IMG/VR virus record: IMGVR_UViG_3300039098_000080
Coordinates: 1 to 36,036 of that record
Reading direction: 5' to 3' (one strand)
From: a virus
DNA: 36,036 bases
The notes under the pieces are model-generated. The model had not been told where the DNA came from. It saw only the letters and a list, made by a program, of their open reading frames with translations, and did not search any database. A program made the translations under genes and the position numbers. Positions 1 through 36,036 of the stretch are shown in pieces (position 1 is the stretch's first letter; every line of letters starts with the position of its first letter).

Positions 1-11
1 GCTGTAGAGAT

Positions 12-368
12 TTACCCCGCCCCTCCCCTGCGGTTCCGGTTTTCGGTACCGGTTTTTTTGTTGTGACAACGCTGGCACATTGGTTGGTGGTTGGCCTGGT
101 CCCACGGTTCCCCGCCGTCTTTAATTGGTTTCTTGTGATCACAAATCTCTGTTGGCCTGCCACACTCGCAGCACAGTGGGTTATCCCGCTTGTATTGCTT
201 GGAGTATCGCTGCCATCGGCCTGACCGATAGAAAGGATCTGTGACCTTGTGCCGTCCACGGCGCTTACGCTCATTGCGCCCGAACGATGCACAGTCATCG
301 CAGTAGCCATCACTGTTGGTGGTCGCCGTTCTGCATCGTCTGCATGGTGTTGGTGCTTTACGCGGCAT
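12..368 (-). CDS. HNH endonuclease, phage packaging-associated
   Basis: This 118-residue protein has CxxC pairs near the N-terminus (C9/C12 and C23/C26) and a C-terminal HNH nuclease core. The core shows CCECG, then CDHKKPIKDGG with the metal-binding DH, then the NHQPMCQRCHNKKT segment. HNH proteins beside terminases in HK97-like phages assist cos cleavage and packaging. The start ATG is preceded by GGAGG at 9-10 bases and overlaps the stop of the upstream gene. The gene ends 11 bases from the window edge. If the genome is circular, the next gene in the same direction is the small terminase about 110 bases on. The family call is solid; the packaging role is inferred from position. Confidence 0.9.
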   Translation of the reverse strand: MPRKAPTPCRRCRTATTNSDGYCDDCASFGRNERKRRGRHKVTDPFYRSGRWQRYSKQYKRDNPLCCECGRPTEICDHKKPIKDGGEPWDQANHQPMCQRCHNKKTGTENRNRRGGAG

Positions 369-741
369 GTTGTTCTGCCTCCTGTAAACCAGCCAAGTAC
401 GCCTTAACGTCTCCGCCGGTTACTTCTAGTCCTCGTTGGTAGTACCAGTCCCCACCGTTCTCCAGCTCTCTCTGGACACCGCTCTTGAGCATAACGCCAA
501 ACACTAGCTCGTCATGATCGTTGATAAACTCAACCACAAACCCTGCAGCCAGCAGCTTGCTACGGAGAACACCAACCATGTGCAAGGTATCCTTGTTCCA
601 AGTGGCGCGCAGTTTGTCGTAGTTGTCACCTCGTTTACCAGCGAACGCCTTGTGGTGGCTGGCCAGCAGCTTGTAGCTGTTGTCCGTCAAGAAATCCATA
701 GGGCTTGCATTGGTGACAGGTGGCCTCGTCAGTAGCTTCAC
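358..741 (-). CDS. Hypothetical early phage protein (127 aa)
   Basis: No family recognised. The protein is small and mixed alpha/beta without membrane segments or cysteine motifs. GTG is chosen as start because AGGAG lies about six bases upstream and the GTGA junction overlaps the stop of the replication gene, which suggests translational coupling. A later in-frame ATG (residue 15) is possible but has no comparable ribosome site. Its 3' end overlaps the HNH gene start. It lies between replication and HNH, where phages often carry Holliday-junction resolvases or late activators, but nothing in the sequence supports either. Confidence 0.7.
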   Translation of the reverse strand: MKLLTRPPVTNASPMDFLTDNSYKLLASHHKAFAGKRGDNYDKLRATWNKDTLHMVGVLRSKLLAAGFVVEFINDHDELVFGVMLKSGVQRELENGGDWYYQRGLEVTGGDVKAYLAGLQEAEQHAA

Positions 742-1730
742 GTCGTCTCCTGTTCTCTTCTGATCCCTTCCATAGCGGCCTCAGCCTCAGATACACCAAG
801 CCCGCCGTTATTGTCCCGGCTTGCCTCCTGGAGATACGCCTCAAAGTTTCCGCTAAACAGTGTCTGTGGCCGTATCCATGGGATAGACTTCTCGTCCGTA
901 CACCATTGCCCGTGTTTGAACACGACCACCCTGCGGAAGTCAGCAACTCGAAACCCCTCGGCCCACCGTGCTTTTATGAGCCCTTTTGTTTTTTTGTTCG
1001 CTGCCTGATATTTGGTTCCGCAAACAGTGTTGAAATCATCCACAATCGCCTTGTATGGAATTATGATTCTCTTAGCCATAACCACACCACCACGCACGCC
1101 GTCCTGATCAGGAACTGGCAGGACAGTGTTTTTATCTTTTACTATAGGAGTTGGATCTGGTTCTGGGTTTGGATATGGTTCTGGGTTTGGGTTTGGATAT
1201 GGAGTTGGGGCATTGCCACCCGCATCAATCGGTATACCACCCGCATCAATCGGTATACCACCCGCATGTAACCTGTATTGCTCAACCACTTCCTTGTGTC
1301 CGGTGCCCTTCTTATATTCTTGCGCTTTGAACCATTCCTTAAAGAGAGTGTATTCCCCACAGGAAAGCTGTTTCCTTACCCACCGGTATACGGCTCCCTT
1401 GCTCCCCGCATCGGATCGCTCATCCGCTCCAGCTGCATACGGGTTGTGCTCTACCCAGTCGTGGACCGAGTACACGCCGTATTCGTCAATATCAAGCCAC
1501 CCTGTCTCAAGCAATGCTTTGACCAGCTCTTGCGGATCGCCTGGGTAATTCGCCTCCAGTGCGATGTCTTCCTCGTCCCATCCTATCAGTATGCCATCCG
1601 GTCTACTGGTAGCAGTGCCAATCCATAGGTCGAGCAGGTAATCCGTAGAGCCGGCACCAAGCCGCTTGCTTAGTTTTCGCCTTTTCCTGCTGCCACGGAA
1701 TGACAACAGGACCCTGATATCGGTATTCAT
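738..1730 (-). CDS. Phage replication initiator / replisome organiser
   Basis: This is a lambda-O-type initiator of 330 residues. The N-terminal ~110 residues resemble the winged-helix replisome-organiser domain, with the LLDLWIG and GWLDIDEYGVYSVHDW segments. A low-complexity linker at about residues 160-200 contains IPIDAGG repeats and a Pro-Asn-Glu-rich stretch. The C-terminal part (about 225-305), with DDFNTVCGTKY, KARWAEGF and RPQTLFSGNFEAYL, matches the conserved phage C-terminal domain (Phg_2220_C type). ATG at 1730 is preferred over an upstream TTG because it forms an ATGA overlap with the preceding small gene. No DnaB- or DnaC-like partner is encoded nearby, so host helicase and loader are probably recruited. 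The linker DNA is a candidate origin. Confidence 0.82.
   Translation of the reverse strand: MNTDIRVLLSFRGSRKRRKLSKRLGAGSTDYLLDLWIGTATSRPDGILIGWDEEDIALEANYPGDPQELVKALLETGWLDIDEYGVYSVHDWVEHNPYAAGADERSDAGSKGAVYRWVRKQLSCGEYTLFKEWFKAQEYKKGTGHKEVVEQYRLHAGGIPIDAGGIPIDAGGNAPTPYPNPNPEPYPNPEPDPTPIVKDKNTVLPVPDQDGVRGGVVMAKRIIIPYKAIVDDFNTVCGTKYQAANKKTKGLIKARWAEGFRVADFRRVVVFKHGQWCTDEKSIPWIRPQTLFSGNFEAYLQEASRDNNGGLGVSEAEAAMEGIRREQETT
1216..1267. repeat. 21-bp iteron-like tandem repeats inside the replication gene
   Basis: Two perfect 21-base units (1216-1236 and 1237-1257) are followed by a 10-base partial copy. Each full unit ends in GGTATA and continues into the next copy to form the palindrome GGTATACC. 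The adjacent 1149-1210 stretch is strongly strand-asymmetric, with G/T-rich repeats based on GGTTCTGGGTTTGG. In lambdoid phages the origin lies as iterons inside gene O. The same arrangement here makes this a candidate phage origin, which is an inference. Confidence 0.6.
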
Positions 1731-1903
1731 TGGCAAGTATCCTCACCGACCTGCTGGATCTGCCGCTGCATCACCATTATCTCGTTGATAACAACGGCCC
1801 CCTTATTCTGCGCAGCCGCCAATTCACCGATCTTTACTTGCTTTATGTCGTACAGCTCATCCAGAGATAACTGGGCCAACTCCTCGACTGTATACTCTCG
1901 CAT
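1727..1903 (-). CDS. Small hypothetical protein (58 aa), likely coupled to replication gene
   Basis: This gene was found by reading the gap between the DUF2303 and replication genes. The protein starts MREYTVEELAQLSLDELYDI and is acidic and helical, probably a coiled coil (heptad-like Leu/Ile). AGGGTG lies six to seven bases before the ATG, and its TGA overlaps the ATG of the replication gene (ATGA), which supports real translation. Function unknown. Its small size, composition and position recall helper proteins encoded just before initiators, but no homology is claimed. Confidence 0.65.
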   Translation of the reverse strand: MREYTVEELAQLSLDELYDIKQVKIGELAAAQNKGAVVINEIMVMQRQIQQVGEDTCQ

Positions 1904-1921
1904 CACGTCACCCTTTAAGCG

Positions 1922-1957
1922 GAAGACAAACGGCAGAGATAGTTGCCGTTTGTCTTC
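1922..1957. terminator. Perfect 14-bp hairpin between DUF2303 gene and replication genes
   Basis: The arms 1922-1935 and 1944-1957 are exact reverse complements (GAAGACAAACGGCA and its partner) around an 8-base loop. The hairpin sits eight bases after the stop of the DUF2303 gene. There is no clear T-tract on the minus strand, so it may be a leaky terminator, an RNA-processing or stability element, or a protein site that lowers expression of the replication genes. It is the only long perfect hairpin in the early operon. Confidence 0.5.
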
Positions 1958-1965
1958 ATTGTTTG

Positions 1966-2850
1966 TTATCTAATGTTGATGACAGGAGCTCCGAGTTTGC
2001 CCATTGCATCCCTAACTTTTGTGTTTTCAGCGTCAAAAGCGTGCTCTTCAATCTTTGCAATGTTTATCATGTTAAAGAATATCCTGAGCCTTTCCTCGCC
2101 TACAGAGAAGCGAACATTGCACTCTATTTCGTATGGTTTACTTCCGATGTACGGGGTAATTGCTATTTTGAATTTAGACCTAAAGTCCATGCTCCCGTTG
2201 ACTGTTTCGCCCTTGATTGTTTCAGAAAAACTAAGCGATTGCGCCCCGGTGTTGGTATCTATTACAGAGTGATACTGTGCGTTGCGCTTAACCTTTAGGT
2301 TTGAAATCATTTCAATCATTTCCGCAGCCGGTGGCTCAACGATATTTTCAAGGTTCTCCTCCAGAAAATCGGCAAGCTGCAGCTGTGTCATTCTTTCCCT
2401 GTTGTTTGCCATCCACCTTCCAAACTCCAAGGTTCTAACAAGACTGAGAGATATTGTTCTGTCTTCAAACCCTGCTATTTTGCCATCTTCTGCAAAGTTG
2501 ATAATGGCGACAAAGTTTCTGTTGTTCATGTCTGCTCGGACAATGGTTGTTTCGGGTATGTTTTCACGTTCAACCATGTAGGCGAACGATTCAACGTCAG
2601 CTACACGCACGTCGCCTACATTACGCATAGGCCTCTCGTTTTCTAGTTCAAATTTACGTTCAGCAATTCTTTCATCACGCTTAACAATTTCTTCGTTTCG
2701 CTTAGACATATCGTGCGTTTTAAGCTCATAACCTTCTGGGACGACTGCATACAAAAGCTCCCTTTCGTCGCTAACGTCAGCAGTGGTGGCACCGAGCTTT
2801 ATCAGTTCGTTAAGGTCGATCTGGTAAAGTGCGTTTTTATCGTCAGGCAT
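1966..2850 (-). CDS. DUF2303 / YfdQ-family phage protein
   Basis: At 294 residues this matches the length and pattern of the YfdQ-like DUF2303 family found in early regions of many proteobacterial prophages. The landmarks are DVESFAYMVERENIPETTI, then FVAIINFAEDG, an LEFGRWMANNRERMTQ helix, LADFLEENLENI, and a C-terminal beta-rich half (FRSKFKIAITPYIGSKPYEIE, VRFSVGEERLRIFFN). The molecular role of the family is unknown. AAGGAG seven bases upstream supports the start. It follows the 130-residue gene with a short gap and is separated from the replication genes by a strong hairpin. Confidence 0.75.
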   Translation of the reverse strand: MPDDKNALYQIDLNELIKLGATTADVSDERELLYAVVPEGYELKTHDMSKRNEEIVKRDERIAERKFELENERPMRNVGDVRVADVESFAYMVERENIPETTIVRADMNNRNFVAIINFAEDGKIAGFEDRTISLSLVRTLEFGRWMANNRERMTQLQLADFLEENLENIVEPPAAEMIEMISNLKVKRNAQYHSVIDTNTGAQSLSFSETIKGETVNGSMDFRSKFKIAITPYIGSKPYEIECNVRFSVGEERLRIFFNMINIAKIEEHAFDAENTKVRDAMGKLGAPVINIR

Positions 2851-2878
2851 TACCGTCTCCTTATTTTATTTTTTATTG

Positions 2879-3271
2879 CTATTGGTTCACGTTTATGGCT
2901 ACCACTTCCCCATGTTCCCCTATATTCACAGCTTCTGGCTCCTCTTGGACCTTAACTGTACCGGGAAGGTTGGGTTGCATAGGGTTGCGGCGCACAAGGT
3001 TATTGTCACCATCCACAAACATGAGTGTGGGTTGTGCTTCATGTTCTGGTACAGGTGCCTTGATGTCGTCCTTAACGATCACCTGGGCACCTTTTGGCGT
3101 TACCGTGAGTTTGAGCGTAAACGTTCCTTTTTTTCCTGTTTTCACGCACCCTTCTACGAGCTTGTTGAGCTTTTCTGTTGCTTCTGTTTCACAGGAACCC
3201 GCTCTTAACTCTTTCAAGGTGTCCTTGAAGTCTCTGATTAAATATTTCCCACCATTTTGCACTTCCATCAT
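2879..3271 (-). CDS. Conserved hypothetical early protein (130 aa)
   Basis: The N-terminal half has a KLNKLVEGCVKTGKKGTFTLKLTV pattern, a helix followed by a beta hairpin, that I recall in small proteins encoded beside YfdQ/DUF2303 in other prophages. The C-terminal half is polar, ending with a valine-rich tail. There are two adjacent ATG codons, and the first overlaps the TGA of the upstream gene (ATGA). It may work with the DUF2303 product because the two are neighbours, but no activity is known. No membrane or metal motifs are seen. Confidence 0.68.
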   Translation of the reverse strand: MMEVQNGGKYLIRDFKDTLKELRAGSCETEATEKLNKLVEGCVKTGKKGTFTLKLTVTPKGAQVIVKDDIKAPVPEHEAQPTLMFVDGDNNLVRRNPMQPNLPGTVKVQEEPEAVNIGEHGEVVAINVNQ

Positions 3272-4572
3272 GCAGCCTCTCCAAGTACAGCAGATTTGCC
3301 CACAACCTCATCAAGCGCGTTTACGTGCTGCTGTCCAGGCCCGTTAGCATTGCCGGTAATAACCATGCCCTTAAGCAGCCACAGCAGGTCGTGCAGCCGG
3401 TCAAAACTATCGATAGACATCACAGGAAATGGCAGCACCGCGCTATCCATCTCAAACGGCTCAACAACGGCAGTTGTCTTAAGTTGGCGTTCAAAAAATG
3501 CGATCTCTTTTGTTTTCTCATCGAGGAGATCTTGCAGGAGTCCGTTTGAAGTGTGGAGGTCTTGGTTGTTGTTTTTGTGCCGCTGCAGGTTGCTGGAAAG
3601 AACAGCCACTGCATCGATAATATCGGCATAAGACTCACCGTCCATCCCAACAGCGGCGCCGATCTCACCAAGAGCAGCAACAGCCTCCTCCAGATCATCA
3701 GCAGCCCCTCTTGCCTTGCCAACCGTTTCTCCACGGCTAACACCTTCCGCCAATCCAAGCGTTTGACGGATGATATCCATCTGGTTAACCAGGATAGCAA
3801 CCCTTCTCGCTTCAATCTCATAAGCGCAATCCAGCCCATTGATATATTCAGCCACCGGAACTGCGCCTGTATCCATGCCAGCCAGCGCAACTGCGTCGGC
3901 AAGCACCCATGTCTTTTCTCGCAGCGCCCTCTCCGTTTCGTAGGCCATGTCCAACCCCTGGACAATCTGCTGAGCGTTGTTAACTAATTCCAAGAAACTC
4001 TCTGGTTCAGCAGTCTTTCCACCCTCTTCTGGGTGTAGATAATCAATAATGATGTGTAAACTTGACTGCGAGCGGACCAGTTCTTCTATCTGCTCAGTAG
4101 TCCACAAGTCACCACCAGCAAAATAGCCATCGCCATGAAATTCCTTAAGCGCCACCACTACAGTTTCAGGGTTATTCTTGGCAACAGTGCGCATGTTTTT
4201 GCACGAGGCACAGCACATCTTGCCAGCATGCAGATACAATGGTCTCTCTTTGCCTTGGCACTGTTCACAGGTGCCAACATCTCTACGTTTACCCATAACA
4301 TCCTCCTTATTTTCAACTTCACCAAGCAACGCATCCAGAGCGGTAAACTCAACCTCTGCAGGTACCTGCTCCCCCTTGCACACGTCACACATCCTTATAT
4401 ATCTGCCAACTCTCCCGCGCCTTTTATCAGCTAACTCCTGGCGCTGAGCAGCACAGGCATTTTTAAACCCCTGCTCGGTCATTCTGGTTGGCCGACCGCA
4501 AGTAACAGGGCATTGCCTTAGCATTGCACCCCGCAATGCAGATTCAATACTCACTGCTTTTACCTGGGCCAT
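3268..4572 (-). CDS. Hypothetical early protein with two cysteine clusters (434 aa)
   Basis: No known family recognised. The first 125 residues hold two possible zinc sites. One uses C21 and C25 with C62/C65; the other uses C102/C105 with C121/C124 and resembles a zinc ribbon. The rest is acidic and alpha-helical, with alanine-rich segments around residues 255-330 and a likely coiled coil at about 320-375. The start is fixed by a TGATG junction with the 64-residue gene, and the end overlaps the next gene. It is the largest early gene. Metal-binding ribbons suggest nucleic-acid or protein contact. Takeover of a host function is possible but unproven. Confidence 0.7.
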   Translation of the reverse strand: MAQVKAVSIESALRGAMLRQCPVTCGRPTRMTEQGFKNACAAQRQELADKRRGRVGRYIRMCDVCKGEQVPAEVEFTALDALLGEVENKEDVMGKRRDVGTCEQCQGKERPLYLHAGKMCCASCKNMRTVAKNNPETVVVALKEFHGDGYFAGGDLWTTEQIEELVRSQSSLHIIIDYLHPEEGGKTAEPESFLELVNNAQQIVQGLDMAYETERALREKTWVLADAVALAGMDTGAVPVAEYINGLDCAYEIEARRVAILVNQMDIIRQTLGLAEGVSRGETVGKARGAADDLEEAVAALGEIGAAVGMDGESYADIIDAVAVLSSNLQRHKNNNQDLHTSNGLLQDLLDEKTKEIAFFERQLKTTAVVEPFEMDSAVLPFPVMSIDSFDRLHDLLWLLKGMVITGNANGPGQQHVNALDEVVGKSAVLGEAA

Positions 4573-4766
4573 CAGCCAGCCTCTTGCAACGCAACAAGCG
4601 CAACAAGCGCAACACGCAGATCGGTAATGCTCTCCCCAGGGACAAAAAACTCACCCTCGTCATCTGTGTCAGGGTTGCACCCGACAGGCTCTGCAGCATC
4701 AATTAGCCCGCCAACACCAGCCACCAAATTTTCAACCGCCTCCAACAATTTATCTTTCTTTGCCAC
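4572..4766 (-). CDS. Small acidic hypothetical protein (64 aa)
   Basis: The protein starts MAKKDKLLEAVENLVAGVGG, is acidic in its middle, and ends in a VAL-VAL-VAL run encoded by a 9-base tandem repeat (near 4590-4613). TAGGAGG lies seven bases before the ATG, a strong ribosome site, and the TGATG junction couples it to the 434-residue gene. No family recognised. The repeat may vary in length between relatives. Confidence 0.6.
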   Translation of the reverse strand: MAKKDKLLEAVENLVAGVGGLIDAAEPVGCNPDTDDEGEFFVPGESITDLRVALVALVALQEAG

Positions 4767-4775
4767 TACATCCTC

Positions 4776-4982
4776 CTATAGATTTCGCGAAAGACTATTG
4801 ATCGTATACACAACCCGCCTAGGGGTACGAACCCCACGACCACTCAAGTCACTAATCAGCTGCACTACCTCATCTTGAGATATGTGACTAATCCTGAAAC
4901 AAACCTCTGGTATTTGCGCCTCTCCAACGTCGTTCAAAAAAGCCTCAACACTGTCCGCCGTGCTGGCAATGTTGCATCTCAT
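4776..4982 (-). CDS. Small hypothetical protein (68 aa)
   Basis: No family recognised. The sequence alternates short strands and helices (VEAFLNDVG, RISHISQDEVVQLISDLS) and has a basic C-terminus with RGVRTPRR. ATG at 4982 is preferred over an upstream TTG because it makes a TGATG overlap with the preceding gene and has GGAGGG at six to seven bases. It is part of the tight early run of small genes. Confidence 0.58.
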   Translation of the reverse strand: MRCNIASTADSVEAFLNDVGEAQIPEVCFRISHISQDEVVQLISDLSGRGVRTPRRVVYTINSLSRNL

Positions 4983-5212
4983 CAAAACAGCCCTCCCTGT
5001 TTATGAATTTTCGGGCGTCCAACTTTCGCCCGTTCAATCAAATATTCCTCCAGATCACGCCCCTGGAACTCAACAGCATCCAGCTCCTCCTCAATCGACG
5101 GCACGACATACCCCATACTGCCCTGCTCGATCTTGTTTTCCAGATCCTCAATCCGCTGCATCATGGCCGCGTTTTGATCAAGGAGCTGTTTGAGGAGTTG
5201 TTCGATTTGCAT
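4982..5212 (-). CDS. Small coiled-coil protein (76 aa)
   Basis: Residues 1-30 form an amphipathic heptad helix (MQIEQLLKQLLDQNAAMMQR, then IEDLENKIEQ), so a dimer or trimer is likely. The C-terminal part is acidic, then basic. No family recognised. No good Shine-Dalgarno sequence precedes the ATG; instead the upstream region carries the direct repeat TGTCGCTA twice (about 5214-5229). The stop overlaps the next start. Confidence 0.58.
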   Translation of the reverse strand: MQIEQLLKQLLDQNAAMMQRIEDLENKIEQGSMGYVVPSIEEELDAVEFQGRDLEEYLIERAKVGRPKIHKQGGLF

Positions 5213-5248
5213 CTGTCGCTATGTCGCTATTGCCCTCAGCTCAAAGAG

Positions 5249-5602
5249 CTAGGCAACGCCTCCCATTGCTAACCCATCTCTATCAACCAAAACCAGGCCA
5301 CGCTTTTTGCGGATAACCCCACATTCGTAATACAGGGTGCTCATGGTACACTCCATTTCGTCTATAAAACCAGATGGCCGTTTCAACTCTTCGCACAATT
5401 CAAATACTTCAGGAGCGCCTGGCGAAATTCCAAGCGCCAGCAACAATGGCACCAGATCTTCACCTGCCACAAATGCCTTGTACACAGCGAGATAATCATC
5501 CGCCATGGCCCGCAAACTGCCCTTGTCTTTTAAGTATTCAGCGTTAACCTCGTAACGATCCGCTATTACATAAAGCGCTTTATTCATCTCCGAGACTGTC
5601 AT
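5249..5602 (-). CDS. Hypothetical early protein (117 aa)
   Basis: No family recognised. The protein is mostly helical and acidic, with MADDYLAVYKAFVAGEDLVP and VFELCEELKRPSGFIDEME. A G-rich ribosome site (GGGGGG then AGG) lies just before the ATG. It is the first gene after the antirepressor-like gene, with a 60-base gap. Position suggests an early host-takeover or regulatory protein. Nothing in the sequence decides between these. Confidence 0.62.
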   Translation of the reverse strand: MTVSEMNKALYVIADRYEVNAEYLKDKGSLRAMADDYLAVYKAFVAGEDLVPLLLALGISPGAPEVFELCEELKRPSGFIDEMECTMSTLYYECGVIRKKRGLVLVDRDGLAMGGVA

Positions 5603-5663
5603 CCTGCCCCCCAGTTATTTTTCCGTATTTTTTTTGCACGCTGGCTTCAAACTGTCCTACTTC

Positions 5664-6374
5664 TTAGTTCGTAGCTTCCAACCGGAAAACTTTGGCGAGG
5701 TTCGTTAAGCCCTTTGGGGTAACGAGAACCTGTTCAATGACCTTTTCCCTGCCATCAGATGTGCAGGTAGTTGTTACCTTGTGATAAAGAACGCCTTGTT
5801 GGATTCTTTCCTGATAGGCGAGCCAGCCTTTTCCACCAGGCCTGCGATATATCCACTGGTTGGCGGACATCCAGTCAAACAGGTCTTTTATTCGTGGTAG
5901 CTGTAAGGACTTGGCAGTGTCCGTGATACATGTGAGGCCGTCAGCACTAGCTATCTTGTCGAACGCCTCAACAGTTGGAGTCTGCTTTTCAAGCCTTGCT
6001 TCCAGCTTGATTACTTTTTCAGTATAAGTAAGAAGAATCCCCCGCATCGCTTCGGGGTCGCTCAGGATCTCTACTGGATCACGGTGCTTGATTTGTTCTT
6101 CAAGATCTATCCACCGGTCGATAACTTTGGCGCGCCGAACAGCGTCATAGCCAGTGACGAGTGTCATCGTTGATTTGAAATCAAGGGAGTACATCGGGCG
6201 ATTTTCGCCTTTTTTATCTTTGTATTTAACGAGCTCAACTTTGGGCCCGTTGATAGCTCCTTCCGCTAACAGCACTCTTATATCGCGCATTACATTTTTG
6301 TGAGCCTTGCCAGTCAACCCTGCAATCTCAATGCTGGTCATTCTCTGTTCTGTTTGGACAGTTAAATCTTTCAC
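5664..6374 (-). CDS. Rha/KilAC-type phage antirepressor-like regulator
   Basis: The protein has 236 residues in two parts. The N-terminal ~95 residues match the phage Rha regulatory domain (LTGKAHKNVMRDIR, then RPMYSLDFKSTMTLVTGYD, then RAKVIDRWIDLEEQ). The C-terminal ~110 residues match the KilAC/antirepressor DNA-binding domain (LQLPRIKDLFDWMSANQWIY, GKGWLAYQERIQQG). Such proteins interfere with repressor control or replication and are toxic in some hosts. GTG at 6374 is chosen because GGAGGT sits four to five bases before it; a GTG four codons upstream overlaps that site. The 160-base upstream region carries direct repeats. With the RHH gene before it, this resembles an Arc/Ant anti-immunity module. 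Confidence 0.85.
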   Translation of the reverse strand: MKDLTVQTEQRMTSIEIAGLTGKAHKNVMRDIRVLLAEGAINGPKVELVKYKDKKGENRPMYSLDFKSTMTLVTGYDAVRRAKVIDRWIDLEEQIKHRDPVEILSDPEAMRGILLTYTEKVIKLEARLEKQTPTVEAFDKIASADGLTCITDTAKSLQLPRIKDLFDWMSANQWIYRRPGGKGWLAYQERIQQGVLYHKVTTTCTSDGREKVIEQVLVTPKGLTNLAKVFRLEATN

Positions 6375-6538
6375 GATTACCTCCACGTAGTGTGGTCTAT
6401 TTGCACTATTTCAAAGTGTGTTTTGTTCATGTCGTTTTTTTGACTAAGCGTTTGTAACATCCCGGAATTGTTGATGTATACCTTTGTCTACTTTTGTCTA
6501 CTTTTGGATACATAGGTATACCTGACAGGGCCAAAAAA
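6375..6538. promoter_or_regulatory. Putative control region of the antirepressor-like gene
   Basis: This non-coding gap lies between the RHH gene and the Rha/KilAC gene. It holds two exact tandem 10-base copies of TTTGTCTACT (6483-6492, 6493-6502), flanked by an inverted repeat (GTATACCT at 6476-6483 and AGGTATAC at 6514-6521). The second arm is part of the palindrome AGGTATACCT. Tandem half-sites flanked by palindromes suit a dimer-of-dimers RHH repressor. Operator function is inferred; no convincing -35/-10 pair could be fixed by eye. Confidence 0.45.
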
Positions 6539-6811
6539 TTAGGGTAGATCATTAAGTAAAGATTCAATGGTTCCCTGGTACCGATACATTTTTTCAATAT
6601 GGTCAAGATGAGAAACATAAAACTCAACCGCATCAGATATAACCGAACTGGTAGACCCACCACTTGCCCTGGCAACCTCTGCCACAACTCGCTTTTGAGT
6701 AGCCGTCAATTTTGCAGTAGCATTTTCACTGCGAGACTCTGTTTTCGCAGATTCTCCAAAGTTATTGATCTGTTTCTTGATTACCTGCGACAGCACCATC
6801 TGCTGTACCAT
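6539..6811 (-). CDS. Ribbon-helix-helix (Arc/CopG-type) DNA-binding protein
   Basis: The protein has 90 residues. After a charged N-terminal stretch, residues ~32-67 read AKLTATQKRVVAEVARASGG, then STSSVISDAVEFYVSHL. This is the beta strand, helix, turn and helix of an RHH repressor. The ATG at 6811 is preferred to an ORF opening 18 codons earlier, because AGAGGAG lies eight bases before it. It follows the Ner-like gene and precedes the antirepressor-like gene, matching the Arc position in P22 immI. Inferred role: repression of the next promoter. Confidence 0.7.
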   Translation of the reverse strand: MVQQMVLSQVIKKQINNFGESAKTESRSENATAKLTATQKRVVAEVARASGGSTSSVISDAVEFYVSHLDHIEKMYRYQGTIESLLNDLP

Positions 6812-6834
6812 TTTGCTCACTCCTCTTTTGTGTT

Positions 6835-6908
6835 TAAAAAAGACCAGCCCCTTGCTAAGATGCATTGCCAGACCAGTAGCAACGCGCTTGGAGGCACAAG
6901 TGGCTGGT
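6835..6908 (-). terminator. Branched RNA structure with T-tract after the Ner-like gene
   Basis: The outer arms ACCAGCC (6843-6849) and GGCTGGT (6902-6908) enclose two inner stems: TTGCTA/TAGCAA (6852-6857, 6877-6882) and CTTG/CAAG (6887-6890, 6897-6900). On the minus strand the outer stem is followed by six T. It begins just after the stop of the Ner-like gene. It could be a terminator or attenuator between the immunity switch and the downstream early genes. The three-way shape is read by eye only. Confidence 0.45.
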
Positions 6909-6915
6909 TTTTCAG

Positions 6916-7110
6916 TTATTTCCTTTCTGGAAACAACTCAGAAACCTCTTCCCCTATAGCCTTTGCAATGGCACTCCTAATCCTTGGATTAGGGCGGACC
7001 TTGTGTATCACCTGGCTCACGGTCGGTGGCTTCACGCCTAGTTTATGGGCAATACCTTTGACCGAGTTGCCAGACATACGCAATTTTTTTGTTATATCTT
7101 TGCCATCCAT
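6916..7110 (-). CDS. Ner/Nlp-like winged-HTH early regulator (Cro role)
   Basis: This 64-residue protein matches the Ner/Nlp family length and pattern: DITKKLRMSGNSVKGIAHKL, then GVKPPTVSQVIHKVRPNPRI and IRSAIAKAIGEEVSELFP. Ner of Mu represses early transcription as lambda Cro does. It is divergent from the repressor gene and shares its control region. The ATG lies on one arm of a perfect inverted repeat and no ribosome site precedes it, so the message may be leaderless or weakly translated. An internal ATG at residue 12 would remove the first helix. Confidence 0.78.
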   Translation of the reverse strand: MDGKDITKKLRMSGNSVKGIAHKLGVKPPTVSQVIHKVRPNPRIRSAIAKAIGEEVSELFPERK

Positions 7111-7137
7111 GCCTAATTTCTATCAGCAATTAGGCAT
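7109..7137. promoter_or_regulatory. Operator-like perfect inverted repeat between the divergent regulators
   Basis: ATGCCTAATT (7109-7118) and AATTAGGCAT (7128-7137) are exact reverse complements with a 9-base spacer. The left arm overlaps the start codon of the Ner-like gene. The right arm runs into CATAAT (7135-7140), a good -10 for rightward repressor transcription. One dimer bound here could block both directions. Binding by CI or Ner is inferred from position. Confidence 0.6.
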
Positions 7138-7162
7138 AATGGCAATCAAAAATAGGCGTTCC

Positions 7163-7693
7163 ATGGAAAGCTTGCAGAATTTTTACGCACGACTTGAGCG
7201 CGTGCTGTTTGAAAAAAACATGAAACCTGCTGATTTATCGAGAGAAACAGGAATAGATCAGGGGACAATCTCAAGGTGGAAAAAAAGAGGCACAACCCCT
7301 CAGCGGGATTCAATCGACAAGATTGTTGAGGTAACCAACGCAAGACGGGAATATTTAGTATTCGGCACTGAGCCAATATTCCACTTATTTCCAGCCGAGG
7401 CAGGCACCTCCACCATCAACCAAACCAACGTCGGCCAAGCACGCAATATCCAGAATTCCAATATAAACGGCGGGGCCTTTAACACTGCAGAACAAGATAG
7501 AGAGCTAACCAGGATGTACCGTGACCTGGAGCCACTCTCAAAACAAATCCTGATGGAAATAGCCGACTGGCTCAACGATACAGAAAAAATTCGCCCGGGA
7601 TTCAAGGCATGGTTTGCAGTGGAATTCCAAAACAGATTTCCAGAATTAGACGACTGGAAGCGGAACAAGAAAAAAAACGAGACTGGTTGTTAA
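7163..7693 (+). CDS. CI-type repressor without a peptidase S24 domain
   Basis: The N-terminal ~65 residues form a phage CI helix-turn-helix domain: FYARLERVLFEKNMKPADLS, then RETGIDQGTISRWKKRGTTP and IDKIVEVTNARREYLVFG. A polar Asn/Gln-rich linker (residues ~80-100) leads to a short helical C-terminal part (residues ~105-176), probably for oligomerisation. No LexA-like Ser/Lys protease is present, so RecA-driven self-cleavage is unlikely. ATG at 7163 leaves room for a promoter and leader; an in-frame ATG at 7139 would add eight residues but abuts the operator. Both have only a weak AGG ribosome site. Divergent from the Ner-like gene. Confidence 0.8.
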   Translation: MESLQNFYARLERVLFEKNMKPADLSRETGIDQGTISRWKKRGTTPQRDSIDKIVEVTNARREYLVFGTEPIFHLFPAEAGTSTINQTNVGQARNIQNSNINGGAFNTAEQDRELTRMYRDLEPLSKQILMEIADWLNDTEKIRPGFKAWFAVEFQNRFPELDDWKRNKKKNETGC

Positions 7694-7706
7694 TATTAAA
7701 AGGCAA

Positions 7707-7740
7707 ATATACCCTCAAATATATGGGTATATCTACCCAT
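7707..7740. promoter_or_regulatory. Competing inverted repeats upstream of the membrane-protein gene
   Basis: Arm ATATACCC (7707-7714) pairs with GGGTATAT (7725-7732). The sequence ATGGGTA (7723-7729) also pairs with TACCCAT (7734-7740). The middle segment can therefore form either of two hairpins. It lies between the repressor stop and the next gene, which has its own strong AAGGAGG. It could be a pair of operators or an attenuator-like switch. Seen directly; function unknown. Confidence 0.4.
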
Positions 7741-7802
7741 TTACAAAAAACCGGAAAACGTTTAAACCTCCTGTCTCAAAAAGCGCAATCAAGGAGGATT
7801 AG

Positions 7803-8285
7803 ATGCAGCCATACACCATCAGTCAGGCACACGCAGCCACTGCAACCGCTGTACAAAATAGCTATATAGGCAACCTATACAACACTGTCACCTGCACGGA
7901 CGAACTGTCTGGGATAGGCAACATGACGGCAGCAATATCAACCAACAGCTCCAGGCTTGAGCAGCTGGAGACGCTTTACAGATCAGCAAAGGCGAAACAT
8001 TCAGCGTCAGCAGATCTTGCAGAGCTCTGCATTAAAGCTTGCTTTGCCTGCTTACTAACGATTGGACTAAACGCATGGGCAGGTAACAGCTTTTTATCAA
8101 CTGGACCGATCCTAGCCGCCCCGTTCATCCTGATAGCAATTGCCATGCTCTTAATCTCACCAACCCGATCCATGGCAAAAAAGAAAAGATCACTAAAACG
8201 CCAGGTGAAAGTATGCGCAGAACTGCAGCACCAGCTTTGCAGAAAACGAGAAATTGAAGCACTCACCAACCGATATTCAGGATGA
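7803..8285 (+). CDS. Hypothetical membrane protein with two TM helices (160 aa)
   Basis: The polar N-terminal 70 residues are rich in Ala, Thr and Ser. They are followed by two hydrophobic segments (about 73-94 and 101-119) and a strongly basic tail (MAKKKRSLKRQ), which suggests a cytoplasmic C-terminus. AAGGAGG five bases before the ATG is a very strong ribosome site. It lies between repressor and integrase, the usual place for genes expressed in the lysogen, and could alter the envelope or exclude other phages. No family recognised. Confidence 0.65.
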   Translation: MQPYTISQAHAATATAVQNSYIGNLYNTVTCTDELSGIGNMTAAISTNSSRLEQLETLYRSAKAKHSASADLAELCIKACFACLLTIGLNAWAGNSFLSTGPILAAPFILIAIAMLLISPTRSMAKKKRSLKRQVKVCAELQHQLCRKREIEALTNRYSG

Positions 8286-8364
8286 AATAATATGGGCGCC
8301 AGCGCTGATATTTAAAAGGCGTTACACCGAAAAAAACAAGCTAGCTTAATAACAGGAGACTAAA

Positions 8365-8706
8365 ATGGGTATTTCTGGAGCTGAAATACAAAGACAAAAT
8401 AACAAGAAAAAAAGTGCGCAGCCACCTAGTAAACAACCGCCTAAAAAGCCATTTAAACAGAGATACAAGGAAGCTGCAGCAGCAAACCAACCTGTTTGTG
8501 TCAATTGCGGCTACCAGGGCAAACCTAAGCTATACACCAAAGGTAGTATTTTTATAGAAATAATAGCTTGGCTCATGTTTCTGCTGCCTGGCGTCATTTA
8601 CTCCCTTTGGCGTCACGCCAGCAGATATAAAGGGTGCCCACAGTGCAGCGCTCAAAATATGGTCCCGTCAAGTAGTCCGGTCGGCCGTAAGCTACTCAAT
8701 GGGTAG
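8365..8706 (+). CDS. Zinc-ribbon membrane protein (113 aa)
   Basis: The lysine/proline-rich N-terminus (residues 10-35) is followed by CVNCG (C45, C48), a hydrophobic segment (about 61-82, ending PGVIYSLWR), then CPQC (C91, C94) and a MVPSSSPVGRKLL tail. Two CxxC pairs around one membrane-associated helix match a small class of phage and bacterial proteins I recall by pattern but cannot name. AGGAG sits seven to eight bases before the ATG. Its end overlaps the nuclease gene by eight bases, which suggests joint expression. Probable lysogenic-conversion gene; function unknown. Confidence 0.68.
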   Translation: MGISGAEIQRQNNKKKSAQPPSKQPPKKPFKQRYKEAAAANQPVCVNCGYQGKPKLYTKGSIFIEIIAWLMFLLPGVIYSLWRHASRYKGCPQCSAQNMVPSSSPVGRKLLNG

Positions 8707-9139
8707 GGCAATATTGGCAGCGCTGCCCTTGCTCCTGTTAATAATTGCCCCGGCATACGCGTGGACAGGCAAAGTCAGCCATGTAGTAGATGGCGATACC
8801 ATAGACGTGCTCCATGATGGAGACAGGGAAAGGATAAGGCTTTACGGAATCGACACACCAGAACGAGGCCAGTTTTACTACAAACAAGCCAAGGAAGAGG
8901 TCAGGCGGCTGGTTGCGGGAAAAACAGTTACCGTTGAGCCATATTACCTAGACAACGGCAATCCCAGGCGAACCGTTGCAACCATCTCCATTGACGGCTT
9001 AAACATCAATCAGCACCTAGTGCAAGCAGGGTACGCCATAGTCCATCAAAAATACTGCACCAAAGATATCTGCAACAGCTGGAAAAACTTAGAAGCTACC
9101 GCCAAAATGCAGGAAAAAGGCATGTGGCCCTCGAGGTAA
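8699..9139 (+). CDS. Secreted thermonuclease (staphylococcal nuclease family)
   Basis: A Sec signal peptide (residues 1-21, cleavage after AYA) precedes one SNase domain. The catalytic set is complete: D31 in VVDGDT, then R47, D52 and E55 in IRLYGIDTPE, and R91 in the NPRRTVA segment. Members cut DNA and RNA using Ca2+. Export would place it in the periplasm or outside the cell. It overlaps the zinc-ribbon gene and ends three bases before the integrase start, so the three are probably co-transcribed. It could degrade incoming phage DNA or help scavenge DNA; both are inferences. The family assignment is firm. Confidence 0.9.
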   Translation: MGRAILAALPLLLLIIAPAYAWTGKVSHVVDGDTIDVLHDGDRERIRLYGIDTPERGQFYYKQAKEEVRRLVAGKTVTVEPYYLDNGNPRRTVATISIDGLNINQHLVQAGYAIVHQKYCTKDICNSWKNLEATAKMQEKGMWPSR

Positions 9140-9142
9140 ACT

Positions 9143-10147
9143 ATGTCTATCCGCCCTCACCCAACAAAAGGCCCTGGCTGGTGGTACATCAATTACCGAC
9201 CAGAAGGCCGCAAAGGGAAGCAGAAAAACGTAGCCGTTGAAGGCACCGAAGCAGAGGCCATGGTTGCCGAAACCAGACTGCGCCGTCAGAACCGTGGCCG
9301 GAAAATTTCCGCATTCCCGCAGCTCAAAGAAGCAGCGCCAGACTTTATCACCTCCTACGAGCTCGACCATCAGCCAGCAGGCACGGATCGCACCAGGCGT
9401 AGCCTCAAGATTCTGCTCAAGTTTTTTGGCAAAGAGCTTTTTACCAGCATCACTCATGGCCAGGTAGACCTCTACAAAGAGAAACGCCTCAAAGAAGGGG
9501 TAGTACCATCAACTATCAATAAAGAGCTGGCCGCACTCTCATCCTTTTGCAAATGGGGAGCGGAAAGAGGCTTCTGTCAGCCAGTCAAAATAAAAAGATT
9601 TCCACCAAAGCTCACCCGGGCACCCTTCCCCAACGTACCAAGCCAGATAGAAATGTTAGCTTTGATAAACTCCATGGATTGGCCAAAATGCGGTTTATTC
9701 GCGTGCCTGTACCTGGGGGGACTCAGGTCTGCAGAGGCCATTAATTTAAAGGCTGAAACGATTTTAATGCAACAGGGTGTTATGCTGGTGATAGGAAAAG
9801 GAAACAAGGAAAGAGTGGTACCAATTATTCCGAGCTTAAAGCCGATCCTGGAAAAACGGCTAAAAGAAATACAAGCCGGGCTCATGTGGCCAAAGAAAGA
9901 CGGTACCCCTTGCAAGGATCTCCGCTCAGCTATCAAGTGGGCTAGCAAAAGAGCCGGTATCACCAGGCACATCAACCCCCATTTATTCCGTCATGCCTTT
10001 GGAGTACATACCACAGAATCGGGAGTAAACCTGCGCCAGCTGCAGCAGGTAATGGGGCACTCCAGTTCCACAACCACAGAGCTCTATTCCCGCTTAGCTG
10101 CAGAGGCACTTAAGAAAGAACTTGGAAAATTCAGCACACCTGGTTAA
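9143..10147 (+). CDS. int: Tyrosine-recombinase phage integrase
   Basis: This 334-residue protein has an N-terminal arm-binding/AP2-like region, a SAM-like core-binding domain (about 65-155) and a C-terminal catalytic domain. The active-site residues are visible: R195 in LGGLRSAEA, a beta-hairpin lysine in GKGNKERVVP, H280 and R283 in HLFRH, H306 in MGHSS, and nucleophile Y315 in TELYSRL. It starts three bases after the nuclease stop and lies next to the tRNA-derived attachment site, as expected for integration and excision of this phage. No dedicated excisionase is adjacent; the AlpA-like protein at 33621-33803 is a candidate. Confidence 0.96.
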   Translation: MSIRPHPTKGPGWWYINYRPEGRKGKQKNVAVEGTEAEAMVAETRLRRQNRGRKISAFPQLKEAAPDFITSYELDHQPAGTDRTRRSLKILLKFFGKELFTSITHGQVDLYKEKRLKEGVVPSTINKELAALSSFCKWGAERGFCQPVKIKRFPPKLTRAPFPNVPSQIEMLALINSMDWPKCGLFACLYLGGLRSAEAINLKAETILMQQGVMLVIGKGNKERVVPIIPSLKPILEKRLKEIQAGLMWPKKDGTPCKDLRSAIKWASKRAGITRHINPHLFRHAFGVHTTESGVNLRQLQQVMGHSSSTTTELYSRLAAEALKKELGKFSTPG

Positions 10148-10203
10148 ATTAATTATGCAGAAAAAAAAGCACATCCAGCAAGTTACGCTAACGCCCATGA
10201 AAC

Positions 10204-10257
10204 TTAAAATCCCTCGGTCGTATGACTGTGCGAGTTCGATTCTCGCTCCGGGCACCA
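10204..10257 (+). other. attP core: 3' half of a tRNA-Leu(UAA) gene
   Basis: The 54 bases reproduce a tRNA-Leu(UAA) from the anticodon loop to CCA. They show the UAA anticodon at 10205-10207, the 3' anticodon stem TCCCT, a long variable arm (GTC-GTAT-GAC), the T arm GCGAG-TTCGATT-CTCGC, the acceptor strand TCCGGGC, discriminator A and CCA. Upstream bases do not pair to form the 5' half, so it is not a working tRNA gene. It lies 57 bases after the integrase. The fragment would restore the 3' half of the host gene after integration, with crossover probably at the anticodon loop. Confidence 0.85.
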
Positions 10258-10266
10258 AGAAATATC

Positions 10267-10297
10267 AAGGGGTTAGCGACTGCTAACCCCTTTTTTT
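10267..10297 (+). terminator. Strong intrinsic terminator after the att site
   Basis: GGGGTTAGC (10269-10277) and GCTAACCCC (10282-10290) form a perfect 9-bp stem with a 4-base loop, followed by seven T. It suits the tRNA gene restored at the att site, and also ends transcription from the integrase operon before it meets the opposing late genes. Confidence 0.9.
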
Positions 10298-10317
10298 ATT
10301 GGTTGTGCGGGAAGTGA

Positions 10318-10337
10318 AATTTAACACAATTTAACAC
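10318..10337. repeat. Tandem 10-bp repeats near attP (possible integrase arm sites)
   Basis: AATTTAACAC occurs twice in direct tandem (10318-10327, 10328-10337), about 60 bases beyond the tRNA fragment. Short direct repeats flanking a core are typical of integrase or excisionase arm sites. Function inferred from position. The rest of 10298-10484 holds no gene that I can support. Confidence 0.45.
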
Positions 10338-10438
10338 ATTATTTTCAAGAGCACCCCCCCTTGCACTGCCCTCTCCTCTTTTTCCTTAAGAAGAAGTGGC
10401 ATTCCACATGACATTCTTCCGGTAAAAAAATCAGGATG

Positions 10439-10462
10439 GCTGTTTTTTTAATCAAAAAAAGC
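10439..10462. terminator. A/T hairpin downstream of the lysozyme gene
   Basis: T7 (10443-10449) and A7 (10454-10460) form an inverted repeat with a 4-base loop, flanked by GC pairs. It lies about 25 bases past the lysozyme stop, so it may end the long late transcript. The stem is A/T-rich and weak for a classical terminator. Confidence 0.4.
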
Positions 10463-10484
10463 AATGGTGATTTACCTGATAGCA

Positions 10485-10901
10485 TCAGCTCGTTTGGTCG
10501 GTTCCGCTGCGCATCAAAAAAGCCAGTTCATCTGCTCGTTTACCCACCTGCTTAGCCCACTTACTGTCCAGCATCTCGTAGACTGCTGCGTCCCAGCCCC
10601 CACGCTCTACCGCTGAGAGCATTTTTCTAAACTTGAGCAGTCCAGCCAGGCCCAGGTTGTATGCCATGTCGCACAGCACATCCTGGCGAACTGCAGAGAG
10701 CCGGGTATAAAAAGGCAGAGTATAGGCTAGTTGTTCGTCCAGCAGGTTAAGCCGGTGCTGGAGCAGTAAAAGCGCCTCATCTTCGGACATACCGACCTCC
10801 AAGTTATACCCGTAACCAATGGTTTTACGGCCAGCGGTACAGGTGTATATGTGTTTCCGGTAGCCCTCATGGGCTATAATCATCTGCTCACGCCTGGTCA
10901 T
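10485..10901 (-). CDS. Endolysin, GH24 lysozyme family
   Basis: The protein has 138 residues. Catalytic Glu12 lies in IIAHEGYR, and the loop YTCTAGRKTIGYGYNL carries C21 and T27 at the positions of T4 lysozyme D20 and T26; Cys in place of Asp is common in this family. The C-terminal region has the usual LCDMAYNLG and LLKFRKML helices. ATG at 10901 is chosen because GAGGTG lies five bases before it. There is no signal or signal-anchor sequence, so it needs a holin to reach peptidoglycan. It is the last gene of the late operon. Confidence 0.92.
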   Translation of the reverse strand: MTRREQMIIAHEGYRKHIYTCTAGRKTIGYGYNLEVGMSEDEALLLLQHRLNLLDEQLAYTLPFYTRLSAVRQDVLCDMAYNLGLAGLLKFRKMLSAVERGGWDAAVYEMLDSKWAKQVGKRADELAFLMRSGTDQTS

Positions 10902-10902
10902 C

Positions 10903-11124
10903 TCACACCTCATATACAGATGGATTTTTGACGGTGCCGGCGGTGCCCACGATTTGGTCACCCACAATCCGCACTTGCTCGCCCTTCCGGTACAGCTCGT
11001 TGCTTGCCACGCGGTAGGTATGTCCAGAGCTGTCGTTTACCAGGTACCAGCCCGGCATGGCTACCTTGACAACCTTGCCGGTGATTGTTTTTTTATCGTT
11101 ATTTTTTACCAACTGCAGCCTCAT
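10903..11124 (-). CDS. Small beta-rich late protein (73 aa)
   Basis: The protein starts MRLQLVKNNDKKTITGKVVK and continues with strands resembling a small barrel (GWYLVNDSSGHTYRV, EQVRIVGDQIVG). No family recognised. The ATG at 11124 overlaps the stop of the preceding gene (ATGA), which is the reason for choosing it over a 63-codon longer opening. It may be a baseplate-associated or hub-adaptor protein by position. Confidence 0.6.
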   Translation of the reverse strand: MRLQLVKNNDKKTITGKVVKVAMPGWYLVNDSSGHTYRVASNELYRKGEQVRIVGDQIVGTAGTVKNPSVYEV

Positions 11125-11432
11125 GCTATGGCCTCCAGGTCCAGGGTTTGATCCACGGTAACACTGTCCTCTGTGCGAGTAATATCTAATGACCAGCCGG
11201 TTACCATGGCCCGTGCTGCAGGGCGTCCGGTTTGCATTACTTCCACAATTTTCCCACGGCGAATAAAAGCTAATGCCGGACCAGTTCCGGTCAGCATTTT
11301 GCGGCTTGAGCAATTAGCGTCTATCTCATTGCGGCCGCGCTCTCTGGCCACGGCTTCGGTGGTTATCAGGGCGTCGGATATATCAGGCCCTGGCTTGCCT
11401 GCTGGTTGGCGTTGGACGATAACCGATATCAT
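11121..11432 (-). CDS. Hypothetical tail-region protein (103 aa)
   Basis: No family recognised. Mixed strand/helix composition with a C-terminal beta segment (MVTGWSLDITRTEDSVTVDQ). The start overlaps the stop of the previous gene (ATGA), and its own stop overlaps the next, so it is translated as part of the tail-tip block. No membrane segment. Confidence 0.6.
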   Translation of the reverse strand: MISVIVQRQPAGKPGPDISDALITTEAVARERGRNEIDANCSSRKMLTGTGPALAFIRRGKIVEVMQTGRPAARAMVTGWSLDITRTEDSVTVDQTLDLEAIA

Positions 11433-11953
11433 ACGGCCTCCAGATAGGCGACCACGGCCACAGGGTATTGCTCATCCCCTGCCAGGCTCATGGACGGTGG
11501 AATAAGTTTAAAGAGGGTAAAATTAACCGGGTAGGAAATATCCGCCATACAGGGCTCACCACCAGTGATCCACACCTGGCGCCCGTCATTCTCCAGGCCA
11601 GATCCAGCACGACCCATCCAAGATGGATGAAGATTTCCGGCGGGGATATAGGCGAGGGTTACGTCCCCGGTGCGCTCGGTACCAGTTTCGACCAGGGGAG
11701 CAGGAAAAACCTGTTGCGTGGTGATATCCCTGGAGCCGCTGCCCATATCAACCACCATGCCATCGGTGGCAATTACCTGGGTGACGCGCAGATCCGCGCC
11801 ATGGTGGAGGCGTAAGAAAACCTCTTCCCTAGGGTAAAACTGGGTTTTGACCTTGCCATCAGCATCCACGTTGAACTGATCGTCCAGCTCAAACACCGCA
11901 AACTGCTGGCTTGCAGAAACCGACTCCCCAAACTGAACCACTAAAGATTCCAT
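11429..11953 (-). CDS. Hypothetical tail-tip protein (174 aa)
   Basis: The protein is beta-rich and acidic. The N-terminus MESLVVQFGESVSASQQFAV and the FPAPLVETGTERTGDVTLAY stretch suggest a structural tail component. No family recognised. It lies five bases after the candidate hub gene and overlaps the next gene by ATGA. It could be a baseplate/hub accessory protein because it is bounded by hub and lysozyme-proximal genes. Confidence 0.62.
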   Translation of the reverse strand: MESLVVQFGESVSASQQFAVFELDDQFNVDADGKVKTQFYPREEVFLRLHHGADLRVTQVIATDGMVVDMGSGSRDITTQQVFPAPLVETGTERTGDVTLAYIPAGNLHPSWMGRAGSGLENDGRQVWITGGEPCMADISYPVNFTLFKLIPPSMSLAGDEQYPVAVVAYLEAV

Positions 11954-11958
11954 TATGC

Positions 11959-13305
11959 CTACTCCAGCACCAGTTGCAGTTGCTCGTTTTTACTATCTTG
12001 AACAAGCCACTTTTTACACTTAGTAATATAAGTAATTGCCAACAGGCTTTCACCATCAACACCGGCCTCCAGGGTGCCATCCTCATTAAAATCAACGGTG
12101 CCCAGGTCTTCATGGAGCCAATCAACCGTCACCAGGCCGTAAATCGGATATCCAGTATTGGCAGACCCGGCAACAAACTCCACCACCTCCTCTACCTGGC
12201 GGCTCTCTATACCCATTGGCTCGATAGTTACCCAAGCCCCACCAGTATGTCGCAATGTAAGGACACCGGTCCACGGTACCTGGTAACCCCGAATCCCTTT
12301 TGCTGATCCGGTCAACGCCTGCTCCTCTTGCCGCAGTGTCGATTTATCGGTGAGGCTGTCAGATACACGATACTTGTTATAGCCAGGCTTATGTTCGGTG
12401 CGCTCATCCAGGTCAAACCAGGTTAACTGGTCCACTAAGATGGAGGCAGGGGTAACTCCACTCCAACCAGGCACAGCAACCGGATACAACGCCTCCACCA
12501 GCAAGATCCCATTTGGCAAAGACTGTAACTCGGCACCTGCAGCAGCAGCCAGTTTACGGATCAGCTCCAAAGGCGTCTCATCCGCAGCAAAAAATACCCC
12601 GCCACCAATGGGCCAGTCCACCGTCTGCCAATCAATGGTAACCGCACCTGCCAACCCGGCAACAATCCCAGAGGCCATACCTGACAGCTCACCACTCACA
12701 GGTTCTGCATATGGCGCATCCAACCAGGCAGCAGCAGAAAGGGCCGTCACATCATAATCAATACCGCCATGGCGGGTGGTCCGGTCTCGGCTCTCAATGG
12801 TGAACACAAACAGCTCCCCCAGGGCGGAAACCGTCAACTCAAGACCAGGCACACAGGCCGCATAATCTCGCTCGCTCTCCACGGTAACGGTGCAGCTCAG
12901 CCATGCCAGATCGTTTTTAATACTGATAGACGAAACCCCAACCGCTACACCATCAACCGCAACCAACCCGGTACCAACGTGATCCTCATGCCATCCAGGC
13001 AGCTCGGCGCAGCCATAGACAATATCAAGGCAACCAGCCACCGGCATGCGCTCAGGCAGGCCATACACAATCTCCAGCGCACCATCCACCTTGCCACCGG
13101 AAACGGCATATACAATATCCAGCTCACCGGCCACCACCCCAGGCAACCGGTAACAGATCTCCAGCGCACCCTCCACACCCTGGGCGCATCCATACACAAT
13201 CTCCAGCTCACCGGCCACCAGAGGCGCGCACCAGTAAACTATATCCAACGAGCCAGCCACTTTGGTTGCGCAGCCGTATACTATATCCAACGCTCCATCA
13301 GGCAT
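11959..13305 (-). CDS. Candidate tail-hub protein with seven N-terminal LDIVY repeats
   Basis: This is a 448-residue protein. Residues ~3-105 hold seven degenerate units of 14-16 residues built on G-x-L-[DE]-I-V-Y (GALDIVYGC, GSLDIVYWC, GELEIVYGC, GALEICYRL, GELDIVYAV, GALEIVYGL, GCLDIVYGC). The remainder (about 115-448) is beta-rich and resembles tail-hub/baseplate proteins in overall style (VFTIESRDRTTRHGGIDYDV, then ETPLELIRKLAAAAGAELQ), but I cannot name a family. GGAGG eight bases upstream supports the start. The repeat block could form a beta-solenoid or strand stack that oligomerises or binds the receptor or tape measure. The repeats are seen; hub function is inferred from position. 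Confidence 0.65.
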   Translation of the reverse strand: MPDGALDIVYGCATKVAGSLDIVYWCAPLVAGELEIVYGCAQGVEGALEICYRLPGVVAGELDIVYAVSGGKVDGALEIVYGLPERMPVAGCLDIVYGCAELPGWHEDHVGTGLVAVDGVAVGVSSISIKNDLAWLSCTVTVESERDYAACVPGLELTVSALGELFVFTIESRDRTTRHGGIDYDVTALSAAAWLDAPYAEPVSGELSGMASGIVAGLAGAVTIDWQTVDWPIGGGVFFAADETPLELIRKLAAAAGAELQSLPNGILLVEALYPVAVPGWSGVTPASILVDQLTWFDLDERTEHKPGYNKYRVSDSLTDKSTLRQEEQALTGSAKGIRGYQVPWTGVLTLRHTGGAWVTIEPMGIESRQVEEVVEFVAGSANTGYPIYGLVTVDWLHEDLGTVDFNEDGTLEAGVDGESLLAITYITKCKKWLVQDSKNEQLQLVLE

Positions 13306-13354
13306 CAGTCATCCTCCATGTCAGGTCCAGAAGGGCGACCCTCTCTTCTGTTTT

Positions 13355-14854
13355 CTATACCTTGAGCTTGCACAGTTTCACCCATCCTGGACCTGTTTGG
13401 TGCACGCTAATTGCAGCAACGGGCCACGCAGCCTGCACCGTTTCCACAAGGTTAGCCACAGCCGCGCCCACTTTTCTTGAAAGAGCAGCGTCCGAGGCGT
13501 TAATGATTGCTGTCGCTGATGCAGGCTGACCCATAGTTAAACCAGGGACGTCTGAGTATCTGGTGACTACCACAGCTGGCGCAATTTTATTTTCCATCAC
13601 GAAACTATACTCACACACCCCCGGCCAATAGCTGACGGGCGACATGATGCTGTACATATTACCCAGGGAGCTATAATCCCCGCCCACGTACAAATTGTAA
13701 CAGCCATTGTTGTCACACCCTGGAGCTCCATTACAGTCGCTCATGTTGAAAATCTGGTACCGTTGATAAGTCCCTGCTAGAAAAACGAAGAATAGCTCTC
13801 CCTCGCTGTGTACCGCTGTCCATAATCCTGTTGCCTCCCCAAACTGAGATGTTAAGTCAACAAAAGTCCCTATGGCCTTATACTCTGCTCCTGCTGTTAT
13901 CTGTACCGCCCAATCAAAACTGTCTATGGCGCTGTAACTGTACAAACCGAACACGTCAGTTCCGTAAGCGTAGGATTTACCTTGCTCTATAAACGTATAC
14001 GGAAAAGACCCAGGGTAAGTGTGCACTATCACGGTAGTGGCAGCCTTTAGGGTAAAACGTATTTTACCTGCTAAGGTGCCAAGCACCCCATCATATACGT
14101 CATAGCCGTAACCAAAACCTGCCGAATAGTTTGTCTCAGCTACGCTATTAGCGGTATATGTACCAAAACTAGACCAAGTGGTTTGTTGCGCCAAGTGCGC
14201 GGCACAATCCTCGGGAAAGGAACCCACTTGGTTTAGTGTTTCCCGGTAGTACGTTGTTGGTTCAGCGATGTAAACAGATTCGTTCACGACGTTTGCTGTC
14301 TGCGTACAGGCCGATTTCATCGGGGTAATTGTACCGGACACACGCTCCTTTACTGTCCAGTCTGCTACGCCACTATCAGGCTGCGTTTTATCGGCTGACA
14401 TGGGAACTGTTATCCCCTGGTCAGAATACTCAAAATTATACGCAAACCAGGCCAACCAGGCGGCGTCTCTAATGCCAGGGTTTGCTGCAGGGTTAGCCGG
14501 ACTTCCAGCCTTGCCCACAAACGTGTTCATATCCAATGCTTTGCCAGCGGCCATATCAAATATCAGCTCGTAAGCAGTCCCTTTTTTATAAACATAGACA
14601 AATGTCCGCAGGTACTCAGTAGGGCCATCAACCAGCATGCCCACCCGCACCTTATAGTCACAGCCGCCGCCCTCTTGGACCAACCCCACTTTGACCACCT
14701 TGCGGCCCTGGTCGTCGACACTCACCTCCATGCTCTCGGCAGTATCTGGCACGATAACCTCCAGCTCGCACCGGGTCTCCTGCGGGCAGTCTGCGGGCTC
14801 GGACGGCAACCGCTTTAGAGGCAGGCTGACTATTTTTTTGTAGCGAGTTATCAT
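13355..14854 (-). CDS. Large hypothetical tail-tip protein (499 aa)
   Basis: No family recognised. The middle is rich in Tyr, Gly, Ser and Thr (YSAGFGYGYDVYDGVLG, YGTDVFGLYSYSAID), as in adhesive or fibre-like structural proteins. A Cys-rich segment lies near residues 370-395 (SDCNGAPGCDNNGCYN). The C-terminal ~70 residues look like a small alpha/beta domain. There is no signal peptide, unlike the fibre genes further upstream in transcription. The start overlaps the previous stop (ATGA). Probably a virion tail component. Confidence 0.65.
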   Translation of the reverse strand: MITRYKKIVSLPLKRLPSEPADCPQETRCELEVIVPDTAESMEVSVDDQGRKVVKVGLVQEGGGCDYKVRVGMLVDGPTEYLRTFVYVYKKGTAYELIFDMAAGKALDMNTFVGKAGSPANPAANPGIRDAAWLAWFAYNFEYSDQGITVPMSADKTQPDSGVADWTVKERVSGTITPMKSACTQTANVVNESVYIAEPTTYYRETLNQVGSFPEDCAAHLAQQTTWSSFGTYTANSVAETNYSAGFGYGYDVYDGVLGTLAGKIRFTLKAATTVIVHTYPGSFPYTFIEQGKSYAYGTDVFGLYSYSAIDSFDWAVQITAGAEYKAIGTFVDLTSQFGEATGLWTAVHSEGELFFVFLAGTYQRYQIFNMSDCNGAPGCDNNGCYNLYVGGDYSSLGNMYSIMSPVSYWPGVCEYSFVMENKIAPAVVVTRYSDVPGLTMGQPASATAIINASDAALSRKVGAAVANLVETVQAAWPVAAISVHQTGPGWVKLCKLKV

Positions 14855-15810
14855 GCCTCGGTACCGGACAGAGTAAAGCTGTCGTTTTCGTCCAGGTCGT
14901 CGGCGTCGCTGGATTTATAACCACTGGCAGTCACCACCACCCCGTGGTCGCCACCCTGGAGCACCGTCCCGCCGGATGGATCGCCCACCGGGTTACCATC
15001 CACCACAAACTCGGCACCGATGATGGGGTCGCCGGTGCAAAAATCAAACGCTTCGAACACCACCTCGTACTCGCCATCCTCTTCCACCGGCTGTCGGGCT
15101 CCACCGCCAATGCTATACCCACCCTCGCAGGTGCCAAAATTTTCCGGCATCTCAATCTCAACCGACTCTTTTTGACCACCGGCATATAATTTGACCGTGG
15201 CAGCGTAGAGGTCGCCAATATTAAAATCATCACTGGCCTGTTGCTCTTCGGTGGCGTCCCTGGGCTCCAGGGTCAGTACATGATGCCAATAGCTCACGTT
15301 TTTGGTGATTGCCAAAGTACCGTCCAGCAGCTGCGGCGCGGTCACCTGCTGGCCATCCAGTACCAGCTCCGGAGCGGCAATAATAGCCCCGGCATCGTCA
15401 CGCACATCACCCTCAAACTCGGCTGCGGTGATGGTGCCAAAATCAACCCCCTGGTTATCAGCCAGGTCAAGCTCCACCCGCTCGGTCCTGGTATCCTCAA
15501 CCAACTCACCAGGGCCAACAGTGCCGTAACTGGTCACCAGGCTATAGGCCGCTGTCATGTCAGAGAGATAGACCCGCAACCCCACCTCTAGCACACCGTC
15601 AGCAGTACAGGCGCTTTTGTACTCCTCATATGCCTGGATCAGGTTGGATACAGTAGGGACAAGCTCCCGCTCCGCCATCCATTCCTCAAACGCGCCTGGC
15701 GACTTAAACGGGTACTCATCCTGCTCCAGGGCAATAGAGAGATCGGTGTCCGCGCCAGGGGCATCGTCATCTGGCCTTGGGATGTAGGTTAGTATTAAGG
15801 AGGTATTCAT
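14851..15810 (-). CDS. Tail-region protein with C-terminal Ig-like/carboxypeptidase-regulatory-like domain
   Basis: The protein has 319 residues and is very acidic. The first ~215 residues are unrecognised. The last ~80 (YEVVFEAFDFCTGDPIIGAE, then FVVDGNPVGDPSGGTVL and GVVVTASGYKSSDADDL) match the sandwich fold of carboxypeptidase-regulatory-like or PEGA-type domains often seen in phage surface proteins. It has ATGA overlaps at both ends. Likely a surface-exposed virion protein; the domain call is by pattern only. Confidence 0.62.
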   Translation of the reverse strand: MNTSLILTYIPRPDDDAPGADTDLSIALEQDEYPFKSPGAFEEWMAERELVPTVSNLIQAYEEYKSACTADGVLEVGLRVYLSDMTAAYSLVTSYGTVGPGELVEDTRTERVELDLADNQGVDFGTITAAEFEGDVRDDAGAIIAAPELVLDGQQVTAPQLLDGTLAITKNVSYWHHVLTLEPRDATEEQQASDDFNIGDLYAATVKLYAGGQKESVEIEMPENFGTCEGGYSIGGGARQPVEEDGEYEVVFEAFDFCTGDPIIGAEFVVDGNPVGDPSGGTVLQGGDHGVVVTASGYKSSDADDLDENDSFTLSGTEA

Positions 15811-16094
15811 GGCCCACCAACCGGTGGAAAATCAATCGAAAAGCCAAAACTCTTGAGCAGGGTAACCACAGCCAGGGCAACAATAATACTCACCACTGTG
15901 CGCGGGATACTCCATTTGATATTATTGACACGAGCAAAAAAAACGGCCATTTCTTGCATTTGCTCATGGTCCCGCTGGTGCTGCCCTGGATCAATGCCAA
16001 ATTTGCAAGCATCATGGCGTAGCTCCATGTCTGCACTCAGCTCTGCTGCGACCGCCGCAGCAATCTCTTTTCTGTCTTTTTCGGTCAGGGCCAT
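15807..16094 (-). CDS. Small single-TM protein, holin-like candidate (95 aa)
   Basis: The N-terminal 55 residues are charged and helical, with a histidine-rich segment (LRHDACKFGIDPGQHQRDHE). One transmembrane helix follows (about 65-83), then a short tail. ATG at 16094 is preferred to an upstream GTG because TAGGTG precedes it by seven bases. The histidine/aspartate pattern is one I recall from small phage membrane proteins near tail genes. It may be a holin or antiholin paired with the 111-residue protein; nothing proves this. Confidence 0.58.
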   Translation of the reverse strand: MALTEKDRKEIAAAVAAELSADMELRHDACKFGIDPGQHQRDHEQMQEMAVFFARVNNIKWSIPRTVVSIIVALAVVTLLKSFGFSIDFPPVGGP

Positions 16095-16103
16095 AGAGCA
16101 CAC

Positions 16104-16439
16104 CTACACTTTAGGAGAGGTAATAAGTGTTTGCTTAAGCCCAGTGCGTTTACCTGTAAATTGGCCAAGGGAAAGCAACCCGGGAAAGAGCAGCGCTAAC
16201 GGTTGCAGCATCTCCCAAATATCAAGCGGTGCTCTCGTTGTAAGCTGACTAACCGCTAAAATATCATTAAATGTCGTGGCCGCCTCCAGGGCCTTGGCCA
16301 CAATCAGTTGCTGCACAGATGGATCAACAGGGCGCGTGTTTTGATAGGTGATATAGCCAACCATAACCAACACTGCCACCACCATCACTCCCTGCAAAAT
16401 ACCTTCTAACGACTGCCAACTTGGTTTTAAATTGTCCAC
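16104..16439 (-). CDS. Small membrane protein, possible holin (111 aa)
   Basis: One strong transmembrane helix (about 12-32, GVMVVAVLVMVGYITYQ) and a second hydrophobic stretch (about 75-93, LQPLALLFPGLLSLG) are separated by a polar helix, with a basic C-terminus. The GTG start is chosen because AGGAG sits seven bases before it. The ORF is open much further upstream, but only through the lipoprotein gene. Together with the 95-residue protein it is the best lysis-pore candidate, though the lysozyme is about 5 kb away. Confidence 0.6.
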   Translation of the reverse strand: MDNLKPSWQSLEGILQGVMVVAVLVMVGYITYQNTRPVDPSVQQLIVAKALEAATTFNDILAVSQLTTRAPLDIWEMLQPLALLFPGLLSLGQFTGKRTGLKQTLITSPKV

Positions 16440-16449
16440 TTTAAATCTC

Positions 16450-17166
16450 CTATGGTTGCACACTGCATTTGCCATCAATATAGGATTGCCCAGAGCTACA
16501 ACCCACGATCCCGTTGAACCATTCGCTACTGGAGGATTCTTCTTCTCCGCCTGCAGCTGGCTCATTAACAGGCGCATATGGGCCTTGATACTGCCCCTCC
16601 ATACCAAACTCCTGCCCTGCACCAGCTTTATTGTAACTCTGAATTACAGGGCTATTGCTATACGTAGGGGTATCGGTCATACTTGTGACCATTCCGGTAA
16701 ATCGATCTATACCGAAAGCAATGGTCCCAAATTTAAACGCGGTACCAAAAATATTTTCAGCCGTTTTCCATCCTGGATGTACACTTGGGTCCATGGAGAG
16801 TTTAGCAATAAAAGCAGTGCTTGGCGCTGGGGTGTGCTTGGCGTAATCAACGGTAGGCTCGTCCCACGAAAATGATTGCCCGTTAACAACCACGGTACGC
16901 TTAACCATCTTCATTTTTATTTCGGTGCCAGCTTTAGCAACAGCATCAAAATACCCTAGCAATATTTGCACATTTGCATTTTTGGTTATCATTTCCTTGG
17001 CTGTAGAGGTGTCGGTGATGTAGCCAAGCCGCTTTGTGTTTTGCTTGGACACACCGTCCACGGTCTCTGGCAGTTGCTCCAAAACCTCCAGCGGGATAGG
17101 TGCCATTGTCCCGCTACACCCACCCAACAACAAGAGCAATGCGATTACTGCGACTGATCGTGTCAT
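16450..17166 (-). CDS. Predicted lipoprotein in the tail cluster (238 aa)
   Basis: A signal sequence ends in the lipobox LGGC, with C17 as the lipidation site, so the mature protein should be anchored to a membrane. The rest is unrecognised: soluble mixed alpha/beta, then a Gly/Glu/Ser-rich stretch (about 200-215, GGEEESSSSEWF) and a terminal two-cysteine segment (GCSSGQSYIDGKC). It follows three genes whose products also carry signal peptides. It could be a superinfection-exclusion lipoprotein or an anchor for exported fibres. It is too long for an ordinary outer-membrane spanin. Confidence 0.72.
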   Translation of the reverse strand: MTRSVAVIALLLLLGGCSGTMAPIPLEVLEQLPETVDGVSKQNTKRLGYITDTSTAKEMITKNANVQILLGYFDAVAKAGTEIKMKMVKRTVVVNGQSFSWDEPTVDYAKHTPAPSTAFIAKLSMDPSVHPGWKTAENIFGTAFKFGTIAFGIDRFTGMVTSMTDTPTYSNSPVIQSYNKAGAGQEFGMEGQYQGPYAPVNEPAAGGEEESSSSEWFNGIVGCSSGQSYIDGKCSVQP

Positions 17167-17176
17167 AATGAACTCA

Positions 17177-18595
17177 CTATAAAGTTTGGATAGGCGTACC
17201 GAGCCAATTGTTCTGGCAAGTACTCTCTGTTACGGTTACCGATCCGCCACCGGCAACATCCGAAGCTGTCACATCAGATTGACAAAGGGTGATATTGGAT
17301 GAGTTGTTATAGGTCGTGTACACCTTGTCTCCGTCCGACCTGTTGGTGCTGATCTCGTTATGAGAAAAAACTATATCAGAATACGCAGGGTCATTACTCG
17401 TCACAACGTAGCCGCCAGTATTGCCACCAGTATGCTCTAAAATATTGCTATATATATCTACATTGGAAACCATACCATCGTAGCTATAGAGTTTGATTAC
17501 ATCGCCAGAGGACTTGAATATATTGTTGTAAATGAGGATATCAGCAGTCGCGTTTGGTGGATCATCACCAAGACTGACAATGGAAGTGTCGGCATCTGAC
17601 CCGGAAGCGTCAACATTGTTACTGTGGATGATATGTCCGGTGGAGCCTGCATCATTAGTGTTGGATGATCTGGCACGGAAAACAGCTACACTGTTGCCAG
17701 AGCCGTTTTGAGAGGTGACGGTGATGTCATTATCATGAATGTTCCAGTTGTCAGTACCGGAATCCATCAAGAAGATTCGGCCATGATCACCAGCAAAGTT
17801 AATAGTTTCGTTATAGATTTCGTGACCGTCAGCAGTAGGGCTCCAGGCTGCATATACGTTTACAGCCCGACTGTCTGCCTGTACGGTAATGGTGTTGTCA
17901 TGGATAGTGTAGTTGTACCCTACGATGTTAAAAACATAGGGGTATCGCCCATCACTTGGCAGGGTATGGTTGTGAACCAGTACGGTGTTGTGATGTATGT
18001 CCCATGTACCTGTACAGTAAAATGCGTAAAACCTATCCGCGCCACTTAGGTCAAAGTTGTTATTATACAACTCATTCCCTACGCCAGAACTTTCGATTCT
18101 GATACCGTATGCCCTTGTCGAATACCCTGCATGAGCAACAACGTTAAAATCGTTGTCGTGGATCGTGTAACCGTATCCAGAACCACGGATGGCGTACACA
18201 TAGGTATTCCCACTGTACGCACCTTGGTTAAAAGTCACCCCGTTGACCAGTGCTCCACTGGTGTTGCCAACATTGTAATAAATAGCATTGCCAGCACCAC
18301 TCTGAGCATAAGCAATACTCTTGTTGTTACCCCATATCTTGACACCATTTGCAGTGATAGTAATGGCGCTTCCTGACGCAGCAGAAAGGTTTTCGCTTAA
18401 ATAATAGTCGCCAGCAGAGTTGATAGTTTTAGGGACATCAGCTTGGGCAATCGCAATAGCCCCTTCCGGCGGGGCTGTATCTCCTGGCTCTGCACCGCCA
18501 CCGGCCGAATAGGTGAAAGCACCGCTACCGGTAAAACTAGCCCAGGCTGTAGCTGCAACGAGCCAAGAGAGTAAGAGTAGGGTTGTAGTTCTCAT
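17177..18595 (-). CDS. Exported parallel beta-helix protein (tailspike-like)
   Basis: The protein has 472 residues. A Sec signal peptide (1-20, ending AWA) precedes a right-handed beta-helix. Repeated rungs such as YTIHDNDF, NELYNNNF, WDIHHNTV, YTIHDNTI and WNIHDNDI are spaced about 25-30 residues apart, as in PbH1/NosD or pectate-lyase folds. This fold is typical of tailspikes and polysaccharide lyases. A signal peptide is not expected on a virion protein. Either the exported form acts on surface polysaccharide of the host, or fibre maturation here passes through the periplasm. The fold call is strong; enzymatic activity is unknown. Confidence 0.8.
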   Translation of the reverse strand: MRTTTLLLLSWLVAATAWASFTGSGAFTYSAGGGAEPGDTAPPEGAIAIAQADVPKTINSAGDYYLSENLSAASGSAITITANGVKIWGNNKSIAYAQSGAGNAIYYNVGNTSGALVNGVTFNQGAYSGNTYVYAIRGSGYGYTIHDNDFNVVAHAGYSTRAYGIRIESSGVGNELYNNNFDLSGADRFYAFYCTGTWDIHHNTVLVHNHTLPSDGRYPYVFNIVGYNYTIHDNTITVQADSRAVNVYAAWSPTADGHEIYNETINFAGDHGRIFLMDSGTDNWNIHDNDITVTSQNGSGNSVAVFRARSSNTNDAGSTGHIIHSNNVDASGSDADTSIVSLGDDPPNATADILIYNNIFKSSGDVIKLYSYDGMVSNVDIYSNILEHTGGNTGGYVVTSNDPAYSDIVFSHNEISTNRSDGDKVYTTYNNSSNITLCQSDVTASDVAGGGSVTVTESTCQNNWLGTPIQTL

Positions 18596-18598
18596 CTG

Positions 18599-19294
18599 CT
18601 ACCTCTCCACGTATTGCAGGATAATGCCAAGCCCTGTTGTTTCAGATTCACCGTGTCCTGTAATATCAATAGGTGGTAACCCGCCCACCCAAGCATCAGA
18701 GAAAAACTTAATTTTATCCCCTGGAGTGCTATAGACACCAAGGTTACTGGCTTGTGTAAACTCTCCACCAACACATATTTGGATATCATCACCTATGTCA
18801 GCGTCAAGGCTCTCTCCACTCTCTACTATTAATGCGCCACTGACGTAATCAAGCCACGATCCGGTAGGCATGTAGGAGAGTTCTTGTGTTTTAGCAACAA
18901 GGAGCTTGTTAACATATACCAACCCGTACACATTCATTTCCGGTGTCCAGGTGGTTACCTTATGATAAGGGCTTAACGCTTCCAGGGTTATGTTCACCTC
19001 AGGCGCAACTGTCCTGCAATATACTCTATCAGCACTGGAGCCATAGCCAGTGGTTGGGGTTTGAGTAGAGGTACCGGACGCATCGGAAGGCGTCCCAATC
19101 CAAGCCGTATCGCCACCACCTTCTACGACATCGAGTAGCGCCCATGTCCCATCATAACGCTTTTTCGTAACATCAAGCCAAGCTGAGCCTGTGTAGACTT
19201 TCGTTTGGTCATAAACCAAATCGACAGCGCCAGTATCTACCTGGGCGGAGCAAAGAACGGGGAAAAGGAGCAGGGCAATTAATATTCGAAACAT
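18599..19294 (-). CDS. Exported fibre-associated protein (231 aa)
   Basis: The protein starts MFRILIALLLFPVLCSAQ, a clear Sec signal with probable cleavage after CSA. The mature part is beta-rich (VDLVYDQTKVYTGSAWLDVT, VYCRTVAPEVNITLEALS). The ATG at 19294 follows GGGGG by five bases and lies inside the 3' end of the fibre gene (16-base overlap). No family recognised. The LVYDQTKVYTGSAWLDV segment resembles short tail-fibre attachment motifs. It may be a fibre tip or adaptor. Shares export signals with its neighbours. Confidence 0.65.
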   Translation of the reverse strand: MFRILIALLLFPVLCSAQVDTGAVDLVYDQTKVYTGSAWLDVTKKRYDGTWALLDVVEGGGDTAWIGTPSDASGTSTQTPTTGYGSSADRVYCRTVAPEVNITLEALSPYHKVTTWTPEMNVYGLVYVNKLLVAKTQELSYMPTGSWLDYVSGALIVESGESLDADIGDDIQICVGGEFTQASNLGVYSTPGDKIKFFSDAWVGGLPPIDITGHGESETTGLGIILQYVER

Positions 19295-21210
19295 AAATCC
19301 CCCGTTGCCATTCCGGTTGCGGTAGCGCAATCATCTAAAATAAATATTTCAACCGTCCCCGAATTGGCTGTGACAGTTATCTCGCTATCGCGTGCGATTG
19401 TTGATGCTATATGTGCATCTGCTACAGTCCCCGTGGAGATATTGTCAGCATTAATTCCTGTGCCAACTTTGCCACCACTCAAACTGCCGTCTGCAAGGTC
19501 AGTAAGATTTGCATTAAGATCTTGCTTAGATACCCAACTGCACACCGTTGCATCTCTTGCAACACCGTCAGAAAAAGTTACGGAGGTGGGAGCAGCACAA
19601 TTTAAAACCTGTCCCGCTGCGGGGTCAACTATTGGGAGCAAAAGGACCAGGTCGTTATCATTAGATGCAGGGGAGCCAAAACCAACATAATTTGTACCGT
19701 TGTCGCTATCCTCGGAAAATGCCACAACTTGCCCGCCCAGTGCGGTAGGATTAACGGAAAATGATTTACCAATAACGTCGCCATCTGCATCAACGATAAA
19801 GCCACCTGTGCCAGCAGATATGGTTCCCAATGTTACGTTATCGCTCGGTTGCACCGCGCTATTGAGCAACACCTTGTCACTGGCTGGCATTACCCCGGCT
19901 GCACTGGTGGTGGCTGCTGGTATATCGGTATTGGTACCGCTGCTGGAGGTTACCAGTACGCTGTCTGCATCTGGAGAATTGCCCAGGTTAGCCCCGGTGG
20001 CCTCGTTAGCAACCTCCTCTATGGCGTCCTGCACGTTGGTTGCGGCAATGGTTCCTGCTGGGGTAAAGGGTACCTCAGTTGCTGCCTGATCAGCCGTTGC
20101 CCCATCCTCTATCGCTGCCAGCCTGGTAGATGCGGTGGTACTAAAAGATACTTTTGCAGTATTGGCGGCCACGGACGCATTGGCAGCAGTAGCACTCTCA
20201 AAATCGGAGATGGTAGCAGCAACCTGGGTACCGATGTGGCTGGCCCTGGCATTGCTGGCACCAGTGCCGATCCCTGCCAATTTTGTTTTTTCTAAGTCGG
20301 TAAACCCGTTAGTGTCGGCCTCGGACTCGTAAGCGGTTTTAATTTCTGCGCCGCTCTGATCGTCGGTTGCACCTTCACCCACCCCGGCCAGTTTGCCTTG
20401 CATGGCCGCAGTCATCACCCCTGCGTCGTCTGCCGTGGCAGCAGGCAAGGTGGTATCCGCACCAGCTGAACTGGTAATGGTAACGGTGGTGGTGGTGGTG
20501 GAGCTCCCCAGATTAGTGGAGCCGGAGCCGTCGTCAAATTCACAGTCAACGCTGCCGTCCTCGTACACCTTACGGATCGATTGACCCACCGGGCACTCAG
20601 CAGAGACACGGCGCTGGGTATAGGTTGGGTCAATAGCGAGTGGTACCGTGCCGCTGGTGCCGCCGCCGGTTAAACCGGTGGAAGCGGTTACCCCCTCAAT
20701 ATCTCCGGACCCGGTGGCCGCATCCTCACAGATAGCGGTGCCGTCTACGTTGATGCCGGTCATCACTTGGCCGGGGCAGGTGCCGGTCACTCTGGCCTGT
20801 TTGGCAGTGAGCACTGTATCCAGGGCGGAGTTATCGGTGGGATTGCCGGATAACTCGGCAAAGGTGCTGGCCCCATCGCCGGTAAACGCGGTCCATTGGT
20901 TGACGTTGGTGGCCGGATCATCGGTACCACTCGCGCCACCAGCCTTGGCCACATACAACTTGCCTAGATACGAGCACATGGCATGCTCTGCATAGGAGCC
21001 GCCCGAAACCCATACCTCAACCCCCATCAAGGCCAGCTTGGCATCGTGACCAGCATCAGCGCTGTACAACTCGGTAAAGTTGGCGTTTATCTTTGTTTTT
21101 TGGCCACTCCACAGGATACCTGCCCCAGACTCAATAGTCTGCTTGGCAGCTGTGGCTATACCCACCGGCACAAGCAGCAACAGGAGGCCAATCAGTATTT
21201 TTTTTGTCAT
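19279..21210 (-). CDS. Tail-fibre-like protein with an N-terminal signal peptide (643 aa)
   Basis: Residues 1-22 (MTKKILIGLLLLLVPVGIAT, then AA) form a typical Sec signal. The body has fibre hallmarks: Gly/Thr/Ser-rich stretches, TGLTGGGTSG, repeated GKLAGVGEGATDDQSGAEI and LAGIGTGA / LAAIEDGATADQAATEV segments, and DDAGVMTAA motifs as in side-tail-fibre proteins. A short motif before the middle (GGSYAEHAMCSYLGKLYVAK) resembles carbohydrate-binding modules. The start forms TGATG with the 44-residue gene. A signal peptide on a phage fibre is unusual; no adhesin autotransporter domain is visible. Confidence 0.78.
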   Translation of the reverse strand: MTKKILIGLLLLLVPVGIATAAKQTIESGAGILWSGQKTKINANFTELYSADAGHDAKLALMGVEVWVSGGSYAEHAMCSYLGKLYVAKAGGASGTDDPATNVNQWTAFTGDGASTFAELSGNPTDNSALDTVLTAKQARVTGTCPGQVMTGINVDGTAICEDAATGSGDIEGVTASTGLTGGGTSGTVPLAIDPTYTQRRVSAECPVGQSIRKVYEDGSVDCEFDDGSGSTNLGSSTTTTTVTITSSAGADTTLPAATADDAGVMTAAMQGKLAGVGEGATDDQSGAEIKTAYESEADTNGFTDLEKTKLAGIGTGASNARASHIGTQVAATISDFESATAANASVAANTAKVSFSTTASTRLAAIEDGATADQAATEVPFTPAGTIAATNVQDAIEEVANEATGANLGNSPDADSVLVTSSSGTNTDIPAATTSAAGVMPASDKVLLNSAVQPSDNVTLGTISAGTGGFIVDADGDVIGKSFSVNPTALGGQVVAFSEDSDNGTNYVGFGSPASNDNDLVLLLPIVDPAAGQVLNCAAPTSVTFSDGVARDATVCSWVSKQDLNANLTDLADGSLSGGKVGTGINADNISTGTVADAHIASTIARDSEITVTANSGTVEIFILDDCATATGMATGDLCFEY

Positions 21211-21344
21211 CAATCCATCTCCAAGTCGTCTGTCATTTCCAGATCGTCCAGCATCTCCAGGGTACCGCTATCCTCTTCGCTGGGTGCCGTCATCGGCAGA
21301 GCAAAGACACCGCCAAACGGATCAGCGCAGATATCGGCAAACAT
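21210..21344 (-). CDS. Very small acidic protein before the fibre gene (44 aa)
   Basis: The protein reads MFADICADPFGGVFALPMTA followed by an acidic tail with DDLEMTDDLEMD. It is linked at both ends: TAATG with the upstream gene and TGATG with the fibre gene, with GGAG about nine bases before its ATG. Such double coupling supports real translation. No family recognised; it may be a tail-assembly adaptor or a pure coupling leader. Confidence 0.6.
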   Translation of the reverse strand: MFADICADPFGGVFALPMTAPSEEDSGTLEMLDDLEMTDDLEMD

Positions 21345-21640
21345 TACGCATACTCCACGCCAAAGGCGTTGCCAGTGGAGAGCGGTTTTTTTATCCGCAT
21401 CAGCCCGGTATACGGCACGCCCCGTGCGTTGTTGCCCGCGTCCAAGGTATAGGCTGCGCCACCAGACATGATAGAGGTCCAGTGACTATCGTTATCTACA
21501 TCTGGCGCCAGCTGTGTTGGTTGCTCCAGGGGCACGGTCTCTGCTCCCAGGGTGCCGATAATGCGGAGAGTCCCGCCCCGGTTATCCCGGCGGACATGGA
21601 GCAGCTGGTTGACTGCCGCCTGTGTTGGTTCTATGCGCAT
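21344..21640 (-). CDS. Hypothetical tail protein (98 aa)
   Basis: Small and beta-rich: LRIIGTLGAETVPLEQPTQL, then DSHWTSIMSGGAAYTLD, ending in FGVEYA. No family recognised. It lies between the 331-residue tail protein and the fibre block, and ends in TAATG overlapping the 44-residue gene. It may be a small surface or adaptor protein of the tail tip. Confidence 0.6.
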   Translation of the reverse strand: MRIEPTQAAVNQLLHVRRDNRGGTLRIIGTLGAETVPLEQPTQLAPDVDNDSHWTSIMSGGAAYTLDAGNNARGVPYTGLMRIKKPLSTGNAFGVEYA

Positions 21641-21665
21641 GGTATCCTCGTTAGGTTAAAAAATA

Positions 21666-22661
21666 TCAGGAGCCGGATTCTCCAAAAAAGCGGAGCTTGA
21701 CCTTATTTACATCGACAAAACTGCTACAGCCTGCAGGGGTTTCCCTGACCAGCCAAACAGGAGGTGCAGCAGGGTGGGTCTGGAAAACCAGGGTATTGCC
21801 AGCAGCCATGGCGGTGATCGCGCCAGCAGGGAGTGCGAAATAGGGTTTGCTGTTAATCGGATTAAGCGGTGCAAACTCGGCAGAGATAGTGCCGCCTGCA
21901 AGTGCGCCCACCGTATCACCCACCACCCCAAAGGCTGCGCTGTCAGATCCGGTCAGGGTCCAGGTTTGTTCGATGGTGCCCAGATTATCGCCTGCCAACG
22001 AGTCGGCAGTGTAGGACAACCCGGTGGCGCTCACGTTATCGATCCCGGTGGCAATGGTGCCTGGTTGGTACACAGAACACACCCTCGCCCCATCAGCTAC
22101 GGTGTACGCATTATCCAGCCCACCACTCAAGGTAAGGGTGATATCCAACTCACTCACGCCGGGCACCCCGGACACGGTCTTGATCTCGGTATTGGCAGCA
22201 GTCAACACCCCTGTGTTGCTGGTAATCTTGACCATATCCGCATTGGCAAACAGGCCCACCAAGCCAGCGTCCTCAACGGTCACAACCACGATTGAAACCC
22301 CGGCATCGACATCACTCTTAAGCACTGCACTGCCAAACTTTCGCGGTCCAGATATACCGCCCTGGGTGTCCCGCTGGGTACCGGCAAACAGATACAACCA
22401 ATCCTCGGCAGGGGTGGGGCTATCCAGCCACAACCCAGCTGCCAACAAGGACAGATCCGCGTCATTAGCCACCAATGGAAACAGCTTGCGATAGACAACA
22501 GAGCCGCTGATGCGTTCATTCTCCAGGCTGTGACCAAACAGCGCCTCGGCCACCCCGGAGCTAATCCGGTTGCCCAGGTCAATCCGCCCGCCATTGCTGG
22601 AGGTGGCATTCACCACCGCCGCATTATAAAAATAATTGAGTTCGCTACTGGTTATGGCCAT
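21666..22661 (-). CDS. Phage tail protein (331 aa), unrecognised family
   Basis: The N-terminus has a structural-protein style (SELNYFYNAAVVNATSSNGG, RIDLGNRISSGVAEALFG), followed by beta-rich repeats and Gly/Ala/Thr-rich segments. I recall similar proteins in mosaic proteobacterial phages after the tape measure gene, where they are called minor tail proteins. TAAATG joins it to the upstream gene, with AGGAG seven bases before the start. Probably part of the tail tip. Confidence 0.65.
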   Translation of the reverse strand: MAITSSELNYFYNAAVVNATSSNGGRIDLGNRISSGVAEALFGHSLENERISGSVVYRKLFPLVANDADLSLLAAGLWLDSPTPAEDWLYLFAGTQRDTQGGISGPRKFGSAVLKSDVDAGVSIVVVTVEDAGLVGLFANADMVKITSNTGVLTAANTEIKTVSGVPGVSELDITLTLSGGLDNAYTVADGARVCSVYQPGTIATGIDNVSATGLSYTADSLAGDNLGTIEQTWTLTGSDSAAFGVVGDTVGALAGGTISAEFAPLNPINSKPYFALPAGAITAMAAGNTLVFQTHPAAPPVWLVRETPAGCSSFVDVNKVKLRFFGESGS

Positions 22662-23012
22662 TTAAATCTCCTGTAAAACAATCTCGCCGCTGTACCATTC
22701 ATCGGCTGTTGGGTTGGCTCGCTGCCGGTCTGGCTCCACGTTTGTTTCAATTATCAACACGGTAAAGGTGCCCCGGTGATGGACTATGGTTATCGGTTGC
22801 CGCGCTGCCACGAGACCCTGGATGGCCACTACCTCGGCGAGCTCCAAATGCTTAATGCTCACCAGGCGCAACACCCGGCCACCCTGGTTGCCATCTGTCT
22901 GGAGGACACCAGCCCCACCAATCAAACGGCGGTAGCTATGCACCACTGGCGCAGCAGTTTCCAAACCATCCAGGATAAGGTGATCGGATAAAGTTAAGGG
23001 CCCAAGAATCAT
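22662..23012 (-). CDS. Minor tail protein, possible distal-tail component (116 aa)
   Basis: The protein begins MILGPLTLSDHLILDGLETA and is composed of beta strands (PITIVHHRGTFTVLIIETNV). It sits directly after the tape measure gene with an ATGA overlap, the place of distal tail or minor tail proteins in siphoviruses. No family is confidently recognised. Confidence 0.65.
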   Translation of the reverse strand: MILGPLTLSDHLILDGLETAAPVVHSYRRLIGGAGVLQTDGNQGGRVLRLVSIKHLELAEVVAIQGLVAARQPITIVHHRGTFTVLIIETNVEPDRQRANPTADEWYSGEIVLQEI

Positions 23013-25165
23013 GAGGTACGCCCCCGGTCGCGGCGCTGGATCTCTTGCATCACCATGTCAGTCATCCTGGAGGCATCTTGCCTGGTACCGCTGCCGGAAT
23101 AATGAAGGGTTACATTGATTACGCTGCCGCCAGCAGCCCCTGCTCCCGAGGAGGAGAGCACAGGGCCACCAGTGACAAGGTGTTGGACTGCAAATTTAGG
23201 CAATACTGGCTGTGGCATGCGACTGATAATCCCACCGGTTTTAGCCTTAAGAATACCTGGCAGGTTAAAACGCTTGAGCAGCTCAGCAATAACCACGTCC
23301 CACCGCTGGGAGTTAAAGGCCAGCGCTGCCTTGTAACCTGCTGCCTTGGAGGCCATCTTGTTTATCATCACTTCTCCAGCCTCGGCCATTACTGGTACCC
23401 GGTCGCCACCACCAAATCCTGGCAACCTGGCCCCGCCTAAAACGTTTTTCCACACTGTGCCGCCGGTGGCTAGGTGTTGCATTGCGGAGCCGATAACCCC
23501 GCCGCCCTGCCTGGCTTCTGTTACCTGCACCGTTACCTGGTGCGGTCCTGCCAGCTTCTTGAGCCGTGCCTCAATTTTATCAGCCGAGACATTAAACGAC
23601 TGTTCAAACTCGCCCATGGCCGTGTCCCAGTTAGAGGTAAAGGCATCGGCACTCTTCTTGGTGGTGGCATCGTTCTTTTTGCTGATGTCAGTCCAGATCC
23701 CGTTGATCAACCGCCACTGGGTTTCTGCGTTGGCTACATCTTCTTCGGCGTTTTCTGCCAGCCCTGCGGTGGGATCCACTGGTGTCTCATTGAGAGTTGC
23801 AAGTGCTGTCTGTAGTTTATTGACCTGGACCCAGGTGCCATCTATCTTCTTTAACTCCTGCTTGGTTGCAGTAATAGATTTTGCAGTGTTGGTTGCCAGC
23901 TTGGCTGCTGGGTCCACTTCGGTGGCCTCTATTTGCTGCAGCTCAGTACGGAGCCCTGCAATTTTTTGCTGTACAAACTGGAGCTTGCTTGAGCCATTCT
24001 GCATCTGTTCAAAATTTCCAGCAGCCTGGGCAAAGATATCGTCTGCAGCAGCAAAGGCAGCTTCGGAGTTAACGCCCCACTCTGCTGCTGCGTTTTCGGT
24101 AAGGTGGAGCTGGTCGCTGAGCTTGGCCGCTGCTTCGATAATGTTAAATATGCCGCCGCTTATATACAGCGCAGATCCGGCAGTTGCCTGAAAAAGGCCT
24201 TGGATACCAGAAAAGGAGCGGTACACAATATCCGCCCCAGACACCAACCCCTCGGCAAAATCCAACCCAGAAAGCGCCCCCTGCTTTGCCCACTCCATCA
24301 CCTCTTCCCGGTTCGCCTTTATATACCCACCAAGGGAAATGTATTTCTGCTCCATCAGGTTGAGCGACTCTATAAAAAAAGTATTCTTGGTAATAGCAAA
24401 ACCGATCTCTTCTTTTACGTCTCCCAAGGCATTGCCAGCTGCCTCAAGTGCCCCTTTAAAAGTGCCGCGCAATGCTGCCGCAGTGCCGCCAAACTGGGCA
24501 GACATCTCTTTAAGGATGATCTTTTGCGCCCCGTAGATGTTACCAGCGGCCTGCATTGCCTTAACCTGCTCTTTTTGAGCCTCAGTAAAACTGACCCCAG
24601 AACGAGTGAGGGCGGACATGCCTTTGACTGGATCATTGAGCGCCTTACCCAACTGGAGGGTGGAGGTTTTCAGATCCTGGTCCAAAACAGCACTCATATC
24701 CAGCGCAGCCTGGGTGGCCTCTTTAAAGTTGGCGCCCTTAATATTTTTAAAGGTAGCCAGCACCGCCATGGAGTTAATTATTACCTCATCCCCAACAGTG
24801 GTAAGGCCCTGCATTTCCCCGGCCATGCCTTTCAGCTGCTCCAGAGAGTACCCTGCAGCGCCGCCGGTGGCGTTGAGCACCGCGGCCAGCTTGGTCTCTG
24901 CAGCCTCCTGGACGTTGGCCAACTCTATGGACTCACGCACAACACTGTTGAGCTTGTAGATCCCAGCGGCAGCGACAGCAGCAGCACCGGCGGCTCCTGC
25001 CAGAGCCACACCTTTGCTAAAACTTGTAAAAGCCGCCGTTGCAGGCTTCATCTTTTTAGCAATAGAAGAGGCCATCTTGTCCACCTTGGTCGCTGACCTT
25101 GACAGCGCCCTGGTAAACTTGGCATTATCTACGGTGAGGATAAAATCTATCTCTCTTTTAGACAC
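23009..25165 (-). CDS. Tail tape measure protein
   Basis: The protein has 718 residues. An N-terminal helical region (FTRALSRSATKVDKMASSIA) is followed by an Ala/Gly hydrophobic segment (about 53-70). A TMP core follows (DEVIINSMAVLATFKNIKG, LQLGKALNDPVKGMSALTRS, GVSFTEAQKEQVKAMQAAG), then long coiled coils and a C-terminal Gly-rich part (LATGGTVW, VMAEAGEVMINKMAS). This is the longest gene in the window, as usual for tape measures. By the rule of about 0.15 nm per residue the tail would be near 108 nm. GTG start with AGAGG seven bases upstream; it overlaps the frameshifted chaperone extension. Confidence 0.93.
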   Translation of the reverse strand: MSKREIDFILTVDNAKFTRALSRSATKVDKMASSIAKKMKPATAAFTSFSKGVALAGAAGAAAVAAAGIYKLNSVVRESIELANVQEAAETKLAAVLNATGGAAGYSLEQLKGMAGEMQGLTTVGDEVIINSMAVLATFKNIKGANFKEATQAALDMSAVLDQDLKTSTLQLGKALNDPVKGMSALTRSGVSFTEAQKEQVKAMQAAGNIYGAQKIILKEMSAQFGGTAAALRGTFKGALEAAGNALGDVKEEIGFAITKNTFFIESLNLMEQKYISLGGYIKANREEVMEWAKQGALSGLDFAEGLVSGADIVYRSFSGIQGLFQATAGSALYISGGIFNIIEAAAKLSDQLHLTENAAAEWGVNSEAAFAAADDIFAQAAGNFEQMQNGSSKLQFVQQKIAGLRTELQQIEATEVDPAAKLATNTAKSITATKQELKKIDGTWVQVNKLQTALATLNETPVDPTAGLAENAEEDVANAETQWRLINGIWTDISKKNDATTKKSADAFTSNWDTAMGEFEQSFNVSADKIEARLKKLAGPHQVTVQVTEARQGGGVIGSAMQHLATGGTVWKNVLGGARLPGFGGGDRVPVMAEAGEVMINKMASKAAGYKAALAFNSQRWDVVIAELLKRFNLPGILKAKTGGIISRMPQPVLPKFAVQHLVTGGPVLSSSGAGAAGGSVINVTLHYSGSGTRQDASRMTDMVMQEIQRRDRGRTS

Positions 25166-25302
25166 GTGCAGACCTCTTCAAATTGTTCAAAAGTGTAATT
25201 CCACGCATAGGTGTGGCCGTCGCTGATCAAGGCGCACACTGCCCTGGTGATGGAGTGGCGCACTGCTGCTAGTGACTGGCAAACCTCTCCATCATCCCGA
25301 GC
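25147..25302 (-). CDS. -1 frameshift extension of the tail assembly chaperone (gpT-like part)
   Basis: This open frame begins in the -1 phase at the slippery site and runs 51 codons to TAG, without its own good start. The product (ARDDGEVCQSLAAVRHSITR, ending FEQFEEVCTCLKER) would be joined to residues 1-123 of the upstream protein to give a 174-residue fusion. The layout equals lambda gpG/gpGT: chaperone, frameshift, tape measure. It overlaps the tape measure start by 19 bases. Confidence 0.85.
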   Translation of the reverse strand, partial: ARDDGEVCQSLAAVRHSITRAVCALISDGHTYAWNYTFEQFEEVCTCLKER

Positions 25303-25670
25303 AAAAAAGGGTTCTGACCTCGCACGGCATCAATTAAAGCCTTCATTTCCTGCTGGGAGTAGTTGCCCTCTAACTCTTCCATGGACATATCAGAAGCCAT
25401 GGAGACAGCTTTGGCAGTAACCGGATCGTTAAAGAGCAGGTCAACCGTGTGCGGCTGCGCCAACTCCTCTTCCGGTTTTCCTGGTGCCTCAACCACCACC
25501 CCTTCTTCGCCGTATTCCTCGCGCAATTTTTCCAGGGTGGTCTCATACCGCTCCCAGCTCAGCCGCAACGCCTCTCGATCCTGCATGTAGGCCAGGTAAT
25601 CGCGCACTTCACTTATGGTCAACTGGTGGACCGTGATCTCACGGCCAGCCATTTTAATTGGTTCTGCCAT
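25269..25670 (-). CDS. Tail assembly chaperone (gpG-like)
   Basis: This 133-residue acidic protein starts MAEPIKMAGREITVHQLTIS, an N-terminus typical of tail chaperones, which bind the tape measure and recruit tube subunits. It lies between tail tube and tape measure genes, the canonical place. Codons 121-123 contain the heptamer T-TTT-TTG in frame, ten codons before the stop, for -1 slippage into the extension. The start is weakly supported (GGAG about 12 bases upstream), but no better one exists. Confidence 0.85.
   Translation of the reverse strand: MAEPIKMAGREITVHQLTISEVRDYLAYMQDREALRLSWERYETTLEKLREEYGEEGVVVEAPGKPEEELAQPHTVDLLFNDPVTAKAVSMASDMSMEELEGNYSQQEMKALIDAVRGQNPFLLGMMERFASH
25302..25308 (-). 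other. Slippery heptamer T-TTT-TTG for programmed -1 frameshift
   Basis: In the chaperone frame the codons read CCT TTT TTG CTC, so the heptamer has the exact X-XXY-YYZ phase. Re-pairing one base back opens the 51-codon extension. Phase and reading frames were checked base by base. Confidence 0.85.
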
Positions 25671-25676
25671 GGTATT

Positions 25677-26441
25677 CTACAGCTCCATACCGTCGATAAT
25701 TGCTGGGGTGGTGTAGCCGTCCGGAGTGATAAAACTCACGGACAAGGGCAGCTCTTCATAATCAGTATCCGGGCTGGATATAAGCGTGATCCCGCCATCG
25801 GCACTCAGGTTGGCGCAGTAGGCCAAAAAATTTATCTGCTTACCAGAACTGGTGTCTTTCAACGCTCCCTCCAGGCGCACCAACGATTGCAGCTCCGAAC
25901 CCACAGAGAGGCGATAGCCGGTTTCCGCGGCCTCGGTAGCATCCAGGTGGAGCACATCTGCAGCGGTAATGTCGCCACCATCAATAATGGTCAACAGGCC
26001 CATCTGTTCGCTCAGTAAATAATCCGTACCCTGCACATACGTTGTGGTGTCGGTTGCGTCTTTAATCACCACCGCAGAGAGCCCTTTCGCGCCCAGGTCT
26101 ACCCACACGCCAGCCTCTGGAGCGGTCACGTCTTGGGTGGTGATAGTGGACCCTTCCCCGACTAGGGCAACAGGTTTTGCACCCACCGCATACCCGGCCA
26201 CAGCTGCGTCCCACTGGTGGAGCGTCATTGCGCCGGAGATAGTATCTATCTCGTTCTTGGACTCAATCACCTGGCCAGCGTTGCCACACATAGCGCTGAG
26301 CATATCGGCGGATTTCATGGTGACCTGGATGGTCATGGGGTGACAGTTGCCAAATTTGCGCCGGTCGCCGGTGATAACGCCTGCACTGTTGACAGGGGTT
26401 GCCCACAGACAGCCTGCCAGTTTGTAGTTACGTGTGCTCAT
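25677..26441 (-). CDS. Major tail tube protein
   Basis: This 254-residue, beta-rich protein lies directly before the tail chaperone, the standard place for the tube subunit. Typical features are a short N-terminus (MSTRNYKLAGCLWATPVN), a LLSEQMGLLTII segment and alternating strands to a YTTPAIIDGMEL end. No Ig-like C-terminal extension is seen. Assignment rests mainly on position, size and composition. Confidence 0.8.
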   Translation of the reverse strand: MSTRNYKLAGCLWATPVNSAGVITGDRRKFGNCHPMTIQVTMKSADMLSAMCGNAGQVIESKNEIDTISGAMTLHQWDAAVAGYAVGAKPVALVGEGSTITTQDVTAPEAGVWVDLGAKGLSAVVIKDATDTTTYVQGTDYLLSEQMGLLTIIDGGDITAADVLHLDATEAAETGYRLSVGSELQSLVRLEGALKDTSSGKQINFLAYCANLSADGGITLISSPDTDYEELPLSVSFITPDGYTTPAIIDGMEL

Positions 26442-26468
26442 TGTTGCTCACCTCGTATCGCTGATAGC

Positions 26469-26891
26469 TCAGCAGGATGGGTTAACGGCTACTTGCGAGG
26501 CCGTGGTGGAAAAAAGAAGGATGTAGCTTACGTCTGCGCGGTCATCCTGGTTAAAATATTCTACCGATTCTGGCACCATTGGGCTGGTTCCGCTCGCTGG
26601 TGCGTATCCGGTCAGTGTTTCCAGCACCTGGTCTACCAGGGCCAGGGCACCATCAGTGCCGGTCATGGCATTAGTGCGGACCAGCACCGACCATTTAATA
26701 CGGGTGTTATAGTGGCCGTTACCGCCGTCTTTAAGATCCGCCCGCGCCAGAGCCAGGTCAATGGCTGGCAGGATGGCTGGTCGGTTACGCTGGCGCGATT
26801 CTTCACCCAGATTGCGCACTGTCTTGGCAGCGGTAATGGTTGCCTCCAGCTTGCCGGTGATGGCTGCCGCCTGGCTGTTAAAGTCGATCAT
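26469..26891 (-). CDS. Tail terminator / minor tail protein, Gp37-like
   Basis: The protein has 140 residues: an N-terminal helix (MIDFNSQAAAITGKLEATIT), then a strand-helix pattern with IKWSVLVRTNAMTGTDGALA, and a final VSYILLFSTTASQ strand. The pattern resembles the Mu gp37/gpU group, which caps the tail end facing the head. It lies between the morphogenesis protein and the tube gene, fitting that role. The 5' end overlaps the previous gene by 14 bases. Family call is moderate. Confidence 0.68.
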   Translation of the reverse strand: MIDFNSQAAAITGKLEATITAAKTVRNLGEESRQRNRPAILPAIDLALARADLKDGGNGHYNTRIKWSVLVRTNAMTGTDGALALVDQVLETLTGYAPASGTSPMVPESVEYFNQDDRADVSYILLFSTTASQVAVNPSC

Positions 26892-27327
26892 CGATAAAAT
26901 CCATAATCAGTTGTTCTGCACCTCGCTGGTAACTGCCTGGCATGGCGGCGGGCATAAAGGGCCGCGCTGGGATTCTTCCCCATGGCGATTTCCTGCCAGA
27001 CCTGCGTCCTTTTGGACCCTGGGGAAAGCTCCCCTTTCGTGCGCCGTAAGTATGGGTAATGGCCTTTGGCAAAACCTTGTCCTTACCCTTAGTGGTACGG
27101 ATGCCAACCCCGGCAGACCTTTTGCCGTGGAAAGGGGTTATTGCTTTTTCAAGCTCACCGCTCACCGAGTGCAGGCCAGATCCTGACCACCCACGGCGGG
27201 CCATTGTTTTAAGATAGCGGTCGCTAATTTTTTGCATGACCGGCGAATAATCTTTAATACGAAGCCGAGCCATGGTGGCATCAAACCTGCTCATATTGCC
27301 AGTAAGGCTAATAATTTCTTTAGACAT
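26878..27327 (-). CDS. Tail completion / virion morphogenesis protein (gp10/gpG-like)
   Basis: This basic 149-residue protein has the IPARPFMP motif near its end and a KGSFPQGPKGRRSGRKSPWG basic loop, as in phage virion morphogenesis or HK97 gp10-like proteins that connect head and tail. The preceding GVGIRTTKGKDKVLPKAITH segment also fits. It overlaps neighbours at both ends. Confidence 0.78.
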   Translation of the reverse strand: MSKEIISLTGNMSRFDATMARLRIKDYSPVMQKISDRYLKTMARRGWSGSGLHSVSGELEKAITPFHGKRSAGVGIRTTKGKDKVLPKAITHTYGARKGSFPQGPKGRRSGRKSPWGRIPARPFMPAAMPGSYQRGAEQLIMDFIDDRL

Positions 27328-27901
27328 GACGCATCCGCCAAGGGCTTACCAGGGAATCGAACGCCATGGGCACCTTGCTAATCATGGTACCGGTTATGGT
27401 AGACTCACGGTTCTCATACCAGTGCGCAGCCAGCATGCTGATTGCGTGGCGCAGGTCGTCTGGTACCTCTGCAGGGGTGCCAAACCCGGCGGTAAATTTT
27501 ATGCGGATCGGGTCGACGATAAACAGGGCCTCTGAGGGCCAGGAGGTGATTGGTATAACTTGTGGCTCTGGGCCGATCACGGCTGGCAGGTAATCGGTGG
27601 AGGCTGTCAAGGTATGGTCGTTGCCGTCAACATCGAGCCAGTTGAATTCATCCACGCTTACTATCCGGCCATAGGGCAGCATGATAGGCTCGCCTGAAAG
27701 CGGCCATGCTTGCAGGTACCCGCGCCACACCTGGCTTACCAGCTTGCGACCGGTAACGGTCTCCACATGATTAGTTGCACCGGTGAGCAGTTTCTGCAGG
27801 TAGGCATCTTTGGTGTTGTCGTACACAGTCCAGAGATGGTCCAGCAGATCGTCAATGCTTACCGGTGTTGCTGTTGGTGGGGTTACCCGCTCAAGTTTCA
27901 T
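27320..27901 (-). CDS. Head-tail connector, HK97 gp6-like
   Basis: The protein has 193 residues. An N-terminal helical segment (SIDDLLDHLWTVYDNTKDAY) is followed by LLTGATNHVETVTGRKLVSQ, a WPLSGEPIMLPYGRIVSVDE strand region, and FTAGFGTPAEVPDDLRHAIS then MLAAHWYENRE. This is the pattern of gp6-type connectors (putative DNA-packaging proteins), which form a ring under the portal. It follows the capsid and a small gene, as expected. Confidence 0.88.
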   Translation of the reverse strand: MKLERVTPPTATPVSIDDLLDHLWTVYDNTKDAYLQKLLTGATNHVETVTGRKLVSQVWRGYLQAWPLSGEPIMLPYGRIVSVDEFNWLDVDGNDHTLTASTDYLPAVIGPEPQVIPITSWPSEALFIVDPIRIKFTAGFGTPAEVPDDLRHAISMLAAHWYENRESTITGTMISKVPMAFDSLVSPWRMRHV

Positions 27902-28122
27902 TTGTTTTCAGGTGCTTTTTGTTTGGCTTTGTTTTGCAGCAGTTGCCGCAGCTCTTTGTTTTTCGGTGCTGTAGGGAGTGTTTTTTGCTCTGGCACTGCT
28001 GCCGCCAGGCCGCTGCCGATTGCTGCCACTGCTACCTTTTCCGGTACCGGTTGTGGTTTTTTGCTGGCAGAGTAGAAAATGCCATGCATCCTGAAACCTT
28101 CTTTAATTATAATTTCCTGCAT
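27898..28122 (-). CDS. Small hypothetical head-region protein (74 aa)
   Basis: The N-terminal 20 residues (MQEIIIKEGFRMHGIFYSAS) form a strand-like start; the rest is Lys/Pro/Ala-rich and probably disordered. A GAGAACG stretch serves as a weak ribosome site. It sits between capsid and connector, where small decoration or Rho-N-like proteins occur in relatives. The lysine-rich tail is reminiscent of these, but no family is assigned. Confidence 0.6.
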   Translation of the reverse strand: MQEIIIKEGFRMHGIFYSASKKPQPVPEKVAVAAIGSGLAAAVPEQKTLPTAPKNKELRQLLQNKAKQKAPENK

Positions 28123-28138
28123 ACGTTCTCCACTTTCC

Positions 28139-28167
28139 CCTGGCAGGGAAGGAGGGGCCCTGCCAGG
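28139..28167. terminator. Strong hairpin after the capsid gene
   Basis: CCTGGCAGGG (28139-28148) and CCCTGCCAGG (28158-28167) form a perfect 10-bp GC-rich stem with a 9-base loop, about 40 bases after the capsid stop. No T-tract follows on the minus strand. It may stabilise the 3' end of capsid mRNA or partly terminate, keeping capsid output above that of downstream genes. Confidence 0.55.
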
Positions 28168-28208
28168 AGTTAGTAATGGACAGGTAGCCTGCCCTGGGGT
28201 GTTTTTGC

Positions 28209-29414
28209 TTAGCTTGCTTTCTGCTGCAGCAATTTAATGGCATTGGAATCCAACAAACAGCCACCCACACGCTTGGTGGTATAAAAGTGGACATAAGGCT
28301 TATTGGTGTATGGATCACGCAAGGTGCGGATGCCGAACCGATCCGCAATCAGGTAGCCGCGCTTAAAGTTACCAAACGCCACCGCCACGTTGCCTGCTCC
28401 AATGTCTGCCATATCCTCGTTGTCTGCCATGGCATAGCCAAGCATGGTGGCAGGTTGACCAGCTTCAAGGCCAGGGGCCCATAGATACTGGCCGTCACTG
28501 TCCTTGAGTTTACGCGCATAGCCAACAGCAGCAGAGTTTGCCATCCACTTGGCCCCAGTGCGGTACCCTTTTTTGAGCATATAGATCAAATCCATCAACT
28601 CATCAGAGGTGATTGCCGCAACTGCTGCTGTTACCAGGTGCTGCAGCTGGCCAAAAGCACGGGTTGCATCTGCAGTGGTCACAGAGGTATAAGCAAGGAT
28701 ACCCTTGGGCTGCTTAACACCGGTGCCAGAGATAAAGGCTGCGCCCTCTTTTTCGGCAAAATCTTTGGAGATTTCATCCGTCAACCAGCCCTCTGCATCA
28801 AACAGGGAGTCATCAAGCATGGTCTGGGTTGCGGCTGGGTTGGCGTAGATCTCGCCCATTGACGGAGAGATAACAGTCAGTTTAGGCGACCCGGTTTCTG
28901 TCCTCTCGTCATCCTCATCCACCCAACCAGAACCAGTGCCGCCCAGGTTAACCAGTTGCTTGTACACACCGCCGCCGATCTGGCGCACGGTACACTCCTG
29001 GCGCATGGGGGATTCGTTACGCACCAATGACAACACCTGGCTGTCCATGGCGATTGGCATTGCATACCCGCCGTCTGCGTCGGTGGTCACATTAAGCGCT
29101 TTCATCTCCAACGCTTCCAGGTTACCAACCTTGCCCTTGCGCAAAAACCCGCCATACGCAGCCTTGTGCTCGGCCACCTCTGGCGCATCGTCGCTCTTAC
29201 CTGCACCAGGGCGATTGAGTTTTTTCTCAAGCTCGGCCATCTGCTTAGCTATGGCAGTGAGGTCGACATTGGCCTTGTCTACCTTTTCCTCCAGGAGCGG
29301 ATCTGAAAAACCTTTTTCTTCGATCGCTTTTATGCGGGCATCGTTGGAATTTTTAAATTTATCAAAGGCCTCGTTCTGCTTGGTAAGCAGTTCTTTTAAT
29401 TCGATTTCAGGCAT
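28209..29414 (-). CDS. HK97-fold major capsid protein
   Basis: The protein has 401 residues. The N-terminal ~105 residues are a charged coiled coil, the scaffolding delta domain removed by the prohead protease. The likely cut lies just before ALNVTTDADGGYAMP (after K105). The capsid core follows, with MDSQVLSLVRNESPMRQECT, DEISKDFAEKEGAAFISGTG, KQPKGILAY and YLIADRFGIRTLRDPYTNKP near the end. The family match is strong. It lies directly after the protease gene. Confidence 0.95.
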   Translation of the reverse strand: MPEIELKELLTKQNEAFDKFKNSNDARIKAIEEKGFSDPLLEEKVDKANVDLTAIAKQMAELEKKLNRPGAGKSDDAPEVAEHKAAYGGFLRKGKVGNLEALEMKALNVTTDADGGYAMPIAMDSQVLSLVRNESPMRQECTVRQIGGGVYKQLVNLGGTGSGWVDEDDERTETGSPKLTVISPSMGEIYANPAATQTMLDDSLFDAEGWLTDEISKDFAEKEGAAFISGTGVKQPKGILAYTSVTTADATRAFGQLQHLVTAAVAAITSDELMDLIYMLKKGYRTGAKWMANSAAVGYARKLKDSDGQYLWAPGLEAGQPATMLGYAMADNEDMADIGAGNVAVAFGNFKRGYLIADRFGIRTLRDPYTNKPYVHFYTTKRVGGCLLDSNAIKLLQQKAS

Positions 29415-29419
29415 GGTGG

Positions 29420-30073
29420 TTACCCTCCAAGGGTGGTAATATTTTTTTCGATTAACTGTTTCACATCTTCAAGGGCGCATGCCTGGCGCATGCTGCTTTT
29501 TAAAACGTGGACAATCCTTTTGGCCTCTGTGCGGCTCAAGTCGCCTGCCTGGCGCAGGTGCTTTTCCAGATCGGTCACGGTTTTAATTTCTTTAACATCC
29601 CCAACCACTGCCAGCGTGTTCATGGGGCACGGGGTGGGCGATACTTCCCACAGGTCAAGCTCTTTAAGAATGTGTATATTTGCATCTCTGTCATAATCAG
29701 AGCCGCCAGTAGCGATGGCGTAGCCAATGGAGAGACCCATGGCTGCTTTTTCTTTTTTCATCCCTCGGTAGGCTTTGAGGGCGTCAGGATCTGGGTGTGG
29801 ACCATCTATCCACAGCTTACCCTTGCAATACAGGCCGTATTCGTCTTCGTGCATTTCCAGCCACTCACCAGTCTCTTTGCCTGAATGATGGCTGTAGTAC
29901 ATGAGCGGCATCGTGCCAGCTGCTGCATGGGCAACCAATGTCTTTGCAAAAGCGCCATGCGCTACCATGTCCCGGCCCTCATCGATGTTGCCAAACACGG
30001 AGCCATATCCAGAAAAAATGCCGGACTCGTCCAGCTCTTTGACTTCAAAGGAGACGTTGAGAATTTTTTTCAT
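29420..30073 (-). CDS. HK97-family prohead protease
   Basis: The protein has 217 residues. The start (VSFEVKELDESGIFSGYGSV) and the motifs YYSHHSG (catalytic His about 62), GLSIGY (Ser115) and LWEVS (Glu143) match the herpesvirus-type serine protease fold of HK97 gp4. It matures the capsid by removing the delta domain. The C-terminal ~60 residues form a helical extension (LRQAGDLSRTEAKRIVHVLK) often seen in this family. It lies between portal and capsid genes, as usual. Confidence 0.95.
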   Translation of the reverse strand: MKKILNVSFEVKELDESGIFSGYGSVFGNIDEGRDMVAHGAFAKTLVAHAAAGTMPLMYYSHHSGKETGEWLEMHEDEYGLYCKGKLWIDGPHPDPDALKAYRGMKKEKAAMGLSIGYAIATGGSDYDRDANIHILKELDLWEVSPTPCPMNTLAVVGDVKEIKTVTDLEKHLRQAGDLSRTEAKRIVHVLKSSMRQACALEDVKQLIEKNITTLGG

Positions 30074-30076
30074 CTG

Positions 30077-32059
30077 TTATCCTAAAACTGGAGTGATGAT
30101 ACATTGACAGCCCTGGTGTAAGGGGGCGTGCATTTTTGGGCCTGTCACCTTCCAGGCTGCATCCTCGGAGCCTGGCGGGGTGTAGTTACCTTTCTCTATA
30201 AACGGCGCTTCTATTCCCACAATTTTACCGTCCATATCGGTGCAAAACGGGCACGACTTAGAACCGCGCCGGGTCCACTGCAGGTAGGTAATGCCAGCTG
30301 CAACCCACACCCACCGAGATAGAGCTGATTCCTGCTGTACGGATTCGCGGTCTGCTATCTTGGCAGGGCGGGTTTCTTCCCACTCTGCCAGGCGGGTTTC
30401 GATAATTTCCGGCAGCTCGTCCTCGGCAGTGTCGCGGATAAGTGCGTTAAGTTGTCCAGCGCTGGAGCTGGCGTGCCTGTCGGCCATGGTTGCCACAACC
30501 TGATCAACATAGGTGGCCAGGTCGGCGGGGTCTATTTCCTGATCGGAGTCGATCTCGGCAAGAGAGGCGGTGCGGATCTGCACGGCGTACTCTCGGCTAA
30601 GTCGGGTAAATCGATCTTTGATGGAGGCTGGCAGCTCGTTGTAAAATTTCTGGAGCTCGTCGCTGAGCTCACCCTTGGCGGTGGCCGCTTCCACCATCTG
30701 CTGGATCTCGCCGGTTTCGTAGGCGACCAGGGCAGTGGCCAGGGTTCTAAATTTTGGTGCATACTGGGCGCGGAGCTTTTCGCGGGTTGCTGCGCCCTTG
30801 GTAAAAGTTGATTTATGTTGGATTGATTTCTGGGGGGTGCCGTCCTCTATGGAGCGTGGCTTGGGGGTGCCGTCTGATGAGTCAATCATGTTGAGCGGCA
30901 TCAGGTAGATATCGCCACCTGGCCGTGGGTCCAGGTTTTCCATCCGGCGACACTCGTTAGGGCTATACACACCAGACATGATGCCGGTATTGTAGGAGCG
31001 CATTCTCTGCTCAAGGTCGGCACGCTCCAGGCCTGCAATCATAAATTCCACATAAAGCCCTTGCTCGCGTTCCTTTCTGGTGAGCAGGTCCCGGTAGGTT
31101 GCCGCCTCTACCCGCTTGCAGATCGGTAGCACCGTAAACTTGGCAAACTCAAGCGACTGCTGGGTAATGTTGGAAAAGGAGGACTTGGCAAGGTCACCAA
31201 TCATGTGCGGCGGTACGCGGTATATGGAGCAGATTTCAGTACGCTGGAATCCGCGCACCTCCAGGTACTGGGCGTCCTCGTTGCTCATGGATATGGGATT
31301 GTACTTGGCATCGTTTTCCAGGATGGCAGTACCACCCCGATTATCGCCGCCATAGTTGGCCTGCCAGGCTTTGGCCACCCTGTCGTATACCTCATCCTTG
31401 AGGGTGCCCACAAAAGAGAGCACCCCAGATGGCCGGGCACCGTTTTTAAAGGTGAGGCCACCGTGCTTTTCTGCTGCTACGGCCAGGCCGATGGTCTCTC
31501 GGTTGTAGGTGATCGGGGAAACACCCACAAAGCGATCCAGGCTCAGGCCGCGCACGTGGTGGATTTTTTCCGCTGGAAAGGTTTCTTGAGTGCCGCCGTC
31601 GCTCACCACATAGCTGAGATCCCAGCCGTCTCGCTTTACTCGCACACTAGCCGGGTTAAAAGGGATTAACTCCAGCAGCTCGCCCTTGGTGGACTTGTTG
31701 AGGTAGGCGTAATGGTTGCCGCGCAGGTTAAGCCCGGTCATCAGGTATTCAAAATACTCAAATCCGGTTTGCCATGAGTTTGGCCCGCGCCGGAGCAGAT
31801 CGGAGATAGGGGCTGAGGTTACATGTTGCCTATTGCCTCCAGGTTTGCGTTGATAAACTTTTACCGGCAGCTGGGCAATGGTTTCGGACAGGAGCCGCAC
31901 ACAGGCCCAGACCGTGACATACTGCATAGCACTGGCAGGAGTGATACCGACACCGGCAGAGGTTGCGCCACCGGCGAGCAACTGCTCAAGATCTGCAGAG
32001 GTGACTACCGACTTTTGTTCCGGTGCGGCTGATTTTTTTGATCGAAAAAAGATTCCCAT
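30077..32059 (-). CDS. Portal protein fused to a Mu gpF / SPP1 gp7-like domain
   Basis: The protein has 660 residues, longer than an ordinary HK97-type portal (about 400-450). Residues ~1-390 are a phage portal (VWACVRLLSETIAQLPVKVY, FEYFEYLMTGLNLRGNHYAY, IYRVPPHMIGDLAKSSFSNI). Residues ~420-660 carry a head-morphogenesis domain of the Mu gpF type, ending with CPFCTDMDGKIVGIE and HAPLHQGCQCIITP, whose Cys/His residues probably bind metal. In most phages these are two separate, neighbouring genes. No stop or frameshift divides them here. Start ATG at 32059. Confidence 0.9.
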   Translation of the reverse strand: MGIFFRSKKSAAPEQKSVVTSADLEQLLAGGATSAGVGITPASAMQYVTVWACVRLLSETIAQLPVKVYQRKPGGNRQHVTSAPISDLLRRGPNSWQTGFEYFEYLMTGLNLRGNHYAYLNKSTKGELLELIPFNPASVRVKRDGWDLSYVVSDGGTQETFPAEKIHHVRGLSLDRFVGVSPITYNRETIGLAVAAEKHGGLTFKNGARPSGVLSFVGTLKDEVYDRVAKAWQANYGGDNRGGTAILENDAKYNPISMSNEDAQYLEVRGFQRTEICSIYRVPPHMIGDLAKSSFSNITQQSLEFAKFTVLPICKRVEAATYRDLLTRKEREQGLYVEFMIAGLERADLEQRMRSYNTGIMSGVYSPNECRRMENLDPRPGGDIYLMPLNMIDSSDGTPKPRSIEDGTPQKSIQHKSTFTKGAATREKLRAQYAPKFRTLATALVAYETGEIQQMVEAATAKGELSDELQKFYNELPASIKDRFTRLSREYAVQIRTASLAEIDSDQEIDPADLATYVDQVVATMADRHASSSAGQLNALIRDTAEDELPEIIETRLAEWEETRPAKIADRESVQQESALSRWVWVAAGITYLQWTRRGSKSCPFCTDMDGKIVGIEAPFIEKGNYTPPGSEDAAWKVTGPKMHAPLHQGCQCIITPVLG

Positions 32060-32128
32060 GCCTGCCTTTGGTGGTTGATTTACGATCCACTGTATGGGGC
32101 ATTTTAGGATAAAACAAGAGGGTGTGAG

Positions 32129-32182
32129 GAGATTGAAGCATGTGAAGAAATTGAAGCATGTGAAGAGATTGAAGCATGTGCA
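32129..32182. repeat. Three tandem 18-bp repeats in the portal-methyltransferase gap
   Basis: Units at 32129-32146, 32147-32164 and 32165-32182 share ATTGAAGCATGTG, with one or two changes between copies. They lie in a 253-base stretch without a supported gene, upstream of the portal start on the minus strand and 61-114 bases left of a sigma-54-type promoter on the plus strand. Spacing suits upstream activator sites. They also give a repetitive minus-strand reading frame that I do not consider a gene. Confidence 0.75.
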
Positions 32183-32242
32183 ACGGTTTAGTAGTTATAC
32201 CACTGAAATTCCGGGTTAAAGTGCAATTACGTGCTGTTTTGC

Positions 32243-32259
32243 TGGCACGGGGATTGCTT
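32243..32259 (+). promoter_or_regulatory. Consensus sigma-54 (-24/-12) promoter, antisense to late genes
   Basis: CTGGCACG, four bases, then TTGCTT matches the YTGGCACG-N4-TTGCW consensus at every defined position. Expected start of transcription is near 32269, directed rightward against the methyltransferase gene. The 18-bp repeats lie about 90-140 bases upstream of that start. An inverted repeat (CATTTTCC at 32264-32271, GGAAAATG at 32280-32287) covers the expected RNA 5' end. No downstream plus-strand gene is supported. Promoter activity is inferred. Confidence 0.5.
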
Positions 32260-32312
32260 ACACCATTTTCCTGGTGTCGGGAAAATGATGTAACATGTTT
32301 TTTGCTTTAGAA

Positions 32313-33065
32313 TCAAACGACTTGTTCATGTTTATACGCAGCGGTGCTTAAATACTCCCATGCGTTTCTAACCACCACCGGTACCTGTCCGTTGCCAATG
32401 GCTTTAGTCCGCTCCACCCTATCGGCCACCCCTGAACCGCTTCCAGCATTTCTGGAGACGGTGCCCATCCAGTTTTCAAGCACCGCTCTGTAGTCCCTTT
32501 CCGGTAACGCTCTTTTGTCCGCGACAGACCCCACCCACTTTTTCCCATGCTCGCTGTCGGGGTAGGCCAGTAGGAACATCCGGTCACGTGTTTGTGGTGC
32601 ACCAAACATGCACGCCGAAAACACATCCCATTCGCAAGCGTACCCGAGCGAGGCCAACCCAAAGAGAATTTCTCCAAAGTATGGGTGAGTAATGATTTTT
32701 GCGGAGTTTTCCAACAGCGCTCCCCGGGGTCGAACAATGCGAATGCACTCAAGCGTTTCTGGCCACCTGTTGCGTTCGTCATTTTGTCCAAGCCTGAAAC
32801 CTCCTGCAGCGAATGGCTGGCAGGGGAATCCAGCTGTAATGATATCAACCATTCCCGAATATGCGCCGGCGTACCCTTCCTCAATGAAAGTTTTGATATC
32901 GCCGAAAATTGGCGCGTCATCGAGGAGTCCGTCAATAACTCTCGCCCTGATTTGCTTCTGGCAATGGTCGTTCCGCTCGACATATCCAACGGGTGTAAAT
33001 CCAAGTAGCTTTGTTCCAAGCAACCCCCCTCCAGCTCCAGTGAACAGGCTCAACTCTGTAATCAT
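32313..33065 (-). CDS. DNA cytosine-C5 methyltransferase
   Basis: This compact 250-residue enzyme has its key motifs visible: motif I LSLFTGAGGGLLG (5-17), motif IV GFPCQPFAAGG with catalytic Cys82, motif VI as ENS (119-121; ENV is usual), motif VIII QTRDR (158-162), and motif X AIGNGQVPVVV. The region between VIII and X that reads the DNA target is only about 50 residues. It uses S-adenosylmethionine to methylate cytosine, probably to protect phage DNA from host restriction. No partner endonuclease is adjacent. It sits in a cassette between large terminase and portal. Confidence 0.93.
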   Translation of the reverse strand: MITELSLFTGAGGGLLGTKLLGFTPVGYVERNDHCQKQIRARVIDGLLDDAPIFGDIKTFIEEGYAGAYSGMVDIITAGFPCQPFAAGGFRLGQNDERNRWPETLECIRIVRPRGALLENSAKIITHPYFGEILFGLASLGYACEWDVFSACMFGAPQTRDRMFLLAYPDSEHGKKWVGSVADKRALPERDYRAVLENWMGTVSRNAGSGSGVADRVERTKAIGNGQVPVVVRNAWEYLSTAAYKHEQVV

Positions 33066-33075
33066 AACAACAGGG

Positions 33076-33513
33076 TCAGACCACTTTGTTATTTATAGCG
33101 ACAACGTTAGACTGGTACACATCCCGTTTACTCCCGCTCTTAAACGGCTTGCCCTTTTTTGTATATTCACCGCCACGATACAGACAACTCGGCTCGGTAG
33201 ACCCACTAGACACCTGCCCGCATGGCTGTATTTTCTCAACCATTACCGAGCCCACGTGGTCTGTGACAATATCGCCCACCCGTACCTGATTGTTAGCAAG
33301 GGCGCACCTTTCGAAAAGCTCTCTCTTTTTCCGCCTGTAGAAAATATACAGCTGCTTTAATTCTTTTTCGTACGTTTCAAAATCCATCATCCCCTCCAGT
33401 AACAAAATTGCCGCGTCAATATCTTCCCCGAGTTGCTTAGGATCTGGCTGGCCGGTGGCTGCACCGCGCCTCCACTCGTTGTACCTGCGCAAACGATCAA
33501 TCAAGCTACGCAT
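33076..33513 (-). CDS. Hypothetical protein (145 aa) in the terminase-portal cassette
   Basis: The protein starts MRSLIDRLRRYNEWRRGAAT then QPDPKQLGEDID, an N-terminus I recall from proteins in phage early regions. A helical segment (ETYEKELKQLYIFYRRKKRE) and a beta-rich C-terminus (VRVGDIVTDHVGSVMVEKIQ) follow. ATG at 33513 is chosen over a longer frame because it overlaps the stop of the 40-residue gene. Function unknown. Its presence in the late region suggests it moved in with the methyltransferase. Confidence 0.65.
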   Translation of the reverse strand: MRSLIDRLRRYNEWRRGAATGQPDPKQLGEDIDAAILLLEGMMDFETYEKELKQLYIFYRRKKRELFERCALANNQVRVGDIVTDHVGSVMVEKIQPCGQVSSGSTEPSCLYRGGEYTKKGKPFKSGSKRDVYQSNVVAINNKVV

Positions 33514-33628
33514 GGGTAAACAGCTCAAACACCGCCTCCCACAACCACATATCATGGATGTAAATGGCGTAATCGTTTGCCTGCAGCCATCCGCCGATAT
33601 GTTTCCTGGCCTCGTCTCGTTCACTCAC
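33506..33628 (-). CDS. Very small protein (40 aa) in the terminase-portal cassette
   Basis: This gene was found by translating the overlap region. The protein is MSERDEARKHIGGWLQANDY followed by an aromatic helix ending VFELFTHA. The GTG start has the strongest ribosome site in the cassette (AAGGAGGAG, about five bases away), overlaps the upstream stop by eight bases, and its TAG overlaps the next ATG. This tight packing supports real translation. Function unknown. Confidence 0.6.
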   Translation of the reverse strand: MSERDEARKHIGGWLQANDYAIYIHDMWLWEAVFELFTHA

Positions 33629-33803
33629 AGCAACTCCTCCTTGCTTCAAATTCTTTCACTGAATTCTCCATCACCCGAACGCACCTACTGACCCCCATTT
33701 TACCGCCACGCAGCTTCCCGCAGCTCAACAGCCTGTAGACTGTGGCAGTGGAAACATTGAGCCGCATGGCAACGATAGACACCTCCAACCGCTTCTCCTT
33801 CAT
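33621..33803 (-). CDS. AlpA/excisionase-like small HTH protein
   Basis: The protein has 60 residues. The pattern VSIVAMRLNVSTATVYRLLS (about 8-27), then LRGGKMGVSRCVRVMENSVK, is the MerR-like helix-turn-helix and wing of AlpA/Xis-type proteins. Such proteins bend DNA in excision or activate promoters. Here it lies far from attP, in the cassette between large terminase and portal, so it may control cassette or late expression instead. ATG overlaps the terminase stop (ATGA). Confidence 0.78.
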   Translation of the reverse strand: MKEKRLEVSIVAMRLNVSTATVYRLLSCGKLRGGKMGVSRCVRVMENSVKEFEARRSCCE

Positions 33804-35458
33804 ACAAACCTCAAATCTCTAATTGATGTTACAGGCGTTTCCCCGTGCAGTGCCCGGTCAAGGGCCATGATTAACGCCACAATACCGTCTATTTTTTCCA
33901 CGCTTTTGTCCTTGGCTGGCTTAATGTTGCCTGCAGGGTCCTCTTTCACCACCACGTTATCTGCCATCCAGGTGAGCACCTTGTTGCCGCCGTGGGCAAT
34001 CTTGCCGCCCCGTACAAGTGTGTCCAGCTCTTTTGCCGGTGCGCTCATAGAGGCAAAGCCCTGGCCGAACTCCACCACCTGGATCTCCTCGTCTGACAGG
34101 CCCTGTGACACGTTGGTTGAGCCCCAGCGGTCAAACGCTGCTTCCTGCAGATCAAAAACCTTGGCATCCTCTTGGATCTGGGAGAGGATAAACTTTTGAT
34201 CTATCACGTTGCCGTCTGTGGCAGTGAGCAACCCCTCACGCACAAACACATCATACGGCACACGATCCTTACGGCTCCGCTCCACCATGTTGTCCTCTGG
34301 TATCCAAAACCGGCACAGCACCTTGTAAGGCTCGTCCTCTTCTATCGGGGGGAATACCAATACCCAGGCGGTGATATCGATGGAGCTGGAAAGATCCAGC
34401 CCGCCCCAGCATTGACGGCCAGCCAATTGCTCAGGGTCAACCGGAGTGGCACATGCCCGCCAGCGGTCCACGTCTATCCAGCGAGTTTCCGCCTGGGTCC
34501 ACATGTTCATCCGGAGCCGAAGCACGGCGTTCATTGCTGCCGGTGATTCCTTGGCCGTCTTCACCATCCGCCGCAGATCATCCGGCTTTACCGATACACC
34601 CAGGTTAGGGTTAGCCTTGATCCACATGGCCTCGTTGTCCCATTCCTCCAGATCGTCCAGCTCGTAAATGATGCCAAAAAAATCGTCATCATCAATCACG
34701 CCAGAGAGCACCTTTTTGGTGTATTCGTATTTTTCCCAGCAAATTGACTGCCGGTTAAAGCCTGCCGTGGTGACAGCCAGCAGTAGGGGTTGACGCCTGG
34801 CACCGGTGGCGGTTTCGATAACGTCCCACATATCACGTGTTTTCCAGGCGTGCAGCTCATCCATTATGGCGCCATGCACGTTGAGACCATCCAGAGAGTT
34901 GCTGTCCCTGGCAAGCGGTTCCAGCTTGGACATGGTTTGTGGATCGCTGATATTATCCCGGTACACGGTAAATCTGTTGCCCAGCACCGGGGAGTTGTTG
35001 ACCATCTGTTTGGCGTCGGTGTGGCAGAGGCGGGCCTGGTCCTTTTTGGTGGCTGCGCTGTAGACCTCTGCCCCTGGTTCGCCATCGGCAAAGGTCAGGT
35101 AAAGGGCGACAACTGCCGCCAAAAAAGTTTTGCCGTTCTTACGGGCAATCTCCAGCATGGCCACTCTGAAACGGCGGGTACCATCGGCACGCTTCCAACC
35201 AAACAAAACCCACAGGAAAAACAATTCCCATGGCTCAGGCTCAAACATCCGCCCGGCCCACTCACCTTTGAAATGGCTACAGAACGAACAAAAATCTATA
35301 ACGTGCCAGGCTGCATCCTCATCGAAATAGAGACCACGCTCATGCCCGGTTTCAAGGTCCTGGTAGTGGCGCTCCACTGCCAGCTTGACCCACTTGCAGG
35401 CCACGATCTCACCGGAGCGCACCGCATCGGCGTAGTCCATGGGGTGAGTGTCAGCCAT
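33800..35458 (-). CDS. terL: Terminase large subunit
   Basis: The protein has 552 residues from MADTHPMDY. The ATPase motifs are a variant Walker A (ARKNGKT, 105-111) and Walker B followed by the catalytic acid (GAIMDE, 196-201). The nuclease domain begins near GGLDLSSSIDITAWV, where the first metal-binding Asp lies, and continues with AAFDRWGSTNVSQGL. It packages DNA into the prohead together with the small subunit and HNH protein. The start is chosen because it overlaps the small-subunit stop by eight bases; an upstream opening adds only out-of-frame shadow of that gene. No sharp ribosome site. Confidence 0.96.
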   Translation of the reverse strand: MADTHPMDYADAVRSGEIVACKWVKLAVERHYQDLETGHERGLYFDEDAAWHVIDFCSFCSHFKGEWAGRMFEPEPWELFFLWVLFGWKRADGTRRFRVAMLEIARKNGKTFLAAVVALYLTFADGEPGAEVYSAATKKDQARLCHTDAKQMVNNSPVLGNRFTVYRDNISDPQTMSKLEPLARDSNSLDGLNVHGAIMDELHAWKTRDMWDVIETATGARRQPLLLAVTTAGFNRQSICWEKYEYTKKVLSGVIDDDDFFGIIYELDDLEEWDNEAMWIKANPNLGVSVKPDDLRRMVKTAKESPAAMNAVLRLRMNMWTQAETRWIDVDRWRACATPVDPEQLAGRQCWGGLDLSSSIDITAWVLVFPPIEEDEPYKVLCRFWIPEDNMVERSRKDRVPYDVFVREGLLTATDGNVIDQKFILSQIQEDAKVFDLQEAAFDRWGSTNVSQGLSDEEIQVVEFGQGFASMSAPAKELDTLVRGGKIAHGGNKVLTWMADNVVVKEDPAGNIKPAKDKSVEKIDGIVALIMALDRALHGETPVTSIRDLRFV

Positions 35459-35936
35459 TTTGCTGCCGTGGCTTTTTTTGACCCATAAACTCATCAAACA
35501 AGTCCAGCTGCTTCGGCTGCTCAACCATGGCCTTCATGCGCGCCCTGGTGGCGGGAGTCATGCCAAACTCACCCATGATGGACTGCATCTGCTTAATGCA
35601 GGCATTGGCAATGTTGAGGTAGGCACTCTGGGCCTGGTACCCGGTTTTGGTTTTCATCACCAGACTGTCGTCACCCTCAAGCTCTTTCTCGGCTGCGAGC
35701 CAGCGGCAAAACAACCGGCAGTACATCTCCAGGGCCGTAAGATCCAGGTTGGAAAGCAACCCGACCTTGTGCAGCTCCGGAGCGATCCTGCGCCACTCCT
35801 CCTGCCCAACCTCCGGCAAACGTTCAGGCGGCTCCGGCAAAACAGCAGCGACCTGAATGCCGCCCCCGTGTCGATCCTCACGGAACGACCCGTGCAATTT
35901 ATGTACGTTTTTCGGTAATGCTTTCCGGCCTCTCAT
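35451..35936 (-). CDS. terS: Terminase small subunit, P27 family
   Basis: The protein has 161 residues. It has a basic N-terminus (MRGRKALPKNVHKLHGSFRE), then PEPPERLPEVGQEEWRRIAP, LSNLDLTALEMYCRLFCRWL, and GMTPATRARM near the end. This is the classic P27-type small terminase pattern, which recognises packaging DNA and directs the large subunit. It is the first late gene, with 100 bases to the window edge. In the circular map it follows the HNH gene. Confidence 0.95.
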   Translation of the reverse strand: MRGRKALPKNVHKLHGSFREDRHGGGIQVAAVLPEPPERLPEVGQEEWRRIAPELHKVGLLSNLDLTALEMYCRLFCRWLAAEKELEGDDSLVMKTKTGYQAQSAYLNIANACIKQMQSIMGEFGMTPATRARMKAMVEQPKQLDLFDEFMGQKKPRQQNG

Positions 35937-36036
35937 ATCAACCTCGCTTGCCCTTTCAGGCTGTTATCCTGCTCCAGCAGAACGTAACTTTTAGATGTAC
36001 CATCAACAACTTAACAAGCACCCCCCTCTCCATTTC
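35937..36036. other. Non-coding region before terS, candidate cos/packaging site
   Basis: No gene is seen. It contains a short inverted repeat (CTGCT/AGCAG, 35969-35980) and a C-rich run (ACCCCCCTCTCC) at the very end. Joined to the left edge, which is also C-rich, it gives an intergenic region of about 110 bases between HNH and terS. This is where cos or pac sites occur in related phages. The window break may itself be at cos; cohesive ends cannot be shown from one strand. Confidence 0.4.

Follow-up and report, generated by a model that had tools for sequence, protein, structure and literature searches.

What is a tandem array of short repeats doing at the very start of a phage tail-hub protein? 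The question is raised by the window, a stretch of virus DNA of 36,036 nucleotides (IMG/VR record IMGVR_UViG_3300039098_000080, positions 1 to 36,036). Its hub protein, P0001, is encoded on the minus strand with a Shine-Dalgarno-like GGAGG upstream of the ATG. The features discussed here are the following.

11959-13305, minus strand: open reading frame of the hub protein P0001, 448 aa, with its ATG at 13305.
13006..13305, minus strand: seven-unit repeat array, hub protein residues about 1-100 (units in 4-99).
12970..13005, minus strand: short linker from the array to hub domain I, about residues 101-112; the gap-free alignment of arrays stops near residue 100 and the hub fold begins near 104-113.
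12709..12990, minus strand: hub domain I, about residues 106-199, with the fold common to Mu gp44, Neisseria 3d37, the pyocin R2 hub and VgrG.
11959..12708, minus strand: remainder of the hub protein, homologous to phrog_24698 / phrog_6079 tail proteins and Vibrio SIO-2-type hubs.
13355..14854, minus strand: 499-aa protein directly upstream of the hub, a candidate adhesin or tip protein by its position.
11429..11953, minus strand: 174-aa protein directly downstream of the hub; a gene of similar length follows the hub in the Vibrio SIO-2 phages and in loci L110/L111.

The anchor leucines of the array are found at residues 6, 20, 34, 48, 62, 77 and 93, so that the Leu-to-Leu steps are 14,14,14,14,15,16. 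All seven units match G-x-L-[DE]-I-[VC]-Y, one of them with I-C-Y in place of I-V-Y, and this motif is absent from every other frame of the window. The lag-14 autocorrelation of the array (BLOSUM62 mean) was 0.78, compared with a maximum of 0.26 in 10,000 shuffles. Over the 9-residue core of the units, the mean nucleotide identity was 66%, and differences occurred in 57% of comparisons at third codon positions versus 23% at first and second positions. The values for these short sequences were 0.66 for pS, 0.24 for pN and 0.36 for pN/pS. Since the synonymous sites have diverged, the likeness of the units is kept at the protein level, and the data, from short sequences, support the view that these are old or fast-diverging copies held alike as protein. 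The sequence-only reading had described a seven-unit N-terminal repeat that is diverged as DNA and conserved as protein, and both points were borne out. That reading also did not recognise the block as a known motif; in agreement with this, Pfam, NCBIfam, PHROGs and PDB contain no family that describes the array. Elsewhere in the window, a 243-aa protein (18599-19330, minus strand) carries, after a signal-peptide-like start, a single GAVDLVY that resembles one unit of the hub array.

From residue ~110 to residue 448, the protein is a gp44/gp27-type baseplate hub, and the earlier designation of a tail-hub candidate is therefore supported by several kinds of comparison. Residues 155-448 match phrog_24698 and phrog_6079 (tail) with E-values of about 1e-16 to 1e-15 (E=2.7e-15 for a phrog_6079 tail protein), and Vibrio SIO-2-type proteins match P0001 at about 23-29% identity. 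Relatives with 36-37% hub identity match PF22255, the second domain of Mu gp44-like hubs, and the phrog_177 baseplate hub; the PF22255 match in the relative L113 (E=8e-6) is just under the Pfam cut-off. The profile of the group matched Mu gp44 (1wru) weakly (E=0.079). An AlphaFold model of the whole protein had a mean pLDDT of 44, with domain I mostly at 60-84. The domain I model aligned with hub and tube chains at VIA-align Z scores of 7-9.5 over 75-95 residues. The hub chains 3d37, 1wru, 9ki1_G and 6u5h aligned with residues ~106-196 of this moderately confident model at Z 7-8.8, where scores under 8 can reflect a common arrangement. These four chains start within about 20 residues of domain I. 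Because many known hubs begin at domain I, the array is an added N-terminal segment. The JBD30 baseplate hub, a Foldseek match, was set aside as a parallel; the passages on the hub in its paper describe no such repeat.

Relatives were collected from several sources. A terminase search in IMG/VR gave the two with 36-37% hub identity, which led to loci L112-L116 and then to the Desulfopila prophage L117. Further prophages were recovered by searching 395, 348 and 257 genomes around L117 and L126, and annotated phage records supplied about 17 hubs from isolated or uncultured phages. Searches for related loci with the P0001 or SIO-2 hub as query returned nothing, and the array alone, run by tblastn against phages and plasmids, gave weak matches only. 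The best of the latter lies in a Mycetohabitans plasmid and is an unrelated low-complexity array of PADVVPG. A pattern scan of IMG/VR DNA for two LDIVY-like units 14 residues apart gave seven matches in short frames, which were taken as chance. The open-access literature, when searched for repeats of 14 residues in hub or tail proteins, yielded nothing relevant.

Nearly all of the hub homologues have a periodic segment ahead of the hub; in about 30 relatives, hub proteins of diverse siphophages and prophages, it is an array with a 14-residue period, each with its own unit sequence. Examples are LDIVY in the window, LDQPW in L132, TQPY in L133, ITARH in L125, FxFDSSF in VhaS-a, FDFSSSY in SIO-2, xRYQEA in ACF1 and LIWxxxP in Shewanella 1/44; FDSSY also occurs. 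When 29 hub extensions were subjected to a uniform test, 20 had their strongest lag at 14 or 28 and 26 at 14, 28, 29 or 30, and shuffling gave P<0.05 in 27, although the sequences are not independent. The hosts include Vibrio, Shewanella, Pseudomonas, Stenotrophomonas, Acidovorax, Curvibacter, Psychrobacter, Desulfobacterota and others. Lag 28 was stronger than lag 14 in S1, MuM16, Haddon, Y8A, ACF1 and PCA1, which suggests unit pairs. The number of units varies among the arrays (4, 5, 7 or 9-10). The strongest periodicity among all hubs tested was that of L127, whose hub extension contains near-identical 29-residue repeats (RRLPWADTDAKLA...) around residues 90-180 of a 604-aa frame. In the hubs of L122, L123, L010 and L142, a second motif, ITIRFxxPYxxxTSPITIRF or YxPPxGDxIxLxL hairpins, is found beside the 14-residue array.

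The spacing of the units was examined in the Desulfobacterota group, that is, the Desulfobacterota prophages and the IMG/VR relatives around the window, where the anchors are exactly readable. Ahead of the hub, the units keep a constant spacing of (12,)14,14,14,14,15,16, with the 12-residue step present in the longer arrays. Counting back from the hub, the steps are 16, 15 and 14 in every array of the group whose last units were read (P1, which is the window protein, L112, L113, L114, L116, L117, L132, L133, L125, L126 and L136). In L138, the last three spacings total 45, which equals 14+15+16. The window array aligns over 100 columns without a gap to the last seven units of five relatives, indicating that it holds exactly the hub-proximal seven; the units upstream of the 12-residue step are absent from the window together with the head domain. 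The Vibrio group follows a separate ruler of 15,14,14,16 for five units (counted by hand), with an invariant Phe at 6, 21, 35, 49 and 65.

The sequences of the units behave differently from their spacing. Units of the same index are ~20% identical between the window and other proteins of the group, whereas units within the window are 61% identical; the means over eight proteins were 23% between and 41% within. Judged from these alignments, the units change in concert within an array while the geometry stays. Since the synonymous sites in the window have diverged, recent gene conversion alone would be insufficient, and selection for like units would account for the pattern. Such selection would in turn be explained if the units stack on each other or if all of them meet one partner. 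The sequence-only reading was correct in that the repeat is real; the general trait of this hub family, fixed spacing with freely changing units, was invisible from the window.

What precedes the array differs among the relatives. Most of the Desulfobacterota group have an N-terminal Kelch, LamG or DUF2341 domain ahead of it. In L112 these are Kelch repeats, with Kelch_4 above its cut-off and PF24681 (E=1e-7) below the family cut-off; L136 has a Laminin_G_3 head (E=8.5e-21) and L117 a DUF2341 head (E=1.4e-4, just under the cut-off). The heads of L114, L116 and L132 look LamG-like, and those of L114 and L132 reach only PHROG virion families. The hubs of L112 and L113 are 73% identical and yet their N-terminal heads are unrelated, Kelch repeats in one and a different domain in the other, which by sequence comparison marks a head swap ahead of the array. 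Arrays without a head are found in L125 and L126 (four units), in the Vibrio phages (five) and in the window (seven), where the hub protein, unlike its relatives, has no recognised adhesin domain (LamG/Kelch). In Y8A and PCA1, a gene annotated as lectin or SPRY lies just upstream of the hub or one gene away. The hub of the L133 prophage, on the reverse strand, has a LamG-like head and the array in one frame, with an in-frame TAG inside the array at about nt 370-380 of the reverse complement. The suggestion that the array binds a polymer received no direct support, as the sugar-binding-type domain of the relatives is a separate N-terminal domain which the array joins to the hub.

The gene order around the hub follows that of the SIO-2 phages: tape measure, ~115-128 aa, ~330 aa, ~300 aa, hub, ~170 aa and ~100 aa, with additional genes interrupting the row in the window. 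The 499-aa protein upstream of the hub has no match in Pfam or PHROGs, and from its position it may be an adhesin or tip protein in its own right. A group of additional genes (16104-21640, minus strand) separates the homologues of a 331-aa and a 319-aa tail gene, which are adjacent in L110 and L117. Its products with signal-peptide-like starts, unusual for tail proteins, are of 472 aa, 243 aa, 644 aa (tail-fibre-like) and 238 aa, the last with a lipobox-like LLGGC. Elsewhere in the window, genes that look like those for a cytosine methyltransferase (32313-33065, minus strand), an integrase (9143-10147, plus strand) and an antirepressor (5664-6386, minus strand) are consistent with a temperate phage.

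The fold of the array was approached by prediction and by the pattern of its residues. Two AlphaFold2 runs on the single chain placed beta-strands in each unit, albeit at low confidence (array pLDDT 28-31 and 52). Foldseek with the array model gave nothing significant; its best rows were mostly solenoids, at E of at least 0.8 and TM ~0.1 for a model with a pLDDT of 52. The array may be a beta-solenoid or an oligomerisation stack, both of which were proposed from the sequence alone. Relative to the anchor, hydrophobic residues occupy 92% of positions at -4, 92% at 0, 90% at +4 (mostly Tyr/Trp) and 79% at +6 (77 units). Hydrophobic positions alternate strictly in the Vibrio arrays. Beta structure is clearly favoured by the hydrophobic moments of the Vibrio and L114 arrays, whereas in some others, that of the window among them, it is not, and the ACF1 and Y8A units look helix-compatible by eye. 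In the published consensus for the triple beta-spiral, positions c, e, g, k and m are hydrophobic and j is Pro/Gly (PMC3150272). When the anchor Leu is taken as g, hydrophobic residues make up 92% at c, 57% at e, 92% at g, 90% at k and 79% at m in the Desulfobacterota-group arrays, and Pro occurs most often at j (25/77 units). The window array has Gly at e and Val at j. A trimeric beta arm, whatever its exact fold may be, is taken as likely.

We propose that the array is a structural arm or platform of fixed geometry, an N-terminal extension of the gp44/gp27-type hub that carries receptor-binding heads, and we hold this to be somewhat more probable than its negation. Each 14-residue unit would form a short stretch of beta strand whose alternate residues (V/L, L, Y/W, V/I/L/C) point inward. 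Stacked or strung out, these segments would make up a beta structure with a set geometry, in which the two other chains of the hub trimer most likely take part, and this arm would serve to hold receptor-binding heads on the hub. The Kelch, LamG or DUF2341 domain that most close relatives have fused ahead of the array would be such a head. In the window, the array starts at residue 4 with no fused head, and one is presumably supplied in trans by another protein, possibly the 499-aa product of the upstream gene. Given that the array of related phages ties a swappable sugar-binding-type head to the hub, that of the window phage probably serves host recognition as a built-in arm. Several observations count against this reading: the low confidence of the models, the lack of a significant Foldseek match, the hydrophobic moments that do not favour beta structure in some arrays, and the absence of a recognised domain in the upstream 499-aa protein. 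Moreover, the window and Vibrio arrays are head-less, so that the array cannot be a linker alone, and its rigid spacing would suit a compact domain no less than an arm. A bolder version, a fibre-forming trimeric beta arm with the conserved geometry 12,14,14,14,14,15,16, units evolving in concert and exchangeable heads plugged on, would be a previously undescribed module; we advance it tentatively, at rather less than even chances.

Several other explanations were weighed against the arm. In one, which amounts to a specific fold for the arm, three hub chains form a trimeric fibre shaft, either a triple beta-spiral or a YadA-like beta-roll. Hubs of the gp44/gp27 type are trimers, and the Desulfobacterota-group arrays on average follow the published consensus at c, e, g, k and m with Pro at j (PMC3150272). 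However, the period is 14 rather than 15 or more, the window departs from the consensus at e and j, the same hydrophobic pattern suits any alternating strand, and solved shafts have no sequence match to the array. We regard this fold as unlikely, if a serious candidate. Slightly less likely still is an assembly or docking scaffold, in which the units are short beta motifs that capture a neighbouring tail-tip protein by strand addition, a row of sockets organising the tip. The existence of head-less arrays (window, L125, L126 and Vibrio) agrees with it, and the high identity of the window units despite diverged synonymous sites, together with their concerted change, fits one shared co-evolving partner. 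On the other hand, copy number varies from 4 to 9-10 without a matching partner identified, and spacing fixed right up to the hub suggests a self-contained structure.

The array could itself be the receptor-binding part, its units binding a repetitive cell-surface polymer and their turnover shifting specificity. Units that differ strongly between phages and are alike within one phage would be expected of such a role, and head-less arrays would suit it too. Nevertheless, we consider it improbable, given that relatives have separate, recognised lectin-type or Kelch heads ahead of the array, that conservation within the unit falls on the positions presumed to be buried and that the spacing is rigid. 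Finally, slippage is a frequent origin of tandem arrays, and the repeat could in principle be a recent, neutral and functionless expansion. We give this almost no credence: it is already contradicted by synonymous divergence near saturation, with a pN/pS of 0.36, and by spacing kept across proteins whose units are only ~20% identical.

If the arm reading is true, it accounts for the way in which many siphophages attach receptor-binding heads straight to the hub, and a 14-residue period before a gp44-type hub becomes a signature for host-range determinants in unannotated phages and prophages. The array would also be a clean case of repeat spacing conserved while unit sequence evolves in concert.

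The array may be compared with several known systems. Hubs of the Mu gp44 / T4 gp27 type (PF22255, 1wru, 9ki1) have hub domains I and II, which the window protein has after residue ~106, and their genes take the same place after the tape measure protein; these hubs open with domain I, with neither a 14-residue array nor an N-terminal head. The phrog_24698/6079 members VhaS-a, S1, ACF1 and S144 have hubs that are homologous to that of the window and also carry an N-terminal array with a 14-residue period, which PHROGs neither name nor describe. The window array has its own unit sequence, and the PHROG match begins only at residue 155-205. The evolved Dit and Tal proteins of siphophages bear carbohydrate-binding modules, and likewise place sugar-binding-type domains on a structural protein of the tail tip. 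In the relatives described here, by contrast, a repeat array connects the hub to a head at the extreme N-terminus, and the window protein has no head. Triple beta-spiral shafts (adenovirus fibre and reovirus sigma1), compared through their published consensus, are built from short beta repeats with hydrophobic c/e/g/k/m positions and a Pro/Gly turn, which the hub arrays may resemble. PDB sequence searches with the array gave nothing meaningful, including no match to solved fibre shafts. The hub array differs from these shafts in its period of 14, with fixed exceptions of 12, 15 and 16, and in its place N-terminal to a tail hub.

Follow-up and report, generated by a model that had tools for sequence, protein, structure and literature searches.

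Tailed-phage virions are, in the textbook view, assembled wholly in the cytoplasm. The locus described here raises the question of why four consecutive proteins encoded among tail genes, one of them of tail-fibre type, carry signals for export. The window (the whole stretch of DNA analysed) is the 36,036-base IMG/VR virus record IMGVR_UViG_3300039098_000080, which encodes a terminase, portal, protease, major head protein, major tail protein, tape measure, lysozyme, repressor and integrase. By this gene content, the phage is temperate (integrase, repressor) and siphovirus-like, and its tail relatives point to Proteobacteria as the host. A DNA methyltransferase gene lies between the terminase and portal genes (32313-33065, minus strand).

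Position and export signals of the cassette

The cassette comprises four consecutive late genes on the minus strand (16450-21210), with tight or overlapping spacing. All four open reading frames are present, with plausible ribosome-binding sites at the starts used. They encode a tail-fibre-type protein of 643 aa (19279..21210), a 231-aa protein whose gene (18599..19294) has a 16-bp overlap with the end of the fibre gene, a 472-aa protein with a predicted beta-helix (17177..18595), and a 238-aa lipoprotein (16450..17166).

The cassette is located inside a siphovirus-type tail-tip module, all on the same strand. The upstream flank is a 331-aa tail-tip protein (21666..22661) that matches the C-terminal domain of phrog_6128/9261 and resembles the C-terminal domain of a large tail protein in Pseudomonas, Acidovorax, Shewanella and Curvibacter phages, while a 448-aa tail protein (11959..13305; phrog_24698/phrog_6079) marks the downstream end of the module. 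Two transmembrane genes come after the cassette: directly downstream of the lipoprotein gene is that of a holin-like 111-aa membrane protein (16104..16439), followed by that of a small 98-aa protein with a hydrophobic C-terminal segment (15807..16103), and neither product matched any family. Just upstream of the fibre gene is encoded another 98-aa protein (21344..21640), without a signal, whose single-sequence structure model (pLDDT 46) was set aside. Its homologues in the podovirus-like contigs G009 and G011 (38-43% identity, E 4e-25) occupy the same relative place, ahead of an exported fibre, and parts of the module are therefore common to siphovirus- and podovirus-like phages.

Signal calls were made with a home-made heuristic predictor calibrated on 46 annotated genes of an E. 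coli K-12 stretch (11/13 true calls, 1/33 false). The earlier note had read three Sec signals and one lipobox in these four consecutive genes, and the prediction was positive for all of them, with a positively charged n-region, a hydrophobic core and either an A-x-A site or a lipobox. The fibre has a predicted 21-aa SPI signal, MTKKILIGLLLLLVPVGIATA, cut before AKQTI; the SPI signal predicted for the 231-aa protein is MFRILIALLLFPVLCSA, cut before QVD; and that of the 472-aa protein is MRTTTLLLLSWLVAATAWA, cut before SFT (the script itself cut at 17). The 238-aa protein begins with the lipobox signal MTRSVAVIALLLLLGG followed by C-SG (LGG|C, with Ser at +2), which fits PROSITE PS00013 and predicts sorting to the outer membrane if the host uses Lol. 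The only other signal-positive gene in the window encodes a 146-aa SNase-family nuclease with a Sec signal (8699..9139, plus strand), next to the integrase. G006, G009 and G011 have signal-bearing relatives of this nuclease close to their cassettes, which suggests that an exported nuclease travels with such phages.

The background was taken from 1,006 genes of other phage loci that had been selected without regard to signals: 1.2% of them scored positive, and no convincing run of signal-bearing genes was found. Because of this low background, the run in the window is not attributable to chance: the expected number of four-gene runs per genome is about 1e-6, and label shuffling inside the window gave p = 0.001. 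Judged from these N-termini, export of the cassette proteins is very probable. The heuristic does give false positives, and the N-termini might be hydrophobic anchors or products of mis-assigned starts, with the proteins staying in the cytoplasm. This is highly improbable, given that almost all cassette members in the various lineages show a charged n-region, an h-region and an A-x-A site or lipobox, and given the ribosome-binding sites at the starts used, and a cleavage register that agrees with unexported homologues. A dual-start form, using internal GTG codons in the signal, was also considered and is unlikely, as no Shine-Dalgarno sequence was seen by eye.

The fibre N-domain and its partner proteins

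The 643-aa fibre matches PHROG and cyanophage tail fibres, and its signal is followed by the AKQTIESGAGILWSGQKTKINANFTELY N-domain and by phage fibre repeats. This domain, AxQTI...KINxNFxELY, is here encoded in a tail/late cluster. A scan of IMG/VR viral contigs with the KINxNFxELY pattern returned 120 viral loci, and every homologue in other viral contigs (127/127) lacks a preceding signal, beginning M-AKQTINIGT... or similar. The predicted signal-peptidase cut in the window fibre leaves exactly the N-terminus (AKQTI) of these unexported proteins. At the level of sequence, the N-terminus of the window fibre consists of a signal prefixed to an ordinary tail-fibre domain.

A second pattern scan, directed at a tryptophan subfamily of the N-domain, yielded further loci. 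The L174 fibre carries the signal MKKTLLIIVLVCCSQTALA, cut at ALA|AQQTI and followed by AQQTILGGSGVYW; that of L184 has a signal and then AQQMIL; that of L192 (G006) has the lipobox LTVGC|AQ and then AQQTVLGG; and the L185 fibre-domain protein begins M-AQQTILGGSGVLW, without a signal. In an alignment of the N-domain family, 16 of about 100 columns are invariant, nearly all of them inside the N-domain. Two proteins of L185 bear enzymes unusual for phage fibre-type proteins: the unexported fibre-domain protein (3587-5239) has a zinc carboxypeptidase M14 domain, and a GDSL esterase domain is found in the protein after it (6210-7748).

As for the partners, phage records contained no homologue of the 231-, 472- or 238-aa protein, and a search of viral contigs was likewise negative for those of 231 and 238 aa. 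The 231-aa protein is fibre-like by eye. The single-sequence model of the 472-aa protein is of low confidence (pLDDT 52), and its leading Foldseek matches are largely beta-helix lyases, epimerases and tailspikes, the beta-helix ones only at E>0.05 and none of any kind at E<=0.001. According to this model, the protein is probably a right-handed parallel beta-helix and possibly a glycan lyase or depolymerase. In PHROGs and Pfam, it matched no tailspike, head-binding or tail family. The 238-aa lipoprotein was rejected as a spanin, its PHROG Rz matches reaching only E 0.15-0.24 and being centred on the signal.

Recurrence in other phages and joint switching of signals

In at least six other virus lineages, genes for exported fibres, lectin-like proteins, beta-helix proteins and lipoproteins stand in similar runs, which lie within the structural module in all contigs studied. 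Whole contigs were read, and beta-helix assignments in the relatives were made by eye from sequence; as the relatives were gathered partly through the fibre itself, this recurrence is not a frequency among all phages. In G005, a P22-like podovirus by gene content, the signal-bearing run encodes proteins of 142 and 61 aa, a 548-aa fibre, a 618-aa beta-helix-like protein and a 239-aa lipoprotein, which from the fibre onward is the order of the window. G009, a close relative of G011, has a 572-aa fibre, a 233-aa protein, a 437-aa beta-helix-like protein and a 113-aa lipoprotein. The run of G006 consists of an SNase, a lipidated or exported 383-aa fibre, and proteins of 232 and 752 aa, and that of G007 of a 356-aa fibre and proteins of 198 aa (with a weak signal) and 434 aa. 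In G010, four consecutive signal genes separate terminase from portal; two of these were assigned by eye, the script having scored them as membrane anchors. The contig also has a lipoprotein and an exported 398-aa fibre. The latter combines the tail-fibre N-domain phrog_26190, the T4-type fibre repeats phrog_910 and the virion-protein domain phrog_13989 with a weak head-binding-domain match. Label shuffling put the G005, G006 and G009 runs at p about 0.002, and the automatic runs in G007, G010 and G011 were not significant.

The earlier note had proposed a search for the same four-gene order in other phages. Similar runs were seen in at least six lineages, with the matching order in G005; no signal-gene run occupies this place in L044-L049, six annotated phages whose tail or terminase is similar. 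A search for prophages and hosts returned only repeat fragments in genome contigs and nothing in 369 genomes of one phylum. In a high-GC viral contig (L004, 18970-20391), signal genes follow the tail module, and one of these is encoded on the other strand.

The related phages G006 and G008 (tail-tube protein 45% identical, tape measure 32%) differ in their signals. In G006 both the fibre and the DTFTE protein have signals; in G008 both lack them, and there enzyme domains are present, a zinc carboxypeptidase in the 550-aa fibre-domain protein and a GDSL esterase in the DTFTE protein. A 266-aa protein of G011 with a signal is the counterpart of a 229-aa protein of G009 without one, and a common N-domain is found in the 398-aa protein of G010 (signal) and a 518-aa protein of G005 (no signal). 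In sister contigs, as read from their sequences, signals are gained or lost jointly, as a set. Such interchangeability of exported and unexported forms suggests that function starts only after the compartments mix.

An insertion of ordinary exported morons, that is, of unrelated secreted host-type proteins with no common function at a permissive tail/lysis site, has to be weighed against these data. The tail/lysis junction is a common insertion point, and the GC content of the three downstream cassette genes (0.47-0.48, versus 0.53-0.57 in most flanking tail genes) suggests recent arrival. Nevertheless, fibre, lectin-like and beta-helix proteins recur beside exported fibres in several lineages, the domains are fibre-specific and the signals switch jointly, which makes this origin unlikely.

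A simple form of the arrangement exists in cultured phages, reached first in Xanthomonas phage PBR31 through matches to the exported G010 protein. The orf035 protein of this phage, a putative structural protein by annotation, starts with MKKLIALFSLFCTSAFG, with a cut before ATLN, and gp19 of Burkholderia phage BcepC6B, annotated as a tail fibre, begins MKKLIAILLAVPALALG, with a cut before ATLA. Over their C-terminal halves, both proteins match phrog_11393 (tail fibre) as well as the solved structure of tail fibre 8vbx, whose receptor-binding domain is found at their ends. The same C-terminal domain is present in unexported T7-family-type fibres of Pectobacterium and Klebsiella phages. No virion-binding N-domain was recognised in gp19 or orf035. 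The accessible part of the PBR31 description mentions a signal only for the esterase gp40 (PMC10975493). Another cultured phage, Rhodoferax phage P26218 (L233, 5218-5727), encodes a 169-aa Sec-signal protein two genes after its tail fibre.

Site of action and comparison with known systems

The cassette may be best explained as a set of tail-fibre-type proteins that have been diverted into the Sec pathway and serve in binding and probably also in glycan degradation. After export late in infection, signal peptidase would cleave the fibre, the 231-aa protein and the beta-helix protein, which would then fold in the periplasm, and the lipoprotein would be sent to the outer membrane. At lysis, holin and lysozyme would mix cytoplasm and periplasm and the work of the cassette proteins would begin, the cleaved fibre, with the N-terminus of its unexported homologues, docking on progeny virions or acting beside them outside. 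From the signals, the in-register N-domain, the recurrence and the joint switching, all legible in the sequences, we infer actual export, periplasmic folding and docking at lysis. Our confidence that the proteins form an accessory set for binding receptors or glycans, are produced in the periplasm, act when lysis mixes the compartments and probably dock on virions falls just short of even, and the docking itself is proposed tentatively.

Docking at lysis would account both for the precise register in which virion-type N-domains are conserved and for the interchangeability of exported and unexported forms, since either form would meet the virions once holin and lysozyme open the cell. For P22 and T4, it is established that tailspikes and fibres can attach in vitro to particles already completed. 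Against docking, the lipobox of the G006 fibre may indicate membrane tethering, lipoproteins accompany several cassettes, and most of the contigs encode ordinary fibres or tail-tip proteins without signals as well. Searches for virion proteomics turned up none on the cassette-type proteins. Cysteine content does not clearly support periplasmic folding either, since neither total rate (1.27 versus 1.17 per 100) nor parity separates the cassette proteins. The exported fibres are richer in cysteine than their marine homologues, and a disulfide argument built on this was dropped as confounded, the unexported L185 proteins being equally rich.

Alternatively, the lipoprotein could hold the exported proteins in the periplasm or at the outer membrane, where they would bind the host receptor glycan or trim it, serving in superinfection block (as decoy or by exclusion), in keeping progeny off debris or as lysogen adhesins. 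This would explain the lipoproteins (window, G005, G009 and G010), the lipidated G006 fibre and the BcepC6B and PBR31 proteins, which join a signal to a receptor-binding domain and have no recognised virion-binding N-domain. It also suits a temperate phage, and there is a precedent in lambda, whose exported, signal-bearing Lom is encoded amid the tail genes (PMC12309495). Conversely, a decoy would not need virion-type N-domains in exact register, unexported homologues exist (G008), and no promoter or terminator near the cassette start, such as would mark a Lom/Bor-type moron expressed in the lysogen, rose above chance in consensus scans, themselves weak evidence, nor did any RNA element at the cassette. 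Retention in the envelope is the main rival to the favoured reading and somewhat less likely than it. The earlier note had offered display on the cell or periplasmic maturation of virion fibres, and sequence decides neither. The second has become more plausible without being proven, as the signals are real, recurrent and on genuine fibre modules; the first is kept alive by the lipidated fibre of one relative and the lipoprotein partners in several.

Within the open-access literature, no description of exported tail fibres was found, so the earlier claim that no such system is described holds there. Fibre modules that repeatedly gain signals, as a set, in unrelated phages would either contradict the view of wholly cytoplasmic assembly or bring to light a class of envelope proteins that phages encode and put together from parts of fibres. 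In both cases, the annotation and expression of receptor-binding proteins and depolymerases would change. Recurrence in several unrelated phages suggests that phage fibres can be made or used by a route not yet described. More tentatively than docking itself, it can be proposed that in some tailed phages the periplasm is where part of the receptor-binding apparatus is made, with Sec export, folding outside the cytoplasm and fitting at lysis, and that whole cassettes switch by gaining or losing signals. The simple case of BcepC6B and PBR31 makes the question testable now.

The cyanophage and marine M-AKQTI...KINxNFxELY fibres share the N-domain of the window fibre and a similar repetitive body, but they have no signal (127/127 in the IMG/VR loci), whereas the window fibre has one of 21 aa. 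Tailspike depolymerases of the P22/Sf6 type have the beta-helix fold also predicted, in a low-confidence model, for the 472-aa protein, and a tailspike-like, head-binding-like domain occurs as a weak match in the exported G010 protein; known tailspikes are, to our knowledge, made in the cytoplasm without a signal. Small outer-membrane lipoproteins of the T5 Llp type block the phage's own receptor. The window lipoprotein has a lipobox, but also 238 aa and no homologue, and such an activity would be hypothetical for it.

Lambda Lom and similar exported morons are, like the cassette, signal-bearing genes in a tail cluster; Lom, however, is a single outer-membrane beta-barrel and not a fibre. In Caudoviricetes sp. 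vir555 (L237, BK063671), four or five consecutive signal genes (2712-8141) encode a fibre-like protein, a QNFEGTGYDNSETW protein, whose domain is common to G009, and a beta-helix-like protein, with a fibre N-domain different from that of the window. The record gives a Methanomicrobiales (methanogen) host, for which host misassignment or cross-domain transfer is possible. Finally, BcepC6B gp19 and PBR31 orf035 resemble the window fibre in their Sec signal, their fibre or structural annotation and their position between tail and lysis genes, but each is a single exported gene with a different N-domain rather than part of a multi-gene cassette.
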